This document shows positions 1 to 64,000 of a stretch of 64,000 bases of DNA, one piece after another. Under the pieces are notes generated by a model that was not told the origin of the DNA, did not search any database, and saw only the letters and a list, made by a program, of their open reading frames with translations. The first letter of the stretch is position 1. Every line of letters starts with the position of its first letter. Source of the DNA: Maribacter sp. (GTDB lineage Bacteria > Bacteroidota > Bacteroidia > Flavobacteriales > Flavobacteriaceae); the NCBI GenBank assembly GCA_020629285.1, contig JAHDDP010000015.1, positions 1 to 64,000 on the forward strand, read 5' to 3'. A program made the translations under genes and the position numbers.

Positions 1-136
1 GCCATTTTTTCCAAGCATTATCCGGATGGTGATGAAAAGCATCAACCTCAGCTTCTACCGGAAGAATGTGTTCATCAACAAAAGCTTGTACTTTTTTCTG
101 TAATGCAATTGCTTTTTCGCTATGTTCGAAATTCAT
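1..136 (-). CDS. Acyl-CoA dehydrogenase, N-terminal fragment cut by window edge
   Basis: Only the first 45 codons are present, read on the minus strand from an ATG at 134-136 and running off the left edge. The start reads MNFEHSEKAIALQKKVQ, followed by a stretch with DEHILPVEAEVDAF. This matches the N-terminal helix of the acyl-CoA dehydrogenase subgroup related to ACAD10/11. It lies 38 nt downstream of the SDR stop and on the same strand, so it is probably the third gene of a fatty-acid oxidation transcript. The family oxidises acyl-CoA to enoyl-CoA with FAD in the cytoplasm. Catalytic residues lie outside the window, so the assignment rests on this short segment and the neighbours. Confidence 0.6.
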   Translation of the reverse strand, partial: MNFEHSEKAIALQKKVQAFVDEHILPVEAEVDAFHHHPDNAWKKW

Positions 137-174
137 TAGCTTTTTATTTTATCAACTTAATACTGAGTTCTTTT

Positions 175-948
175 TTATCCTGAAATTAAATAGCCACCAT
201 CAACGGCATACTCTCCGCCTGTCATATAAGAGCCGGCATCAGAGGCTAAAAGCATTACAATGCCCGCTAATTCATCAGGTACGGCAATTCTTCTCAATGG
301 AACAACAGCCTTGTAACCGGCCGCCAATTTATCATTTGACCAAAGCGCTTCGCTAAGTTTTGTTTTTACCAAGCCAGGGCAAACCGCATTAGAACGAATA
401 CCATGTCTACCCCATTCTTTTGCTTGATTTTTCGATAGCATGATCATGGCTGCTTTAGAAACACTGTATAAACCAAGATTAAAACCAGGGTGAATTCCTT
501 CTACCGAAGAGATATTGATAATGCTACCACCACCTTGTGTCTTCATATGAGGTTGTGCTAAGTTTGAAAGCAACCAAGGCGCTTTTACATTTACATTCAT
601 GATTTTATCGAAAACTTCGCTATCAGTATCTTCTAAGGGGCCATAATATGGATTAATAGCAGCGTTGTTTACCAAAATGTCTATTCGGCCATATTTTTCT
701 ATGGTTTTATTGATTAAAGCTTCGCATTGGTCTGGATCACCAATATGACATGCAATACCCACTGCATCAAAGCCAGCTTCGTTCAATTCTTTTGCTATGG
801 TATCAACAGCATCTTGTTTTCTGCTACTGATAACCACTTTTGCACCATTTTCAGCTAATCCTTTTGCTATAGAAAGTCCGATTCCTTTACTAGAGCCTGT
901 TATTATCGCTACTTTTCCAGTAACATCAAATCTTTGTTTTATACCCAT
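175..948 (-). CDS. Short-chain dehydrogenase/reductase (SDR)
   Basis: A 257-residue classical SDR of normal family length. Visible are the Rossmann glycine motif TGSSKGIG (residues 17-24), the NNAA motif near 94-97, catalytic Ser at 147/148 and the YxxxK pair Tyr161/Lys165, and a C-terminal GGEYAVDGG segment typical of 3-oxoacyl-reductase-like members. It should be a cytoplasmic NAD(P)-dependent oxidoreductase. The substrate cannot be read from sequence. Placement between two acyl-CoA dehydrogenase genes suggests a hydroxyacyl-CoA or related lipid substrate. The 105-nt gap to the upstream acyl-CoA dehydrogenase contains GTTTAATAAAATAA (971-984), repeated upstream of that gene, so the two may share a regulator. 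Confidence 0.85.
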   Translation of the reverse strand: MGIKQRFDVTGKVAIITGSSKGIGLSIAKGLAENGAKVVISSRKQDAVDTIAKELNEAGFDAVGIACHIGDPDQCEALINKTIEKYGRIDILVNNAAINPYYGPLEDTDSEVFDKIMNVNVKAPWLLSNLAQPHMKTQGGGSIINISSVEGIHPGFNLGLYSVSKAAMIMLSKNQAKEWGRHGIRSNAVCPGLVKTKLSEALWSNDKLAAGYKAVVPLRRIAVPDELAGIVMLLASDAGSYMTGGEYAVDGGYLISG

Positions 949-970
949 TTTATACTATTGGTTGCTATTT

Positions 971-984
971 GTTTAATAAAATAA
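971..984. promoter_or_regulatory. Half-site-like repeat upstream of SDR
   Basis: The 14-mer GTTTAATAAAATAA lies 23 nt upstream of the SDR start codon. The identical 14-mer occurs at 2937-2950, where its first nine bases form one arm of a perfect inverted repeat upstream of the acyl-CoA dehydrogenase gene. A shared regulator binding a half-site here is an inference; the element is AT-rich and could coincide by chance. Confidence 0.3.
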
Positions 985-1053
985 TGATTGCAGAAGGGCA
1001 CCTTTGTAAGATGCCTCTTAAACTGCTTTCATGTTAATGGCTAGTGCAGTAAA

Positions 1054-2868
1054 TTATGCAAATACTTCTTTATCTGTACCTATGGTTAAGGCTTCCCTAC
1101 TATCTTTTAAAATTTCTGCTAACCCTGAAGTTTTTGGTAATTCATATTTAAAATAAAATTGCATGGTATGAATTTTACTTTCATAGAATTCTGTGCTATT
1201 ATCGGTATTGCCCGTTACTAGGGCGTTTTGCGCTTCTCTGGCTAAATCTAACCATAACCAACCAATTAAAATGTTGCTGAAAAATTCCATAAATGGAGTA
1301 GCATCAGCTAAAAAACGTTGATAATCACCTTTCATGGCAAAGCCCATTAATGATTGTAATACCTCTTGTGTTAATTCTAATTTAGAAGCTAATTTCTTAG
1401 CGTAAGGTGCTAAGGAATCATGAGCCATGCTAGCTGTAATGGAGTTTTTGATTTCTTCGGATAATAATTGTAAAGCTTTACCATTGTTCATAGTAATCTT
1501 TCTGCCCAATAAATCTTGAGATTGAATCCCCGTAGTACCTTCGTAAAGCGCAAAAATTCTAATATCCCTTAGGTATTGCTGTAAAATATAATCTGAACAG
1601 AAACCGTAACCGCCTAAAACTTGTAAGCCATTATCTACCGATGCTTTGCCCATTTCTGATGGATAAGTTTTAACAACGGGAGTCAAAATTTCCAATAGCA
1701 ATCTATATTTCTCTCTGTCATCAGCTGTTGTACTTGATAATGAAAGATCTTGATATTTAGCTGCTAAAAAGATAAGGCTCAAAGAACCTTCTGAAACTGC
1801 TTTTTGTAGCAATAACATTCTTCTTACATCTGGGTGATTGATTATGAGTGTTTGCTCTTCATTGGCATCTTTTTTACCGGTACTGGTCAACTTACGTCCT
1901 TGAGGTCTTTCATTTGCATAATTTAAAGAAGCGTGGTAAGCTGCCGTTGCAATTGCCGCAGCACCTCTACCAACACCGATTCTTGCACCGTTCATCATCA
2001 AGAACATATATTTTAGACCTTGGTTAGGTTCACCAACCAACCAGCCTTTGCAATCCTCTTTGTCACCAAAGAACAGGTGTGTCGTGCAATAACCACGCTG
2101 TCCCATTTTCTGAAAATCAGCCACCGTAGTCACATCATTGGGAGTTAAACCACCATCTTCTGTTGGTCTCTTTTTAGGTACTACGAACAGTGAAATTCCT
2201 TTAGTACCGGCCGGAGCACCTTTTATTCTGGCTAGAACCAAGTGAACAATATTTTGGGCACCGGTGTAATCTCCACCAGAGATAAATATTTTTTGTCCGT
2301 GAATTTTATATGAATCGCCATCTGGGGTAGCAGAAGTTACAATATCCGATAATGAACTACCAGCTTGCGGTTCTGTTAAACACATAGTACCGCCCCAAGT
2401 ACCTTCCATCATTTTAGGTACATAGGTTTCGTTTAATTCTTTATTTGCAAAATGAGTTATTAATTCGGCTGAACCAACCGTAAGTCCAACATAACCAGGT
2501 AGGTGATTGTTAGCGGCTTCTTGAATAAAAGCAGAAGCATTCAAGACCATTTGCGGTAATTGCATACCGCCATCTTCGTAGGAAAAAGAGCCCGAAATAA
2601 AGCCCATTTCACCAGCTGCCTTCATGTATTTGTTTACCTGTGGATGAACAACAATTTCACCATCTTTAAAATGGGCAGGTTGTTCATCCATTTCTCTGAA
2701 ATACGGAAAGAGTTCTTTATCAGAAAAGTCCTTTACAGAATTCAAGAGCATTTCTATCGACTCTTTGTCATACTCGGCATATCGTTCCTGCTCTAAAACT
2801 TCTTCTATGTTATGTACTTTGTAAAGTAAAAATTTTAGGGTTTCTAAGTCTACATATTGGTTTGCCAT
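1054..2868 (-). CDS. Acyl-CoA dehydrogenase, long C-terminal-extended type
   Basis: 604 residues, longer than the ~380 of classical acyl-CoA dehydrogenases and matching the ~600-residue group with an extra C-terminal helical domain (the DmdC/AcdA-like type). The FAD/acyl-binding motif CLTEPQAGSSLSD is near residue 162, and GGYGFCSDYILQQYLRD followed by FALYEGTTGIQSQDL lies near 417-452, the usual C-terminal signature. It is expected to be a soluble, FAD-dependent acyl-CoA oxidising enzyme of beta-oxidation or a related acyl-CoA pathway. It is the first gene of a minus-strand run ahead of the SDR and another acyl-CoA dehydrogenase. Two palindromes lie just upstream (2887-2945), suggesting repressor control. 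The exact acyl substrate is unknown. Confidence 0.9.
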   Translation of the reverse strand: MANQYVDLETLKFLLYKVHNIEEVLEQERYAEYDKESIEMLLNSVKDFSDKELFPYFREMDEQPAHFKDGEIVVHPQVNKYMKAAGEMGFISGSFSYEDGGMQLPQMVLNASAFIQEAANNHLPGYVGLTVGSAELITHFANKELNETYVPKMMEGTWGGTMCLTEPQAGSSLSDIVTSATPDGDSYKIHGQKIFISGGDYTGAQNIVHLVLARIKGAPAGTKGISLFVVPKKRPTEDGGLTPNDVTTVADFQKMGQRGYCTTHLFFGDKEDCKGWLVGEPNQGLKYMFLMMNGARIGVGRGAAAIATAAYHASLNYANERPQGRKLTSTGKKDANEEQTLIINHPDVRRMLLLQKAVSEGSLSLIFLAAKYQDLSLSSTTADDREKYRLLLEILTPVVKTYPSEMGKASVDNGLQVLGGYGFCSDYILQQYLRDIRIFALYEGTTGIQSQDLLGRKITMNNGKALQLLSEEIKNSITASMAHDSLAPYAKKLASKLELTQEVLQSLMGFAMKGDYQRFLADATPFMEFFSNILIGWLWLDLAREAQNALVTGNTDNSTEFYESKIHTMQFYFKYELPKTSGLAEILKDSREALTIGTDKEVFA

Positions 2869-2886
2869 ATCTAATTTTGTCTTTGA

Positions 2887-2904
2887 AATTATCGTACGAC
2901 AATT
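2887..2904. promoter_or_regulatory. Palindrome around TCGTACGA upstream of acyl-CoA dehydrogenase
   Basis: An 18-bp dyad centred on TCGTACGA with AATT arms and a single mismatched pair (A2891/C2900), starting 19 nt upstream of the acyl-CoA dehydrogenase start codon. Its position fits an operator overlapping the promoter. No regulator is identified; a TetR-type fatty-acid regulator is an inference from the gene it precedes. Confidence 0.45.
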
Positions 2905-2925
2905 TAGAATTAATTCATATGAAAC

Positions 2926-2945
2926 TTATTAAACCAGTTTAATAA
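2926..2945. promoter_or_regulatory. Perfect 9-bp inverted repeat (candidate operator)
   Basis: TTATTAAAC and GTTTAATAA are perfect inverted repeats separated by CA, 58 nt upstream of the acyl-CoA dehydrogenase start. The size and symmetry suit a dimeric repressor site. One arm with its flank is repeated upstream of the downstream SDR gene (971-984). Confidence 0.45.
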
Positions 2946-3034
2946 AATAAAAATTTAAGTTAAAATTTTGCGATTATGATAATATATAAGGTCTAAAGTA
3001 GGCTTAAAATGAGTAGTTCTTAAAAAACCTGGAT

Positions 3035-3637
3035 TTATTGAGAAATGCTAATTCGCTTTCTAATCTTTGAAAGTCCTACAGGAGTTAGCCCTAAATATGA
3101 AGCAATTAGGTACTGTGGCACCCTTTGAAGTAGATCAGGTCTTTTCTCCAGTAAACGCAAATAACGTTCTTCATTGGTTCTGTTGCTTAATCGCTCTACC
3201 CGAGTAAATATTTTCATAAAGGCTTCCTGCATTGATAGGCGACCGAAACGTTCCAATTGATGGGATTTTTTAAAAGAGTTTTCACCATCGGTCTTTAGTA
3301 TGGCATAAACAACTGTATTTTCAGAAGCTCTTAAATAATAGTCAGATGGTGTTTCTTTTACGTAAGCGGGTAAGTCTGTAAAGAAGATATCCTCTGTATA
3401 GAATTCAAGCACTTTTTGCTCACCTTCTTCCAATTTATAATAGTAAATACAGCCTTTTGCAACATAGTAAAAGTGCTCTACCATTTGCCCGGGAGAAATT
3501 AAGGTATCACCCTTTTTAACATCTATTCTTTTATAATAGCGTAGCCAGTGATTCAAAAGTTCTTCGTCCACCTCTGTATATGAGAGAATTTTATTTTTAA
3601 GATTTTTAAGATAATCTATGGAAGCGGATGCAGTCAT
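3035..3637 (-). CDS. Crp/Fnr-family transcriptional regulator
   Basis: 200 residues with a cyclic-nucleotide-binding-like beta-roll in roughly residues 25-125 (DTLISPGQMVEHFYYVAKG and the following strands) and a C-terminal winged helix ending in QYLIASYLGLTPVGLSKIRKRI, the recognition-helix region. This is the common Bacteroidetes Crp/Fnr arrangement. No Fnr-type cysteine cluster is visible, so an Fe-S oxygen sensor is unlikely; the ligand is unknown. It lies on the same strand as and upstream of the fatty-acid genes, separated by 166 nt, so it could regulate them, but nothing in the sequence proves this. Confidence 0.85.
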   Translation of the reverse strand: MTASASIDYLKNLKNKILSYTEVDEELLNHWLRYYKRIDVKKGDTLISPGQMVEHFYYVAKGCIYYYKLEEGEQKVLEFYTEDIFFTDLPAYVKETPSDYYLRASENTVVYAILKTDGENSFKKSHQLERFGRLSMQEAFMKIFTRVERLSNRTNEERYLRLLEKRPDLLQRVPQYLIASYLGLTPVGLSKIRKRISISQ

Positions 3638-4365
3638 TATTTATAAATACCTTTTGGGACTTTATAAATATAAGAATTTTGTTGTATTTATTGATGTCTA
3701 AATATTAGCAATTCGAGAAACAACCTTCGTTTTAAAGTATAAGTTTCAGATTCGTTTATCTATTGTATTGAAATTAAAAAGATTATCTTGAAGTATTAGT
3801 TTTCGGTCTTTTTTGATCTTTGACTATCATTAATGATATAAACCAATTTGGTAAGTATTGTTTTACTTTGTAATGTGTCTTTTGAAGAATCTATATTCAG
3901 AAAAAAGATATAATGTACACAAAACTTCGCGAGCATATAAAATGCCAACTAGTGGTATCTAATTCCGGTTATATCAAGTTGGGTAGTAACATTTGTTAGA
4001 TATACGCTTACTTTAGAAAAGAGGGGGTAACCATTTTCATAGGGTTTGTCAATTTAAAAAAGTGGAGTAGAAGCATATAGTTAATAAACAGCAAGGTCGA
4101 AGTGCGCCGTACTTTTATCTTGAAACTATAAAAGTAAAGTAATTTAAAAATTAGGAGCGATCATGTTTTTCATTTGATATTCTTCTTACTTTAAAGTTTC
4201 GTTTAATTATATTTTCATTGGCAGTAGGTTTTAGATATTGTATGCTGTTCATCTTAAATTAAATACATCTACTTTGTAAAATTGTTGTTGAAATTCAATG
4301 AATGGGAATACTAACTTTTGTTTTTTTTATACTTAAATTGTTCCACTTACAATCAGTTACTATAC
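3638..4365. other. 728-bp gene-poor intergenic region with one perfect hairpin
   Basis: No convincing gene is seen between the divergent Crp/Fnr and thioesterase genes. The most distinct structure is a perfect 9-bp inverted repeat, TACTTTTAT at 4110-4118 and ATAAAAGTA at 4128-4136, with a 9-nt loop. A 28-codon reading frame beginning near 3912 has no recognisable product. Promoters for both flanking genes must lie here but no clear TAnnTTTG box was found. Confidence 0.5.
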
Positions 4366-5229
4366 ATGCAGACAATTAAGGAATTAGTAGAGTTGATAAC
4401 TCTAAAAAAAATAGAAGAAACCATATTTGAAGGACAAAACTACCAAGCACCTTGGGGAAGGGTTTTTGGAGGGCAAGTATTAGCACAATCTTTACATGCT
4501 GCTTATCAAACTGTTCCAGAAGATCGTATAGCCCATTCGTTACATGGTTATTTTATTTTGGGAGGAGACTTGAGATATCCTATCCGTTATGAGGTAGATA
4601 CTATTAGAAATGGGGGCAGTTTTACTACCAGAAGAGTAGTGGCGAAACAAAATGGAGTAGCTATTTTTAATATGGCGGCATCTTTTCAGGTAAAAACTGA
4701 CGGAGTAAACCATCAGTTTCCAATGCCCAATTTAATTCCGCCTGAGAAATTAACGACAAGTTTAGAGCAGGTTGAAGAGATAAAAGATTTACATCCTACA
4801 GCATATAAAAGACTTAAAGCGATACAGCCAAAGGTGTTCGAATTTAAACCAGTAGAAAAATTTACCACACAGTTGGTAGAGAATGGTTCTCCTTTCTTTA
4901 ATACTTGGCTTAAAACTTCTAATGCTACCGAAATTAGTTTGCCTATGCAGCAACAGTTATTGGCCTATGCCTCTGATTATAATTTGCTGACGACGGCAAC
5001 TTTGCCACACCGAGAAGAGTTGAATAAAGGAGAAACGTTTTACGCCAGTTTAGATCATGCTATTTGGTTTCATAGAGACTTTGATATTACAAAATGGTTG
5101 TTATATAGTATGGATAGTCCAAGTGCATCTAACTCTCGTGGTTTTGCAAGAGGTAGTGTTTATGATAGAAAAGGCGTTTTGGTTGCTTCTGTAGCCCAAG
5201 AAGGATTGATGAGGCAGAGTATTCAATAG
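4366..5229 (+). CDS. tesB: Acyl-CoA thioesterase II (TesB family)
   Basis: 287 residues, the usual TesB length (double hotdog fold). I chose the ATG at 4366 (MQTIKELVELI) because upstream codons in the frame do not resemble the family. Family landmarks are visible: GGQVLAQSLHAA near the N-terminus, SLDHAIWFHR (catalytic Asp region), DSPSASNSRG (Ser/Thr region) and VAQEGLMR at the C-terminus (catalytic Gln). It hydrolyses medium- to long-chain acyl-CoA to free fatty acid and CoA in the cytoplasm. It stands alone on the plus strand next to the acyl-CoA dehydrogenase group and is the last flanking gene before the PUL. Confidence 0.92.
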   Translation: MQTIKELVELITLKKIEETIFEGQNYQAPWGRVFGGQVLAQSLHAAYQTVPEDRIAHSLHGYFILGGDLRYPIRYEVDTIRNGGSFTTRRVVAKQNGVAIFNMAASFQVKTDGVNHQFPMPNLIPPEKLTTSLEQVEEIKDLHPTAYKRLKAIQPKVFEFKPVEKFTTQLVENGSPFFNTWLKTSNATEISLPMQQQLLAYASDYNLLTTATLPHREELNKGETFYASLDHAIWFHRDFDITKWLLYSMDSPSASNSRGFARGSVYDRKGVLVASVAQEGLMRQSIQ

Positions 5230-5637
5230 AATAATTTATTCAAGTTTATTTTAAATGTAGGTGGTTTTGTAATCCTTAAATAAAGTGATTATCAGAAAGC
5301 ATTTGTTATGAATCATGTTTATCTACTTTACGTCATAATTCTTATTTCTATTAATTATATGCATAGTGATTTAAAATCCATTGAATATGCTATAGTTTAT
5401 TTTTAAGTACTTTATTTTAAGTGTCTTATGTAATATTTAATACAGTATGGTTAAATTACGATGAGGTTGGTAAATCACCATATGTCTTTAATTTAAACCA
5501 TATCTTCTACATATGAAATCATTTCATTTATAGGATTAGTATAAATTTTATCATTTTTATTGTTCATGAATAATCTCCCAATTTTAGCTCAAGCAATACT
5601 AAGTAAATTGTGTATAAAAGGACAATTTAAGGTACTA
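5230..5637. other. 408-bp intergenic region upstream of the hybrid regulator
   Basis: No gene or RNA structure was recognised. It is AT-rich and must hold the promoter of the regulator gene. A weak AAACCATAT string occurs near 5495, partly like the motif seen upstream of other PUL genes (see 36341-36353 and 55681-55693). Confidence 0.4.
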
Positions 5638-8600
5638 ATGGCATCCGTAAAATTGAAGCGGTATGTCATACTTATCGTATGCTTATGTAGTCTTGTGGTA
5701 CAAGCTCAAGAAAATTTTTATTTTGATCAGATTGGTACTGATGATGGTCTTTCTCAAAGTGATGTTAACTGCATCTATCAAGATACGTATGGTTATATGT
5801 GGTTTGGTACACATGATGGTTTAAATAGATATGACGGCTATTCTTTTACCGTATTTAAACCAGATCAAAAAAGCACCAACATAAATAGTAATCTTATCTA
5901 TGCCATGACCGGTGACGATAAGGGAAATTTATGGATAGGTAGTACAGGTGACGGTCTGTTTTATTACAATAAAGAGAAAGAAACTTTTAAGCAATTTAAG
6001 TTCGACAAAGACGATGAATATAGTATTTCTAGTGATTATGTAACCAAACTATATATAGATAGTAAAAATAGATTGTGGGTTGCCACTAAAGAAGACGTCA
6101 ATATGGTAGACCTATCGGTATCTGTCGATAGTGTTAAGTTTCAAAAGTTCAAATTTGTAATTGAGGATATAGGGGGGCAACAAGACGGTAGTGTAATTAA
6201 CTCGATCTATGAAAATTCTGATGGCGAGTTGTTGTTAGGTGGTCATTTGGGTATATACCAGCTGAAACTTGATGCTCAGGGCAAATCTTATTTTAAACTA
6301 ATCAGCGATGAAATAGGTTTTGGTACGGAATCGGTTGGTGTAATAGCTCAAGACCGATATAATAAATTGATTATTGGTACTGGGCAAGGTCTATTTGTTC
6401 AAGGAAATGGGGAAGACGCTGAATTTATAAAAATCTCAGATGGTAAATACACATCATTGGCTTTTGATGACCAAAATCATATTTGGGCAGGTACCGACAA
6501 CGGGCTGTATTATTTTGATAATTCTTCTAGTTTAAAACTGCCTAGTTTAATAAAGTCGTTCAGGTATCGACCAGAAGATGAAAATGGTATTAGTAAAAAT
6601 GTTATAACCTCTTTATATATTGACCGAACAGGTATTTTATGGGTAGGTACCAATGGTGGTGGGGTAAACAAGTTTGATCCCAACAGAAAAAGTTTTAAGC
6701 ATGTTAAACGCGACTTAAGAAAAAATAGTCTTAGCTATGATAAAATTAGAGCAATTTTTGAAGATAGCAACGGTACACTTTGGGTAGGTACAGAAGGTGG
6801 TGGCTTAAATAGAACAGATACCGGTAAAGAGAAGTATTCCACCTTTACTTCAAATAACAAGTTGCGAAAAGTATTTGCGTTAGAGGAGATTACTTATAAA
6901 GGCAGAAAATATCTTTTAGAGGGCGGTCAAACTTATCCTTATTTATTTAGAATTGATATTACAAATCCTCAAAACAGTATTGCTGAAGAAATTGGTTTTG
7001 AGGGTCTGCAACGTAGTGTTTTTAGTTTGTTGAACGATTCGCATGATAATTTGTGGATAGGTACATATTCAGGCGGTTTATATCGATGGATAAAAGACGA
7101 TAACGGCGAATATTTAAAGCAGAACTTTCAAGAAAATTCTAATGGTCGTAATTCCTTATCAAACAATATAATTAGAAATATTTATGAAGATAGTAAGGGG
7201 AATATATGGATCGCTACAGGCGATGGTCTTAGTCAGTTGACCATAACCGAAAAGTACAAAGAACAACCGAAATTTAAAGTTTATAAGAACGAAAATGATA
7301 ACCCGTCTTCACTAAGCCATAATTACATATTATCTCTATTTGAGAGTAGAAAGGGAGAGCTTTGGGTGGGTACATTTGGTGGTGGATTGAATAAATTAAT
7401 TCCCGGTGAAAATGGTGAATCGGCTACTTTCAAAACTTATAGTATATCGCAAGGGTTGCCAAATAATGTCATTAAGGCAATTTTGGAAGATGAACAGGGA
7501 AAATTGTGGATTTCTACAAATAAAGGCTTGTCCATGTTCGATACCGAGAAAGAAGTTTTTAAAAACTTTGATGTAGCAGACGGTTTGCAAGACAGTGAGT
7601 TTCAAGAATTGGCTGCGGTAAAACGCAAGGATGGGGAATTGATTTTTGGTGGTATTAATGGTTTTAACGCATTTTATCCGAGAGAAATATACGATAACGA
7701 AACATCGCCTGAAACAGTGGTCACCAAGCTTTCGATTTTCAATGAGGAGATTGCCGTAGGTGAAGAAGTAAACGGTAGGGTTTTATTGGATAAGAATATA
7801 TCTGAAGTGAAAGATATTACACTGAATTATAGTGAAAATAGCTTTTCGTTCGAGTTTTCGTCATTACACTTTTCTGCACCAGAAAAGAATCAGTTTGCTT
7901 ACAAGCTAGAGGGTTTTGATACCGATTGGGTGTATACCGGTTCCGATAAAAGATTTGCCACTTACACGAACATAGAACCTGGTAATTATACCTTACAGGT
8001 GAAGTCGTCAAATAATGATGGCTTATGGGATACCACACCCTATAGATTAAACCTAACGGTTAAGCCGCCAATTTATAGAACTACAGTAGCTTATATCATT
8101 TACAGTTTGCTGTTTTTATTATTGCTCGCCGGTTTATGGAGATTTACAATCATCAGTAATTCTAAAAAGCATCAATTAGAATTGGAGTATTTGGAAAAAG
8201 AGAAGAATGATGAGTTACAGACCTTAAAACTTGATTTTTTCACCAATATATCCCATGAGTTTAAAACTCCCTTGACATTGATTAAGGCACCGTTGGAATA
8301 TTTGCTTAGCGGTAAAGACGATATGGAGGCATCTGGTTTAAAAGAGCAATATCAGCTCATGCATAAAAACACCAATTACCTGTTAAGATTGGTGAATCAA
8401 TTGTTAGATTTTAGAAAAATAAATCAAGGAAAAATGTCGTTGGTCGTAAGGCATACGGATATTGTTTTTTTCATTAAAGAAGTAGCAGAGCCCTTTCAGT
8501 TATTGGCTTTCAATAAATCGGTCAAGTTTAATATTGTTTCTTCAGAAGAACATTATAAAACCTATTTTGATCATAATGCTTTAGAAAAGGTGATTAATAA

Positions 8601-9837
8601 TCTGTTATCAAATGCATTCAAATTCACCCCAGAAGGAGGCGAGATTACCGTAGTGATCGATGTTGAGAAAGAGGAGTCGTCAGAAAAAGATAACGTGGTC
8701 ATAAAAGTGAAAGATACCGGCTTGGGAATTTCTGATGTTAAAAAGAATATCATATTCGAAAAATATTATACCGAGAAAGAAAATGAGAAAGTAAACTCTA
8801 AAGGCGTAGGTATTGGTCTAGCCTTTACCAAAAGTTTGGTAGAGCTACATTTAGGTAGTATTTCTGTTGATAATAATGAGGGTGGTGGTTCTTGTTTCAC
8901 GGTTATTTTACCAACGGATAAGCAAGCATATGAAGATGCAGAAGATATTAGTTGTAAAGAAATAACGGACAATGATTATCTGCTACGATCCTCTGAGGCT
9001 GAGTCACTGGCAATAGACTTAAATGATGAACTAGAAGATTACAATTTATCTAAAGTTAGGTCTAAAAATCCGGTGTTACTTATCGTAGACGACAATCCAG
9101 ATATTATAAAGTTCATTAAACAGGTAATGGGTAAGACCTACACGGTTTTTGAAGCCAATAATGGTGAACGTGGTATGGAGATTGCCAAAAAAGTATTGCC
9201 GAATATTATTATTACCGATGTAGTAATGCCTGTAATGGGTGGTATTGAGTTTTGTGAAACAATAAAAACTACCAATATCACCAGCCACATTCCGGTAATT
9301 ATGTTAACCGCTAAAACTTCGCAAGAAAGTGAGATAAAAGGTTTGTCGCACGGTGCCGATGCCTATTTAAAGAAGCCGTTCAATGTTCAGGTTTTAGAGC
9401 TTAAGGTAGCCAACATACTTAAAGATAGGGAAGAACTTCGTAAACGATTTAAAAAAGAAATTACGCTACAACCTAAGGAGGTTACCGTAACATCTTTAGA
9501 TGAAAAGTTTTTACAGCAAGCGGTTGAGATGGTAGAAAAGCACATGATGAATACCGATTTTAATGTAGAGATGCTGGTGAAGGAAATGGGACATAGTCGA
9601 AGTAACCTATATTTAAAGTTCAAAGAACTTACCGGTCTGTCATCAAGTGAATTTATTAGAAATATTCGTTTAAAACGAGCCATTCAACTATTGGATAACA
9701 GCGACTATTCCGTAAAGGAAATTATGTTTAGAACAGGGTTCAATACGGCATCTTATTTTTCTAAATGTTTTAAAAAAGAATTTGGTGTAGTACCCAGCGA
9801 GTATATTAAAAAAACCAAGGTAGAACAAGAATCATAA
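5638..9837 (+). CDS. Hybrid two-component system regulator (HTCS) of the PUL
   Basis: About 1,399 residues from the ATG at 5638, chosen because it begins a clean signal peptide (ASVKLKRYVILIVCLCSLVVQAQ); a longer frame opens at 5560. Order: signal peptide; periplasmic two-component-regulator propeller with repeated DNLWIGT-like blades and GLSQSDV at the start; Y_Y_Y domain; one membrane helix (about 814-840); histidine kinase with NISHEFKTPL (His873) and ATPase motif NNLLSNAFKFTPEGGEI; receiver with phospho-acceptor Asp1194 (IITDVVMP); C-terminal AraC-type HTH. This is the classic one-protein sensor and activator that binds oligosaccharides in the periplasm and switches on its PUL. It sits 13 nt ahead of two sulfatase genes, so it is probably co-transcribed with its targets. 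Confidence 0.95.
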   Translation: MASVKLKRYVILIVCLCSLVVQAQENFYFDQIGTDDGLSQSDVNCIYQDTYGYMWFGTHDGLNRYDGYSFTVFKPDQKSTNINSNLIYAMTGDDKGNLWIGSTGDGLFYYNKEKETFKQFKFDKDDEYSISSDYVTKLYIDSKNRLWVATKEDVNMVDLSVSVDSVKFQKFKFVIEDIGGQQDGSVINSIYENSDGELLLGGHLGIYQLKLDAQGKSYFKLISDEIGFGTESVGVIAQDRYNKLIIGTGQGLFVQGNGEDAEFIKISDGKYTSLAFDDQNHIWAGTDNGLYYFDNSSSLKLPSLIKSFRYRPEDENGISKNVITSLYIDRTGILWVGTNGGGVNKFDPNRKSFKHVKRDLRKNSLSYDKIRAIFEDSNGTLWVGTEGGGLNRTDTGKEKYSTFTSNNKLRKVFALEEITYKGRKYLLEGGQTYPYLFRIDITNPQNSIAEEIGFEGLQRSVFSLLNDSHDNLWIGTYSGGLYRWIKDDNGEYLKQNFQENSNGRNSLSNNIIRNIYEDSKGNIWIATGDGLSQLTITEKYKEQPKFKVYKNENDNPSSLSHNYILSLFESRKGELWVGTFGGGLNKLIPGENGESATFKTYSISQGLPNNVIKAILEDEQGKLWISTNKGLSMFDTEKEVFKNFDVADGLQDSEFQELAAVKRKDGELIFGGINGFNAFYPREIYDNETSPETVVTKLSIFNEEIAVGEEVNGRVLLDKNISEVKDITLNYSENSFSFEFSSLHFSAPEKNQFAYKLEGFDTDWVYTGSDKRFATYTNIEPGNYTLQVKSSNNDGLWDTTPYRLNLTVKPPIYRTTVAYIIYSLLFLLLLAGLWRFTIISNSKKHQLELEYLEKEKNDELQTLKLDFFTNISHEFKTPLTLIKAPLEYLLSGKDDMEASGLKEQYQLMHKNTNYLLRLVNQLLDFRKINQGKMSLVVRHTDIVFFIKEVAEPFQLLAFNKSVKFNIVSSEEHYKTYFDHNALEKVINNLLSNAFKFTPEGGEITVVIDVEKEESSEKDNVVIKVKDTGLGISDVKKNIIFEKYYTEKENEKVNSKGVGIGLAFTKSLVELHLGSISVDNNEGGGSCFTVILPTDKQAYEDAEDISCKEITDNDYLLRSSEAESLAIDLNDELEDYNLSKVRSKNPVLLIVDDNPDIIKFIKQVMGKTYTVFEANNGERGMEIAKKVLPNIIITDVVMPVMGGIEFCETIKTTNITSHIPVIMLTAKTSQESEIKGLSHGADAYLKKPFNVQVLELKVANILKDREELRKRFKKEITLQPKEVTVTSLDEKFLQQAVEMVEKHMMNTDFNVEMLVKEMGHSRSNLYLKFKELTGLSSSEFIRNIRLKRAIQLLDNSDYSVKEIMFRTGFNTASYFSKCFKKEFGVVPSEYIKKTKVEQES

Positions 9838-9850
9838 GAACATATAGTCA

Positions 9851-11665
9851 ATGATCAAAACCATCAAAACATTTTTTTTCGTTTTATGTACAATTGTAAT
9901 AATTACCGCTTCATGTAAAGAAAGTGGTTCTGAAATAAGTTCAGATGCATTTCAAAAACCGAATGTAATTTTTATTATGACAGATGATCAGGGGTACGGT
10001 GATGTTGGTTTTCACGGTAACACTATTATTAAAACGCCCCATATCGATGCCTTAGCGGCAAGGTCTACCGAGCTTACCAATTTTCATGTGGGTACGACCT
10101 GTACACCATCTAGAGCCGGTTTGCTTACCGGTCGTAATAGTAATAGAAACAATACCTGGCATACCATTGGTGGCTGCTCTATATTGAACAAAGAAGAGCA
10201 AACCATCTCAGAAGTTTTTCAAGATAACGGCTATAATACGGTCATGTTCGGTAAATGGCATCTAGGCGATAATTATCCGTATAGACCACAAGATAGGGGC
10301 TTTAAAGATGCCTTATATCATGGCGGTGGTGGCATAGGGCAAACACCCGATTATTGGAACAACGATTATTTTGATGACACTTATTTTAGAAATGGGGTGC
10401 CCGAAAAGTTTGAAGGGTATTGTACAGATGTCTGGTTCAAGGAAACTGTAAAATATATTGAAGATCAGAAAGATACTCCCTTTTTTGCATATCTAGCTTT
10501 AAATGCACCTCATGGCCCTTTTAACGTTCCACAAGAATATTTAGAGATGTATGCAGATGCTGATCTAAATGAAAAACAAAAAAGATTTTATGGAATGATC
10601 AGCAATATAGATGACAATATAGGTAAGCTGATGGAATATTTGGAGTCTTCAGGGAAATTGGAAAATACGATTTTAATATTTACTACTGATAATGGTACGG
10701 CGGCAGGTATCGGCAAGAAAAATGGAACGGTTACGGGTTATAATGCGAATTTAAAAGGAACAAAGAGTAGTCCTTATGATGGCGGTCATAGAGTGCCGTT
10801 TTTAATCCATTGGCCAAAAGGAAATATAACAGCCGATAAGTTAAAACAGAGCAATGATTTAGTGTCTCATGTAGATATGTTGCCTACGTTAGCAAAACTC
10901 TGTGGCATGGACTTTACTCCAAAAAATGAGTTGGATGGTGCCGATGTTTCTAAAGTGTTTTATCTAAACAAAAAATTAGAGGACCGAATGTTGGTAGTAG
11001 ATACCCAGCGTTTACAATGGCCGGTAAAAGACAGAAATAGTTGCGTTATGCAAGGTCAGTGGCGCTTGGTTAATGGCAACGAGCTTTACAACATGGATAC
11101 CGATTTTGGTCAGGCAGAAGACTTGAGCTCCAAATTTCCAGAGCGAGTAAAGAATATGCAAGCGTTTTATGAAGATTGGTGGATAAGCACAGAAAAAGAT
11201 ATGCACTATGCTAGCATTCCTTTAAACACGCCAAACAACGAAAACGTGTTGCTTACCATTCACGATTTACATTCAGAGGATCCAATACCGTGGAATCAAA
11301 ATTTAATTCGCAAAGGAAAAATGAAGCCAAAAGGATATTATTTGGTGCATGTAGAAGAAGAAGGTTTGTACCAATTTAATTTAAGTAGATACCCAACGGA
11401 GTCAAATTTAAAGATTAACGATAATACGAATCCCATTCCATCAACATCCAATAAAGACGGTTTGTCAGCTGGCGTTGGAATAGAAATAGTCTCGGCAAGT
11501 ATTCGAATTGGAGATAATAAAAAGAAAATAGATACTGATGGAAATAGAACCTATGTGCAATTCCAGCAATACTTAAAGAAGGGATCATATAATCTCTCCG
11601 CAAGTTTTATCACTGAAGACAATGTACAATTTCCAGCATACTATCTATCCATCGTAAAAAAATAA
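9851..11665 (+). CDS. S1-family sulfatase lipoprotein with C-terminal extension
   Basis: 604 residues. A lipoprotein signal ends in TASCKES. The sulfatase domain starts at NVIFIMTDDQGYGDVG (metal-binding Asp pair), with the formylglycine site CTPSR at Cys84, GKWHLGDN, LNAPHGPF and TTDNGTAAG. After the catalytic domain (about residue 440) there is a 150-residue C-terminal segment, probably a beta-sandwich. It should remove sulfate esters from galactan oligosaccharides in the periplasm or at the membrane surface after Cys-to-formylglycine conversion. It is strikingly similar to the sulfatase at 38067-39854 (shared GYCTDVWF, YGMI.NID and GGHRVPF.I), so the two are paralogues. Subfamily and sulfate position cannot be fixed by eye. 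Confidence 0.93.
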   Translation: MIKTIKTFFFVLCTIVIITASCKESGSEISSDAFQKPNVIFIMTDDQGYGDVGFHGNTIIKTPHIDALAARSTELTNFHVGTTCTPSRAGLLTGRNSNRNNTWHTIGGCSILNKEEQTISEVFQDNGYNTVMFGKWHLGDNYPYRPQDRGFKDALYHGGGGIGQTPDYWNNDYFDDTYFRNGVPEKFEGYCTDVWFKETVKYIEDQKDTPFFAYLALNAPHGPFNVPQEYLEMYADADLNEKQKRFYGMISNIDDNIGKLMEYLESSGKLENTILIFTTDNGTAAGIGKKNGTVTGYNANLKGTKSSPYDGGHRVPFLIHWPKGNITADKLKQSNDLVSHVDMLPTLAKLCGMDFTPKNELDGADVSKVFYLNKKLEDRMLVVDTQRLQWPVKDRNSCVMQGQWRLVNGNELYNMDTDFGQAEDLSSKFPERVKNMQAFYEDWWISTEKDMHYASIPLNTPNNENVLLTIHDLHSEDPIPWNQNLIRKGKMKPKGYYLVHVEEEGLYQFNLSRYPTESNLKINDNTNPIPSTSNKDGLSAGVGIEIVSASIRIGDNKKKIDTDGNRTYVQFQQYLKKGSYNLSASFITEDNVQFPAYYLSIVKK

Positions 11666-11684
11666 AAGCTCAATACATATCAGA

Positions 11685-13364
11685 ATGAAAAAAGTCTTTA
11701 AAATTTTAACGTTCGCCTTGGTGTTTTCTTCTATCGCCTGTAACGAAAAATCGACAGATGGTAAAGAAGAAAAAAAACAGCCCAATATCATTTTCATTAT
11801 GGCAGATGACCATACTACTCAAGGTTTGGGCGTTTATGGTAGTAGGTTGGCATCTTTGAACCCTACTCCGACATTAGATAAGTTAGCAAATGAGGGTATG
11901 TTGATGGAGAATGTTTTTGTAAACAATTCTATTTGTGTTCCAAGTAGGGCAGCTATAATATCTGGGCAAAGAGCGCAAACAAGCGGAGTGTTAGATTTGG
12001 AAGGTGCGTTACCGCCAGCGAAACAATATTTGCCGAAGGAGATGAAAAGATTGGGCTACGAAACTGCAATTATCGGTAAGTGGCATTTACACGATGAACC
12101 TGCAGAATTTGACTATTACAAGGTGCTTCCGGTTCAAGGCAAATATTTTAATCCCGATTTTAGAGTGCGTGGAGAGCAAGAATGGCCAAACAATGTAGTG
12201 CAAACAGAAGGTCATTCTACTGATGTTATCACTGATAATACCATAGATTGGTTAGATAAGGGTAGGGACAAATCAAAGCCCTTCTTTTTAATGCATCATT
12301 ATAAAGCACCTCATGATGATTTTGAAAATGCTCCGCGTTATGATGATTATTTGTCAGATACCTTTATTCCAGAACCAGAGAGTTTATTTGATAATAAAAA
12401 CAATGGCTCGGTAGCTACTAGAGGTATGAACGATTCGCTTACGCGTATTATTGGTTCATCGGTTTCTAGACGAAATTTAATTCGTAATCAAGCCATGAAT
12501 ATTTATACCGATAGCTCTATTTACAAACAGTATAGAGATCAAAATACAATTGGGACAGATGAGCATAAAAAATGGCAGTTAACTCCTAAGGAAAAAGAGA
12601 TAACCTCAAAGGTGTATCAAGATTATTTAAAACGCTATTTGCGTTGTGTTAAAGGAGTAGATGATAATGTAAAAAGGCTGATTACATATTTGGAGGAAAA
12701 TGATTTGTTAGAGAACACGATTATTGTGTACACCGGTGATCAAGGTTTTATGTTAGGGGAACATGATTATATCGATAAAAGATGGATGTACGATGAATCT
12801 ATGCGTATGCCTTTCTTTATTCGTTATCCTGAGAAAATTAAAGCAGGTACACGTTCAGATGCTATGATTAATAATACGGATTTTGCTCCTACACTTATTG
12901 AACTAGCAGGTGGTAGCGCACCAGATTATATGCAAGGCAATAGTTTTAAATCAATTTTGGAAACAGGGGAGGAACCAGAAGACTGGCCGCAATCTACCTA
13001 TTATCGTTATTGGATGCATTTGGCGCACAGACATCAGAATCCGGCACATTTCGGTCTAAGAACCAAAGATTATAAGTTGATATTCTTTTACGGCAGGTAT
13101 TGGGTAGATACAGACGACTCCAACTCTGAATATAATAAAGCAAGCTGGGGTAATGATTTTACCAATAAAACACCAGTGGCTTGGGAGTTCTATGATTTAA
13201 AGAACGATCCCAAAGAAATGAACAATGCTTACAATGACCCTAAGTATAAAGAGGTAATAGCTAATTTAAAAGAAGAATTGGTGAAGGTGCGAGAAGAACT
13301 GAACGAAACCGATAAAAATTATCCGCACATACAAAAGGTCATAGACAAGCATTGGAATGATTAA
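11685..13364 (+). CDS. S1-family sulfatase lipoprotein
   Basis: 559 residues with lipoprotein signal ending SSIACNEKS. NIIFIMADDHTTQG gives the N-terminal metal ligands, CVPSR (Cys84) is the formylglycine site, then GKWHLHDE, HHYKAPHDDF and YTGDQGFMLGEHDYIDKRWMYDE. The overall pattern resembles the choline-sulfatase/iduronate-2-sulfatase-like branch. It lies 19 nt after the preceding sulfatase in the regulator-led transcript, and a clear terminator follows at 13397. The natural target is inferred to be a sulfated galactan oligosaccharide. No sulfatase-maturing enzyme is encoded in this window, so maturation must come from elsewhere. Confidence 0.93.
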   Translation: MKKVFKILTFALVFSSIACNEKSTDGKEEKKQPNIIFIMADDHTTQGLGVYGSRLASLNPTPTLDKLANEGMLMENVFVNNSICVPSRAAIISGQRAQTSGVLDLEGALPPAKQYLPKEMKRLGYETAIIGKWHLHDEPAEFDYYKVLPVQGKYFNPDFRVRGEQEWPNNVVQTEGHSTDVITDNTIDWLDKGRDKSKPFFLMHHYKAPHDDFENAPRYDDYLSDTFIPEPESLFDNKNNGSVATRGMNDSLTRIIGSSVSRRNLIRNQAMNIYTDSSIYKQYRDQNTIGTDEHKKWQLTPKEKEITSKVYQDYLKRYLRCVKGVDDNVKRLITYLEENDLLENTIIVYTGDQGFMLGEHDYIDKRWMYDESMRMPFFIRYPEKIKAGTRSDAMINNTDFAPTLIELAGGSAPDYMQGNSFKSILETGEEPEDWPQSTYYRYWMHLAHRHQNPAHFGLRTKDYKLIFFYGRYWVDTDDSNSEYNKASWGNDFTNKTPVAWEFYDLKNDPKEMNNAYNDPKYKEVIANLKEELVKVREELNETDKNYPHIQKVIDKHWND

Positions 13365-13396
13365 ATAAATATTTCATCATCTTAAAAATACATTGC

Positions 13397-13445
13397 ACTG
13401 GCTACTGAACCTTATAAAATGGTACAGTAGCTAGTTTTGTTTTTA
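13397..13445 (+). terminator. Rho-independent terminator after regulator-sulfatase operon
   Basis: CTGGCTACTG (13398-13407) pairs with CAGTAGCTAG (13425-13434), one G-U pair, with a further ACC/GGT step inside, followed by TTTTGTTTTT. It is 33 nt after the second sulfatase stop and ends the first PUL transcript. Confidence 0.75.
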
Positions 13446-13483
13446 GAGGTTTTGGGAAGAAAAAAATATAATAATTTCAACAG

Positions 13484-13501
13484 AGTTGAACTAGTTCAAC
13501 T
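13484..13501. promoter_or_regulatory. 18-bp perfect palindrome, candidate operator
   Basis: AGTTGAACTAGTTCAACT is a perfect palindrome with no loop, 54 nt upstream of the GlcG-like start codon and immediately followed by a T run. The lack of a loop and its position ahead of a gene favour a protein-binding operator over a terminator. No regulator is assigned. Confidence 0.5.
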
Positions 13502-13555
13502 TTTTTGTGCAATTGGTTTTTGATTTTTGTGAAGACTACTTATAAACACAAAACT

Positions 13556-14047
13556 ATGTTGACCGAACAAATCAAAAAATATGGAATTATGCTGTTCATC
13601 GCATTGATATCCATACAGTTAAATGCACAAAATCCGTTTGATATTAGTCACGACCAAGCTATGAAAGCCTTGGAAATAGCAAAGCAAAAAGCGGAGTCTA
13701 TGAATGTTTTGGTAAATATTGCTGTGGTAGATGCAGGTGCAAATCTTAAATCATTTGTTAGAATGGACGACTCTTTTTTAGGCAGTATAGATGTAGCAAT
13801 TAAGAAAGCCAAAACAGCACGTTATTTTGATATTGATACGGGCGAGTTGGGCGAATTAACACAGCCTGGCGGTATCATTTATAATATTGAGCATAGTAAT
13901 GGCGGACTTATGACTTTTCCGGGTGGGGTGCCCATAAAGAATAAGAACGGTAAGATAATTGGTGCCATTGGCGTTAGCGGCGGTACCATAGAAGAAGATA
14001 GAATTATTGCAAATGCTGGTGCAGCATCAATTTTAACCAAAAACTAG
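13556..14047 (+). CDS. Exported GlcG/HbpS-like protein
   Basis: 163 residues from the ATG at 13556, chosen because it starts a signal peptide ending in SIQLNAQ; upstream in-frame codons do not fit. The mature part is a single GlcG/HbpS (heme-degrading domain-like) fold: ALEIAKQKAESMNVLVNIAVVDAGANLKSF, then KKAKTARYF, and near the end GGVPIKNKNGKIIGAIGVSGGTIEEDRIIANAGA. The family binds small ligands, and a few members bind heme or cobalamin-like compounds; most have no proven function. Export to the periplasm is unusual for the intracellular GlcG group but common in HbpS-like proteins. It is the first gene of a three-gene unit with a propeller-Dabb protein (6 nt) and an SDR. Confidence 0.8.
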   Translation: MLTEQIKKYGIMLFIALISIQLNAQNPFDISHDQAMKALEIAKQKAESMNVLVNIAVVDAGANLKSFVRMDDSFLGSIDVAIKKAKTARYFDIDTGELGELTQPGGIIYNIEHSNGGLMTFPGGVPIKNKNGKIIGAIGVSGGTIEEDRIIANAGAASILTKN

Positions 14048-14053
14048 AACACA

Positions 14054-15583
14054 ATGAAAATTCATATGAAAGCCGCATTAGTCACGGTAATACTGTTAAT
14101 AAGTACGTTGACCAAAGCACAAGATGTAACGGATCCAATGTTATATCGAAAAGATTTTAAAGATATATCAGGGAAGAATACGGTTTCCATTACTAGCTAC
14201 GAAAAAAACGGAAAGCATTTTGTGTATGCCGGTGGCGTAGGTAATGTAGATGTTTTTCAAATTGATGCAGAAGGTATTTTAACTCCGGTAAGCAATCACG
14301 AATTGTACAAACAAAAAGGTCCGGCAAGAGGTATGGTGGCAGATCATATTAATGGTACCGATTTTCTTTTTATTGCCAACAAATATGGTAACGTAATAGA
14401 GACCTTTAAAATTCAGGACAACGGTTCACTAAAACAGGTTGCGTTGGTTGAAGATACATCAGAAACACATTTAGGTGTTGCTATTACTTTGCAGGTAGTT
14501 CATATGAAAAATGCATCGTACTTGTTCATAGGAGGTCTTGAAGAGACTCCGGGGTTGAGTAGTTTTAAAATTCACGACGATGGGGAGCTCACTCATGTAC
14601 AATCTATGAAAGATACCGATGAGTTGCATACAGATGGTATTATTGGTATGTTCATTCATGAGGTAAAGGGCAAAACATATTTATATACCAGTGGTTTTCA
14701 AGATAATGGTGTAAGTAGCTTTAGAATTAATGAGGATGGTACATTTAAAAATGTGAACAACATTGATGATAATACCACAGATCGCTATCTAACAGGCGCA
14801 TACCCTGTTACCGGAGCTACTATTGGTGATAACCATTATGTAGTGGTAGGGCATAGGCATCATAAGTATTACGAACAAAACGGATTCATCAAGAATACAG
14901 ATTTCTATTACCATGGTGATGGCGTAAGTGTATTTAAAGTGAATAGAAAAGGTGCGTTGGTTCCGCATTTTGTTTTAAAGGATGATGAAACTACCAAATT
15001 ACAAGGGCAGACCCGTATAGAAGTGGTTTCGGTGACCGAAGATTCTGCCATATTTGCCGTAGGTACTCGAGACGATGCAAGCATTCAGTTGTTAAGATTG
15101 GATGCTGAGGGACAATTGAGTGCGTTAAATTATTTGGAGACAGGCTTTCCTATTTATTACGGATTACGCGCATTGGAAATAGAAGGTAAAAATTTATTAG
15201 TGGCCGGTTCCATGAGTTTTGAATTGAACAAGGTGGCCAGTTATGAGATTGCGCCAAAAATAGAACGCGAAGGTAAAATGTTGCGACATATCGTAAACTT
15301 AAAATATACTGAAGATGCTACCGAAAAGCAGGTAGACGAGGCAGTACAGACTTTTTTGAATTTAAAGAATACCATACCGGAAATCGTGGATATAGAATGG
15401 GGAGAAAACGATAGCACCGAAGGTCATAGTGATGGATTTACGCATACTTTTGTCATTACTTTTAATGATGAACATGGCAGGGAAAAGTACTTGTTCCATA
15501 AAACACATCTAAATTTGGTCAAGAAAGTCGGACCAATCATTGGCGGTGTTTTGGTAACTGATTTCTGGACGGATAAAGAGTAA
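14054..15583 (+). CDS. Exported beta-propeller (lactonase-like) protein fused to a Dabb domain
   Basis: 509 residues with signal peptide ending STLTKAQ. Residues about 30-410 form repeated blades such as VSSFRINEDGTF and LSSFKIHDDGELTHV, with the pattern of seven-bladed lactonase/LVIVD-type propellers. From residue about 413 the sequence changes to MLRHIVNLKYTEDATEKQVDEA and ends HLNLVKKVGPIIGGVLVTDFW, a stress-responsive A/B barrel (Dabb, PF07876-like) domain. Dabb domains are usually separate cytoplasmic proteins, so the fusion to an exported propeller is unusual. Placement between a GlcG-like protein and an SDR suggests sugar-lactone or aldehyde chemistry, but no activity is shown by the sequence. 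Confidence 0.75.
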   Translation: MKIHMKAALVTVILLISTLTKAQDVTDPMLYRKDFKDISGKNTVSITSYEKNGKHFVYAGGVGNVDVFQIDAEGILTPVSNHELYKQKGPARGMVADHINGTDFLFIANKYGNVIETFKIQDNGSLKQVALVEDTSETHLGVAITLQVVHMKNASYLFIGGLEETPGLSSFKIHDDGELTHVQSMKDTDELHTDGIIGMFIHEVKGKTYLYTSGFQDNGVSSFRINEDGTFKNVNNIDDNTTDRYLTGAYPVTGATIGDNHYVVVGHRHHKYYEQNGFIKNTDFYYHGDGVSVFKVNRKGALVPHFVLKDDETTKLQGQTRIEVVSVTEDSAIFAVGTRDDASIQLLRLDAEGQLSALNYLETGFPIYYGLRALEIEGKNLLVAGSMSFELNKVASYEIAPKIEREGKMLRHIVNLKYTEDATEKQVDEAVQTFLNLKNTIPEIVDIEWGENDSTEGHSDGFTHTFVITFNDEHGREKYLFHKTHLNLVKKVGPIIGGVLVTDFWTDKE

Positions 15584-15608
15584 TAAAGAAACTGAACGAA
15601 AAAAGAAA

Positions 15609-16328
15609 ATGGAAAATTTAAGAGATAAAACAGCGCTAATAACCGGTGGTGGAAGAGGTTTGGGTAAAGCCACGGCTATTGCTTTGGCACAAGAAGGCGT
15701 TTCTATTGCTATAACAGGTAGAAATGAGGTAAACTTAAAGACAACCGTAGCGGAATTGCAAGAATTGGGTATAAAAGCTATGTACGCTGTCTTTGATGTT
15801 GGCAATTACGATTCTGTAAAAGAAGGGATTAAAAGTATTATAGATACCATGGGTCATATAGATATTTTGGTCAATAATGCTGGTATTGCAGGTGTAGGCT
15901 CATTTTTAGAAATGCCGGTCAAGGAATGGGAGCAAATGATACAGACCAATCTTATGGGCATGTATTATGTGACCAAAGAAGTGTTGCCGCAAATGGTAGA
16001 ACATAGTAGCGGTGATATTGTGAATATAGCTTCTACGGCGGGTCTTAATGGAAACCCTAATGTATCTGCTTATTCCGCATCTAAGTTTGCGGTTGTAGGT
16101 ATGTCAGAGTCCCTTATGAAAGAAGTGCGCAAACATAATATTAGGGTAATTACGATGACACCAAGTACTATAGAATCAGACATGACCATTGACCTTGGTT
16201 TTGCGAAAAAAGGCAGTCAAGAAAATACATTACAGCCCAGTGATTTTGCCGAGCTCATTGTATCGGGGTTAAAGTTACCTAGAAGGGCAATGCTCAAATC
16301 AGCGGCATTGTGGTCCACCAATCCTTAA
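15609..16328 (+). CDS. SDR oxidoreductase (3-oxoacyl-ACP reductase-like)
   Basis: 239 residues, cytoplasmic. TGGGRGLG (12-19), NNAG (89-92), Ser142, Tyr155 and Lys159 (YSASK) give a complete classical SDR active site. The sequence resembles the 3-ketoacyl-reductase/sepiapterin-type group that often acts on sugars or diketones in Bacteroidetes PULs. It is 25 nt after the propeller-Dabb gene and is followed by a bidirectional terminator. In a PUL it could reduce or oxidise a sugar-derived carbonyl; if the neighbouring operon handles L-fucose rather than L-galactose, an SDR such as this could act as the 2-keto-3-deoxy-L-fuconate dehydrogenase. That is inference. Confidence 0.85.
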   Translation: MENLRDKTALITGGGRGLGKATAIALAQEGVSIAITGRNEVNLKTTVAELQELGIKAMYAVFDVGNYDSVKEGIKSIIDTMGHIDILVNNAGIAGVGSFLEMPVKEWEQMIQTNLMGMYYVTKEVLPQMVEHSSGDIVNIASTAGLNGNPNVSAYSASKFAVVGMSESLMKEVRKHNIRVITMTPSTIESDMTIDLGFAKKGSQENTLQPSDFAELIVSGLKLPRRAMLKSAALWSTNP

Positions 16329-16333
16329 ATCAT

Positions 16334-16365
16334 AAAAAAAGCTACTCGTTAGAGTAGCTTTTTTT
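16334..16365. terminator. Bidirectional terminator between convergent operons
   Basis: GCTACTC (16341-16347), loop GTTA, GAGTAGC (16352-16358), flanked by seven A on the left and seven T on the right, so it can stop transcription from both sides. It lies exactly between the SDR stop (16328) and the mutarotase stop (16372). Confidence 0.88.
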
Positions 16366-16371
16366 AGTTGG

Positions 16372-16716
16372 TTATAATTGAAATATCTGTTCTAATGCAA
16401 TCCACTTTTCTCCTTTTTCAGCCCAAGGAAGTTCTTGCTGAAATTTCCACATTAGTTTTTCCCATTCTTGTACTTTAGGGTTTGTGGCATCCATATTAGC
16501 TTTTTTAATAGGGTCAAATGTCTCATCAACCTCCATAATCATGAACATTCTATTACCGGTCAGGTAAATCTGCATATCTATAATTCCGGCATCTTTAATA
16601 CTCTTGGTAATCTCTGGCCAGGCATTTCCCTTTGCATGGTAATCTTTATACTCAGCTATTAAATCGGGATTATCTTTTAAATCGCATGAAAAACAAAGTC
16701 TTTTTGAACTACTCAT
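16372..16716 (-). CDS. L-fucose/L-rhamnose mutarotase (RhaM-type)
   Basis: 114 residues, the normal length of the RhaM (PF05336) fold. Visible are the N-terminal LCFSCDLKD strand, a YKDYHAKGNAWPEI helix with the conserved His, and EWEKLMWKFQQELP near the C-terminus. The family interconverts alpha and beta anomers of L-rhamnose, L-fucose and related sugars. It is the last gene of a seven-gene operon, 11 nt after the FucP-like permease. Campylobacter jejuni has a related mutarotase (Cj0488) next to fucP, an SDR and a lactonase, so the arrangement supports a role on an L-sugar such as L-fucose or L-galactose, which differ only at C6. Confidence 0.85.
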   Translation of the reverse strand: MSSSKRLCFSCDLKDNPDLIAEYKDYHAKGNAWPEITKSIKDAGIIDMQIYLTGNRMFMIMEVDETFDPIKKANMDATNPKVQEWEKLMWKFQQELPWAEKGEKWIALEQIFQL

Positions 16717-16727
16717 AAATTAGCAAA

Positions 16728-18050
16728 TTAGTTGGTGTGATATTTTTTATAGACCGTTCTACCGTAAAAGGCAACTACACCAAGGCAGATTAGCGATAGT
16801 ATAAAAGAAAAGCGCATTTCTGTCACGCCCAGTATAATTATATCTTCATAGCCCACACCACCAAAATCTAGCATATAGCCTTGTAAATAGGGTAGTAGTG
16901 CACCACCAACAATGGCCATTACCAAAAAGGCAGCGCCAAATTTTGCATCTTCTCCTTGCCCTTCTAAAGCAATACCATAGATAGTTGGAAACATGATGGA
17001 CATAAATAATGAAGTAGCCACTAAGGAATAGATACCTAACATACCAGGCAAAAATATTGCCCCAAGTAAAGTCAGCATACCGCCTAAGCCAAAAAGCATT
17101 AATAATTTACCCGAATCTATCTTAGCCATAAGCGCAGTACCTATTGTTCTACCCACAAGAAAAACAATGTAACCTGCCAGTCCGTACCAAACGGCAGATT
17201 TTGCATCTATGCCCAAGGTTTCGGCATATTGGTACACATAGGTCCAACACATAATTTGCGCGCCTACATAAAAGGCCTGCGTAACCACCCCAAAAGCAAA
17301 TTTTGGTTGTTTCCATAAACGTTTAACCGAGTCTTTAAAAACAACCTTAGCTTCTTGATGTTTGTTTTGTGGCATTTTAACCACGCTGATTAACACGAAA
17401 AAAACAAGGACTACAACCCCTAAAAGCACATACGGATTTCTGATAATTTCTAGGTCAGATGTTCTAATGGCAGCCTTTGCACTTTCTGATAAGGTATCGT
17501 AAATAGTTGTCCCGTCTGCCGTAGTATCATCAGATTGTAAAGCGCCCAACACAAAATTCTGAGCCACCAATAAGCCTAAAATAGATCCCATGGGGTTAAA
17601 CATTTGTGCAAAGTTCAATCGTCTTGTTGCTGTTTCTTCGGCACCCATAGAAAGAATGTAGGGGTTAGAAGTAGTTTCTAAAAAAGCCAACCCGAAGGTA
17701 AGCACATATAATGCCGATAAGAAAAACGGATAGCTTTCATAAGCGGCTGCCGGGTAAAATAATAAGGCTCCCACTGCATAAAGAGCCAATCCCAAAAGCA
17801 CCCCTTTTTTATAAGAGTATTTGTTTACGAATAACGCTGCAGGTATGGCCATGGTAAAATATCCGCCATAAAAAGCCAATTGTACCAAAGATGCTTGTGT
17901 ATTAGTGAGTTCTAGTACTTTTTGAAAACCGCGAACCATAGGGTTGGTCATGTCATTTGCCAAGCCCCACAAAGCAAATAGCGAAGTAATCAAGATAAAA
18001 GGCACCAAAACAGATTTGGAAACTACGGGTATTTTTTCAGATGAATTCAT
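16728..18050 (-). CDS. fucP: Fucose/glucose/galactose:H+ symporter (FucP-like MFS)
   Basis: 440 residues, 12 predicted membrane helices, typical FGHS-family MFS length. It has the family-like segment LNFAQMFNPMGSILGLL near residue 142 and an early LTNTQASLVQLAFYGGYF region as in FucP/GluP. It would bring a released monosaccharide across the inner membrane with protons. It lies between the SDR (24 nt) and the mutarotase (11 nt). FucP of E. coli also accepts L-galactose and D-arabinose, which share the C2-C4 stereochemistry of L-fucose, so the permease fits either candidate sugar. Confidence 0.9.
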   Translation of the reverse strand: MNSSEKIPVVSKSVLVPFILITSLFALWGLANDMTNPMVRGFQKVLELTNTQASLVQLAFYGGYFTMAIPAALFVNKYSYKKGVLLGLALYAVGALLFYPAAAYESYPFFLSALYVLTFGLAFLETTSNPYILSMGAEETATRRLNFAQMFNPMGSILGLLVAQNFVLGALQSDDTTADGTTIYDTLSESAKAAIRTSDLEIIRNPYVLLGVVVLVFFVLISVVKMPQNKHQEAKVVFKDSVKRLWKQPKFAFGVVTQAFYVGAQIMCWTYVYQYAETLGIDAKSAVWYGLAGYIVFLVGRTIGTALMAKIDSGKLLMLFGLGGMLTLLGAIFLPGMLGIYSLVATSLFMSIMFPTIYGIALEGQGEDAKFGAAFLVMAIVGGALLPYLQGYMLDFGGVGYEDIIILGVTEMRFSFILSLICLGVVAFYGRTVYKKYHTN

Positions 18051-18074
18051 ATAGTGTGGTTGGTTAAGGTGAAT

Positions 18075-18869
18075 TTATTTTTCGGACAATAAAGAACGAT
18101 CCAGATGTACGTAGCCGCCATCAACGGTTATAAATTGCCCAGTGGTGTGCGATGATCTTTCGGAAATTGCGAATAATACGGCGTCTGATATTTCAAGCGG
18201 AGAAGTCATTCTATTTTCTAACGGAATGTTCTTAACGATAGATTGTAATTTCTCATCTCCGTTATCTAAACTATTGATCCAATTTTCATAGGCAGGCGTC
18301 CAGCTTTCGGCAATGATCAATGCGTTAGATCGTATGCCAAACGGAATCAAATCTACCGCCCATTCACGCGTTAAACCTAATACGCCACCTTTTGAAGCGG
18401 CATAGCCAGAGGTACCGCCCTGTCCCGTAAGTGCAACTTTCGAACCTACATTTAAAATGTTACCTTTTGCTTTTTTAAGATAGGGCAAACAAAATTTGGT
18501 CATGGCAAAAAAGCTCACCAAATTTAATTGTAACGAACGCATAAATTTTTCTATGTTATCGTCTAAACTCACTGTATCGTTTACGCCTACATTATTGATC
18601 AAGGCATCTATTTTACCATATTTATCACCAATTATTTTGGCAGCTTTTTCTATTTGGGCAACATCGGTTAAATCGGTCTTTACAAAAATGCTGTCCACAC
18701 CTTTGTCCTGTAGTTCTTTTTCATATTCGAATCCTCGGTCATTTCTACATACTATTACCGGTATAGCGCCTTCTTTTGCTAATTCTTCTACAATGGTTTG
18801 CCCAATACTGCCTCTTAAGCCTGCAGCGCCTGTTATAACTACTATTTTATCTTTTAGTCTTAAATCCAT
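18075..18869 (-). CDS. SDR sugar dehydrogenase (candidate L-fucose/L-galactose 1-dehydrogenase)
   Basis: 264 residues. The glycine motif is expanded (TGAAGLRGSIG, residues 13-23), NNVG follows near 92-95, and the active site is Ser143, Tyr156 and Lys160. ITVDGGYVHLDRS forms the C-terminal end. In the position between a FucP-like permease and a fuconolactonase-type amidohydrolase it matches the role of FucX (Cj0485), which oxidises L-fucose to the lactone with NAD(P). I infer that it performs the first step on L-galactose or L-fucose. The gene is 3 nt from the lactonase stop, which implies translational coupling. Confidence 0.85.
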   Translation of the reverse strand: MDLRLKDKIVVITGAAGLRGSIGQTIVEELAKEGAIPVIVCRNDRGFEYEKELQDKGVDSIFVKTDLTDVAQIEKAAKIIGDKYGKIDALINNVGVNDTVSLDDNIEKFMRSLQLNLVSFFAMTKFCLPYLKKAKGNILNVGSKVALTGQGGTSGYAASKGGVLGLTREWAVDLIPFGIRSNALIIAESWTPAYENWINSLDNGDEKLQSIVKNIPLENRMTSPLEISDAVLFAISERSSHTTGQFITVDGGYVHLDRSLLSEK

Positions 18870-18872
18870 ACT

Positions 18873-19700
18873 TTATAAATTATAAAATTCCACCGCGTTG
18901 TTACCCATTATTTTAGCCTTTTCATCGGTGCTAAAATTTGTAATATAATCGATGATCAGTTCTTTTACTTGAGCGTAACTGCCAGCAACTAAACACACCG
19001 GCCAGTCTGAGCCAAATAAACATCTATCAGCTCCAAAAGAGGCTAAAACAATATCTAGATATCTCATAATATCGTTAGGCTTCCAATTGTTATAATCGGC
19101 TTCCGTTATCATGCCCGATAATTTGCAATACACATTTTCGTGTGATGCTATTTCTTTCATCAATGTTGCCCATCCATCATAAAAACCATCTTTTATATAG
19201 GGTTTTGCTATATGGTCAATCACAAATTTTTGATTTGGAAATTGCTTTACAAACTCTAAAGTTGCCCCAAGTTGATGCGGAAATATTAGAATGTCGTAGG
19301 TGTAGCCATATTGCTCTAATAGTTTAATTCCGTTTAAAAAAGGTTTTCTCAATAAGAAGTTTGGGTCGGGTTCGCCTTGTACCACATGCCTAAATCCTTT
19401 GATAATTGTATTGTTACTAAACTTTTCCAAATCCTTTTTAATGGTAGAAGCACGAAAATCTATCCAACCAACAACGCCTTTTATAAAGCTATTTTCTGTT
19501 GCTAAATCAATTAAAAAATCGGTTTCTTCTATGGTTTGGTCCGCTTGTACGGCAACACATCCATCAATCTCATTTACCTTTAATTCGGTAATAAGATCTC
19601 TTGGCATAAAATCTCTTCTAATAACAGCCATGTCATCATCTATCCAAGCATGCTTTTGAGGTTCATACTGCCAAAAATGTTGATGTGCATCTATCGTCAT
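18873..19700 (-). CDS. Amidohydrolase-2 family sugar lactonase (L-fuconolactonase type)
   Basis: 275 residues of the amidohydrolase superfamily lactonase group. The HxH metal motif is at His6/His8 (IDAHQHFW); further family marks are GFRHVVQGEPDP, IFPHQL, FVIDHIAKP and the late Asp in LFGSDWPV. These are the characteristic positions of L-fuconolactonase and L-rhamnonolactonase. It should open a 1,4- or 1,5-lactone to the aldonate in the cytoplasm. Its place between UxaB and a sugar dehydrogenase fits lactone hydrolysis as the second step of an oxidative pathway (L-galactono- or L-fucono-lactone). Confidence 0.9.
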   Translation of the reverse strand: MTIDAHQHFWQYEPQKHAWIDDDMAVIRRDFMPRDLITELKVNEIDGCVAVQADQTIEETDFLIDLATENSFIKGVVGWIDFRASTIKKDLEKFSNNTIIKGFRHVVQGEPDPNFLLRKPFLNGIKLLEQYGYTYDILIFPHQLGATLEFVKQFPNQKFVIDHIAKPYIKDGFYDGWATLMKEIASHENVYCKLSGMITEADYNNWKPNDIMRYLDIVLASFGADRCLFGSDWPVCLVAGSYAQVKELIIDYITNFSTDEKAKIMGNNAVEFYNL

Positions 19701-19717
19701 AGTCAGTTTGTCTTTTG

Positions 19718-21184
19718 TTATTTTTGGTTTATTAGGTTTATTAGGTTTATGGCTTCTTCAAATCCGTACTGTTCTATATTGCTGAGATTATGGGTTACGT
19801 TGCTCGTTAATCCTGATATCTGGTTGAGGTCTTCATTCCATATATCGGTATTGCCCAATATTTGTGAGGTCAATGTATTTAGATCGATATCATTTTCTCT
19901 GAATTGCTGCCAAGTGTTGGAGAAGTATTCAAGTATTGAAGACTTATCGTTTAGGTCTATCTTTTCATTATTAAAACTCCCTTCATAAAAGCGTAGCAAG
20001 GCGCTTAATGCAAATGTGATGTTTGCGGGCAGACTTCCTTTTATTTCTAGGTAATCTTTTAATGTAGGAAGCAAGCGTGTCACAAATTTTGAGGTACTGT
20101 TCAATGAAATACTAATCAATTTGTGTTCTAAAGCAGGGTTTTTAAACCTTGTAAGCACATCATTGGCAAATTGTTGTTTGTAATCTTGAGGAAAATCTAG
20201 CGTAATCAGTACCTCGTTCATCAAAACATTTTTAATGAATTCGACTACGTTAACATTGTCCATGGCATCTTTAACCAAACGTTCACCTAAAAGGTATGCA
20301 ACGGGAACCATTGTCGTATGTGCGCCATTTAGAATACGAACTTTTAAATTTCTATAAGAATCCAAGTCGGTTACCAATTCAATATTTAAATCAGTTTCTT
20401 GAAAAGGAAATTCGGCTAAAATATCTTCTGGTCCTTCTATTAACCAACTATGATAGAGTTCACCCGCAACGGCAAGTTGATCTGTATAGTCAAGTTTAGC
20501 TTCAATTTGTTCAATTTTATCTTTCGGGTACCCTGAAACTATACGGTCTACCAAGGTGTTATAAAAAGTACAGGAATGAACGATCCAATACTTAAAAGCT
20601 TTACCAAGATGCCACTGTTGTGCATATTGTAAAATACAATCCTTTAATGCCTCTCCATTTTTCTCAATAAGCTCAACAGGTAAGAACATACAACCTTTAT
20701 CCGCGTCGCCTTTAAAATGTTTAAAGCGATGAAAAAGCCAAACTGTCAGCTTTGCAGGAAACTCTTTTGGCGGATTGCTGTCAAAGGTATCATCGGTATT
20801 GAAAACAATTCCCGCTTCCGTAGTGTTCGATATTATAAAACGTAAATCAGGAAGCTCGGCAAGTGACAAATAAGCATCCCACTCCGTATACGGATTTACG
20901 ACTTTTTGCACACAATCTACCAATGTTAATTCTTGAACGAACTTGTCATTTGCATACCCTTCAAGATTAACCGAAAATAGACCGTCTTGCGATTTTAGCG
21001 CTTTATAATCACCACGTTCTGTAGGTTTTACGACGGCAACACCTGCGTTGAAGTTTGTAGCGCTATTTATTTTTTGAATACTAATATCTACAAACGCCCT
21101 TAAAAAGTTGCCACCGCCAAATTGCATTACTTTGATAGGTAATGATTTACGGCTTTGAAATGCGCTACTATTTAATACTTTCAT
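19718..21184 (-). CDS. uxaB: Tagaturonate reductase (UxaB, mannitol dehydrogenase family)
   Basis: 488 residues from the ATG at 21184 (MKVLNSSAF), chosen over an in-frame codon 33 nt upstream because it leaves the normal 8-nt gap after UxaA and gives the UxaB N-terminus. The landmarks closely match E. coli UxaB: QFGGGNFLRAFVD near 18-31, FIISNTTEAGI, CTFYNTLVDRIVSGYP, and the catalytic KVRILNGAHT segment. UxaB interconverts D-tagaturonate and D-altronate with NAD. It follows UxaA and an L-galactonate-dehydrogenase-like MDR. No UxaC (uronate isomerase) is present, so tagaturonate probably comes from L-galactonate rather than galacturonate. An L-fucose pathway has no evident need for this enzyme. 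Confidence 0.92.
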   Translation of the reverse strand: MKVLNSSAFQSRKSLPIKVMQFGGGNFLRAFVDISIQKINSATNFNAGVAVVKPTERGDYKALKSQDGLFSVNLEGYANDKFVQELTLVDCVQKVVNPYTEWDAYLSLAELPDLRFIISNTTEAGIVFNTDDTFDSNPPKEFPAKLTVWLFHRFKHFKGDADKGCMFLPVELIEKNGEALKDCILQYAQQWHLGKAFKYWIVHSCTFYNTLVDRIVSGYPKDKIEQIEAKLDYTDQLAVAGELYHSWLIEGPEDILAEFPFQETDLNIELVTDLDSYRNLKVRILNGAHTTMVPVAYLLGERLVKDAMDNVNVVEFIKNVLMNEVLITLDFPQDYKQQFANDVLTRFKNPALEHKLISISLNSTSKFVTRLLPTLKDYLEIKGSLPANITFALSALLRFYEGSFNNEKIDLNDKSSILEYFSNTWQQFRENDIDLNTLTSQILGNTDIWNEDLNQISGLTSNVTHNLSNIEQYGFEEAINLINLINQK

Positions 21185-21192
21185 ATACTTTT

Positions 21193-22845
21193 TTAAAGTG
21201 ATATTCCCCTTTTCCAAGGAATAAAGTCATCTTGACCTAAACGAACCGCGTTAGGTGTTTTTTCTCCACTTGCTACGGCGATAATATAATCCAGCAATTC
21301 TTCTCCCTTACTTTCAATGGTAGCTTTTGCCTCGATAATACCGCCAGTATTGAAATCTATGATATCTGCCATACGCTCGCTAAGTATGGTATTACTTGAT
21401 ATTTTGATTGTTGGGGCAATAGGGTTACCGGTGGGTGTACCCAAACCTGTAGTAAAGCAAATTATATTACAACCAGATCCTGCAAGAGCAGTAGTACTTT
21501 CAACATCATTACCTGGTGTACACAGTAAATTCAAGCCTTTCTTTGTTACCGGTTCTGTATAATCGAGAACATCGGTAACAATTGAGGAGCCTCCTTTTTT
21601 AGCAGCTCCGGCAGATTTCATTGCGTCGGTAATGAGTCCGTCTTTTATATTACCTGGAGACGGATTATTCTCAAATCCTGATCCCACTTCTTCGGCACGT
21701 TTGGAATAGGTTTTCATTAACCCTGCAAATTTTTCTGCATTTTCTTTGGTTTGGCACCTATTTAAAAGTTCTTGTTCTACACCGTTCAGTTCTGGAAATT
21801 CTGCAAGCACCGTTGAGGCTCCAAGAGTAACGAGCATATCTGAAACATGCCCCAAGGCAGGGTTGGCAGATATACCTGAAAACCCGTCTGAACCACCACA
21901 TTCCAAGCCGAGGGTAAGTTTGCTAAGTGGTGCTTTGCTACGGTTGGTTTTGTCAGCTTCTATTAAACCTAAAAAGGTATGTTTAACTGCGTCTTCTATA
22001 AAATGTTTTTCGCTTTTACTTTGCTGCTGCTCAAGAATGACCAAGGGTTTAGAAAACTGAGCATCCCTTCTTTTAATGGCATCTTCCAGTATAGGAATCT
22101 GAGCGTTTTGACAGCCAAGACTTAATACGGTAGCACCGGCTACATTTGGGTTGGTAATATAACCCGCTAAAAGATTGCAAAGCGTATCGCTATCTTGCCT
22201 TATACCTCCACAACCACCATCATGGTTTAAAAATTTAATGCCGTCTACGTTAGGGAAAACCTGTTCGTCCGTATTGGGGATTTCTGGTTTTATTATATCA
22301 CTATTTAGGAATGTTTCTTTACTTTCCTGGTTTTTATAATGTGCAACCAAGGTTTCCGTAGAAATAATATCTGCAGCAGAGGTTTTGTATCCTAAGGGTT
22401 TTAACAATGCTGTTTTCAATACATCCACATTTCTATTTTCACAAAAAACCAAAGGGATTACCAACCAATAATTTGCAGTACCAACGCTACCATCTTTTCT
22501 GTGGTAACCCATGAAAGTTCGGTCTTTAAAATTACTGATATCCGGTGGTGTAAATTTCCAATGTTGTTCCGCTACTTGATAGCTGGCCGCTGCATGGACC
22601 AAATTCTGAGTAGTAATTGCCTCCCCAATTTGAATGGGTACGAGAGCCTTACCAACAATAGAACCATACATATATACTAAGGCATCCTTTTCAATAGGGT
22701 AGAGGGCAAATTTGTGTTTGGCCTTCACCTTTTTTGGGATAGGAATGGTTACGTTTTTATGAATTATATGCGCACCTTCTGGTATATCCTGTAAGGCAAC
22801 AAGAATATTATCTTTTGGATGAATGTGTAAAAATCTTTTATCCAT
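21193..22845 (-). CDS. uxaA: Altronate dehydratase (UxaA family)
   Basis: 550 residues with an N-terminal SAF domain (about 1-95) followed by the large UxaA dehydratase domain; full length for fused UxaA. GYHRKDGSVGTANYWLVIP starts the catalytic domain and NHDGGCGG (His208, Cys212) is a likely metal-site segment. It would dehydrate D-altronate to 2-keto-3-deoxy-D-gluconate (KDG). UxaA-family proteins also occur in the C. jejuni L-fucose locus (Cj0482/0483), probably as an aldonate dehydratase, so L-fuconate is the main alternative substrate. It lies 63 nt after the MDR dehydrogenase and 8 nt before uxaB. Confidence 0.92.
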   Translation of the reverse strand: MDKRFLHIHPKDNILVALQDIPEGAHIIHKNVTIPIPKKVKAKHKFALYPIEKDALVYMYGSIVGKALVPIQIGEAITTQNLVHAAASYQVAEQHWKFTPPDISNFKDRTFMGYHRKDGSVGTANYWLVIPLVFCENRNVDVLKTALLKPLGYKTSAADIISTETLVAHYKNQESKETFLNSDIIKPEIPNTDEQVFPNVDGIKFLNHDGGCGGIRQDSDTLCNLLAGYITNPNVAGATVLSLGCQNAQIPILEDAIKRRDAQFSKPLVILEQQQSKSEKHFIEDAVKHTFLGLIEADKTNRSKAPLSKLTLGLECGGSDGFSGISANPALGHVSDMLVTLGASTVLAEFPELNGVEQELLNRCQTKENAEKFAGLMKTYSKRAEEVGSGFENNPSPGNIKDGLITDAMKSAGAAKKGGSSIVTDVLDYTEPVTKKGLNLLCTPGNDVESTTALAGSGCNIICFTTGLGTPTGNPIAPTIKISSNTILSERMADIIDFNTGGIIEAKATIESKGEELLDYIIAVASGEKTPNAVRLGQDDFIPWKRGISL

Positions 22846-22908
22846 AAATTCGTTTACAAGCGTTTTTGAAATAATACCAAATTAGTTGCATTCTATTTTA
22901 TATCAAAT

Positions 22909-23916
22909 TTAGAAAGTGACCATGGCTTTAATCACCCCGGTTTCAGGTTTTAACCAAGAATCAAAATTGGCAATCATTTCTGTGTAATGTACGGTATGCG
23001 TAACAAAAGAAGCTATGGGAAATTGGTCAATAACATGGATTATATATTCAAAATCTGCCACGGTTGCATTTCTACTACACATAATGGTAGATTCTTTTGC
23101 ATGTATTGCCGGGTGGTTAAAAGTTAAATCTCCTTTTGACAAACCTACCAATACATATCGCCCCCCATGTGCCATATAATTTGGTCCGCTTTCCAAGGCA
23201 AATTTATTACCGGAGGCATCGAAAACAGCTGTGGCTAAATCGTTGTTGGTAATTTCGTTCACTTTTGCGACCGCATCATCATCAGCTTTGACAATAAAGT
23301 CTACCCCGATTTTGTCTTTGGCATAATCTAAACGTTGTTGGTTGACATCAATGGCGATTACTTTGGCACCTTGTAATTGTGCCAATTTCATAATTCCGAT
23401 CCCAATAGGACCACAACCAATAACCGCAACGGTTTCTCCTTTTGTAATTTGTGCTCTTCGTAATGCATGCGCACCAATGGCCAAGGGTTCTACAATAGCC
23501 ATTTGTTCAAGACTCAGGTTGTTTGCCGGTAACAATAAATCTATGGGTACCGTTATAATCTCTTGCATACCACCATCGGTATGTACTCCCAGTACTTTAA
23601 TATTGGTACAACAATTAGTTTTACCTGCTTTACAGGCAACACAGTTATTGCAACTTACATATGGCATTACCACTACTTTATCACCTTGCTTCAACCCTTT
23701 TTCATTTGGCGCTATGGAAATGATCTCTGCAGCCAATTCATGACCTAAAATTCGCGGGTATTTAAAAAACGCCTGGTTACCGCCGTAAGCATGTAAATCG
23801 GTACCACAGATACCGACCCTTTTTATTTTTAAAGTCGCCTCCTTTGCTTTTGCTATTGGAGCTTCTTTTTCTTTAAGGGTAAATGTGCCAGGTTCTTCGC
23901 AAGTAATATATTTCAT
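22909..23916 (-). CDS. Zinc-dependent MDR dehydrogenase (candidate L-galactonate 5-dehydrogenase)
   Basis: 335 residues of the zinc alcohol-dehydrogenase family. Catalytic zinc ligands Cys37 (GICGTD) with His59/Glu60 (GHE) are present, the structural-zinc cysteines are Cys89/92/95/103, and the nucleotide motif is GCGPIG (167-172). The substrate-side stretch HAYGGNQAFFKYPR resembles the YjjN/LgoD-type branch, which oxidises L-galactonate to D-tagaturonate. As first gene of the operon and directly ahead of UxaA/UxaB it completes a chemically continuous route. Alternatives are another polyol or aldonate dehydrogenase, including a fuconate-pathway enzyme. A terminator-like hairpin separates it from the GH29 gene upstream. 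Confidence 0.85.
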   Translation of the reverse strand: MKYITCEEPGTFTLKEKEAPIAKAKEATLKIKRVGICGTDLHAYGGNQAFFKYPRILGHELAAEIISIAPNEKGLKQGDKVVVMPYVSCNNCVACKAGKTNCCTNIKVLGVHTDGGMQEIITVPIDLLLPANNLSLEQMAIVEPLAIGAHALRRAQITKGETVAVIGCGPIGIGIMKLAQLQGAKVIAIDVNQQRLDYAKDKIGVDFIVKADDDAVAKVNEITNNDLATAVFDASGNKFALESGPNYMAHGGRYVLVGLSKGDLTFNHPAIHAKESTIMCSRNATVADFEYIIHVIDQFPIASFVTHTVHYTEMIANFDSWLKPETGVIKAMVTF

Positions 23917-23943
23917 TCTCGTGTGTTCTAATTATTTAGAAGT

Positions 23944-23970
23944 TTTAAAACGCACCTTGTTAAAGGTGCG
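23944..23970 (-). terminator. Hairpin terminator/attenuator after GH29
   Basis: CGCACCTT (23951-23958), loop GTTA, AAGGTGCG (23963-23970), followed on the minus strand by TTTTAAAAC. It sits between the GH29 stop and the MDR start, so it may end the GH29 transcript or attenuate read-through into the sugar-acid operon. No separate promoter is obvious in the 86-nt gap. Confidence 0.65.
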
Positions 23971-24002
23971 CTGCTTAAAAAAACTAACTCAACAATAATT
24001 TT

Positions 24003-25559
24003 TTATATGTTATCTGCCATTGTTATCTCTAAAGAGAAGGCATGGTCACCAATCTTCTTACCAAGATTATCTATAACAAGTCCGTTTTTGGTCTGTTGGT
24101 ATTCAATTTCGCTATCACTACCTAATAGTTTGATAGATTTGATATCCATACCCTCTACGTTATCATTGTCCAATGCTAATGAACTAATGGTGACGGCATT
24201 ATTTTCTGGCCATGCTAAAAGAATAGCATATAGCTTATTATCTTTTTTCGTAAACCTAATATCTTGAGAAGTGAATCCTTTGTTGTCACCTTCAGAGTGG
24301 TGTCCTTTTTTAACTTCCGTAGGTCCTTCTCCAAAAACGGTCCAATATTCCGTGTCATAAATGGCATCACCATTTACTTTTAACCAATCTCCAATTTCAA
24401 AAAGAATTTTTTGTTGATCTTCAGGAATGCTACCATCCGCTTTTGGACCAATATTTAAAAGAAGGTTTCCGTTTTTAGATACGATATCAACTAGGTCGTC
24501 TACTAATTCATTCGTGTTTTTAGACTCCCAATTGGTAACATAACCCCAAGAGTTTTTACCAATAGAAGTATCTGTTTGCCAAGGCAGTTTTCTAATTCCC
24601 GGTAATTTTCCTCTTTCTAAATCGTAAATTACAGTGCCTTCAGGAAAAGCTTCATGGTCAAAGTTTTTGTCATTGATAACCACTTCCTTGCCCCATTCCA
24701 ATCCTTTATTATAGTAATATGCCGCTAGTTTTGGTCTGTATTCTTTAAAATCGGGTATGTCCAAATAAAAATCGAACCATAGAATATCTGGCTGATAATT
24801 GTCGATTAAATCCACCGTTCTGTTCCACCATAACTCTTTGAATTCTTCTGAAACAGGTTCGGTAAGGTCTTTTCCCTTTGTGGAATACAGATCTGCAAAA
24901 TCAGGGTCAGTAGTATCGAAATGATCTTTTTTATTGTAGAAAGACCAGTTGAAAGCGTAGTGTGAAGATGCTCCCATAATTAGTCCAGCTTTACGGCCTT
25001 CCTTAAACAATTCTCCTAGAATATCTTTTTTCGGTCCCATGTCTACAGCATTCCATCGTGTCGTATTAGACTTGTACATGGCAAAACCATCATGGTGGTC
25101 AGCTACGGGAATAACGTACTTGGCGCCAGATTTTTTGAATATATCTATCCATTCGGTAGCATTGAATTTCTCACCTTTAAATTGAGGGATAAAATCTTTG
25201 TAGCCAAAATTCTTTTGGTCACCGTATTTATCTTTGTGATATAGGTACACTTCATTGGGTCCTAAATGTTGATGTTTAAGTTGAGCGGTAAAAGTAGCGG
25301 AATCCATATACATACTTCTTGGGTACCACTCAGAGGTAAATGCCGGTACGGCATAAGCGCCCCAATGAATAAAAATGCCAAACTTTTGATCGTTGAACCA
25401 ATCTGGGTCTTTATAGTTTTCTTTTATAGATTCCCAATTAGGCTCAAAACGTTTTGTTGTTTCAATAGTTTCGTTGTCTGCTTTTTCGGTTTTTGATTTA
25501 CAGCTTACAACTAATAGTATGAAGAGTAAAGGATAAATAAAATATTTGGTCATATTCAT
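24003..25559 (-). CDS. GH29 alpha-L-fucosidase/alpha-L-galactosidase-type lipoprotein
   Basis: 518 residues. Lipoprotein signal ends VVSCKS (Cys20). The GH29 barrel shows FGIFIHWGAYAVPAF, VADHHDGFAMY (155-163), TRWNAVDM and the nucleophile motif DILWFDFYLD (Asp263), followed by NGNLLLNIGPKADG. GH29 enzymes retain configuration and release alpha-L-fucose; some PUL members from porphyran-type loci have been described as alpha-L-galactosidases. Because it shares strand and leader region with the L-sugar oxidation operon, I infer that it supplies that operon's substrate. The gene is divergent from the sulfatase at 25757, with a candidate motif exactly midway (25653-25665). Confidence 0.92.
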   Translation of the reverse strand: MNMTKYFIYPLLFILLVVSCKSKTEKADNETIETTKRFEPNWESIKENYKDPDWFNDQKFGIFIHWGAYAVPAFTSEWYPRSMYMDSATFTAQLKHQHLGPNEVYLYHKDKYGDQKNFGYKDFIPQFKGEKFNATEWIDIFKKSGAKYVIPVADHHDGFAMYKSNTTRWNAVDMGPKKDILGELFKEGRKAGLIMGASSHYAFNWSFYNKKDHFDTTDPDFADLYSTKGKDLTEPVSEEFKELWWNRTVDLIDNYQPDILWFDFYLDIPDFKEYRPKLAAYYYNKGLEWGKEVVINDKNFDHEAFPEGTVIYDLERGKLPGIRKLPWQTDTSIGKNSWGYVTNWESKNTNELVDDLVDIVSKNGNLLLNIGPKADGSIPEDQQKILFEIGDWLKVNGDAIYDTEYWTVFGEGPTEVKKGHHSEGDNKGFTSQDIRFTKKDNKLYAILLAWPENNAVTISSLALDNDNVEGMDIKSIKLLGSDSEIEYQQTKNGLVIDNLGKKIGDHAFSLEITMADNI

Positions 25560-25652
25560 ATGGTAATCGTTTGTTAAAGGTCATTTCAAGTAAGAGCTGC
25601 TAAATTCCGTTTTTTGTTTTATCGAATTCATAACAGATGTTTTAATGATTAC

Positions 25653-25665
25653 AACAAATGGTTAT
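25653..25665 (-). promoter_or_regulatory. ATAACCATTTGTT motif midway in divergent promoter region
   Basis: Read on the minus strand the site is ATAACCATTTGTT, 11 of 13 matches to AAAACCATTTGTA upstream of susC (55681). It lies at the centre of the 197-nt divergent intergenic region, 93 nt from the GH29 start and 91 nt from the sulfatase start. A shared PUL activator site is a hypothesis only. Confidence 0.25.
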
Positions 25666-25756
25666 CGTTGTTTTTTATTAAGTTTTATATGTATTTCTTT
25701 GGGATATATTCAATGTTTAAATGAATAAGGTATATAAAATTCAATTCTTAGAATAA

Positions 25757-27235
25757 ATGAAAAAGTCCCTTTTATACATTCTTTTGGTCGCTGTTCAGTT
25801 TTTAATGAGTCAAGAAAGTGGAAAAAATAGACCTAACATCATTTGGGTAATGGCAGAAGATATTAGTCTGGATCTGGCATGTTACGGCACTAAAGCTGTG
25901 AACACCCCTTTTTTAGATCAAATGGCTGCAGACGGCATTCGTTTTAATAATTGTTTTGTGACCAATCCTATTTGTTCACCAAGCAGGTCTGCCATGATTT
26001 TGGGTACACATCAGCAGAAAAGTAATACCCATAATCACCGCAGCAATAGAGATGTGGTATTGCCAAAACCATTTGTTCCGTTTACACAATTATTAAGGGA
26101 TGCTGGTTATACTACTATTTTAGGGCATAAGAATGTAAGGGGTAAAGGGAGAAAAATCGATGTGAATTTTAAACATACACCTATTGGCACTTGGGATGGA
26201 GAATCAAATTTTGGTATTTACGATAAATATGATGAGTTTCTGCCTAAAGATGCTCCGTTTTTCTCGCAGATAACACTAAATGTAACCCACCGTGGAGATT
26301 GGTGGGATGATATTAGGGCACAATCAAAGCATCCAGTAAATCCTGATGATGTTGAGCTTCCTCCATATTTAGCAGACGACCCGGTTATTCGATTAGACTG
26401 GGCTAAGTATCTGGATCAGATGGAATACATGGATGCCGAAGTGGGAATGCTTTTTAATGAATTGGAAAGAAAAGGTCTTGCAGATAATACGGTAGTAATT
26501 TTTATAGGAGATAATGGCAGATGCAATGTAAGAGGTAAGGGTTATTTACATGATTCAGGATTGCGAATTCCGCTACTGGTGAAGTGGCCCAAAGGAATTG
26601 ACAAGGGTCAAATAGATGATAGAATTATTAGCTCAACAGATATAACAGCAACAATTTTAGATTTGGCACAAGTTGAAATACCTGATTTTATGACCGGAAT
26701 ATCGTTTTTGGATAAAGAGTTTGACCGATCAGAGGTATTTGCCTCTCGCGATTTATGGGATGAAATTCCGGAAAAAAGCAAAGCCATAACGACCGATAAG
26801 TTTAAGTACATACGAAACTTTAAGCCAGAAATTCCTTGGGATGCCCATCAAGCGTACTTAGAATTTTACAGACCTGCGGTGCATGTCATGAGAAGGTTAA
26901 AAGAGGATGGTAAATTGAATAAAAACGAATCGATTTTCTTTAGTGTAAAACCCACAGAAGAATTGTACGATTTGGAAAAGGATCCTTTTGAACTAAATAA
27001 TTTAGTTTTAGATACTGAATATGCAGTGGTTTTACAAAAAATGAGACAACAGACATTAGATTATAATAATGCCTTTACTCCGGTAACGGAAATTTACAAC
27101 CCCGTACACGCAGAATCGGTAGATGTGTTAGAGTGGGTGAAAAAAGAAAAGCCAGAAGCTTATAACAGAATGTTGGCAGGGGAGGAAATAGGCTTTCATA
27201 AAATGATAAACGAATATAAAGCAACCAACAAATAA
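25757..27235 (+). CDS. S1-family sulfatase (N-sulfoglucosamine sulfohydrolase-like branch)
   Basis: 492 residues with a signal peptide (LLYILLVAVQFLMSQ). NIIWVMAEDISLDLACYG carries Glu-Asp in place of the usual Asp-Asp metal ligands, a variant I recall in heparan-N-sulfatase-like members of this group. CSPSR (Cys73) is the formylglycine site; IGDNGRCNVRGKGYLHDSG and LLVKWPKG follow. Despite the family name, a PUL of galactan type makes an O-sulfatase on galactose or anhydrogalactose more likely. It is the first gene of the long plus-strand run, 5 nt ahead of the next sulfatase. Confidence 0.9.
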   Translation: MKKSLLYILLVAVQFLMSQESGKNRPNIIWVMAEDISLDLACYGTKAVNTPFLDQMAADGIRFNNCFVTNPICSPSRSAMILGTHQQKSNTHNHRSNRDVVLPKPFVPFTQLLRDAGYTTILGHKNVRGKGRKIDVNFKHTPIGTWDGESNFGIYDKYDEFLPKDAPFFSQITLNVTHRGDWWDDIRAQSKHPVNPDDVELPPYLADDPVIRLDWAKYLDQMEYMDAEVGMLFNELERKGLADNTVVIFIGDNGRCNVRGKGYLHDSGLRIPLLVKWPKGIDKGQIDDRIISSTDITATILDLAQVEIPDFMTGISFLDKEFDRSEVFASRDLWDEIPEKSKAITTDKFKYIRNFKPEIPWDAHQAYLEFYRPAVHVMRRLKEDGKLNKNESIFFSVKPTEELYDLEKDPFELNNLVLDTEYAVVLQKMRQQTLDYNNAFTPVTEIYNPVHAESVDVLEWVKKEKPEAYNRMLAGEEIGFHKMINEYKATNK

Positions 27236-27240
27236 TAAAG

Positions 27241-28806
27241 ATGAGTATTTCAAATAGAACATTAAAACATCTAGTAGGCTTTTTAGCCATATTCCTTTTT
27301 GTGTCATGTGGAGAAAAGAGCGATAAAAAAGAGACACAAGAAGCTGAAATTAAGCAACCAAATATTGTTGTTATTTATTTGGATGACCTAGGTTATGGTG
27401 ATGTAGGTGCTTACGGAGCTACCGAATTAAGAACACCCAATATGGACAAACTTATAAACGGAGGTATAAAATTTACCTCTGGTTATGCGAGTTCTGCAAC
27501 ATGCACTCCAAGTAGATATGCCTTACTCACGGGTGAATATCCTTGGCGTGTAAATGCACAAATATTACCCGGCACGGCTCCGTTAATAATAGATACAGAC
27601 CAACCGACAGTGCCCAAAATGCTGAAATCTCAAGGATATCAAACAGGTATAGTGGGCAAATGGCATTTAGGATTAGGAAATGGCAATGTAGATTGGAACC
27701 AAGAAATATCTCCCGGTCCCAACCAACTAGGTTTTGACTATTCTTATATATTAGCTGCCACACAAGATAGGGTGCCAACGGTTTATATAGATAACGGTAA
27801 GGTTGATAACTTAGACCCTAACGACCCCATAGAAGTTAGCTACAAAACTAATTTTGAGGGAGAGCCAACAGGTAAGGATAATCCGGAATTGACTACTATG
27901 AAATGGCATCATGGTCACAACCAGAGTATTGTTAACGGCGTACCTAGAATTGGATTTATGAAAGGAGGCGAAGCTGCAAAATGGAGCGATGTAGACATGG
28001 CAGACCATTTTTTGGAAAAAGCCAAGGCATACGTTAAGAATCATAAAGATGCTCCTTTTTTCTTGTATTATGCATTACAGCAACCGCACGTGCCAAGAAC
28101 ACCTAATCCTAGATTTGTAGGATCATCGGGAATGGGACCTAGAGGTGATGTAATTGTAGAGGCAGATTGGATGATCGGTGAGTTTGTAAAGGAACTGGAA
28201 AAACAAGGTGTATTGGAAAATACCTTAATCGTATTTACAAGCGATAACGGTCCCGTTTTAAATGACGGTTATTATGATGATGCCGTAGAGAAATTAGGAA
28301 AGCATACACCAAGAGGAGGTTTACGAGGGGGAAAATACAGCCTATTTGAAGCAGGAACAAGAGTTCCATTTTCGGTGTATTGGAAAGGTAAAATAGCGCC
28401 AAAAACATCAGATGCGTTGGTGTGTCAAATAGATCTTTATGCATCTCTCGCAGCATTAACGGGAGCCGCATCTAATCTGCCGGATAGCGAAAATTTGATG
28501 GATGTTTTTATGGGGAAATCTGATGAAGGTAGAGACCATTTAATTATAGAGGCAGGTGGTAGAACCGCCTTGAGAAAAGGAGACTGGGCGTTTATACCAC
28601 CGTACTCGGGTAGTGCAATAAACACTCAGGTAAATATAGAATTGGGTAATGATGAGTCATATCAGTTATTTAATCTGAAAAACGACTTAGGTCAACAAAA
28701 GAATATAGCAAAAGAAAACCCAGAAAAATTACAGGAGCTCAAAGAAGAATACGAGAATAAGAGAGGGGTCGATAATGCATCGGTGCCTGAGTTGGAATTA
28801 CATTAA
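27241..28806 (+). CDS. S1-family sulfatase lipoprotein (arylsulfatase A-like)
   Basis: 521 residues, lipobox FVSCGEK (Cys23). NIVVIYLDDLGYGDVGAYG holds the first metal ligands; CTPSR (Cys88) is the formylglycine site in SATCTPSRYALLTGEYPWR; GKWHLGLG and TSDNGPVLNDGYYDD follow. The pattern resembles the arylsulfatase A/GALNS-like branch and the sulfatase at 44880. It is 5 nt behind the previous sulfatase and is followed by a strong terminator at 28833. It should desulfate galactan oligosaccharides in the periplasm; the position attacked is unknown. Confidence 0.93.
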   Translation: MSISNRTLKHLVGFLAIFLFVSCGEKSDKKETQEAEIKQPNIVVIYLDDLGYGDVGAYGATELRTPNMDKLINGGIKFTSGYASSATCTPSRYALLTGEYPWRVNAQILPGTAPLIIDTDQPTVPKMLKSQGYQTGIVGKWHLGLGNGNVDWNQEISPGPNQLGFDYSYILAATQDRVPTVYIDNGKVDNLDPNDPIEVSYKTNFEGEPTGKDNPELTTMKWHHGHNQSIVNGVPRIGFMKGGEAAKWSDVDMADHFLEKAKAYVKNHKDAPFFLYYALQQPHVPRTPNPRFVGSSGMGPRGDVIVEADWMIGEFVKELEKQGVLENTLIVFTSDNGPVLNDGYYDDAVEKLGKHTPRGGLRGGKYSLFEAGTRVPFSVYWKGKIAPKTSDALVCQIDLYASLAALTGAASNLPDSENLMDVFMGKSDEGRDHLIIEAGGRTALRKGDWAFIPPYSGSAINTQVNIELGNDESYQLFNLKNDLGQQKNIAKENPEKLQELKEEYENKRGVDNASVPELELH

Positions 28807-28832
28807 TGGTAATTGTTAGTTTTATTTGTTAG

Positions 28833-28856
28833 AAGCACCCGAGAGGGTGCTTTTTT
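28833..28856 (+). terminator. Rho-independent terminator
   Basis: GCACCC (28835-28840), tetraloop GAGA, GGGTGC (28845-28850) and six T. It is 28 nt after the sulfatase stop, so the sulfatase pair 25757-28806 is a separate transcript from the following genes. Confidence 0.88.
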
Positions 28857-28995
28857 GTTCGTGTAGAAGTCTTGACCGTTAAAAAGATGCTTTACCAGTA
28901 ACAAATGTTCTAAACCATGCCACACATGTTTTAAACGTTTTACGCATTTGAAGTTAACCCGTACTTTTAATCAGATAGAGCTATAGAACGCGATT

Positions 28996-30396
28996 ATGAT
29001 CAAATCTTATAAATTATCCATATTACTATTTCTTGGGTTTTTAAGTATTATTTGTAATGCTCAAAAACCGAAAAATACACCTAAGCCCAATATCATTGTC
29101 ATCTTGACAGATGACCAGGGTTGGTTAGATGTTGGTTTTAATGGCGGTACTGATATACCTACGCCAAATTTAGATGCCTTGGCGAAAGAAGGTGTCATTT
29201 TTAATAATGGTTATGTATCTCATCCATATTGTAGTCCGTCTAGAGCGGGACTCTTAACTGGCAGGTATCAAGCACGTTTTGGGCATGATTGTAATATGCC
29301 ATATGATGGCGAGAATGACGCTTCCGTAGGTACGCCTCTTTCTGAAAAGATGATTTCAGAAGCTTTAAAAGAACAAGGTTACGTAACGAGTGCTATTGGA
29401 AAATGGCACGTTGGTGACCATCCAAGTCTACACCCACCACAACAAGGATTTGACCATTGGTTCGGTTTTGCCGGGGGATCAATGAATTATTGGGGAACAC
29501 CTAATGGCCCGCTACGAACAATATTTCGAAATAATGTTGAAGTACCAGAAACAGAATTATCGTATTTAACAGATGATTTTACTAAGGAAGCCATCACTTT
29601 TATGGAAGAAAACAAGAGTAAACCATTTTTTATCTATTTGGCATACAATGCACCACATGCTCCAGACCATGCCACCAAGCAGTACTTAGAAGAAACCAAA
29701 CATATAGAATATGGCGGTAGAAGCGTATATGCTGCCATGGTAAATGGGGTAGATGCCGGTGTCGGTAAAATAAATTCGTACTTGCAAGACAACGGACTTA
29801 AGGAAAATACCATTTTGGTTTTCTTGAGCGATAACGGTGGGCGCGCCACCCAAGCTTCCAATGGTCCCAATAGAGGTCATAAAGGAATGCTGTTTGAAGG
29901 TGGTATAAAAGTACCCTTCTTCATGGTTTGGAAAAATCGGATAAAAGCCGATAAAAAATATGATGAGGTAGTAAGTTCTTTGGATCTGTTTCCCACACTA
30001 CTATCTGCGACCGGAGGCAAAACGGAGCATGAAAAGCAGTTAGATGGTGTAGACCTTCTTCCTTATTTAGAGTATGAAAAAGAACAATCGCATGAAACAC
30101 TTTTTTGGCGTTCAGTTGGCGGATTTGAATATGCAGTTAGGCATCAAGATTATAAATTGTACAAAAGTGCTTATAAAGATAAAACCATGTTGTTCAATTT
30201 AAAAACCGATGCCTTGGAACGTTATGATGTTGCTTCAAACTATCCTGAGATTGTTTCAAAATTAGAAACCCTGTATAAAGATTGGGATAGTAAAAATATG
30301 GCACCAGGTTGGGTTGATCCCCATGCCGAAAATGTTATTAAAGAAGAGAAAAAATACAAAGCCATTAGGCAAAAATCACTTAGACCAAAAAATTAG
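28996..30396 (+). CDS. S1-family sulfatase
   Basis: 466 residues with signal peptide ending IICNAQ. NIIVILTDDQGWLDVGFNGG, CSPSR (Cys79) in HPYCSPSRAGLLTGRYQARFG, GKWHVGDH, YNAPHAPDH and LSDNGGRATQ give a complete sulfatase active site. It is a compact enzyme without C-terminal extension, related to the sulfatase at 41314. Start of a second plus-strand transcript after the terminator; the next sulfatase follows 4 nt later. Substrate position unknown. Confidence 0.93.
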   Translation: MIKSYKLSILLFLGFLSIICNAQKPKNTPKPNIIVILTDDQGWLDVGFNGGTDIPTPNLDALAKEGVIFNNGYVSHPYCSPSRAGLLTGRYQARFGHDCNMPYDGENDASVGTPLSEKMISEALKEQGYVTSAIGKWHVGDHPSLHPPQQGFDHWFGFAGGSMNYWGTPNGPLRTIFRNNVEVPETELSYLTDDFTKEAITFMEENKSKPFFIYLAYNAPHAPDHATKQYLEETKHIEYGGRSVYAAMVNGVDAGVGKINSYLQDNGLKENTILVFLSDNGGRATQASNGPNRGHKGMLFEGGIKVPFFMVWKNRIKADKKYDEVVSSLDLFPTLLSATGGKTEHEKQLDGVDLLPYLEYEKEQSHETLFWRSVGGFEYAVRHQDYKLYKSAYKDKTMLFNLKTDALERYDVASNYPEIVSKLETLYKDWDSKNMAPGWVDPHAENVIKEEKKYKAIRQKSLRPKN

Positions 30397-30400
30397 GTAT

Positions 30401-32080
30401 ATGAATGTAAATACACAATTTCCCAGATCCTTAGTATTCTTATGTACTCTGCTGATATTTAAATTAGTACAAGCTCAAGAACAACCTAATATTATTTTCA
30501 TTTTAACCGATGATCAGAGTTATGGTATGATGGGGTGTACCGGTAATGACGTGGTACAAACACCCAACATTGATAAGTTGGCAGGCGATGGAGTATTGTT
30601 TACCAACGCACACATTACCAGCGCCATTTGTACCCCAAGTAGGGCAAGCATTTTAACCAGTCAGTTTGAGCGTAAACACGGTGTAAATTTCAATTCTGGC
30701 ACCAGCATGTCAGAAGAAGGGTGGAACAACACGTATCCTATGGTATTGCGTAACAATGGCTATTATTCTGGCTGGATAGGTAAAAACCATTTGCCGGTGG
30801 GCGATGGTGGTTATACCAGCGGATTAATGGATAAGAGTTTTGATTATTGGTATGCCGGTCATGGACATTTAAGCTTTTACCCAAAAGACAGACACGAGGT
30901 TTTTAAAAACGCAACGGATGATACACAAGTAGAAATTGTAAGCGAGGGAGTATCAGATTTTTTATCTAATGAACAAAAATTACAAGGCGCACAAAAGTTC
31001 TTGGATCAAAGGCCAAAAGATAAGCCATTTGTACTTTCGGTCAACTTTAATTTACCGCATGATGCAAGTGCATCTACCATGGCACAGCGCGATAGTGATG
31101 ATGCTATTTACAAAACCTTGTATAATGATGTAGAGCTGGATTTACCCAGAAACTACATTGCCAAAAAAGATATTGAACAACCAAAACTACCGCCAGAAAT
31201 TCATAAAACAGGTGATAGGCAAGAAGGTTATGATTATGTAGATACACCCGAAAGTTTGTTAACTCGTTACCGATTAAAATTACAGGCGATGGCGGGCATA
31301 GACCGTATGATCGGGGAATTAAGAGAAACCCTAAAGAAACAAAAGTTAGACAAGAATACGATTATCGTTTTTACTTCTGACCATGGCTTGTTTATGGGGC
31401 AATTCGGCATTGGCGGTAAAGCCCTTTGCTATGAGATTACTACGCATGTACCATTAATTATTTATGATCCAAGCGAGAAAAAAGCGAACCGAGGTAGAAA
31501 GTCCGACGCTCTTGTACAAAGCATTGATATAGCGCCAACCTTACTTAAAAAAGCGGCAATTGAAATTCCAGATACATATCAAGGTAGAGATTTATCGCCA
31601 CTATTATCCAAAGAAAAAAGCGACGTTAGAAACTATTTATACACAGAAAATTTATGGTCTACCCAATTTGGAAATCCAAGATGCGAAGCAGTGAAAGATA
31701 AACGCTGGAAATATATAAGATACTACAAGAACGAAAATTTTTCGGCACAAAAAAAGATTGAGACCGCAAAGCAAATGGGTATTAAGATGACGGCGATGTT
31801 GTATAAAGTTCATGATCCAGATATCGCCTTGTATCGTTCGTTTGTAGAAGGTCCTTTACAAGGTGAGCAAGCAGTTTATGAAGAGTTGTTCGATTTGGAA
31901 AATGACCCAGACGAAACTACCAACTTGGCTCACTTAGCCCAACATGCATCGGTGTTGGAAAAATTAAGAGACGTCTGGAAAGAGAAAATAACATTTGCCA
32001 GAGGCGATGAAGCACCAAAAGTATTGCGATATACATCTGACAGTGAAGCAGAACGGGGCGTAATCATAGAACCAAAATAA
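30401..32080 (+). CDS. S1-family sulfatase (iduronate-2-sulfatase-like branch)
   Basis: 559 residues from the ATG at 30401, chosen because it begins the signal peptide (SLVFLCTLLIFKLVQAQ) and leaves a 4-nt gap; an in-frame upstream codon would overlap the previous gene. NIIFILTDDQSYGMMGCTG, CTPSR (Cys77), GKNHLPVGDGG, and FTSDHGLFMGQFGIGGKALCYE give a complete site. The Lys/Asn change in GKNHL (usual GKWHL) marks this branch. It precedes GH2 by 17 nt. Confidence 0.93.
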   Translation: MNVNTQFPRSLVFLCTLLIFKLVQAQEQPNIIFILTDDQSYGMMGCTGNDVVQTPNIDKLAGDGVLFTNAHITSAICTPSRASILTSQFERKHGVNFNSGTSMSEEGWNNTYPMVLRNNGYYSGWIGKNHLPVGDGGYTSGLMDKSFDYWYAGHGHLSFYPKDRHEVFKNATDDTQVEIVSEGVSDFLSNEQKLQGAQKFLDQRPKDKPFVLSVNFNLPHDASASTMAQRDSDDAIYKTLYNDVELDLPRNYIAKKDIEQPKLPPEIHKTGDRQEGYDYVDTPESLLTRYRLKLQAMAGIDRMIGELRETLKKQKLDKNTIIVFTSDHGLFMGQFGIGGKALCYEITTHVPLIIYDPSEKKANRGRKSDALVQSIDIAPTLLKKAAIEIPDTYQGRDLSPLLSKEKSDVRNYLYTENLWSTQFGNPRCEAVKDKRWKYIRYYKNENFSAQKKIETAKQMGIKMTAMLYKVHDPDIALYRSFVEGPLQGEQAVYEELFDLENDPDETTNLAHLAQHASVLEKLRDVWKEKITFARGDEAPKVLRYTSDSEAERGVIIEPK

Positions 32081-32097
32081 TTCACAAATTATCAGAA

Positions 32098-35019
32098 ATG
32101 ACAAACCAAAACACCAACAAGGCACTATTAGGTCTTTTAATCATACTCTTGTTAACTTGGAGGGCATTTTCACAAGAACTTCCATTCGGGTATCCAAATA
32201 CTGAACGCACCAAGGTAAGCATCAATCAGGGTTGGAAATTTTACTTGGGAAATCCAAATGCTACCTATTACAAAACCAATACGGATGATGCTTCTTGGGA
32301 AACCGTAAATGTTCCCCATACGCTAGCATTAACATCGTTGGCTTTAGATGGTTTGCAAGATGAAAAAACACAACTAGAATTTCATAGAAATGTAGGTTGG
32401 TATAGAAAATCCATTGCTGTACCGCAGAACAAAAACAAGGTGTTTTTAGAATTTGAAGGCGTGCACCAAGTAACCGATGTTTGGGTAAACGGTAAGCACG
32501 TAGGCAAACATGGTACAGGTGGTTACACACCGTTTCATTTTGATATTACGGAATATGTAGATAAGGGAAAAGACAATCAAGTAACCGTTTTGGCAGATAA
32601 TAGAAGAAGTACGGTTGTTCCGCCAGATCCAGGCCCTTTCGATTATGTAAAATTTAGTGGTCTGTATAGAGATGTGTATTTGGTTGAAAAGCATCCGGTG
32701 CATATTGGTTTCAATTGGGAAGCCAAGCGTGCCGGGGTAACCATAACCACACCAACTGTAGATGTGGTGAATAAGAACGCGACGATAGATATTAAATCCG
32801 TCGTAAAAAATACAAGTAATTCACCGGCAAAAGTAACCGTGGTAACAAGAATAATAGATGCAGAAGGGCTCGTGGTTCTGAAGCTGACTAATGATGCAAC
32901 CATTGCGCAAAATAATGATTATGAGTTTGACCAAATAGGTAGTTTAGAAGATAATGTTCAGTTGTGGGATGTAGATAATCCTTACCTGTATCGTGTAAAT
33001 ACAGAAGTTTTGGTCGATGGTAAATCTGTAGATGTTATCGAAAATAATCTGGGTATTAGAAAATTTGAGTTGAATCCTGATCGTGGTTTTATGTTAAACG
33101 GAAAACCGATAGAACTAATGGGGTTCAACAGGCATCAGCATTATCCATATATAGGCGATGCTGTACCAGATGCACTACACTATAAAGATATGTTGCAGTT
33201 TAAAGAGTTCGGTTTCAATATTATGAGAACGGCGCATTACCCGCAAGATAATGCCATTTTAGATGCTTGTGACAAGCTGGGTATTTTGGTGTATGAAGAA
33301 GCACCTTCATGGGTTTCAATGAGTACTGATAAAGAATGGTGGAGTAATTTTGAACGATCGGAACGTGTTATGATTCGAAATCATAGAAATCATCCTTCTG
33401 TAATTATTTGGGGCGGTGGCATAAACCATAGAGGTTATGTGCCTCTTGCCCATAATACCGCTAAGCAAGAAGACCCAACAAGGCTTACTGCGTCGCAAGG
33501 TTCGCGATGGACGGGTTGGCAAACATCGGGTCTAACGGATATCAATGCCAATATGCTTTACGGACCTTTCATTTGGGATCGTTCAGAACCTATGTTCGCC
33601 ATGGAAGGTCGCGTTGGTCCAGAAGCTTTGGCTCCTTTCAAAAAAGATTCGTTAATGACGGGTTTGATCTCTTGGACTGCCCATGCGTATTACACCTTTC
33701 ATCCAACTCATGATAAAGCAAAAAATGAAATTGACAGAACTAGAAGTGGCGGAATGACCATTTTTAGAAACCCAAGACCAGAGTTATATTGGTACAAGGC
33801 TGAGCTTAGAAAAGAACGTTTTGTGTACATGTTGGAAACGTGGAAAAAAGGTCAAGATTCCATCACGGTTTTTAGTAATGCACAAAGTGTGGAATTAAGT
33901 ATAAATGGTAAAACTATTGAAACTAAGTCACCATCAAAAGACACTATTTATGATGGGTTGCATCATGCTCCGTTCCTATTCAAAAATTTAAAATATGCAG
34001 ATGGTGAAGTAAAAGCCAAAGCCATTTTTAGGGACGGAAAAACAAAAGAGGTAGTCCATAAAACTGCGGGTCAACCTTATGCCATCGAATTAATGCTAGA
34101 TAGCGTAGGTAGACAGTTTACCGCAGATGGTGCCGATATACTTATGGCATATGCCACGGTGGTAGATAAAAATGGAACTCCAATTACAGATTATAAGGGT
34201 AAGGTGAATTTTTCTGTCAACAAAAATGCAACGGTTGTAGGCGATGGTGCCGCTATTAATGCCAACCCTATGTTTACCGAATATGGTATTGCACCGGCAT
34301 TGATAAAAGCAGGTAATACAGCTGGTGAAGTGAAAATCAAAGCAAGTGCTAAAGGCTTGAAATCTGCGAATGCTACTGTCCATTTAACGTCATATAATCC
34401 AAATGTATTGGCAGCGAATGCAAAACCTATTTACGATTTTAAGAAAGTTAGAATAGACATGGGTGCCAATGACCAGTTGGTACAATTTGGTTGGGATTTT
34501 TGGAACGGAAATGACGAAGAAAAGAAAAGCTATAAGCTACCAGAATTTAATAATGCGGAAGTAAGCTTAGCTACAAACAGTACAGATGGCGTATTGCGTT
34601 GGTTGGGTGAAATGAATGTTATTGGTAAATACGGATACGTATATGGCGATGGTGTACTTGGTATTGATGAAAAAGGATTAACTATTAGTTATAAAGGCTT
34701 GCCAAAGGGTCGTTACAAGATGAGTACCTATCACCATGCACCAAAAAGTAATTCTGATGAAATGGATCCTAACAAGGAGAAACTAAAGAAAATTAAAATT
34801 TTGAATATTCCCTACGAGCGAAAATTAACTGTAACGGCAGGGGACAATTCCAAAGAGGTTTTGGTAACAGAAGGTAAAATGATGCAGTTTAGTGAGCCGG
34901 GTAAAAATACGATCGTATTTACCGTAAAGGATGAGGGAACAGCGAAAGTAAGTATTCAAGGTACCACAGGAAAAGGAATTTGGTTAAATGGAATAGAACT
35001 GCAAGAATGGAAGAGATAG
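32098..35019 (+). CDS. GH2-family glycosidase with atypical acid/base site
   Basis: 973 residues: signal peptide; sugar-binding and immunoglobulin-like GH2 domains with GWKFYLG and PHTLA near the N-terminus; TIM barrel about 330-600 (NRHQHYPYIGDA, RTAHYPQD, VYEEAPSW); C-terminal beta domains. The family acid/base motif WSxGNE is replaced by WGGGINHRG (Trp438-Gly446), so the usual Glu is missing. Glu503 in FAMEGRV is a possible nucleophile. Most GH2 members are exo beta-galactosidases or beta-glucuronidases. This one may use a different acid/base or act on a substrate that supplies it, or may not be catalytic. It lies between sulfatase and GH16, whose start it overlaps. Confidence 0.88.
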   Translation: MTNQNTNKALLGLLIILLLTWRAFSQELPFGYPNTERTKVSINQGWKFYLGNPNATYYKTNTDDASWETVNVPHTLALTSLALDGLQDEKTQLEFHRNVGWYRKSIAVPQNKNKVFLEFEGVHQVTDVWVNGKHVGKHGTGGYTPFHFDITEYVDKGKDNQVTVLADNRRSTVVPPDPGPFDYVKFSGLYRDVYLVEKHPVHIGFNWEAKRAGVTITTPTVDVVNKNATIDIKSVVKNTSNSPAKVTVVTRIIDAEGLVVLKLTNDATIAQNNDYEFDQIGSLEDNVQLWDVDNPYLYRVNTEVLVDGKSVDVIENNLGIRKFELNPDRGFMLNGKPIELMGFNRHQHYPYIGDAVPDALHYKDMLQFKEFGFNIMRTAHYPQDNAILDACDKLGILVYEEAPSWVSMSTDKEWWSNFERSERVMIRNHRNHPSVIIWGGGINHRGYVPLAHNTAKQEDPTRLTASQGSRWTGWQTSGLTDINANMLYGPFIWDRSEPMFAMEGRVGPEALAPFKKDSLMTGLISWTAHAYYTFHPTHDKAKNEIDRTRSGGMTIFRNPRPELYWYKAELRKERFVYMLETWKKGQDSITVFSNAQSVELSINGKTIETKSPSKDTIYDGLHHAPFLFKNLKYADGEVKAKAIFRDGKTKEVVHKTAGQPYAIELMLDSVGRQFTADGADILMAYATVVDKNGTPITDYKGKVNFSVNKNATVVGDGAAINANPMFTEYGIAPALIKAGNTAGEVKIKASAKGLKSANATVHLTSYNPNVLAANAKPIYDFKKVRIDMGANDQLVQFGWDFWNGNDEEKKSYKLPEFNNAEVSLATNSTDGVLRWLGEMNVIGKYGYVYGDGVLGIDEKGLTISYKGLPKGRYKMSTYHHAPKSNSDEMDPNKEKLKKIKILNIPYERKLTVTAGDNSKEVLVTEGKMMQFSEPGKNTIVFTVKDEGTAKVSIQGTTGKGIWLNGIELQEWKR

Positions 35020-36323
35020 ACAGTCCACAAGCGCAAAAGAAATCACATATAACTACCATAGTGTGGTTGCTGTTCATATTGTTCTGTATGTTCACTGGTG
35101 AAGTAAAAGGACAAAATTATAGTCCCGAAAACGAAGATGTACGGGTTGGTCCGCCAAAACCACCCCTAGGAAAAAGATGGGTAATGAATCCTGATTTTTC
35201 AGATGAATTTAATGGTACAAAGTTGGATACTACCAAGTGGTTAGATCATCACCCTACATGGATAGGGCGTGAACCAGGTTTGTTTATGAAATCGCAAGTA
35301 TCTGTAGCTGACGGTTATTTGCAATTAAAAGGGGAGAAAATGGCAAGAGACACTGTAATTAAAGCATATGGCAAAGAAATGACCTTTTCTATTGCAGGAG
35401 CTGCGGTAGTTTCAAAAAAGAAAACCCAATTTGGCTACTTTGAAACACGGGTAAAAGCGGCAGCAACGACTATGTCTACCACATTCTGGTTTTCTACTGT
35501 TGGTAATTTTAAAGGACCTAATGACTGCGATGCATATGGTCTGGAATGGGATATTCATGAATCGGTTGGTAGAACGGGTGATTTTAGCGGCGATTATTTT
35601 GCAAGTGGAATGCATTCCAACAGTCATTTTTGGTATACCGATTGTGAAGGGGAACGACATGACCGTAGAGCGGCTCAAGTCCGTTTCGAAGATGATGAAG
35701 TAACTTCCGAAAATTTTCATGTATATGGTGGCTGGTGGCGAAATGAAAGTACCGCAAGTTATTACTATGACCATCGCGAACCTAAGCATCAAAAATTTTA
35801 TGATAAGGTAAAAGAAAAACCATTTGATCAGCCCATGTATATGCGCTTGGTGTCTGAGACCTATCCTTTTCCTTGGATAGCGCTTCCCGATGAAGAAGAA
35901 CTTTCTAATCCACGTAAAAATGTGGTGTATTATGATTGGGTACGAGCCTATACTTTAGAAGATATTTCAAAAGAAGTAGCACATCAACCTTTAGAAAAGC
36001 AACTGCAGTTATATGAAGAGAGCGTCATTTTTGATACGGTAGCGATAAATGTCAAAAATACTTTGAACATAGAAGTTCCTATTTCCTATAAGGCAAACGA
36101 ATCAAGGCAACTAGTGCTGGAAATCTATGATAACGATGATAATAAAATAGCGACAGATAAGGTGAAATTGCTACCAGGTTATGGTCATTTTCGTCATAAT
36201 CTACAATTGGATAATACTTTGCATTTGCATGGTGAATATAGGCTTCTAGCGAAGTTACAGTCCATAAATGAAGAAGATAAAACCATTTTGGATCGCAACA
36301 ACCTCATTTTAAAACTCAAGTAG
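35007..36323 (+). CDS. GH16 family endo-hydrolase (agarase/porphyranase/carrageenase-like)
   Basis: 438 residues from the ATG at 35007, which overlaps the GH2 stop by 13 nt in another frame (translational coupling). A membrane-like signal (IVWLLFILFCMFTGEVKG) precedes PDFSDEFNGTKLD, the typical GH16 start. The catalytic signature is LEWDIHE with Glu180 (nucleophile), Asp182 and Glu185 (acid/base). A 100-residue C-terminal beta domain follows the barrel of about 290 residues. GH16 enzymes with this DEFNG start in marine Bacteroidetes cut red-algal galactans from inside the chain with retention. The exact substrate (agarose, porphyran, furcellaran, carrageenan) cannot be told by eye. Confidence 0.92.
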   Translation: MEEIDSPQAQKKSHITTIVWLLFILFCMFTGEVKGQNYSPENEDVRVGPPKPPLGKRWVMNPDFSDEFNGTKLDTTKWLDHHPTWIGREPGLFMKSQVSVADGYLQLKGEKMARDTVIKAYGKEMTFSIAGAAVVSKKKTQFGYFETRVKAAATTMSTTFWFSTVGNFKGPNDCDAYGLEWDIHESVGRTGDFSGDYFASGMHSNSHFWYTDCEGERHDRRAAQVRFEDDEVTSENFHVYGGWWRNESTASYYYDHREPKHQKFYDKVKEKPFDQPMYMRLVSETYPFPWIALPDEEELSNPRKNVVYYDWVRAYTLEDISKEVAHQPLEKQLQLYEESVIFDTVAINVKNTLNIEVPISYKANESRQLVLEIYDNDDNKIATDKVKLLPGYGHFRHNLQLDNTLHLHGEYRLLAKLQSINEEDKTILDRNNLILKLK

Positions 36324-36340
36324 GTCAATAATCTACTTTT

Positions 36341-36353
36341 AAAACCATTTATA
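36341..36353 (+). promoter_or_regulatory. AAAACCATTTATA motif upstream of GH29
   Basis: 12 of 13 matches to AAAACCATTTGTA upstream of susC (55681-55693). It lies 141 nt upstream of the GH29 start here and 142 nt upstream of the susC start there, but in opposite orientation relative to the two genes. Possible activator site; the evidence is the repeat alone. Confidence 0.25.
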
Positions 36354-36494
36354 ACCCTTAATGGGTCATTTGTAGTGTTGTTTTCGAGCAAATCGTGCTA
36401 TTCTTGTTCAGTCCCTTAATGTTTAATATGGGTACTTAGGCTCCAAAAGGTAAAGACTTGAAAACACGTTTAGATAAGATTTAAAATAGTACAA

Positions 36495-38060
36495 ATGAAA
36501 AAATACATTGGTAAAAAAATAGGTGTGCTGGTTGTAATTGTTAGTGCAAGTTTACAGTCAAACCTTCTTGCGCAAACTGAACAGTATGAAGAAAGTTGGG
36601 AATCTTTAGCCAACGTAAATGCTACGCCAGACTGGTTCTTAGATGCAAAATTGGGCATTTATGCACATTGGGGTCCCGTTTCAAGTGCATTTGAGGGTAC
36701 TGAACCGAACAAACATTATGCAGGTTGGCATGGAATGATGATGTATAATGACGGAAAAATTATTGAAACCAAAAACGGTAAGCCAAGCAACAATTACATT
36801 CATCATAAAAAGAAATACGGAAAGCCTTCTAAAAAGGGATATATAGAAATCATAGAAGATTTTTCTCCCACAGCTTTCGATGCCAGAGAATGGGCGGATC
36901 TATTTGCAAAGTCTGGGGCACGATTTGCAGGTCCTGTAGCTATGCACCATGATAATTTTGCGATGTGGGACAGTAAAGCGACCCGATGGAATTCTATGAA
37001 TTATGGAGGTATTGATCCATCTGCAGCACTGAAAAAGGAGATAAATGATAAAGGAATGCGTTTTATTGGGTCATTTCACCATGCATTTACCTGGAAATAT
37101 TTTGGTCCTGCACATGCTCACGGTAACATAAATCCGAAGGATTACGACTTGTATACCAACCCGCATAGTTTGGACAACGACACGCCAGATGAAGCTTTTA
37201 TGACTGCATGGTGGGCTAGTTTAAAAGAATACATAGATAAGTACCAACCAGATATTATTTGGTTCGATTGGTGGTTAGAGAATTTACCCGAAGAAGACCG
37301 ACTTAAATTTTTAGCCTATTACTATAACAAGGGGAAAGAGTGGGGCAAAGAAGTAGCGGTTTGTTATAAAGAAGCAACTTTTAGCGAAGATGTCGCTATT
37401 AAGGATTATGAGCGCGGTAGACCAAATCAACCAAAACAGAATGCTTGGTTAACCGATACCTCTCCTGGAGCTTGGTTCTATAGACCAAATGCAAAGTTTA
37501 AAACAGCTAATGAGCTCATAGATATACTTGCGGATATTGTAGCTAAAAACGGATTAATGTTATTGAACGTACCACCAAACCCAGATGGAAGTATTCCGCG
37601 GGAAATGCAACAATTACTAACAGATATGGGGTCTTGGTTAGCAATTAATGGCGAAGCTATTTATGACACACGCCCATGGACGGTATTTGGCGAAGGACCA
37701 ACAAGGTTGCCGGAAGGTGGGCACAAGGTAGAGGAGAAGTTAAAAATCGAATACCAAGAAAAAGACATTCGGTATACCAAAAAAGGAGATAAAGAAATTT
37801 TTGCCATTGTTTTAGACGCGCCAAAATCGGTAATTACAATGAAGACACTTTCTACTGATATTGGCGTCTTAAATTCTAAAATTCTGAATGTGCAACTAAT
37901 TGGTAGTACCGAGAAACTAAAATGGGAACGAAATGAGAAAGGCTTAATAATTCAAAAACCAACATCATTTCCTTCAAAATATGCGCATGCCTTTAAAATA
38001 ACTTTAGAAGGTTACAGAGAGAATGATATTGGTGGTGACGTTGAAGCACATATAGATTGA
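36495..38060 (+). CDS. GH29 family alpha-L-fucosidase-type enzyme
   Basis: 521 residues with signal peptide ending NLLAQ. It shows IYAHWGPVSSAF, VAMHHDNFAMWD (148-159), TRWNSMNYG, FHHAFTW, and nucleophile motif DIIWFDWWLEN (Asp258). The C-terminal domain carries the usual beta-sandwich and NGLMLLNVPPNPDGS. It is clearly related to the GH29 at 24003 yet distant enough (for example HHDN versus HHDG) to differ in specificity. It follows a 171-nt gap that may hold its own promoter and is 6 nt ahead of a sulfatase. Release of alpha-L-fucose or alpha-L-galactose is inferred. Confidence 0.92.
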   Translation: MKKYIGKKIGVLVVIVSASLQSNLLAQTEQYEESWESLANVNATPDWFLDAKLGIYAHWGPVSSAFEGTEPNKHYAGWHGMMMYNDGKIIETKNGKPSNNYIHHKKKYGKPSKKGYIEIIEDFSPTAFDAREWADLFAKSGARFAGPVAMHHDNFAMWDSKATRWNSMNYGGIDPSAALKKEINDKGMRFIGSFHHAFTWKYFGPAHAHGNINPKDYDLYTNPHSLDNDTPDEAFMTAWWASLKEYIDKYQPDIIWFDWWLENLPEEDRLKFLAYYYNKGKEWGKEVAVCYKEATFSEDVAIKDYERGRPNQPKQNAWLTDTSPGAWFYRPNAKFKTANELIDILADIVAKNGLMLLNVPPNPDGSIPREMQQLLTDMGSWLAINGEAIYDTRPWTVFGEGPTRLPEGGHKVEEKLKIEYQEKDIRYTKKGDKEIFAIVLDAPKSVITMKTLSTDIGVLNSKILNVQLIGSTEKLKWERNEKGLIIQKPTSFPSKYAHAFKITLEGYRENDIGGDVEAHID

Positions 38061-38066
38061 TTTCTG

Positions 38067-39854
38067 ATGGTAAATTATACGGTCTTACTTTCAAAAAAGG
38101 TGATAATATGTTTATGTTACATAGGTATTGGCTGTATGTTTTCCTTGCAATCACAAGATAGACCCAATGTTATTTTAGTACTTACCGATGACCAAGGTAT
38201 TGGAGATTTAGGGGCACATGGCAACCCGTGGTTAAAAACACCGGAAATAGATGCCTTTTACGATGATGCCGTACGAATGACCAATTTTCATGTATCGCCC
38301 CTATGCACACCTACTAGAGCTGCAATAATGACCGGAAAGTATCCTATAAATAATGGAGCTTGGGCAACGTATAAGGGTAGGGATGCCCTTTCCAATTCGG
38401 TGACAATGGCAGATGTATTTCAGCAAAACGGCTACAAAACCGCCTTATTCGGCAAATGGCATTTGGGGGATAATTATCCTAATCGACCAACCGATGCTGG
38501 TTTCGATACGGCCATACATCATTTGGCAGGAGGTATTGGTGAATTGTCCGATTATTGGGGTAATGACTATTTTGATGATGTATATTATGTAAACAATGAA
38601 CCCAAACAATTTAAGGGCTATTGTACCGATGTTTGGTTCAATGAGGCGATAAATTTTATTAAGCAAAACAAAGACCATCCTTTTTTCGTGTATTTGCCTT
38701 TAAATGCGCCTCATGACCCGCTATATGTCGATGAAAAATATGCTGCTCCGTATCAACATTTAGAAGAAGAACAAATAGTTAGTGCCGATCTCTATGGCAT
38801 GATAGCCAATATTGACGAGAATTTTGGCAAACTGAACCGGTTCTTAAAAGCGGAGAAATTAGCAAAGAATACCATTGTTATTTTCATGTCAGACAACGGT
38901 ACACGCTTTGGGTATCGAGCAACTGATAACTTAGGATATAATAAAGGATTTAAAGGAATAAAAGGTCAGAAGAAAGAAGGTGGACATAGGGTTCCGTTTT
39001 TTATTCGATATCCTAATGCGAAAATTAAAGGAGGAAAAGACAATAATGAACTGGCGGCTCACATAGACCTTGTCCCAACCTTGGCAAATTTATGTGCATT
39101 GAATGTGCCAGATAGTTTGAGTTTAGACGGAATCGATTTTTCCCCTGTATTAAAGAATACGAATGCAAGTTTAAGAGAACGAGCACTATTTCTGCACAAC
39201 CGACAAGACTGGAGACCACCCACACAAGAACATGACGGACTTGTTTTACAGAACGAATGGCGATTACTAAAGGGGAAAGAGCTTTATAATATCATTGATG
39301 ACATAGGGCAAAAGCAAAACCTGGCAAAAGAACATCCGCAATTGGTTAAAGATTTAAGGAGTAAGAATGCCACTTTTTATATGTCGGTTATGGCTAATGA
39401 TGTATTTACCGAATTACCGGTTACCATAATAGGTTCTGAACATCAAAAAGAAATAAAATTAACCATTCAACATGCCATCGGAGACGATAGCGGTATTTGG
39501 AAAACCGAACAAGTGGCCGCAGGCGTAAAAAATAAAAATAATAGGTATGCCATAGAAGTTGCTTCGGCGGGTACGTATAAAATCTCTTGTATGCGCTGGT
39601 CAAAAGAAGTCCCTGGTCCTGTTTTAGGAGTACCCGGCAAATATTCTAAATCAAATTTTGAGTATGTTGCCATTTCTCCTGATAAAGTGAGGATACAAAT
39701 AGCCAATCAAATATTGGAAAAATCTATAAATGCGAATGAAGCGTCAATAGATTTTGAAGTGTATTTAGAAAAAGGAAAAACATTATTGGAAACCGACTTT
39801 TTATTTGGCACTGATGCATACGGAGTCTATTATACCTATATCAATAAAATATGA
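38067..39854 (+). CDS. S1-family sulfatase with C-terminal extension, CTPTR site
   Basis: 595 residues; signal peptide ends MFSLQSQ. NVILVLTDDQGIGDLG, formylglycine site CTPTR (Cys80), GKWHLGDN, LNAPHDPL and MSDNGTRFGYR form a complete active site. The Thr in place of Ser still fits the CxPxR maturation rule. It is a paralogue of the sulfatase at 9851-11665, sharing GYCTDVWF and the extra C-terminal domain (about residues 445-595). It follows GH29 by 6 nt and its partner GH117 comes after a 242-nt gap. The two copies probably act on related but different linkages. Confidence 0.93.
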   Translation: MVNYTVLLSKKVIICLCYIGIGCMFSLQSQDRPNVILVLTDDQGIGDLGAHGNPWLKTPEIDAFYDDAVRMTNFHVSPLCTPTRAAIMTGKYPINNGAWATYKGRDALSNSVTMADVFQQNGYKTALFGKWHLGDNYPNRPTDAGFDTAIHHLAGGIGELSDYWGNDYFDDVYYVNNEPKQFKGYCTDVWFNEAINFIKQNKDHPFFVYLPLNAPHDPLYVDEKYAAPYQHLEEEQIVSADLYGMIANIDENFGKLNRFLKAEKLAKNTIVIFMSDNGTRFGYRATDNLGYNKGFKGIKGQKKEGGHRVPFFIRYPNAKIKGGKDNNELAAHIDLVPTLANLCALNVPDSLSLDGIDFSPVLKNTNASLRERALFLHNRQDWRPPTQEHDGLVLQNEWRLLKGKELYNIIDDIGQKQNLAKEHPQLVKDLRSKNATFYMSVMANDVFTELPVTIIGSEHQKEIKLTIQHAIGDDSGIWKTEQVAAGVKNKNNRYAIEVASAGTYKISCMRWSKEVPGPVLGVPGKYSKSNFEYVAISPDKVRIQIANQILEKSINANEASIDFEVYLEKGKTLLETDFLFGTDAYGVYYTYINKI

Positions 39855-40050
39855 TATGCTACTGTTTGTATATGATATTAAGGATAATGATTGATGATGA
39901 GTAGGTGCATTTTAGTTAATTAAGTTTTAGTGTAATGGATCATAAATAATTGTTGCTGAATGTATTAATGGTTTGTACAGTTCATGTCTAGTTGTAAAAT
40001 ACGGTACATTCAGAATGGTATTATAAATTACCGCTTTGTGTAATGCATAA

Positions 40051-40058
40051 TATTTTTG
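40051..40058 (+). promoter_or_regulatory. Bacteroidetes-type -7 box (TAnnTTTG) upstream of GH117
   Basis: TATTTTTG matches the Bacteroidetes -7 consensus TAnnTTTG and would place a start site about 30 nt before the GH117 ATG. A TTTG at 40035-40038 is nearer than the usual 19-23 nt, so the -33 element is poor. The 242-nt gap is otherwise empty. Confidence 0.4.
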
Positions 40059-40096
40059 CTAAAAAAAATAATAAAATCTAAAATTTTATTTGATAA

Positions 40097-41299
40097 ATGA
40101 GAATAATTAAAACATTACTAGGTATTTATGTTTTATCGGTATTTGTAAGTTGCCAAGAGAAAGCTGATAAGCCGTCTGAAAACACCCAAGAGAAAAATGA
40201 TACAAAGTCAATAAGCCAACAACAAATAGACCATTTAGGTATTACCGATGTTGACCATTTAAGTGATGCATCAAAAAGGGCATTGGCCTGGCCAACTGAT
40301 TTGGGAGATGAGTGGTTTTTAGAATTTAATCAATTAGAACCGTTAAAAGGGGATTTGGCATATGAAGAAGGTGTTATAAGAAGAGATCCAAGTGCTATGA
40401 TCATGGAAGATGGTAAGTACTATGTGTGGTATTCAAAAGGAGAAGGACCTACTCAAGGTTTTGATGGTGATGTGGAAAATGAAAAAGTATTTCCTTGGGA
40501 TCGTTGCGACATCTGGTATGCTACATCAGAAGATGGTATTACATGGAAAGAAGAAGGTATAGCGGTAGCAAGGGGTAAAAAAGGTGAATATGACGATCGC
40601 TCGGTATTTACGGTAGAAATCATGAAGCATGAAGATATGTATTACCTAAGTTACCAGACCGTAAAATCGCCTTATAATAAAAGGGTGAAAAATCAAATTG
40701 GTTTGGCTTGGTCTACTTCACCTAACGGACCTTGGACTAAGAGTAAAGAACCTATTTTAAGTCCCGCAGACAATGGAGTATGGGAAGGCGATGATCCTAA
40801 TGATCGCTTCTCCGTTAAGAAGAAGGGAGATTTTGATAGCCACAAAGTGCATGATCCGTGCATTCTTCCTTTCAATGGCAAGTTCTACTTATACTATAAA
40901 GGTGAGCAAATGGGAGAAGAGATCACTTTTGGAGGTCGTCAAATTAGACATGGTGTCGCTATTGCAGATAATCCTAAAGGTCCTTATGTAAAATCACCTT
41001 ACAATCCTATAAGTAATAGTGGGCATGAAATATGTGTATGGCCATACAATGGTGGTATAGCATCATTAATAACAACAGATGGTCCTGAGAAAAATACGAT
41101 ACAATGGGCAGCAGACGGCGTAAATTTCAACATCATGTCTTCTATTCCGAGTCCGCCACACGCCATAGGTTTAAACAGAGCGGTTGATAGCGAGAAAGAA
41201 CCGACCGAAGTATTGAAATGGGGGTTGACCCACGTATATAACAGTAGCGATTATCAAAGTATTATGCGATTTACATCTCGTAAAAAGAAGAAATACTAG
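40097..41299 (+). CDS. GH117 family anhydrogalactosidase lipoprotein
   Basis: 400 residues; lipobox VSCQEK (Cys19). A five-bladed beta-propeller with three diagnostic sites: RRDP (Asp97), VHDP (His252/Asp253) and SGHE (His310/Glu311), matching the GH117 catalytic and metal positions. Blades repeat as GKYYVWYS and [11 protein letters not shown]117 removes alpha-1,3-linked 3,6-anhydro-galactose: L-form from neoagaro-oligosaccharides, or D-form from neocarrageenan in the known Zobellia enzymes. It is the first gene of a run with a sulfatase, aldose epimerase and RhaT-like transporter. Which enantiomer it takes cannot be decided here. Confidence 0.93.
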
Positions 41300-41313
41300 C
41301 ACATATATTTCAT

Positions 41314-42759
41314 ATGAAAATCAATGTCCATAAGGTGTTTGATAATGAATGGAGTTCACAATCGGGCAAATTCTTGTTATTAGCTTTTCTTTTAATAGGA
41401 CAATGCTTAATAGCTCAGAAAAAGCCGAACATTGTTTTCATCCTTTCTGACGATGCCGGATATGCCGATTTTGGTTTTCAAGGAAGTAAAGAATTTAAAA
41501 CGCCTAGGTTAGATGCTTTGTCAAAAGAAAGTATACAATGTACGCAAGCATATGTAAGTGCAGCTGTTTGTGGGCCCTCTAGAGCAGGGTTTTTAACAGG
41601 TGTATACCAGCAGCGTTTCGGTTTTGAAGAAAACAACGTGCCGGGTTATATGAGCGCAAGTGGTGCAACGGGCGATGATATGGGTTTGCCGCTCAATCAA
41701 AGAACCATTGCCAATGAGCTGCATGAGCAAGGTTACGCCACCGCTATTTTTGGAAAGTGGCATATGGGTAATGCAGATAGGTTTCATCCAACCAAAAGAG
41801 GTTTTGATGAATTTTACGGATTTAGGGGAGGTGCTAGAAGTTTTATGCCTTATAATGAAAACAACCCAATAGATAAAGATGAAAATAGGTTAGAACGAGG
41901 TTTCGGTAATTTTTTAGAACATGACGGTTATTTAACCGATGATTTGGCAGATAAAACCAATCAATTTATAGTTCAACATAAAGACCGACCCTTCTTTGTT
42001 TATTTATCGTTTAATGCGGTACATACACCGATGCAGGCAAATAAAACAGACTTGGACCAATTTCCTGATCTTAGGGGTAAAAGAAAAACATTAGCGGCAA
42101 TGACCTTGGCTATGGACAGGGCTTGTGGTAGAGTAGTTGATCAACTTGAAAAATTGAATCTTTTAGAAAATACAATTATCGTATTCACAAATGATAATGG
42201 AGGACCAAGTGATTCCAACTCCTCATTGAACAAACCTTTAAGCGGCACAAAAGCCAATCATCTTGAAGGGGGTATACGTGTACCTTTTTTGATTTCTTGG
42301 AAAGGAAATCTACAAAAGAATATAACCTTTGATCATCCGATTTCTTTATTGGATATGTACCCAACTTTCAGTGCAGTTGCGGGTGTAGAGCAACATAAAT
42401 TAAAGCATTTAGATGGTGTAGATCTTTTGCCATTTTTTAAAAATGAAAAAGAAGGAAGACCTCATAAGGTTTTATATTGGAAGAAGGAAAATAGGGGGGT
42501 TATACGAGAATTTGATTGGAAATTAATTCGTTACCCCGATAGACCTGCCGAGTTATACGATATATCTAAAGATATAGCCGAGCAATATGATTTAGCATTA
42601 CAGTATCCAGACAAAGTTAAGGCTATGTATAAAAAGCTGTTTCAATGGGAATTAGGTCTTGAACGACCGAAATGGCAATTACAACGCAAATTTGAAGGCA
42701 AGGCTGCACAACGTATGGATCAATACAGTGCTAAAAAAATCACGATTAATAAAGAGTAA
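41314..42759 (+). CDS. S1-family sulfatase
   Basis: 481 residues with an unusually long N-terminus before the signal helix ([15 protein letters not shown]). [19 protein letters not shown], formylglycine site CGPSR (Cys86), [17 protein letters not shown] and [11 protein letters not shown] complete the site. Compact, with no extra C-terminal domain; it resembles the sulfatase at 28996. It lies 14 nt after GH117 and 8 nt before the aldose epimerase, so it may desulfate the unit that GH117 leaves or exposes. Confidence 0.93.
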
Positions 42760-42767
42760 CGCATAAA

Positions 42768-43811
42768 ATGAAAACAAGCATACAAAATTTCGGAACCTTT
42801 GAAACCAATACTGTACAGTTGGTAACATTGAACAATAACAATGGGGTAGAGGTTAAAATCTCAAGTTATGGGGCAACTATAACCTCCATAAAATTTCCTG
42901 ATAAAAATGGTAAGATAGAAGAGGTTGTTTGTGGCTTTGATGATTTTAGCAGTTATTTTTTATCCGAATACAATTCAAATGCCCCTTATTTTGGTGGTAC
43001 CGTAGGTAGATACTGCTCTCAAATAAAAGATTCAAAATTTTCATTGAACGGTATTGACTATCAATTGAATAAAATAGTTGGAGATAATAATTTACATGGT
43101 GGCAAAATTGGTTTCGATAAGAGGTTGTGGTCAATAGAAAATTTCAGTAAAAACCAAGCGGCCGTATCCATGAAATTAAAAAGTGAACACTTAGAAGAGG
43201 GCTTTCCCGGTAATGTTGATGTCTTGGTTACATTTAGTGTGACCGATGCAAACGAATTAAAGATAGATTATAAGGCAACTACAGATCAAACAACACCTTT
43301 CACGATAACTAATCATTCATACTTTAACTTAACAGGGTTTAAAGATGATATATTAAAACATACCGTACAAATAGCATCGGATAAAAGGCAAGTTTGGGAT
43401 GATACCGGAGCGGCAACAGGTACTAATATATCAGTTATAGACAAGCCAGACGATCTAAGAAAAGCTAAGGTCATTGGCGAAGTTCAGAACGACATGGAAG
43501 ACGGTTTTGAACACTATTACTTATTTGAAGATAAAGGCTTTAAATTGGATAAGGTAGCTGAAATCAATGAAGAGACTGGCGGCAGAAGTCTAGAAGTATA
43601 TACAACCGAACCTGGTATGCTATTTTATACCGGTAAATATACTTCAGACGAATTAAAAAGAGAGTCTGGTCTACAATATGGAAAGTACCGTGGTTTGTGT
43701 TTAGAGACACACCGTTACCCCAATGGACCCAATATTACAAATGCTCCAAAGAGTATATTAGAAAAAGATGAAACATACCATAGTACTACCATTTTTAAAT
43801 TTGGCTGGTAA
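42768..43811 (+). CDS. galM: Aldose 1-epimerase (galactose mutarotase)
   Basis: 347 residues, standard GalM length. Key residues are His110 (NNLHGG), His183 (TNHSYFNLTG) and catalytic Glu313 (CLETHRYPNGPN). It equilibrates anomers of aldoses, notably D-galactose, before the Leloir pathway. There is no signal peptide, so it acts in the cytoplasm. It follows the sulfatase by 8 nt and precedes the RhaT-like transporter, which suggests that free D-galactose (or a related sugar) is a product of this PUL. Confidence 0.92.
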   Translation: MKTSIQNFGTFETNTVQLVTLNNNNGVEVKISSYGATITSIKFPDKNGKIEEVVCGFDDFSSYFLSEYNSNAPYFGGTVGRYCSQIKDSKFSLNGIDYQLNKIVGDNNLHGGKIGFDKRLWSIENFSKNQAAVSMKLKSEHLEEGFPGNVDVLVTFSVTDANELKIDYKATTDQTTPFTITNHSYFNLTGFKDDILKHTVQIASDKRQVWDDTGAATGTNISVIDKPDDLRKAKVIGEVQNDMEDGFEHYYLFEDKGFKLDKVAEINEETGGRSLEVYTTEPGMLFYTGKYTSDELKRESGLQYGKYRGLCLETHRYPNGPNITNAPKSILEKDETYHSTTIFKFGW

Positions 43812-43844
43812 CCAATAAATCAACTAAACCAAAATCTAATTAAG

Positions 43845-44849
43845 ATGATAGAAGGAGTATCGCTGGCAATTTTTGCCGGACTAATGCTGGGTCTTTATGC
43901 CCTGCCAGAGAAATTTACAAAAGACTTTAAATATGAGAACACATGGAGCTTATTTTTTCTGCTCACCATGTTCGTTGTGCCGATTATAGCCTCTTTGACC
44001 CTCATAAACGGGTTTGGGGAAATATTTGGAAACATGCCAATGGATATATGGGTAAAGATGGGACTGACCAGTTTTTTATGGGGAATTGGAGTTATGATGT
44101 GGAGTAAGGCCATTAACCACATTGGTCTGTCTTTAGGTTTTTCCATTTTTATTGGAACTATCATATTAGTAGGGTCATTACTGCCATTTATTGAAGATGG
44201 TTTGCCTCCTACAAACGTACTAAACTATATTTTAATTGGAATTTTTATCGTTTTGGTTGGTGTTATTCTAAATGGTAGGGCAGGTATTTTAAGAGAAAAG
44301 GATGAAGCTGGTACAACTGACAAAAAAGGATCAATGGTTACCGGTATTATGATTGCCATAGTAGGTGGGTTATTAGCAACGGGATTCAGTTATGCCAATG
44401 CTGCAGGTAGACCATATTTGCATGAAGCAAGTATAGCCCAAGGTAATGCCGACTGGATTACGGCAGTAGCCGTAATGTTCCCCATATTTTTAAGTGGAGG
44501 TATAGTGATGACTGCATATTTCTTATGGCAATTAAGTAAGAATAATGCTTGGGGCAATTTTAAGACTCCTGCGTTCGGTAAAAATGTAGTACTGATTTTA
44601 GTCATGGCAGTATTTCATTATGCGGCATCGGCATTGTTCGCTTACGCGGCATTTAAATTAGGAAGTTCTGGTAATACCGTAGGGTATGCTATTTTCAATA
44701 CATCATCGGTAGCTACTGCAATTGTTAGTGGTCTAATTACCAAAGAATGGATTAATGCGTCATCAAAGGCAAAAAGCTTTTTATACGCCGGTCTTGCGCT
44801 AATGATATCTGGTATTGTAGTAGTAGCATATTCAAACGGAATAAGCTAA
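43845..44849 (+). CDS. RhaT-like sugar:H+ symporter (drug/metabolite transporter superfamily)
   Basis: 334 residues, about 10 membrane helices, no signal peptide. It resembles L-rhamnose/H+ symporter RhaT and glucose/ribose GRP permeases: WGIGVMMWSKAINHIGLSLGFSIFIGTIILVG is similar in pattern to RhaT, and a cytoplasmic loop after residue 145 contains charged residues. It would import a monosaccharide across the inner membrane. It is the last gene of the plus-strand run, and a hairpin terminator lies inside the convergent gene. With FucP-like at 16728, two different sugar permeases serve the locus. Confidence 0.85.
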   Translation: MIEGVSLAIFAGLMLGLYALPEKFTKDFKYENTWSLFFLLTMFVVPIIASLTLINGFGEIFGNMPMDIWVKMGLTSFLWGIGVMMWSKAINHIGLSLGFSIFIGTIILVGSLLPFIEDGLPPTNVLNYILIGIFIVLVGVILNGRAGILREKDEAGTTDKKGSMVTGIMIAIVGGLLATGFSYANAAGRPYLHEASIAQGNADWITAVAVMFPIFLSGGIVMTAYFLWQLSKNNAWGNFKTPAFGKNVVLILVMAVFHYAASALFAYAAFKLGSSGNTVGYAIFNTSSVATAIVSGLITKEWINASSKAKSFLYAGLALMISGIVVVAYSNGIS

Positions 44850-44879
44850 TAAGATTTTTGTTTTTTTGTAGCTAAAGTG

Positions 44880-46409
44880 CTAATTGTTCACAAAGCGGGA
44901 GGCTGTAGGTCTTCCGCTTTTTCTTGTGGCATGGTAAAGGGTAGCCAATTTTTTTATTTTTGGTTGGTATTGTGCTTTTGTAATCAAATTGTGCGCTTCT
45001 AATTCACTTGGATTATCATTTAGATTGAACAAAGCAATCGGTGTTTGCGTATGGTTGCTTTTATCGGATTTGTCCACTTGTAAAATCAATTTAAAACCAT
45101 CTTTGATCAACATAACTTCTTTGCCTGTACCGCTTTGAGTGTAAATAACTCTATCTAAATCTTCAGTTTCATTTTCAAGTAATAGTAATAAACTAGAAGA
45201 GTCTAAAGCTTGGTCAGCAGAAATCTCAATATGATTTAACTCAGCCAGTGTTGCCATAATGTCAAGACCAAGTACCGGACTTTCGTTTATCTGATGTTTA
45301 AAATGATTGTTCCAAGATACTATGAACGGAACACGATTACCGCCTTCATAAGCTTGGTTTTTTCCGCCTCTATAAATATCACTTGGTCTGTGCCCAGACT
45401 TTAAGGTATTCTTTCTTAAAAGTCCGCCATTATCAGAAGTTAGCATAATGATGGTGTCATCATAAATACCTTGCTTTTTTAAAGTATCGATCAGCATTTG
45501 TAGTTGTACATCTAGCTCTTTTACTAAGTCAAGATGTTTAGAAGGTGTGGTGCCGGCTATTTTAATTCCATTTAATTCATCGGTCGGGGTATGAGGTAAA
45601 TGAACGGCTAAGGCGGAATAGTACATAAAGAACGGTTTGTCTTTATGTGCATTCGCATCAATATAATCCATTGCCTTTTTTACCAATAATGGTCCCATGT
45701 CATGCGGATTCCAATTACTGTCCCCTAAACCTTCGGCTTTGTCCAATTTCACGCCAATCTTATCCATTTTTGTCTGGGAGATATATGTAATCTTTGAGTC
45801 TTTCGCCAAAAGCATCATGTCATTATCTTCATATACTGCATAAGGCACATCTTGAATACCGGCTTGGAAAGAAAGCGCATAATCAAATCCATGATAGCGT
45901 GGTCCGCCACCTACAATTTTTTTGATATCTACATCTAGTTCGGGTTTGTTTCTTGGACCTCGATAAATAGTATTTGGGTCATCTTTTTTTAGAAAATCAC
46001 CACCAATATGCCATTTCCCGAAAAAGGCGGTTTGGTAACCCGCTTGCTTCATTAGTTTGGAAAGTGTTAGCTGGTTTTCTTTGATAGGACTTTTTTCATA
46101 ACTACCCCAAACTCCCCATGGGGCATCACTTCTATAACAATGGTTTCCCGTCATTATCGCATATCGTGATGGTGCACAAAGTGCAGCGGGAGCATGTGCA
46201 TTTGTAAAAACGGCTCCGTTTTTTGCTAAGGCATCAATTGCAGGAGTTTCAACAATAATAGAATCTGAATGTGCTTTTCTATAGTACGATACATCTCCAA
46301 GACCTAGATCGTCTACTAAAACAACAACTACGTTTGGCTTTTTTTGAGCACGGAGAACTAAAGTAAAAAGAATGAAAAATAGGATAATTGTAGGGTGTAA
46401 TCGACGCAT
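44880..46409 (-). CDS. S1-family sulfatase (arylsulfatase A-like)
   Basis: 509 residues; signal peptide ends TLVLRAQ. NVVVVLVDDLGLGDVSYYR, formylglycine site CAPSR (Cys78) in AALCAPSRYAIMTGNHCYRSD, GKWHIGGD, LAVHLPHTP and TSDNGGLLRKN make a complete site. It is of the same branch as the sulfatase at 27241. Last gene of the minus-strand susCD transcript, 7 nt after GH16, and convergent with the transporter; its 3' end holds the plus-strand terminator. Probable target: sulfated galactan fragment. Confidence 0.93.
   Translation of the reverse strand: MRRLHPTIILFFILFTLVLRAQKKPNVVVVLVDDLGLGDVSYYRKAHSDSIIVETPAIDALAKNGAVFTNAHAPAALCAPSRYAIMTGNHCYRSDAPWGVWGSYEKSPIKENQLTLSKLMKQAGYQTAFFGKWHIGGDFLKKDDPNTIYRGPRNKPELDVDIKKIVGGGPRYHGFDYALSFQAGIQDVPYAVYEDNDMMLLAKDSKITYISQTKMDKIGVKLDKAEGLGDSNWNPHDMGPLLVKKAMDYIDANAHKDKPFFMYYSALAVHLPHTPTDELNGIKIAGTTPSKHLDLVKELDVQLQMLIDTLKKQGIYDDTIIMLTSDNGGLLRKNTLKSGHRPSDIYRGGKNQAYEGGNRVPFIVSWNNHFKHQINESPVLGLDIMATLAELNHIEISADQALDSSSLLLLLENETEDLDRVIYTQSGTGKEVMLIKDGFKLILQVDKSDKSNHTQTPIALFNLNDNPSELEAHNLITKAQYQPKIKKLATLYHATRKSGRPTASRFVNN
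44893..44922 (+). terminator. Terminator hairpin inside the end of the convergent sulfatase
   Basis: AAGCGGGAG (44893-44901) pairs with CTTCCGCTT (44911-44919), one G-U pair, followed by a short T run on the plus strand. It lies in the last codons of the minus-strand sulfatase and would end the plus-strand run. Confidence 0.5.
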
Positions 46410-46416
46410 ATTGTTT

Positions 46417-47262
46417 TTATTTAATTGGCACTAAAGTATAGGCTCGTACCCAATCATAATAGGTGGTATTTTTACTATCGTCTGCTAATTCTTCTGGTGT
46501 TGGAGGTGTTTCCCAATTGTATGTTTCGGTTACCAAATGCATGTACATGGGTTTATTGAACGGTGTTTCCCTAAAAAATGTACTAGGGTTCATGGTAGTT
46601 CTGTATTCGCCATCTAAATAAATTTTTATGGTGTTGGCATCTACCCACCAACAACCGTACACATGGTACGCTTCATCCGCCGGCGGATTAATTTCAGAGA
46701 CGACTCCTTTTTGCGATTTCACAGTTTTAGAGCCATCGCAATCCGAATAAAAGGTATGTGTATTCGATCTTAATTTGGTTCTAAAGTCACCACCTGTTTT
46801 TTGCTGACCAACAACTTCTACAATATCCAATTCTTGCACTTCAAACGGACATTCTTTGGTGTCTGGTTTATTCTTTAGCCAAAAGGTAGAAGACATACTT
46901 ATACTAGAAGCTTTCATTCTGGTTTCAAAATAGCCATAAAGTGCATCTTTTGCTACCGAAGCTACGGCACCGCTCGCAATGTTATATTTCTTGTCGTTCT
47001 CTAAAACTGTATTTTTTATTTGGAGATTACCATCTTTCACAGAAACGGAATAAGCCCTAAAAGTAGCAGGAGGTCTACCATCTACCCAATAAGGTGATCT
47101 TGCATGCCATTTACTGGTATCTAATAAATTGCCTTCAAATTCATCGGTAAATTTATCATTTGGTACCCATTTATATCCTTTAGGAGGTTCGGGAGTTTGT
47201 GCTGTTATATTGAAACAGTACATTACGACTGAACATAAGAATAGTCTTTTTATCGATTTCAT
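46417..47262 (-). CDS. GH16 family endo-hydrolase, single-domain
   Basis: 281 residues, just the GH16 barrel after a signal peptide (FNITAQ). DKFTDEFEGNLLDTSKWHARSPYW opens the domain and the active site is ELDIVE with Glu144, Asp146, Glu149. It shares a WxxRxP substrate-side segment with GH16s acting on agarocolloids. Compared with the GH16 at 35007 it lacks the C-terminal beta domain. It is downstream of susD and the FG-GAP protein and 7 nt ahead of the sulfatase, so it is probably the surface or periplasmic cutter of the same transcript. Confidence 0.92.
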   Translation of the reverse strand: MKSIKRLFLCSVVMYCFNITAQTPEPPKGYKWVPNDKFTDEFEGNLLDTSKWHARSPYWVDGRPPATFRAYSVSVKDGNLQIKNTVLENDKKYNIASGAVASVAKDALYGYFETRMKASSISMSSTFWLKNKPDTKECPFEVQELDIVEVVGQQKTGGDFRTKLRSNTHTFYSDCDGSKTVKSQKGVVSEINPPADEAYHVYGCWWVDANTIKIYLDGEYRTTMNPSTFFRETPFNKPMYMHLVTETYNWETPPTPEELADDSKNTTYYDWVRAYTLVPIK

Positions 47263-47268
47263 ATTTTA

Positions 47269-50200
47269 TCAATTTTTGAATAGTTGTAATTCATCATTAT
47301 TATTGCCTACTAAAATTCCCATTTTTCCATTGGCCAGTTCAATTGATTTTAAAGCTTTGACGTTTTTAGGAGCAAAGAATCCGCTAGACAAACGGTTTTG
47401 AGGTTTAAAATTTCCTTCCTTTGTACCTAATAGTACTAAACCGACAGAAGCATCTGCTCTTGTAGTCTCAATTTCAGATTCGAATTTATTTCCCGCTAAG
47501 GCAATATCCGTAAGTCCGTCGGCATTAAAATCACCTGTAACAAAACCATTTACACTTGAGAACTGAGCAGGGTAGGGAAGTGGGGCTAGTTTTGCATTTC
47601 CATCTTCAAAATTTACAAGAACACTTGCGAATTCATAGGCATTTAGTTGAAGCGCATTATCAATACCTTCCCCAATAATTTCCCTAAGGTTAGATTTTGA
47701 AAATTGAGTGAAGGTTTTAAATTTTCGGTCCAATCCCGGTAATTGCTCCGAGCTACATTGTAGCCCCCTTATAGGTACTTGTCTACCTTTGTAGTCTTTC
47801 GCTAGAAAAATATCATTTGTACCGTTTTGATCAAAATCACTGGCGTAGACCTTAAATGGTTTCTTTTCACTTGCCGTAAACTTGTAGTTTAGTCCAAGAT
47901 TACCGACTAAAAGTTCATTATTACCATCTTGGTCAATGTCTACGGCGGTAACCGTATTGTACCAACCATTAGTTTTGTCTAAACCGTAGGAGTGCGTTTC
48001 ATTTACAAGATTGCCATTGTTATTTTTGAATATGGTAATGGGCATCCATTCACCAACTACGATAAATTCTTTATTATTATCGCCATCAATGTCGGTAAAG
48101 GTGGCATCTGTTACCATGCCAATAAACTCCAGTTCAGGAGCCAACTCTGCTGTAGCATCGGTAAAGTTTCCATTTTCATTTTTTAGAATAATACTTCTCG
48201 GAGCTTTTGGATATTTTGCAGGAACCAGCCTACCGCCTATAAAAAGGTCTAGGTCACCATCATTATCAATATCAAAAGGCAGTACGCAACCACCACTTTC
48301 TGCACTTATAATCAGCTCTTTTTTCGTAGTGAAATTACCCTTACCATCGTTGAGGTAGAGTCGATCTTGAAGAAAAGGAGAGTTTTGGGAAAATTCATTA
48401 CCACCGCTTACCACATAAAGATCAAGATCTTGATCATTATCTACATCGAAAAATACGGCATCAACATCTTCATATTTTGCGTCACCAGATAAAATGGCAT
48501 TGTCTTTTTTTACAAAGGATTCTTTAGCAGTTTGATAATAAATAGCACCTGAACTGCCAGATGCTCCACCAACATAAAAGTCTTCTAAATCATCATTGTT
48601 AATATCACCAACGGCAATACAAGGTCCTTCGTTAGAAAGTTTGTGAGGCAGTAATACCTGAATTCTAAAATCGTCAAATTCATTTTCTTGGTGTTTGTAG
48701 ACCGATGAGAAAGAAGTGCTGGTTGCATCTACAAATAGGGTTTCTTTGGTCGTAGACTTTTCTAAAGCCTGTAAGGCATCTTTATAATCGACGATAATTG
48801 TCCTATTGGTAGCGATATCATGCAGTTGCTGCTCTTTGCCGTCTGGCCAGGCAATGGTTAGGGAGTCTATTTTGGTCGTTTTTCCAAGCCCGAAATGCAT
48901 AATTGGTTCTACCGAAGAAAGATAGCCACGAACAGTTTTGAATTCATGAAACTGTATGCTGTCGTTGGTTTTTAGTGTGATTTTTGCTCCTAAACCATCC
49001 TTGTTTGTTGCGGGACCGTTGAGCTTTATTTTAAGATATCCGTTATCTTTAGAATTGGTAAGGTTTTCATAAATAAAGGCTGGATCATCAACGTTATTCA
49101 CGATTAAATCCAAATCGCCGTCATTATCTAAATCTGCGGTAGCGGCACCATTAGAAAAGCTTTGTTGATCTAAGCCCCAAGCCTTGCTCATATTCGTAAA
49201 TTTTAAATCGCCTTCATTTTTATAGAGGTAGTTCGAAATTTTGTTCTGTTTAAAAAGCGAAATAATATGCTGTGCATTCTCTTCATTTGTTCGTTGGGAT
49301 GCTTCGGTACTCTGCATATATTGCCTAAATTTTATGGTAGCATCTTTATCCCAAATATCTCTTTTGAATCCGTTTGTAATGAAAATATCCCGTAAACCGT
49401 CATTATCGAAATCACTTGCCAAACAAGCCCAGCTCCAATCTGTTTTGGCAATGCCCGAATACTGCGATACATCACTAAAAAAACCTTCACCACGGTTTTT
49501 TTGAAGCATATTGTGCATGTACTGATAATGAAAACCATTGTTTTTCATGGTATTGAACAGCTGTGTATTCATATCTGCCATGGTGGTTTTAGAGCGTTCA
49601 TAGTCCTCTGGCATCATTTCTAATTGAATAATATCTTCCCATCCATCATTATCTAAATCTGCTATATCTACACCCATGGCGTAAAACGGTATATGATTAA
49701 ATCTCGATTTCAATTGTTCGTTGAAAATTCCATTACCCTGATTCATGTAGAGATAATCTCGTTCTAGATAATCATTGGCAACAAAGAGATCTACTTGTCC
49801 GTCTTTATCCACATCAGAAGTAACTAATCCTAGTCCGTAACCAAAATTGCTAGTAATACCCTTTTGTTTGCCTACTTCTTCAAATTTTCCGTTATTATTG
49901 ATATAGAGTTTGTCTCTATAGAAATCATTTTCATCGGCCTTACCAGCTAAAACCTGCTGGTAGTTGAGAAAAAAATGTTCTGGTCGATTGGTAAGGTAGA
50001 GGTCCAAGTCATTATCGTTATCCATATCAAAAAAGGATGCCATTACCGAAAACCCTTCGTCTGCCAATCCGAAGTCAGTGGCAGATTCTTTAAAAGTGTT
50101 GTCCCCTTGATTTATGTATAAAAGATTGCTTCTTTCCTGTGGTGTATCTTGCCAACCACCCCTACAGACATAGATATCTGTTAAGCCGTCTGCATTTACA

Positions 50201-50604
50201 TCTGCCATAACTACACCGTTATGCCAACCATCTTGTTTGGTCAAATTTGCTGACGTTGTAATGTCTTCAAATGTGAAATCACCTTTGTTGAGGTATAATT
50301 TATCAGCAGCTTCATTGGCGGTAAAATAGATATCGGATAATCCATCATTATTGATATCTGCAACTGCTACACCTGCGCCATTGTATACGTAGTTAAAAAT
50401 GGCGAAAAAGTTATCGTAATTTTCTTCAATCTTGTTATTGAATTGAATACCGGATTCTTCGGGTTGTATTAGTTTAAATAAAGGTGTTTTTGTTTTAATC
50501 GTTATTTCTTTTTCTGCATCTTTTTGTTCACAACCAACCAACAAAAGGCAAGTAGTTAGACTAATGGAAAGTAAGTTTTTAAAAAAGAAACGATTAATGA
50601 GCAT
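47269..50604 (-). CDS. FG-GAP/VCBS-repeat lipoprotein with ASPIC/UnbV domain
   Basis: 1,111 residues; lipobox VGCEQK (Cys25). Many calcium-binding repeats of the DxNxDG type recur throughout (DINNDGLSDIYF, DMDNDNDLDLYL, DVDKDGQVDLFV), indicating a beta-propeller array. The middle (about 560-630) holds an ASPIC/UnbV segment (TNKDGLGAKITLKTNDSIQFHEFKTV shape). These CRTAC1-like proteins are commonly found beside SusCD in marine Bacteroidetes and are thought to bind glycans at the surface. It is the third gene after susC-susD, 74 nt after susD with a hairpin between. No enzyme motif is seen. Confidence 0.88.
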   Translation of the reverse strand: MLINRFFFKNLLSISLTTCLLLVGCEQKDAEKEITIKTKTPLFKLIQPEESGIQFNNKIEENYDNFFAIFNYVYNGAGVAVADINNDGLSDIYFTANEAADKLYLNKGDFTFEDITTSANLTKQDGWHNGVVMADVNADGLTDIYVCRGGWQDTPQERSNLLYINQGDNTFKESATDFGLADEGFSVMASFFDMDNDNDLDLYLTNRPEHFFLNYQQVLAGKADENDFYRDKLYINNNGKFEEVGKQKGITSNFGYGLGLVTSDVDKDGQVDLFVANDYLERDYLYMNQGNGIFNEQLKSRFNHIPFYAMGVDIADLDNDGWEDIIQLEMMPEDYERSKTTMADMNTQLFNTMKNNGFHYQYMHNMLQKNRGEGFFSDVSQYSGIAKTDWSWACLASDFDNDGLRDIFITNGFKRDIWDKDATIKFRQYMQSTEASQRTNEENAQHIISLFKQNKISNYLYKNEGDLKFTNMSKAWGLDQQSFSNGAATADLDNDGDLDLIVNNVDDPAFIYENLTNSKDNGYLKIKLNGPATNKDGLGAKITLKTNDSIQFHEFKTVRGYLSSVEPIMHFGLGKTTKIDSLTIAWPDGKEQQLHDIATNRTIIVDYKDALQALEKSTTKETLFVDATSTSFSSVYKHQENEFDDFRIQVLLPHKLSNEGPCIAVGDINNDDLEDFYVGGASGSSGAIYYQTAKESFVKKDNAILSGDAKYEDVDAVFFDVDNDQDLDLYVVSGGNEFSQNSPFLQDRLYLNDGKGNFTTKKELIISAESGGCVLPFDIDNDGDLDLFIGGRLVPAKYPKAPRSIILKNENGNFTDATAELAPELEFIGMVTDATFTDIDGDNNKEFIVVGEWMPITIFKNNNGNLVNETHSYGLDKTNGWYNTVTAVDIDQDGNNELLVGNLGLNYKFTASEKKPFKVYASDFDQNGTNDIFLAKDYKGRQVPIRGLQCSSEQLPGLDRKFKTFTQFSKSNLREIIGEGIDNALQLNAYEFASVLVNFEDGNAKLAPLPYPAQFSSVNGFVTGDFNADGLTDIALAGNKFESEIETTRADASVGLVLLGTKEGNFKPQNRLSSGFFAPKNVKALKSIELANGKMGILVGNNNDELQLFKN

Positions 50605-50623
50605 ATGAGGTTAATTAGCATAA

Positions 50624-50652
50624 AAGCCTATTCATTAAAATTGAATAGGCTT
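50624..50652 (-). terminator. Hairpin between susD and the FG-GAP gene (attenuator-like)
   Basis: AAGCCTATTCA (50624-50634) and TGAATAGGCTT (50642-50652), an 11-bp stem with 7-nt loop. On the minus strand the trailing run is only TTTT then ATG, so termination would be partial. This can give more susCD than downstream enzyme message or protect the 3' end. Confidence 0.5.
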
Positions 50653-50678
50653 ATTTGTTATTTATTTAAGGTATTGCA

Positions 50679-52220
50679 TTAATAACCCGGGTTTTGTACA
50701 AGGTTCGGGTTAATGTCCAATTCTGATTGTGGAATTGGCCACCTAATTTCAAAATCTTGAAATTCTGGTCCTGGGTCACCGGCATTTGGTCCGCCTTGTG
50801 TAATGCCCGATATAGATTCAAGGTAAACGCCAAAACGAATAAGATCGTTACGTCTCCATCCTTCAAAACACAATTCTTTTCTACGCTCGTCTAAAAGCGC
50901 GGTGGCAACCTCATCTTGTGAGCCAACTACCATGTCTGGTACCGCATCTGGTGTCATTCTAGCTCTGGCTCTTAATCTGTTTACGGTCATGTCTAGATCG
51001 GCTTGCGTCAATTTACCTTGGCCGTTACGAGCTTCGGCATACATTAAAAGTACATCTGCGTATCTTATATAAGGATTGTCAAACGGTGTATCATTAGGGT
51101 AGCTGTTCGGCTTTTCTGCGTGCCATTTCCATCCTCTCCAGTTATTCATGGGTACGGTACGCGATTCAGGATCAGAAAATCCTTGCTCTGGTGTAGATTG
51201 ATTTGCGTTATGCTTGGCAATATTATTATATAGTCTAACATCTTCCCTATCAAAAGAAGCCTCAAAAGAATGGTTGATAAAGCAAGTACCCCAGCCACCG
51301 CCATTATTAACATTACCGTTAGGTCCGTAAAAAGTACTTAATAAACCGCCTTCGCTACGAGCAGGTCCATCCATACCAATAGAATACACCATCTCTACAC
51401 TTTGCTCGTTATTAAGGTCAAAAACCTCTCTATAATTTGGTAGTAAATCGTAAACTCCACTGTCCATAACTTCTTTTAATACCGTTTCTGCACTAGCCAG
51501 TTTATCGGTCTGGTTTAATGGAAAACCGCTCATTTGAAGGTAAACTTTACCCAAAAGTGCTTTTGCGGCACCCAAGGTTGCGCGTCCGCCGCCTTGCTCA
51601 TTTGGTAAAAAGGAAGCGGCCTCTTGTAAATCTTGTACAATAAAATTATAAGTTTCCTCTGGCGTGGCCTGACTGACCTCAACAGATTCTAAGTCTTTAG
51701 TTTCACTGGTAAGTAGTGGAATATTTTCATAGCTGGAAACTAATGAAAATAATACCATGGATCTTAAGAATTTTGCTTCGGAAACATATTTATTTTTAGT
51801 GTCATTATCGATTTGATCTTCTGTCATAGCGCCAATACGATCAATTGTACTGTTAATTCTGTTCAGGGCAACATATAAATTTTCCCATACAGAGCGCACA
51901 ACACCGTTAGAAGGTGTTAATTGATGCTGATAAATAAATTTTCTATTACCTGCCCATGGTGGCGACACTACTTCGTCTGCGGCAATGGTACCCCAATGTA
52001 TGGCCCAACCGTCTTTACCGTTACCGCCAGAAGATACTATGGGTTGTACAGCATCATATGCTCCTATTAAATAAGTTTCTGCACCTTTAGCATCTACCAG
52101 TAAAGCATTTGGAGTTAGAAAGTTGCTAGGTGATTCAATTAATATATCATCATCACACGAAGCTACCAATAGCAAACCTGCCGCTAAGGTCATTAATCCG
52201 TAAAATTTTGTTTTTTTCAT
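50679..52220 (-). CDS. susD: SusD/RagB-family glycan-binding lipoprotein
   Basis: 513 residues, lipobox VASCDDD (Cys22) whose acidic +2/+3 residues fit surface export in Bacteroidetes. ESPSNFLTPNALLVDAKGAETYLIGAYDA is the usual SusD N-terminus; AKALLGKVYLQMSGF is a TPR helix; the end has YIRYADVLLMYAEARN and LLDERRKELCFEGWRRNDLIRFG, the classic RagB/SusD C-terminal signature. It captures oligosaccharides at the cell surface and feeds the SusC pore. It is 24 nt after susC. Confidence 0.97.
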   Translation of the reverse strand: MKKTKFYGLMTLAAGLLLVASCDDDILIESPSNFLTPNALLVDAKGAETYLIGAYDAVQPIVSSGGNGKDGWAIHWGTIAADEVVSPPWAGNRKFIYQHQLTPSNGVVRSVWENLYVALNRINSTIDRIGAMTEDQIDNDTKNKYVSEAKFLRSMVLFSLVSSYENIPLLTSETKDLESVEVSQATPEETYNFIVQDLQEAASFLPNEQGGGRATLGAAKALLGKVYLQMSGFPLNQTDKLASAETVLKEVMDSGVYDLLPNYREVFDLNNEQSVEMVYSIGMDGPARSEGGLLSTFYGPNGNVNNGGGWGTCFINHSFEASFDREDVRLYNNIAKHNANQSTPEQGFSDPESRTVPMNNWRGWKWHAEKPNSYPNDTPFDNPYIRYADVLLMYAEARNGQGKLTQADLDMTVNRLRARARMTPDAVPDMVVGSQDEVATALLDERRKELCFEGWRRNDLIRFGVYLESISGITQGGPNAGDPGPEFQDFEIRWPIPQSELDINPNLVQNPGY

Positions 52221-52244
52221 CTTTTAATTTTTTTGTTCTTTAAA

Positions 52245-55200
52245 TTAGAATCCCACACTTACACCTAATCTTATCGTTCTTGATCTTGGGTAGGAATCTG
52301 CATCTAGCCCTGGTGTAAGTTGATTGTTACCAACACTTACATCTGGATCATAACCCGAGTATTTGGTAAATACGTGTAAGTTGTCTACTGCTGCATAAAC
52401 TCTACAACTTTTAAGACCTATCGTATTTTTGACCCTGTTCGGCAATTCGTAACCTAGGGTAACATTGCTTATTCTAAAATAAGATCCATCTTCAATAAAT
52501 GATGAATAAGCCGACCCATTAATACCTGCATCACCATTTCCCCAAATAGAAGGAATATCGGTATCAGGAGTTTCAGGTGTCCAGCGGTTGGCTACTCTGC
52601 CGTATTTATTTAAAAAAGGAATTGCCTGTGCTGTACCTTTGTTAAGACTTTTTAGATATATGTCATTGCCATAAGACCATTGTGTAATAACGGATAGGTC
52701 TAGATTTTTATATCTAAAATTATTTGTGAAACCACCAAAGTGCTTTGGCAATGCGTTACCTATAATTTTACGATCATCTGAATTTACAATACCATCTGCC
52801 TCATCAGGTATGCCATCACCATTGGTGTCAACGGTTAATTGATCTGCAAATTTTGGCATCCCTGGTCTGTATTGGGTATTGTCTGGTTGTCCAGAAGACA
52901 GCACCGTACCTTCTTTAAGCTCGTAAACTACATCGTACCAAAGCAGACCTTGATCTTCTGCATCTTGTCTAACTTTAGCGGCAGCTTCTTCATTTGATAA
53001 ACCATCAAAGGCGGCAAAGTCACTATAATTATAAATGCCATCGACTTCAAGACCATACATAGAACCTAATGATTCTCCAACTTTTACGATATAGTCATCT
53101 TGTATTTGGTTGTCACCAATAGACCTCACTAAAAACTGATCGGCATCACCCAAATCCAATACTTGATTGTCATTGAAACTGATATTAAAGTTAGTGGTCC
53201 ATCCAAAGTTCTCATTGTCAAAATTTACAGTGTTCAAAGCGAATTCAAGACCCTTGTTCTCAACTTTTCCTAAGTTTTTAAATACGGTTTTAAATCCGGA
53301 TGTTGATGGTAATGGAACTTCTAATAATAGATCAGAAGTTTCTTTACGGTAATAATCCGCTTCTAAAGAAATTCTATCATTAAACATACCTACAGAAAGA
53401 CCGGCATCAAACTGTTGGGTAGTTTCCCAAGTCAGTTCTTCGTTGGCCAATTGTTGTATTGCTGCCCCGGTTACCAATTGGCTTCCGTTTAAAATTGCAC
53501 TGGCAACACCTGCCTGTGCAAAAGAACGGTAAGATCCAATTGCGGTGTTTCCTGTTTCTCCAATACTAGCCTTGATTCTAAAGCGATTTAAAGTATTGTT
53601 GTCTTTAAGGAAATTTTCATTTGCTATGTTCCAAGCGACACCAACAGAAGGAAAAAATCCGAATTTTTTACCCTCTGCAAATCTAGATGAACCATCATAA
53701 CGTGCACTGGCATTTAAAGTGTATTTACCTTTGTAGCCATATTGAATTCTTGCCAAATATGATTGTAAAGCTGTTTTTGTAAACCCAGAGGAGTTTGGTA
53801 AGGTCTCCGTGGCAGAACCTAGGTTATCTAGATTTACGCCAGGGAGATCAAAACCGGTTGCTGCCGAATTGTTGAATTCAAATGTATTCTGTTGTTCTTC
53901 ATATACCGCCGTAGCGTTTAAGTTATGGTCACCGTATGTTTTATTGAAATTTAAATTTTGCTCTGTTATGATACCGGTACCAATATTATTGTTAACGAAT
54001 GCTCTACCGTTTGCTGTTCTACCCCAGCTAATTTTTTCAGAAAAGTAAGCTGTTCCTTTAGCTGATGAAATATTACCTCTAACGGAGGATTTAAAAGTTA
54101 GTCCGTCTGCCAAGGTATACTGAAGAAATACACTACCAAAAGATTGAAAGGCAGTTCTTTTATTTTGGTTGAACTCAAGCGTAGCCAAAGGATTGGTGAT
54201 ATCGCCATCTCTAACCGAGATTATACGACCGTTTTCATCATATTCGGCATCATCATATCTGTTGATACCTTGCACCGGGGTAAAGAGTATGGCACTGGTA
54301 ATTATACCATTTCTACCATTACCATTTTCATTGGCTGCATTAACGATACCGTTATTTTTATTGATACCTAAATTAAGGTTCATACCGGCTTTTAACTTGT
54401 CGCTGATATTTTGATTTATATTAAGGTTACCGTTGTACCTTTCAAAATCTGATGTTTTTACGATCCCCTCTTGATTAAGGTATGAGAAAGAAGCTGAATA
54501 GGTGTTCTTGTCACCACCACCACTCATAGATACCTTGTAGCTCTTGGTAATAGCTGGTCTTGTAATTTCTTTTTGCCAGTCTGTTACGAGCACTCTTGAA
54601 TCGCTTAAATCCAATGGTGTGCCATCATCATATCTAAATGCTCTGGTATAGGTGTCTTCCGCTTCTGGATCCCACGGGAAATAATCGTTCCAGAAATCGA
54701 CATATTCTTGACCGGTCATTAGATCCAATGGTCTCGCTAAGGTAGATACACCTGTAAATGTTTCGAAATTAAGAGAAGCCCTACCTTTCTTTCCTTGCTT
54801 TGTAGTAATGATAATTACACCGTTTGCGCCTCTAGAACCATAAATCGCAGTTGCCGATGCATCTTTTAGCACTTCGATAGATTCGATAGAGCTAGGGTCA
54901 ATGGTTGAAAGCGGACTAGTAGATGAATTACCGATACCTACTGAAGTACTAGCGGTATTACCTTGTAATGCAAAACCATCTATTACATAAAGTGGGTCGT
55001 TACTTGCTGTAATTGAGCTACCACCTCTAATTCTAATATTAAAACCAGAACCTGGCTCACCACCTGATTGTACAACTTGTACACCAGATGCCCTAGCTGC
55101 AAGACCACCTTCGAACGAAACAGGTGCCACTTTATCTAAATCCTCTCCTTTTACAGAAACAATAGAACCTGTTAAATCTTTTCTTTTAGAACTACCATAA

Positions 55201-55538
55201 CCTATGATGACAACTTCATCTAAGGCAGAGACGTCAGTGTTCAATTCTACATTAAGATTTGTTCTACCATTAATAGCCAATTCTTTTGTTTTATAACCCA
55301 AATAGGTAAAAACAAGAACATCATTTGTACTGGCGTTAATTTCATAATTACCATCAAAATCTGTAGCTACACCAGTGGTAGTACCTTTGACGATAACCGA
55401 TACTCCAGGTAACGGACCTGATTCATCGCTTACATTACCTTTAACAATTATGTCTTGGGCATACATTAAATTGATGCTTACTATAAAGTATAATAATAAG
55501 AACCAAAGTGTTTTTGAGTTAATTTGTTTTACTCGCAT
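52245..55538 (-). CDS. susC: SusC/RagA-family TonB-dependent oligosaccharide transporter
   Basis: 1,097 residues. Signal peptide (LWFLLLYFIVSINLMYAQ); carboxypeptidase-like regulatory domain (GPLPGVSVIVKGTTTGVATDFDGNYEI, about 37-63); TonB-box-like DEVVIIGYG then plug domain with NDPLYVIDGFAL; large outer-membrane barrel ending in RLGVSVGF. It imports large oligosaccharides from the surface in an energy-coupled way with SusD. First gene of the minus-strand transcript susC-susD-FG-GAP-GH16-sulfatase. This is the only susCD pair in the window. An AAACCATTT-type motif lies 142 nt upstream (55681). Confidence 0.97.
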   Translation of the reverse strand: MRVKQINSKTLWFLLLYFIVSINLMYAQDIIVKGNVSDESGPLPGVSVIVKGTTTGVATDFDGNYEINASTNDVLVFTYLGYKTKELAINGRTNLNVELNTDVSALDEVVIIGYGSSKRKDLTGSIVSVKGEDLDKVAPVSFEGGLAARASGVQVVQSGGEPGSGFNIRIRGGSSITASNDPLYVIDGFALQGNTASTSVGIGNSSTSPLSTIDPSSIESIEVLKDASATAIYGSRGANGVIIITTKQGKKGRASLNFETFTGVSTLARPLDLMTGQEYVDFWNDYFPWDPEAEDTYTRAFRYDDGTPLDLSDSRVLVTDWQKEITRPAITKSYKVSMSGGGDKNTYSASFSYLNQEGIVKTSDFERYNGNLNINQNISDKLKAGMNLNLGINKNNGIVNAANENGNGRNGIITSAILFTPVQGINRYDDAEYDENGRIISVRDGDITNPLATLEFNQNKRTAFQSFGSVFLQYTLADGLTFKSSVRGNISSAKGTAYFSEKISWGRTANGRAFVNNNIGTGIITEQNLNFNKTYGDHNLNATAVYEEQQNTFEFNNSAATGFDLPGVNLDNLGSATETLPNSSGFTKTALQSYLARIQYGYKGKYTLNASARYDGSSRFAEGKKFGFFPSVGVAWNIANENFLKDNNTLNRFRIKASIGETGNTAIGSYRSFAQAGVASAILNGSQLVTGAAIQQLANEELTWETTQQFDAGLSVGMFNDRISLEADYYRKETSDLLLEVPLPSTSGFKTVFKNLGKVENKGLEFALNTVNFDNENFGWTTNFNISFNDNQVLDLGDADQFLVRSIGDNQIQDDYIVKVGESLGSMYGLEVDGIYNYSDFAAFDGLSNEEAAAKVRQDAEDQGLLWYDVVYELKEGTVLSSGQPDNTQYRPGMPKFADQLTVDTNGDGIPDEADGIVNSDDRKIIGNALPKHFGGFTNNFRYKNLDLSVITQWSYGNDIYLKSLNKGTAQAIPFLNKYGRVANRWTPETPDTDIPSIWGNGDAGINGSAYSSFIEDGSYFRISNVTLGYELPNRVKNTIGLKSCRVYAAVDNLHVFTKYSGYDPDVSVGNNQLTPGLDADSYPRSRTIRLGVSVGF

Positions 55539-55927
55539 AGTTTGTTCATTTTCAGTTACCGCAATATTTAAAAAAATGTTAATTTTTTAAGGAACAAATG
55601 ATTTAGAGATCATTACATATGGTTTTTACTATTATTTAAGTAGCTATTTTATGCATTTGGTAATAAATTGTTAATTAGTTAAAACCATTTGTATTAGTTG
55701 ATTATCAATTAGTTCTAGTATTAAATGTGTTTTTTTTGATTTGATTCGGTCAATTTTGAAAAAATCGGCTATGCAGATAGGTCTAAAGTGAAAATCTAAA
55801 TGAGGGACACAGGATTTTAGTTTGAAATGAATTGATTGTGATAGTTTCTGGTATAAATAATAAATCCTCAAAATTTCTATATTAAGAACTAATGAGGATT
55901 TAAAAAAATCAAATTTTGACAGCGTAG
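55539..55927. other. 389-bp intergenic region between susC and the DUF5060 gene
   Basis: No gene seen. It contains the susC promoter, with no clear TAnnTTTG box on the minus strand. Visible structures: the motif AAAACCATTTGTA (55681-55693), found in similar form upstream of GH29 and the divergent GH29/sulfatase region; and a 9-bp inverted repeat AAATCCTCA (55862-55870)/TGAGGATTT (55893-55901) with a 22-nt loop that may end the GH117-DUF5060 transcript. A small dyad TTGATtATCAA lies at 55698-55708. Confidence 0.5.
55681..55693 (+). promoter_or_regulatory. AAAACCATTTGTA motif upstream of susC
   Basis: 13-mer with close copies at 36341-36353 (12 of 13) and 25653-25665 minus strand (11 of 13), all in promoter regions of PUL genes. 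Candidate binding site for the hybrid regulator or AraC protein. The core AACCATTT is expected a few times by chance in 64 kb, so this needs a statistical test. Confidence 0.25.
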
Positions 55928-57781
55928 TTATGCTCTAGTAAGAAGAATTACCCAATCTTTTTGTTTGTTGTTTGGAGCTTTGCCTAAGTCCGCTTTTTGA
56001 CCGCCCGATACCTTTTTGATTTTCGAAGTTTTTAGCTTTCCACCTGTTTTTGGGTTGTACCATTGCACCTTATAAGTATTGTTTGATGCACTTAGGTCTA
56101 AAACTGTAGAGCCTACGCTATTCAAGTAAATGATATAAGAATCATTGGGTTTTGCTAGGCAGTAAACTGTGTTTTTGTTCTCTGAATTACCAACCAGCTG
56201 GTTATAGTTCTCCATTTCCCAATAAGAAAGATTGTTTTCTTCAAAAAACTGCAAGGCATTTTTGGCTTGATTCCAAAATAAATCTCGAGAACGGTAGTCT
56301 TCGCAGGTAAGGTCAGAATGTTCATGTTTATATCCAAAATACCATTCGTTGCCCCAGCCACCTGCCATTAGTGTTCCCCAAAGTCCGTTTCTTCTTGCCA
56401 GGTCATGATCTGGATTTTCGTTATCAGGTAAGAGGGAGTGTTGTGCGTCTCCCGGTTCATCTACAGCCACCGCCCATTGCTTGCCCGCTTTTTTTGAAGC
56501 AGCTAACCAATGCAATACTTCTTTATGTATACTACCAAAATCAGCTCTATGGGTTTGAACGGATGGTCCTGTAATACCAGATTCGACTCCTAGTAAATCA
56601 TCGAATTTTTTCCCATTATGAATGACCAAGTGATGATGATAGGGGTCGTGATTTTTAAAGTAATGGGCCATCGCCAGGCGCTGCATAGTATTTTGTGGTG
56701 GGGTTGTAGGGTTTTTTACCCACTCACCGTTTTCTTCGCAAAGATTCCAGTTTAGAGCTAAGTGATGTCCAAAGCGTGCGATTAATTCTCGGTAGTATAA
56801 CTTGCTATTGGCACCAACTCCGCCATTATCCAACAGACCTTGGTTTTCTACCTCTAAGGTTTTAAAATGTAAAAACAGTCCAATTTTTTGTGCATGACTA
56901 AAAACTATTTCCCATTGGTCTAATTTTGATACATCCATACGGTCCCAAGTATTGTAATCAACATATGGAAATACATTTTTATCATCACCCTTAATGTTAT
57001 TGGTCAAAAAAGAAAAAGCATTAAGACCTTTGTTAGATAAGTAATTAAGCGCCCCAATCATTCCTTTTCCCTTGTCACCTTTCCAAACCGGGTCAGTAGT
57101 TTTCCAATCTTGAATATGTGGAGACCATGTTTTTACTAATTTATCGCCATGACCATCGTTGTGAAAAGTACCATCGAAATCTGCATAGGCTAAAAAGTTT
57201 TCAGGAGCATCTGCGCCTTGTTTTAAGAAGTATTCGTTGGTTTCAGCAAATTTCAAATAACGCTCACCAACATATTGCAATCTACCTTTTGCTCTAAAGT
57301 CTTTTCCTTTTTTATCGGTTGGGGCAATAGTGAAACTACCTGTATGGCCATCCATAAATGCTGCACTTACTCCTGTATCTACCTTATCGCTAATAGCACT
57401 CCAATTTCCTTTTCTAAAATCTACGTTAAAACCCCATTCACCAATTTCATCTGGCGCAAAATGCACTTTCCATTTATTTCCTGCAGTGGCAGAAGTCTCA
57501 CCGGCATTACCATCAGCAGCAAAATATCCTGGCACTAAGTAAGTTTTATTGGTAGCCTTATGTGTAAAGCGAACATTGAATCTGTAATTGGTAAAAGGGT
57601 TGATTTCTGACTGTTCGGATGAATGCGGACCGTCATATACTAGGGTAACCTTATGCCATTTTTTAAGCTCTCCTTCAAGTTGATAGTTGATATCGTTTTT
57701 TGAATCTTGGGCGACTGAGTAGTTTATAAACAAACAGCCTAGAGATAATAATAGATACTTAAATATGATAGCGCATTTCAT
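55928..57781 (-). CDS. DUF5060 putative glycoside hydrolase with collagen-binding-like C-terminus
   Basis: 617 residues from the ATG at 57781, chosen because it starts the signal peptide (YLLLSLGCLFINYSVAQ) and leaves 22 nt after GH117; a longer frame would overlap it. Order: DUF5060 immunoglobulin-like domain (about 25-135, WHKVTLVYDGPHSSEQSEINPF), a TIM-barrel-like region (about 170-500) with NAFSFLTNN, HFKTLEVEN, LNWNLCEENGEW and AVDEPGDAQ, and a C-terminal beta domain ending in PKTGG.KTSK. Acidic residues in NLCEENG and VDEPG could be catalytic; this is a guess. No function is assigned; its place in the GH117 transcript argues for a galactan glycosidase. Confidence 0.8.
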   Translation of the reverse strand: MKCAIIFKYLLLSLGCLFINYSVAQDSKNDINYQLEGELKKWHKVTLVYDGPHSSEQSEINPFTNYRFNVRFTHKATNKTYLVPGYFAADGNAGETSATAGNKWKVHFAPDEIGEWGFNVDFRKGNWSAISDKVDTGVSAAFMDGHTGSFTIAPTDKKGKDFRAKGRLQYVGERYLKFAETNEYFLKQGADAPENFLAYADFDGTFHNDGHGDKLVKTWSPHIQDWKTTDPVWKGDKGKGMIGALNYLSNKGLNAFSFLTNNIKGDDKNVFPYVDYNTWDRMDVSKLDQWEIVFSHAQKIGLFLHFKTLEVENQGLLDNGGVGANSKLYYRELIARFGHHLALNWNLCEENGEWVKNPTTPPQNTMQRLAMAHYFKNHDPYHHHLVIHNGKKFDDLLGVESGITGPSVQTHRADFGSIHKEVLHWLAASKKAGKQWAVAVDEPGDAQHSLLPDNENPDHDLARRNGLWGTLMAGGWGNEWYFGYKHEHSDLTCEDYRSRDLFWNQAKNALQFFEENNLSYWEMENYNQLVGNSENKNTVYCLAKPNDSYIIYLNSVGSTVLDLSASNNTYKVQWYNPKTGGKLKTSKIKKVSGGQKADLGKAPNNKQKDWVILLTRA

Positions 57782-57803
57782 GATGGTAGATTTTGATAGT
57801 ATC

Positions 57804-59057
57804 TTATTTTTCCTTAACAGCTTTATTTTGAGCCTCAATACGCTGTTGCTGCTTTTTGCTTAATCCTAGTTTATAAAAATCACTTGGTTTGTAATGCCAA
57901 ATATTAGAATGGGTTTTCATTTCTTTATCATCGATTTCTAAACTTAAGTCGCAGTCAAATCGCATTAAAATAGAATATTGTTTGCCTTTGCTGCCCGCTG
58001 TAATGGCATGAGATATTCCCCAGGTAATACCTTTGCCATAATCAGTGTTTGTGAAGGCATCTGGAATATATGGTCCGCCAGCAATTGGCATTAAAGAGTT
58101 GGTAATGGCTGCAATAGAAAAGTTAACACCATCGGGCGCATATTGAATGGTAAAATGTTCGTTACCGTCTTTGATTACCAATGCGGCAATACCTTCTTTA
58201 AATGGGAATAATGTGGTTTCGTGCCCAGAATTCAATACCGGATTTAAGGGGCTTTTGGTAAACGGACCAAGCGGGTTGTCTGCGGTAGCCAAACCTTGCA
58301 TGCGCACCAACTTAGGGTCTCCATCAAAATCGGACTTATAGTATAAATATATTTTATCGTTATAAACCAGCGGGTATGGGTCGTGAATAGAAAACTGGTC
58401 CCATGCACCTTTATCCCCATTAGGAATTACAATTTCGTTGTGGGCTGTCCAAGGTCCGTCAGGAGAATCGGCATACGAAACGGCAACGGGGCAGTCATCA
58501 CCTCTTTTTCCACTTGCCTCCATAAAACCTTGATAGTAAAGGTAGTATTTGCCTTTGTAAACCAAGATGTCCGTCGTCGAAACAGAGCGCCATCCTACTT
58601 GGGGTTTTTCAGGTCTCTTTATAGCTACACCCTGTTCTTCCCAAGTTATTCCATCTTCACTGGTAGCATACCAGATTTCGGCAAGATCCCAGTCGCTAGA
58701 AGGTATGGTATCGTTGCTTTTATCAGCACCTTGCGGCGGAGTACTAGTGTGTCGGTATGTGTACCAAACGTAATATTTACCATTATGGAATATAACTTTT
58801 GAAGGGTCTCTTCTAGAAATAGTACCGTCGCCATTATTATAATCAAATCCCTTTAACTCAGTGTATTTAAACTGAGAATAAAGTTCGTTATCTTCTGGGC
58901 GTGGAGCTAAATATTGATCATAATTACGTTGCATGGCAAGGCTCAATGGCTGATCGGGTTTCTCTTTGGGCAAATGAAAAGGAAAAGCTTTTTGGGCATT
59001 TGTTGAATAACCTAAAAAAGCAAAAAAAAGTAGAAGGGTAACGCGCTTTAAATTCAT
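57804..59057 (-). CDS. GH117 family anhydrogalactosidase
   Basis: 417 residues; normal signal peptide (LLLFFAFLGYSTNAQ), so soluble periplasmic, unlike the lipoprotein copy at 40097. The three GH117 sites are RRDP (Asp84), IHDP (His225/Asp226) and SGHE (His279/Glu280). The blades repeat as GKYYVWYT and KIYLYYKS. The C-terminal helix KLGLSKKQQQRIEAQNKAVKEK resembles the extension used in GH117 dimers. Paired with the DUF5060 gene and directly downstream of the AraC gene. Two GH117 in one locus suggest separate anhydrosugar or sulfation contexts. Confidence 0.93.
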   Translation of the reverse strand: MNLKRVTLLLFFAFLGYSTNAQKAFPFHLPKEKPDQPLSLAMQRNYDQYLAPRPEDNELYSQFKYTELKGFDYNNGDGTISRRDPSKVIFHNGKYYVWYTYRHTSTPPQGADKSNDTIPSSDWDLAEIWYATSEDGITWEEQGVAIKRPEKPQVGWRSVSTTDILVYKGKYYLYYQGFMEASGKRGDDCPVAVSYADSPDGPWTAHNEIVIPNGDKGAWDQFSIHDPYPLVYNDKIYLYYKSDFDGDPKLVRMQGLATADNPLGPFTKSPLNPVLNSGHETTLFPFKEGIAALVIKDGNEHFTIQYAPDGVNFSIAAITNSLMPIAGGPYIPDAFTNTDYGKGITWGISHAITAGSKGKQYSILMRFDCDLSLEIDDKEMKTHSNIWHYKPSDFYKLGLSKKQQQRIEAQNKAVKEK

Positions 59058-59103
59058 AATTACAAAGTGTATTTAATTATGATTCAAGATAAAGTAAATA
59101 CCA

Positions 59104-59122
59104 AGCACCTAAATTAAGTGCT
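59104..59122. promoter_or_regulatory. Imperfect palindrome upstream of GH117
   Basis: AGCAC-n-TAA and TTA-n-GTGCT around a central A: 8 of 9 pairs match. It is 47 nt upstream of the GH117 start and not followed by a T run on either strand, so it is more like an operator than a terminator. The AraC gene ends 48 nt further. Confidence 0.4.
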
Positions 59123-59169
59123 GTGGTCATTAATGCAACAAGTGATCAAAACAGTACCACAAATGATTA

Positions 59170-60045
59170 TTAGAGAGTAGAAGTTTGGTTTTTGCGATAT
59201 TTTCCAGGGGTAACTCCCGTTATTTTTTTGAACGTTCTAGAGAAATAGGATAAATTTTCCATTCCTATTTTATGTGAAATCTCCTCTAATGTATCATTGG
59301 TGGTCCAGAGCAATAATTGTGCACGTTCAATTCTTTTGGTCTGTATATATTTTAAAGGCCTCATTGCAAACTGTTGCAAAAATAGTCTAGAAAAATGATC
59401 GGCACTAATGTGGTATCTTTTTGCTAAATCTTGCACCTCTAGTACCTGGTCTAAATGTTCGGCAATGTAAAATAGAACATCATCTAACCTTCCGTAAGAT
59501 GAGATGTTAGAGTTATTGGCGGGCTCATTTTTAATAAAGCGAGAAAGTAATATGGTCAATATACCTTGGGTTTCTAGATAGCGTTGTGTCTTCATCTGGG
59601 CATTGTCTTTATTAAATCGTAAAAGTTCTTGAGGCTTATGTAAGTATGCCTTAGGATCACTATTTACGATGTTTCTTTTTGGGTACATGTTCGTTAAACG
59701 TTGAAAAAATAAATGATCGCCCTCATTAATGGGTACTTCGTAAATAAAGGATCTTAAATTGTAAATGGATAATCCCGTTCTTATTTCCTCAAAAAAACTA
59801 ATGTAGAACTGTTCATGATAATCTTCACATCTATACGTATTGTATACATAACTGGGAATAAGGTACATATACCCTTGCTTTAAGGTGTAGGTTTTGTTGT
59901 TATGATAAACGGTGGCAGAACCCTTGGTTACATAAAATAAGCGGGTAAACGGGCTAATGACATTATCAAAATTCCATTCTTTGCCCAGTTTGGCGTAGCC
60001 TGTATGTAACAGACTTATTTTAAGCGATTGTAGCAGTTCTAGCAT
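59170..60045 (-). CDS. AraC-family transcriptional regulator
   Basis: 291 residues: N-terminal cupin-like sensing domain (TKGSATVYHNNKTYTLKQGYMYLIP) and C-terminal double HTH of AraC type, with LEVQDLAKRYHISADHFSRLFLQQF (first HTH) and LEEISHKIGMENLSYFSRTFKKITGVTPGKYRK (second). It likely senses a sugar and activates GH117 or the flanking oxidoreductase. It is divergent from the Gfo/Idh gene (91-nt shared region) and co-directional with GH117. It adds a second, cytoplasmic control layer beside the membrane hybrid regulator. Confidence 0.92.
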   Translation of the reverse strand: MLELLQSLKISLLHTGYAKLGKEWNFDNVISPFTRLFYVTKGSATVYHNNKTYTLKQGYMYLIPSYVYNTYRCEDYHEQFYISFFEEIRTGLSIYNLRSFIYEVPINEGDHLFFQRLTNMYPKRNIVNSDPKAYLHKPQELLRFNKDNAQMKTQRYLETQGILTILLSRFIKNEPANNSNISSYGRLDDVLFYIAEHLDQVLEVQDLAKRYHISADHFSRLFLQQFAMRPLKYIQTKRIERAQLLLWTTNDTLEEISHKIGMENLSYFSRTFKKITGVTPGKYRKNQTSTL

Positions 60046-60136
60046 AATAAAAACATTTGTTGTACTTAAAAGAATATATGTATAAGAGCTCTTGACACAA
60101 GTAGTTTAACTTTAGATACAACCAATTATATAACAG

Positions 60137-61474
60137 ATGAAAAAAGATAGTACGAACTCTAAGGTGGTGAAAAAGTCGGAATTGGACAAAAATAATATAC
60201 AACTATCAAGAAGAAATTTTATTACGAGAACAGCTTTAGCTGCCGGGGCAGTTACTATTATTCCTAGACATGTATTGGGGAAAGGGTTTGTAGCACCTAG
60301 CGATAAAATAAATTTAGGATTTATCGGATTGGGAAAACAAAGTAGAGGGTTGGCTAAGAATTTTATAAAGAACAATGCGGAAATTATAGCATGTTCAGAT
60401 GTGTGGACTACAAAGAACAAATGGTTTGTAAATCATGTGTCCGATAGTCATTTGAAGATATTTGAATCCACTAGAAAAAATACGGTGGATACTTACTTAG
60501 ATTATAACGAATTATTAGAGAATTCGAAAATAGATGCCGTAGTAATAGCTTCACCAGATCATTGGCATGCTAAACATGTAATGGATAGCTTAAAGGCAAA
60601 TAAGGACGTGTATTGCGAAAAACCACTTTCCCATAATATTAAGGAAGGAAGAAATATGGTGAAAGCGGTAAAACGTTCAGGTAAAGTATTACAGGTTGGT
60701 AGCATGCAGCGGTCTTGGGATAGTTTTAGAAAAGCATGCGAACTGGTTAGAAATGGTTATCTGGGAGAGATAAAGCGTGTAGAGGTAAATGTAGGTGATC
60801 CTGCAAAGGCATATGATTTAAGCGAAGAAGCCATGCCAAGTGAAATTAATTGGAACAATTGGTGTGGTCCTGCACCTCTGCTAAACTATAATCATAGACT
60901 GGCACCCTCGAATAATGATGTAAAGTTTTGGCCAGACTGGCGTTTATTCGAAGAAACGGGTGGTGGGATCCTGTCTGATTGGGGTGCACATATGTTCGAC
61001 ATCGTGCAATGGGCTTTGGGAATGGATTATACGGGACCAGTAGAACTAGTGCCTCCAGCAGACCCAACTGCAGTGAGAGGTTTAAAAATGTATTATGCAA
61101 ATGGTATAGAGGTTGAGCATAAAGATTTTGGCAGGGGCTGGGGTGTGCGTTTCTTTGGTACTGATGGTCAAATGGATATCAGTAGAGGGTATTTTGAAAC
61201 AACACCAATTAGCTTGTTAGATACCGATTATACAACCTTGAATGAAAAACTAATTCGTTCTGAAAATCACTACAGCAACTGGTTAGATGCTATCAAAAAT
61301 GGAGGTACACCTATTTGCGATGTGGAAACAGGACATAGAAGTGCCAGTATATGTCATTTATCCAACATTGCATATAAATTGAATAGGCCTTTGCAGTGGA
61401 ATCCTGAAAAAGAAAAGTTTTTCAAAGATTCTGAAGCTAATCGATTACGGTCAAGAAAAGAACGCAGATTTTAG
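60137..61474 (+). CDS. Tat-exported Gfo/Idh/MocA-family oxidoreductase
   Basis: 445 residues. A twin-arginine signal (SRRNFITRTALAAGAVTI, from about residue 24) precedes the Rossmann domain INLGFIGLGKQSRG. Motifs typical of the family: VVIASPDHWHAKHVMDSLKANKDVYCEKPLS (the EKP Lys region) and GGGILSDWGAHMFDIVQWAL, whose HMFD His/Asp are active-site candidates. Exported GFO/IDH members with GGILSDWG often sit in polysaccharide loci and may oxidise sugars with tightly bound NAD(P) in the periplasm. Divergent from the AraC gene, so probably under its control; a hairpin separates it from the next gene. Confidence 0.9.
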   Translation: MKKDSTNSKVVKKSELDKNNIQLSRRNFITRTALAAGAVTIIPRHVLGKGFVAPSDKINLGFIGLGKQSRGLAKNFIKNNAEIIACSDVWTTKNKWFVNHVSDSHLKIFESTRKNTVDTYLDYNELLENSKIDAVVIASPDHWHAKHVMDSLKANKDVYCEKPLSHNIKEGRNMVKAVKRSGKVLQVGSMQRSWDSFRKACELVRNGYLGEIKRVEVNVGDPAKAYDLSEEAMPSEINWNNWCGPAPLLNYNHRLAPSNNDVKFWPDWRLFEETGGGILSDWGAHMFDIVQWALGMDYTGPVELVPPADPTAVRGLKMYYANGIEVEHKDFGRGWGVRFFGTDGQMDISRGYFETTPISLLDTDYTTLNEKLIRSENHYSNWLDAIKNGGTPICDVETGHRSASICHLSNIAYKLNRPLQWNPEKEKFFKDSEANRLRSRKERRF

Positions 61475-61479
61475 AATAA

Positions 61480-61518
61480 GCTAATATGTCGGAAATGTAC
61501 ATATTTTAGCCTTTTTTT
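61480..61518 (+). terminator. Terminator after Gfo/Idh gene
   Basis: GCTAA-TATGT (61480-61489) pairs with ACATA-TT-TTAGC (61499-61510) with a 2-nt bulge, followed by C and seven T (61512-61518). Confidence 0.55.
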
Positions 61519-61521
61519 GGT

Positions 61522-61553
61522 ATTGTACGGCCGTTACTCTTCTTATAGCTTTG
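61522..61553 (+). promoter_or_regulatory. Bacteroidetes promoter for PSD1 gene
   Basis: TAGCTTTG at 61546-61553 is an exact match to the -7 consensus TAnnTTTG. A partial -33 element ATTG at 61522-61525 leaves a 20-nt spacer, within the usual 19-23. The start site would be about 61560, 24 nt before the ATG at 61584. It directly follows the terminator, so the cytochrome gene probably has its own transcript. Confidence 0.6.
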
Positions 61554-61583
61554 ACTAAACTGAAAACACAGAAATAAATGCAC

Positions 61584-64000
61584 ATGTTAAAACGATTTTT
61601 TCTTTTGCCAATAGTAGTATTGGTAGCCTCTTGTGGCGGACCCGAGTTGCCAGAAGAAGTAGCTTTGGAATATGAAGCGTTGCCGAAAACATTAGATTTT
61701 AATCAGCATGTAAAACCTATACTTTCAGATAAATGTTACCTATGTCATGGACCAGATGCCGGTAATATAAAGGGTGGTCTGCAATTGCACTCGGCAGAGA
61801 CAGCCTATTCCGAATTATCTGAGAATCCAGGAAATTTTGCTATAGTGCCCGGTAAATTGGGTAAAAGTGAAATGTTCCATAGAATAATGACTACAGATCC
61901 TAATTTAATAATGCCTTCTCCAGATTCTCACTTAACGCTTACAGATAAAGAAAAGGCGGTGTTGGTAAAGTGGATAGAAGATGGTGCCGAGTATAAAGAC
62001 CACTGGGCATTTTTAAAGCCTGAAAAACATAAGGTTCCCAAAATCAATAATGATGAGCAGATAGCCAACCCCATAGATAATTTTGTCATCGCACAATTAG
62101 AACCATATGATTTAAAATTATCTGAAAAGGCAGATAAAGAGACCTTGTTGCGTAGAGCTTCTATAGATTTAACGGGCTTACAGCCAACTTTAGAACATAT
62201 TGAGGAATTTGTAAACGATAATTCTCCAAATGCCTTTGAAAAACAGGTAGACCGTATGTTGGCTTCAGAAAAATATGGAGAGCAACGTACGTTAGACTGG
62301 ATGGATTTGGCAAGATATGCAGATACCCATGGTTATAGTGTAGACAGGTATAGAGACACTTCGCCTTACCGAGATTGGGTAATAAAGGCTTTCAATGAAA
62401 ATATGCCTTATGACCAGTTTATATTATGGCAGTTGGCAGGGGATATGTTACCTAACGCAACGCGAGAACAAAAGCTGGCAACTACCTTTAATCGTTTGCA
62501 TCCACAAAATATGGAGGGTGGTATTATCGACGAAGAATTTAGGGTAGAATATGTAGCAGATCGCTCTCATGTTGCCAGTCAGGGTTTTTTAGGTTTGACC
62601 ATGGAATGTGCCAAATGTCATGATCATAAATATGACCCAATTTCTCAAAAGAACTATTTTGAAATGTTCAGTTTCTTTAACAATGTAGATGAAACCGGAC
62701 TTATATCATGGGATAATGCTACACCGGTACCGGCCATGATGATCCCAACAGATGAGCAAGAAAAAGTATTGGCGTATTTAGAAACCTTGGTAAGTGAAAA
62801 AGAGGAAAAAGTAACTGAAACTTTTAAAACTGAAGTGGAAAAGGCTGAAGATTGGCTAAAACAAGAAAAATATAAGGAAATCTCTATTTCGGCAAAACCT
62901 GATAATATAGTGGCTGCCATGAATTTTGATCAGGGAAAATTATTGAATACTATTGGCGGTAATGGCAAAAACAACATTCGTATGCGCCAACAATTCGTAG
63001 ATAATGAAAAACCGGTTTATAAAGAAGGTAGTCATGGTAAAGGATTGTTCATGGATGGCGATACTTGGTTAGATCTAGATAAAATTGGCATTTACCAACG
63101 TGCAGAGTCTTTTTCTATTGGCATAGAGGTTTTTGTACCGACAGACCTTGAAACCGGAGTGATTTTTCATAAAATGAATAGTCCGGAATTACATAGTTTC
63201 AGAGGTTATCACCTTAAAATAAAAGATAATAAAATAGAGGCCTTATTGGCACACGTTTGGCCAGATAACGCTTTGGTAGTAGAATCTTTAGAGGAAATTC
63301 CGAAAGAAAAATGGGTGCAGTTAACGCTTACCTATAACGGCAGCAGTAAGGCAGATGGTGTATCTATTTATATGGACGGTAAAAAACTGAGAACCAAAAC
63401 GCTGTATGATAATCTGTACAAAGACATTATTTTTCATGGACTTCAATTGTACGAGAACAGTCCTATTATAGAGCCAGGCTTGCGAGTAGGTGCGGTCTGG
63501 AGAGGTAAAGGAATACGAGGTGCCGTTGTAGATAATCTTATGGTTTTTGAAAAAGAGCTAACACCAATAGAAGTGTTACAAATCTCCAATAAACAACATT
63601 TGTCTACTTTAAAAGAGAAGTCTTATGCCAGTTTAACGGCTGATGAAAAATCTGAATTAAAACAATATTATATCTCCGTCAATTCCAAAAAGTATAATAA
63701 AGCAATTAAGGAATTGGAAAAGAATCGCTTGGTACTTGCAGATAGTACAGATAATGTAAAGCAGATTATGGTAATGAAAGAGAGCAAGCAAAAAAGGCAA
63801 GCGTATCTTTTAGATCGTGGTCAGTACGATCAACCTACCGATTCTGTTTTTCCCAATACACCAGAGGCCATTTTTCCATTTTCAGATAAGTTCGAAAAAA
63901 ATAGGATCGGTTTGGCAAAATGGATTACTGATAAAAACAACCCGTTAACAGCAAGAGTTACCGTAAATAGATACTGGCAACATCTTTTTGGAACCGGAAT
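61584..64000 (+). CDS. Planctomycete-type cytochrome lipoprotein (PSD1/DUF1549/DUF1553), truncated at window edge
   Basis: At least 805 codons, open to the right edge. Lipobox ASCGG (Cys17); a first heme-like CYLCH at Cys51-His55 (PSCyt1 domain); DUF1549 with CAKCH at Cys342-His346; then a LamG/concanavalin-like insert (about 440-650, with SFSIGIEVFVP); and the beginning of DUF1553 (LTARVTVNRYWQHLFGTG). Start ATG 61584 chosen over the ATG two codons upstream by a normal lipoprotein N-terminus. Such proteins occur beside sulfatases in Planctomycetes and some PULs, with unknown role, perhaps electron transfer or sugar oxidation. It is next to an exported Gfo/Idh oxidoreductase. Confidence 0.88.
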   Translation, partial: MLKRFFLLPIVVLVASCGGPELPEEVALEYEALPKTLDFNQHVKPILSDKCYLCHGPDAGNIKGGLQLHSAETAYSELSENPGNFAIVPGKLGKSEMFHRIMTTDPNLIMPSPDSHLTLTDKEKAVLVKWIEDGAEYKDHWAFLKPEKHKVPKINNDEQIANPIDNFVIAQLEPYDLKLSEKADKETLLRRASIDLTGLQPTLEHIEEFVNDNSPNAFEKQVDRMLASEKYGEQRTLDWMDLARYADTHGYSVDRYRDTSPYRDWVIKAFNENMPYDQFILWQLAGDMLPNATREQKLATTFNRLHPQNMEGGIIDEEFRVEYVADRSHVASQGFLGLTMECAKCHDHKYDPISQKNYFEMFSFFNNVDETGLISWDNATPVPAMMIPTDEQEKVLAYLETLVSEKEEKVTETFKTEVEKAEDWLKQEKYKEISISAKPDNIVAAMNFDQGKLLNTIGGNGKNNIRMRQQFVDNEKPVYKEGSHGKGLFMDGDTWLDLDKIGIYQRAESFSIGIEVFVPTDLETGVIFHKMNSPELHSFRGYHLKIKDNKIEALLAHVWPDNALVVESLEEIPKEKWVQLTLTYNGSSKADGVSIYMDGKKLRTKTLYDNLYKDIIFHGLQLYENSPIIEPGLRVGAVWRGKGIRGAVVDNLMVFEKELTPIEVLQISNKQHLSTLKEKSYASLTADEKSELKQYYISVNSKKYNKAIKELEKNRLVLADSTDNVKQIMVMKESKQKRQAYLLDRGQYDQPTDSVFPNTPEAIFPFSDKFEKNRIGLAKWITDKNNPLTARVTVNRYWQHLFGTG

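Follow-up and report, generated by a model that had tools for sequence, protein, structure and literature searches.

A gene cluster on one strand of a Maribacter sp. contig most probably handles the released sugar in a locus for the use of porphyran, a red-algal galactan, and would convert L-galactose to KDG, a reading to which we assign a probability of about 0.83 from sequence comparison. The cluster lies in the 64,000 nucleotides analysed here (GCA_020629285.1, contig JAHDDP010000015.1, positions 1 to 64,000), hereafter the window. A sulfatase (11685 to 13364) and a GH29 glycosidase (24003 to 25559) would free L-galactose from porphyran oligosaccharides outside the cytoplasm, and the sugar would then pass through its lactone to L-galactonate, tagaturonate, altronate and finally KDG, from which a kinase and a KDPG aldolase encoded elsewhere would yield pyruvate and glyceraldehyde-3-phosphate. 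We infer every substrate in this scheme and the order of its last three steps. The same route to KDG had been proposed in an initial annotation, and it is the best-supported one in view of the porphyran-type GH29, sulfatase and GH16 genes, the UxaB loci linked to kinase and aldolase genes, and the LgoD-like MDR.

The seven genes of the initial annotation were all recovered from the open reading frame list, each on the minus strand, and the one-strand cluster is real. Upstream of these seven, after a gap of 86 bp and in the same orientation, comes the GH29 gene, and the transcription unit is probably one of eight genes rather than the seven first proposed. Reading from high to low coordinates, the GH29 is followed by the MDR, UxaA, UxaB, amidohydrolase, SDR, FucP and RhaM-type genes:

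24003 to 25559, minus strand: GH29 glycosidase, probable exo-alpha-L-galactosidase, likely first gene of the operon (Pfam PF01120, PDB matches)
22909 to 23916, minus strand: zinc MDR dehydrogenase, probable L-galactonate 5-dehydrogenase, LgoD-like (Pfam ADH_N, ADH_zinc_N)
21193 to 22845, minus strand: UxaA-family dehydratase, probable D-altronate dehydratase (Pfam GD_AH_second, GD_AH_C)
19718 to 21184 (open reading frame listed to 21217), minus strand: UxaB, tagaturonate reductase (NF002969)
18873 to 19700, minus strand: amidohydrolase (Amidohydro_2), probable L-galactono/L-fucono-1,5-lactonase (PDB matches; NF052480 below cut-off)
18075 to 18869, minus strand: SDR, probable L-galactose/L-fucose 1-dehydrogenase (NF052481, PDB matches)
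16728 to 18050, minus strand: FucP-type MFS permease (TIGR00885)
16372 to 16716, minus strand: RhaM-family mutarotase (Pfam PF05336)

The MDR was 41% identical to E. coli LgoD (282 bits), compared to 24 to 32% for RspB (32%, 157 bits), YdjJ (28%, 139 bits) and YdjL (24%). By sequence it is nearest LgoD among these four E. coli MDRs, as the initial annotation had suggested, and this resemblance points to an L-galactonate 5-dehydrogenase. Its residues C37, H59, E60, C89, C92, C95 and C103, which we take to be zinc ligands, did not vary across the 10 aligned rows. UxaB belongs to the tagaturonate reductase family NF002969 (622.8 bits, cut-off 359) and was 41% identical to E. coli UxaB but only 22% to UxuB. 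Its listed reading frame begins at a TTG, and the alignment to E. coli UxaB begins at residue 12, an ATG at 21184 that lies 8 bp past UxaA; we prefer this ATG as the probable start. UxaA, the sole GD_AH_C match in the genome, was 33% identical to E. coli UxaA (264 bits) and did not reach the cut-off of the galactarate dehydratase model TIGR03248 (251.1 bits against 730.85).

The remaining genes make up a front end of a kind also known from L-fucose use. The SDR, with a YAASK motif at 156, scored 349.4 bits against the curated L-fucose dehydrogenase model FucosDh NF052481 (cut-off 300), a score that indicates family and not substrate; its top NCBIfam model was NF006384 (384.4 bits), for which no function is named, and its best PDB match was 4gkb/4glo/4gvx (238 bits). 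FucP scored 517.6 bits against its own model, TIGR00885 (cut-off 280.4). E. coli FucP takes up L-galactose far less well than L-fucose, according to the available part of PMC13406643. The lactonase, best matched in the PDB by 4dlf/4dnm/4do7 (174 bits), fell short of the L-fucono-1,5-lactonase model NF052480 (266.6 bits, cut-off 400), and the RhaM-type protein scored 111.6 bits against PF05336 and 24.1 against the L-rhamnose mutarotase model TIGR02625 (cut-off 99.6). The SDR and FucP matches are what would be expected if the SDR, lactonase, FucP and mutarotase acted on L-fucose, with UxaA as L-fuconate dehydratase and the MDR and UxaB acting later. The KDF 4-dehydrogenase and FAH-type hydrolase were absent from the operon, and we consider an L-fucose operon very unlikely given the surrounding genes and the locus comparisons described below. 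The window also encodes:

5560 to 9837, plus strand: hybrid two-component regulator (Reg_prop, Y_Y_Y, HisKA, HATPase_c, Response_reg, HTH_18)
11685 to 13364, plus strand: sulfatase, probable exo-L-galactose-6-sulfatase (best PDB match 7lha/7lj2)
32098 to 35019, plus strand: GH2 glycosidase (Pfam GH2 N, middle and TIM-barrel domains)
34980 to 36323, plus strand: GH16, porphyranase-like (best PDB match 4awd)
36495 to 38060, plus strand: second GH29 (Pfam PF01120; best PDB match 7ljj, 266 bits, next 4ni3, 238 bits)
40097 to 41299, plus strand: GH43-clan protein, 400 aa (Pfam PF04616, 60.5 bits)
46417 to 47262, minus strand: GH16, porphyranase-like (best PDB match 4awd)
50679 to 55538, minus strand: SusD and SusC-like pair (Pfam SusD_RagB, SusD-like_3; Plug, CarbopepD_reg_2)

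From its size and context we take the 40097 to 41299 protein to be a GH117 (3,6-anhydro-L-galactosidase). The sulfatase scored 608 bits against 7lha/7lj2, compared to 369 bits for the N-acetylglucosamine-6-sulfatase 5g2v. The GH16 at 46417 to 47262 scored 288 bits against the beta-porphyranase 4awd, compared to 75 bits for beta-agarase C, and the GH16 at 34980 to 36323 matched 4awd (162 bits) and then porphyranases B and A. The operon GH29, whose N-terminus looks lipoprotein-like by eye, was closest to 7snk (438.5 bits), 7ljj (433.3) and 7lnp (431.1), with the next GH29, 9lxl, at 291.9 bits; judged by these scores, it is nearest the porphyran exo-alpha-L-galactosidase by about 140 bits. The PDB names 7snk an alpha-L-fucosidase, and the available part of PMC12316285 identifies it as BpGH29. 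By nearest structure or Pfam, a porphyranase-type GH16, an L-galactose-6-sulfatase, an alpha-L-galactosidase GH29 and a SusC/D pair thus all occur in the window. Because the window holds the sulfatase homologue, two porphyranase-like GH16s and the GH29, L-galactose is the expected sugar; both the GH29 and the porphyran-like character of the locus argue against L-fucose. In loci L030, L031 and L032, the gene immediately preceding the operon encodes a homologue of the regulator (53 to 54%). A promoter pattern gave 0 matches in the window, where 4.9 would be expected at random, and was uninformative. Elsewhere in the genome, P450, ferredoxin reductase, ADH and esterase genes at 69.9 to 74.6 kb of contig C45 resemble the 6-O-methyl-galactose set described in the available part of PMC10033563.

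The MDR, UxaA and UxaB genes occurred in the same order in 9 of 60 relatives, a count that includes the window's own genome, although in one of them, G035, the contig ends inside UxaB; given this retention, the operon is not a chance arrangement. A GH29 of at least 72% identity was present in exactly these nine genomes, in none of the 7 relatives with the MDR without the operon, and in none of the 44 without the MDR (E 1e-60). The operon therefore co-occurs with GH29 in 9 of 9 genomes, the outcome of the GH29 half of a check that the initial annotation had suggested. In G036 the GH29 adjoining the operon has an in-frame stop, and the same genome holds another copy at 72%. The sulfatase homologue, the second candidate for L-galactose release, was found in the same nine relatives plus G030. 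Relatives with the operon include genera with cultured strains, such as Zobellia, Maribacter and Wenyingzhuangia.

We then compared MDR loci more widely. The 117 loci comprised the window, 15 loci of relatives, the best 80 of 577, and, from a class sample of 33 loci, 21, the other 12 being omitted with MDRs below 44% identity; removal of the duplicates L030, L031, L035, L039 and L141 left 112 distinct loci. Labels were assigned by BLAST to genes on one strand within 8 kb or 9 kb of the MDR, at a query coverage of at least 40%, raised to 50% for kinase, aldolase and AKR, and GH29, sulfatase, GH16 and GH117 were counted over the whole stretch. Close relatives are over-represented, the loci are not independent and several end at contig ends, and all of the following counts are to be read accordingly, with P values derived from them indicative at most. 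Within this set, including the best 80 of 577, UxaB lay within 9 kb on the same strand in 58 loci and not in the other 54. A PfkB kinase plus KDPG aldolase lay within 9 kb in 13 of the 58 UxaB loci, adjoining cluster genes in some relatives, compared to 1 of the 54 others; among the matches listed, one UxaB-locus aldolase was above its curated cut-off. These linked genes speak against L-fucose, whose 6-deoxy product would offer no O6 to phosphorylate. The L-fucose-type hydrolase (FAH) showed the opposite pattern, with 0 of 58 UxaB loci and 8 of the 54 others carrying it (again including the best 80 of 577). The 8 FAH loci (of 112) have like front-end genes together with a KDF-dehydrogenase-like SDR, which lends some support to an L-fucose function for the front end, but UxaB and FAH never occurred together.

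In the same set, which includes the best 80 of 577, a GH29 of at least 65% identity was found in 19 of 58 UxaB stretches compared to 3 of 54, and a sulfatase of at least 55% in 11 of 58 compared to 0 of 54. The 39 of 58 UxaB stretches with no such GH29 count against the L-galactose reading. Neither porphyranase-type GH16 (1 of 58 and 0 of 54) nor GH117-like genes (3 of 58 and 2 of 54) were associated with UxaB in these loci, the best 80 of 577 included. The MDR also occurs in FAH clusters and alone. Two UxaB-type clusters were present in Tamlana fucoidanivorans, whose species name suggests a fucoidan degrader. In 4 of the 58 UxaB loci (best 80 of 577 included) the slot of the SDR is taken by an AKR, and no locus had both; the one of these four that was compared had a plant L-galactose dehydrogenase as its best PDB match (81.7 bits) and IolS at 80.5 bits. 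As proof of L-galactose, this replacement is weakened by the lead of about 1 bit over IolS and by a broad Paraburkholderia AKR that accepts D-arabinose, L-fucose and L-galactose (PMC6336799, in its available part).

Quick trees were built without bootstrap, omitting UxaA and UxaB below 380 aa, MDRs below 300 aa, and SDRs below 230 aa or 45% identity, and were read from their listed rows and summaries. In the SDR tree, SDRs from FAH clusters and from UxaB clusters are intermixed, and L102 and L104 are the sisters of the group that includes the window (support 90, not starred). Since SDRs of both cluster types interleave, the tree was rejected as a discriminator between L-fucose and L-galactose, and the front end alone cannot indicate L-galactose. 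The MDR tree was rejected as well, with UxaB-linked, FAH-linked and lone MDRs mixed and 13 changes required for the UxaB label.

The operon UxaAs form a clade sister to the UxaAs of two FAH-type clusters (L108, L112) and outside the galacturonate-type UxaAs. This position, and a UxaA/GarD superfamily that includes L-fuconate dehydratase and a suspected L-galactonate dehydratase (available part of PMC6336799), would fit a different order of steps for the same sugar: UxaA would first dehydrate L-galactonate to 2-keto-3-deoxy-L-galactonate, which the MDR would oxidise and UxaB reduce at C5 to KDG, so that L-galactose would enter the 3,6-anhydro-L-galactose route at a shared intermediate. However, the operon UxaBs, which fall in two groups, are likewise separate from galacturonate-type UxaB despite the identical reaction expected of them, and the UxaA separation therefore proves little. 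Moreover, L-galactonate, tagaturonate and altronate were the substrates in assays of the corresponding Luteolibacter sp. LG18 enzymes LguD, LguC and LguB (PMC12632266), and another MDR of this genome (C45:82588-83604), beside a second GH117-like gene and 30% identical to the operon MDR, sits where an L-KDGal 5-dehydrogenase is predicted in Aquimarina in the available part of PMC10163077. We regard the order beginning with UxaA as unlikely. Equally doubtful is a broader proposal that incorporates it, in which marine flavobacteria would have a modular L-sugar operon whose shared front end (FucP, mutarotase, SDR or AKR, lactonase and LgoD-like MDR) is combined with UxaA-UxaB for L-galactose, kinase and aldolase being optional, or with KDF dehydrogenase/FAH for L-fucose, so that the two L-sugars of porphyran and agar would converge on one intermediate.

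The initial annotation had also disfavoured galacturonate on the ground that no UxaC was present, which holds for the window but not for the genome, where a sole UxaC match lies at C108:2252-3634. The genes beside it look, by eye, like a TRAP transporter. UxaA and UxaB might thus serve mainly D-galacturonate with this UxaC, their L-sugar neighbours being incidental: with one UxaC and a single GD_AH_C gene in the genome, and with the only other Mannitol_dh_C gene (on C34) just 24% identical to UxaB over partial length, they could at least be shared. The trees point the other way, since UxaA and UxaB from 13 additional loci in relatives (UxaC seen in 7 of the 13 stretches, the others being called galacturonate-type by likeness) separate from those of the operon, with one further row (L102) among the 13 UxaA rows. 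The operon order is, in addition, maintained across genera. Galacturonate was rejected as the source and is the most improbable of the readings considered.

For the preferred route from L-galactose to KDG, the kinase and aldolase said to be missing from the window have candidates elsewhere in the genome, an adjacent PfkB-type kinase and Eda aldolase on C34 and a further Eda on C91. The C34 aldolase is above its Pfam cut-off, both C34 proteins are below their NCBIfam cut-offs, and KDG and KDPG are their predicted substrates. FucI had no match in the genome, and FAH had no close match, only partial FAH-domain matches at 34 to 37%; because the genome is 83% complete, such absences are weak evidence.

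The core of the pathway is prior art, known from E. coli, Phocaeicola vulgatus and Luteolibacter and predicted in Halomonas. The dual L-glucose/L-galactose pathway of LG18 (lguABCDEF), in which disruption mutants had growth defects on L-galactose (PMC12632266), likewise clusters an L-gluconate/L-galactonate dehydrogenase (LguD), tagaturonate reductase (LguC) and altronate dehydratase (LguB) leading to KDG. Its first enzyme, LguA, is related to AKR-type L-galactose dehydrogenases and inactive on L-fucose, and its cluster includes an aldolase; the window instead has the SDR, lactonase, FucP and mutarotase front end, with GH29 in the unit and an SDR where the P. vulgatus/LG18 kind of pathway has an AKR-family L-galactose dehydrogenase. 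P. vulgatus (BVU_0219, BVU_0222) has an oxidative L-galactose route through tagaturonate, as cited in the available part of PMC12632266. In six loci of this type by anatomy, assigned partly by eye (L164 to L169), an AKR and an amidohydrolase lie near the MDR in 6 of 6, and a FucP-like permease and a RhaM-like protein in 4 of 6 each. Unlike the window, they have an AKR for the SDR and, in the listed reading frames, no UxaA/UxaB beside the MDR; the L164 amidohydrolase and MDR are 21% and 34% identical to the window's. E. coli shares LgoD, UxaB and UxaA (41%, 41% and 33%), but its pathway begins at L-galactonate, and the genes are dispersed over three sites and lack a sugar front end. The Halomonas prediction (PMC5507952) puts lgoD, uxaA and either uxaB or uxaF next to genes for oxidative L-fucose use, with a TRAP transporter and in another phylum, and L-galactose has 0 occurrences in the available part of that paper. 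The non-phosphorylative L-fucose pathway (Xanthomonas/Burkholderia type) shares a same-family sugar 1-dehydrogenase and a lactonase, with KDF dehydrogenase/FAH hydrolase where the window has UxaB.

The Bacteroides plebeius porphyran locus resembles the window in its porphyranase, exo-L-galactose-6-sulfatase, exo-alpha-L-galactosidase GH29 and GH2 (PMC12316285), but that account ends at released monosaccharides, and dehydrogenase, altronate and fucose have 0 occurrences in the available main text. Porphyran papers, in their available parts, trace the polymer to released sugars (PMC12316285) or 6-O-methyl-galactose (PMC10033563) and not to the fate of L-galactose. A literature search, with most subscription journals outside it, found neither a paper with the SDR/lactonase/FucP/mutarotase front end in a porphyran locus nor an SDR-type operon of this kind in marine flavobacteria. 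The operon described here supplies candidate genes for the fate of L-galactose after porphyran cleavage. In loci of this kind, genes labelled L-fucose dehydrogenase, fuconolactonase, FucP or altronate dehydratase may serve the catabolism of L-galactose, and we suggest the cluster partner as a marker, with UxaB indicating L-galactose and the FAH hydrolase indicating L-fucose.

The seven genes that the initial annotation had read as an oxidative operon from L-galactose to 2-keto-3-deoxygluconate (KDG) were all found on the minus strand where it had placed them, and profile and family searches returned the gene families it had described. The window is part of contig C45, in a genome that is 83% complete, and the genes considered here are as follows.

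24003-25559, minus strand (same strand as the operon), GH29 gene, 86 bp upstream of the seven genes
22909-23916, minus strand, MDR dehydrogenase, 63 bp from UxaA
21193-22845, minus strand, UxaA, 8 bp from UxaB, counted from the preferred UxaB start
19718-21184, minus strand, UxaB, 17 bp from the lactonase
18873-19700, minus strand, lactonase, 3 bp from the SDR
18075-18869, minus strand, SDR, 24 bp from FucP
16728-18050, minus strand, FucP permease, 11 bp from the RhaM-type gene
16372-16716, minus strand, RhaM-type mutarotase
11685-13364, convergent with the operon, sulfatase matching exo-L-galactose-6-sulfatase 7lha at 608 bits, versus 369 for N-acetylglucosamine-6-sulfatase

Because the GH29 gene precedes the seven so closely on their strand, and the gene upstream of it is divergent, the transcription unit probably comprises eight genes, GH29 included. 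Genes for a GlcG-like protein (read by eye), a Lactonase-propeller and Dabb-matching protein and an SDR stand in a row at 13505-16328, convergent with the operon, and the same three genes adjoin the operon in Zobellia russellii (locus L092) at 77 to 83% identity.

When the GH29 product was compared to solved structures, it matched 7snk (438 bits), 7ljj (433) and 7lnp (431), with the next GH29 at 292; PMC12316285 names 7snk and 7ljj as the porphyran exo-alpha-L-galactosidase BpGH29. For two GH16 proteins of the window, porphyranases were the best structure matches (288 and 162 bits). Elsewhere on C45, outside the window at 69.9-74.6 kb, are genes for a P450, a ferredoxin reductase, an alcohol dehydrogenase and an esterase. 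Ferredoxin left aside, these make up most of the gene set linked to the 6-O-methyl-galactose of porphyran in PMC10033563; a set of this type, read by eye, adjoins the operon in L034 and in Z. russellii L092. Since L-galactose-6-sulfate is a constituent of porphyran (PMC10033563), L-galactose is the monosaccharide expected from this locus. Nine ORFs in 9851-46409 were read as sulfatases, six through Pfam or PDB searches and three (9851, 25757 and 28996) by eye, and between SusD and GH16 genes, at 47269-50604, lies the gene for a protein of 1111 aa that has FG-GAP repeats and an ASPIC/UnbV domain.

We assembled MDR loci from the best 80 of 577 found in an MDR-alignment scan of named genomes, from relatives and from a class sample in which 33 of 395 genomes had an MDR match. 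An MDR of at least 44% identity was present in 117 loci, or 112 without duplicates (the best 80 of 577 scan loci included), and in 58 of the 112 UxaB lay within 9 kb on the same strand. A PfkB-type kinase with a KDPG-type aldolase, both within 9 kb on the same strand, accompanied 13 of these 58 loci, compared to 1 of the 54 without UxaB (L134, whose contig is 12,594 bases long). The FAH hydrolase, which belongs to the diketo route for L-fucose, was found at none of the 58 UxaB loci and at 8 of the 54 others. The kinase and aldolase lie between MDR and UxaA in loci of Maribacter (L056), Wenyingzhuangia (L085) and Flagellimonas onchidii (L098); in the window's own genome the pair is on contig C34. 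The L056 aldolase exceeded its curated cut-off (381.8 versus 275). Because the L056 kinase reached none, its best score being 485.6 against 700 for a model of the kinase portion of a KDPG aldolase/kinase fusion, we only infer that it is a KDG kinase. Given the L-galactosidase-like GH29 and the frequencies of kinase and aldolase (13/58) and FAH hydrolase (0/58) with UxaB, the proposed route from L-galactose to KDG was right in substance, and from its sequence the operon is likely an L-galactose pathway.

In trees, the operon UxaA and UxaB stood apart from the galacturonate-type enzymes of relatives (13 and 12 rows, respectively), the operon UxaAs forming one starred group and the operon UxaBs two. 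The UxaA of two FAH-type clusters (L108:8301-9965 and L112), likewise apart from the galacturonate type, is a candidate UxaA-type L-fuconate dehydratase. That these two are sister to the operon UxaA bears on another order of the last steps, in which dehydration by UxaA precedes C5 inversion; such early dehydration is conceivable because the UxaA superfamily holds L-fuconate dehydratase and suspected L-galactonate dehydratases (PMC6336799). We consider this order the less likely one; the opposite order was assayed in Luteolibacter LG18 and is stated there to follow E. coli (PMC12632266). In addition, a second MDR in the window's genome adjoins a GH117-like gene near the contig end, the equivalent place to that of a predicted 2-keto-3-deoxy-L-galactonate dehydrogenase beside a GH117-like gene in Aquimarina (PMC10163077).

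For the first step of the L-galactose pathway, an aldo/keto reductase (AKR) occupies the SDR slot in 4 of the 58 UxaB loci (L063, L064, L085 and L100), and no locus among the 112 (best 80 of 577 scan loci included) had both. The L064 AKR had plant L-galactose dehydrogenase as its best PDB match, with IolS barely behind, and was 26 to 33% identical to five matched AKRs of P. vulgatus-type clusters. This replacement favors L-galactose but falls short of proof, because a Paraburkholderia AKR accepts L-fucose as well (PMC6336799). The SDR was rejected as a discriminator between the two sugars: that of the window scores above the cut-off of the NCBI L-fucose dehydrogenase model, and SDRs of FAH-type and UxaB clusters are intermixed in the tree. 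MDR presence was also discarded, since the gene occurs with UxaB, with FAH and by itself. In comparisons with E. coli proteins, the window MDR shared 41% identity with LgoD (282 bits), 32% with RspB, 28% with YdjJ and 24% with YdjL, and its identity to the L164 MDR was 34%; by resemblance it is LgoD-like.

Eight loci (L102:10001-16052, L104:10001-16046, L108:8301-15780, L112, L145, L150, L155 and L159) combine an MDR with a KDF-dehydrogenase-like SDR, FAH hydrolase, lactonase and SDR, some with FucP or RhaM; UxaB was not found with them. By gene content they would be the L-fucose version of the operon's front end, with an LgoD-like MDR, and they may serve both sugars. The prediction of lgoD, uxaA and uxaB within L-fucose/L-fuconate loci of Halomonas (PMC5507952) suggests that such loci can serve both.

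Among 60 relatives, the window's own genome counted, 16 had an MDR match with an E value of 1e-60 or better, and UxaA and UxaB came after it in 9 of them (the own genome, G003, G010, G017, G021, G025, G028, G035, where the contig stops inside UxaB, and G036). The co-occurrence with GH29 raised in the initial annotation was borne out: GH29 of at least 72% identity (E 1e-100 or better) was present in exactly those 9 and in 0 of the 51 others; in G003, G017 and G025 it is separated from the operon by 40 to 55 kb. The sulfatase of the 11685-13364 type occurred in 10 of the 60, the same 9 and G030. Because the genomes are related, the GH29 co-occurrence is a single association, not nine independent ones. 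The GH29 gene adjoining the operon in G036 (C12:326376-327914) has one in-frame TAG, and that genome has further GH29 copies. Another genome of the window's genus, G006, carries operon-lineage UxaA (69%) and UxaB (57%) without an MDR at E 1e-60 (L049). In G007, G013 and G034 (L033, L037 and L096), MDR, lactonase, SDR and FucP lack adjoining UxaA and UxaB and neighbor enolase-superfamily and RraA-like genes (by eye); the single UxaA of each genome lies elsewhere and is of the galacturonate type.

Across the whole stretch around each of the 112 loci (best 80 of 577 scan loci included), GH29 of at least 65% identity was found at 19 of the 58 UxaB loci versus 3 of the 54 others, and sulfatase of at least 55% identity at 11 versus 0, while GH95 of the L038 kind was found at 0 versus 5. 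Neither porphyranase-type GH16 (1/58 versus 0/54) nor GH117-like genes (3/58 versus 2/54) were associated with UxaB in these 112 loci. Most UxaB clusters therefore have no complete porphyran set next to them. Seven loci (L056, L057, L058, L065, L079, L099 and L103) have another kind of GH29, 37 to 41% identical to that of the window, between UxaB and the lactonase, and its specificity may differ.

The kind of pathway is itself already known: according to PMC12632266, its core has been established in E. coli, P. vulgatus and LG18, and the first enzyme of LG18 is inactive on L-fucose. In the accessible parts of the porphyran and agar literature searched, no description of L-galactose catabolism was found. 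Compared to the known pathway, the operon has a different first enzyme and a lactonase, a permease and a mutarotase of its own, with a GH29 gene inside the unit and a porphyran locus surrounding it. Because the core is established elsewhere and the front end, GH29 and porphyran setting differ, the operon is a variation on a known pathway.
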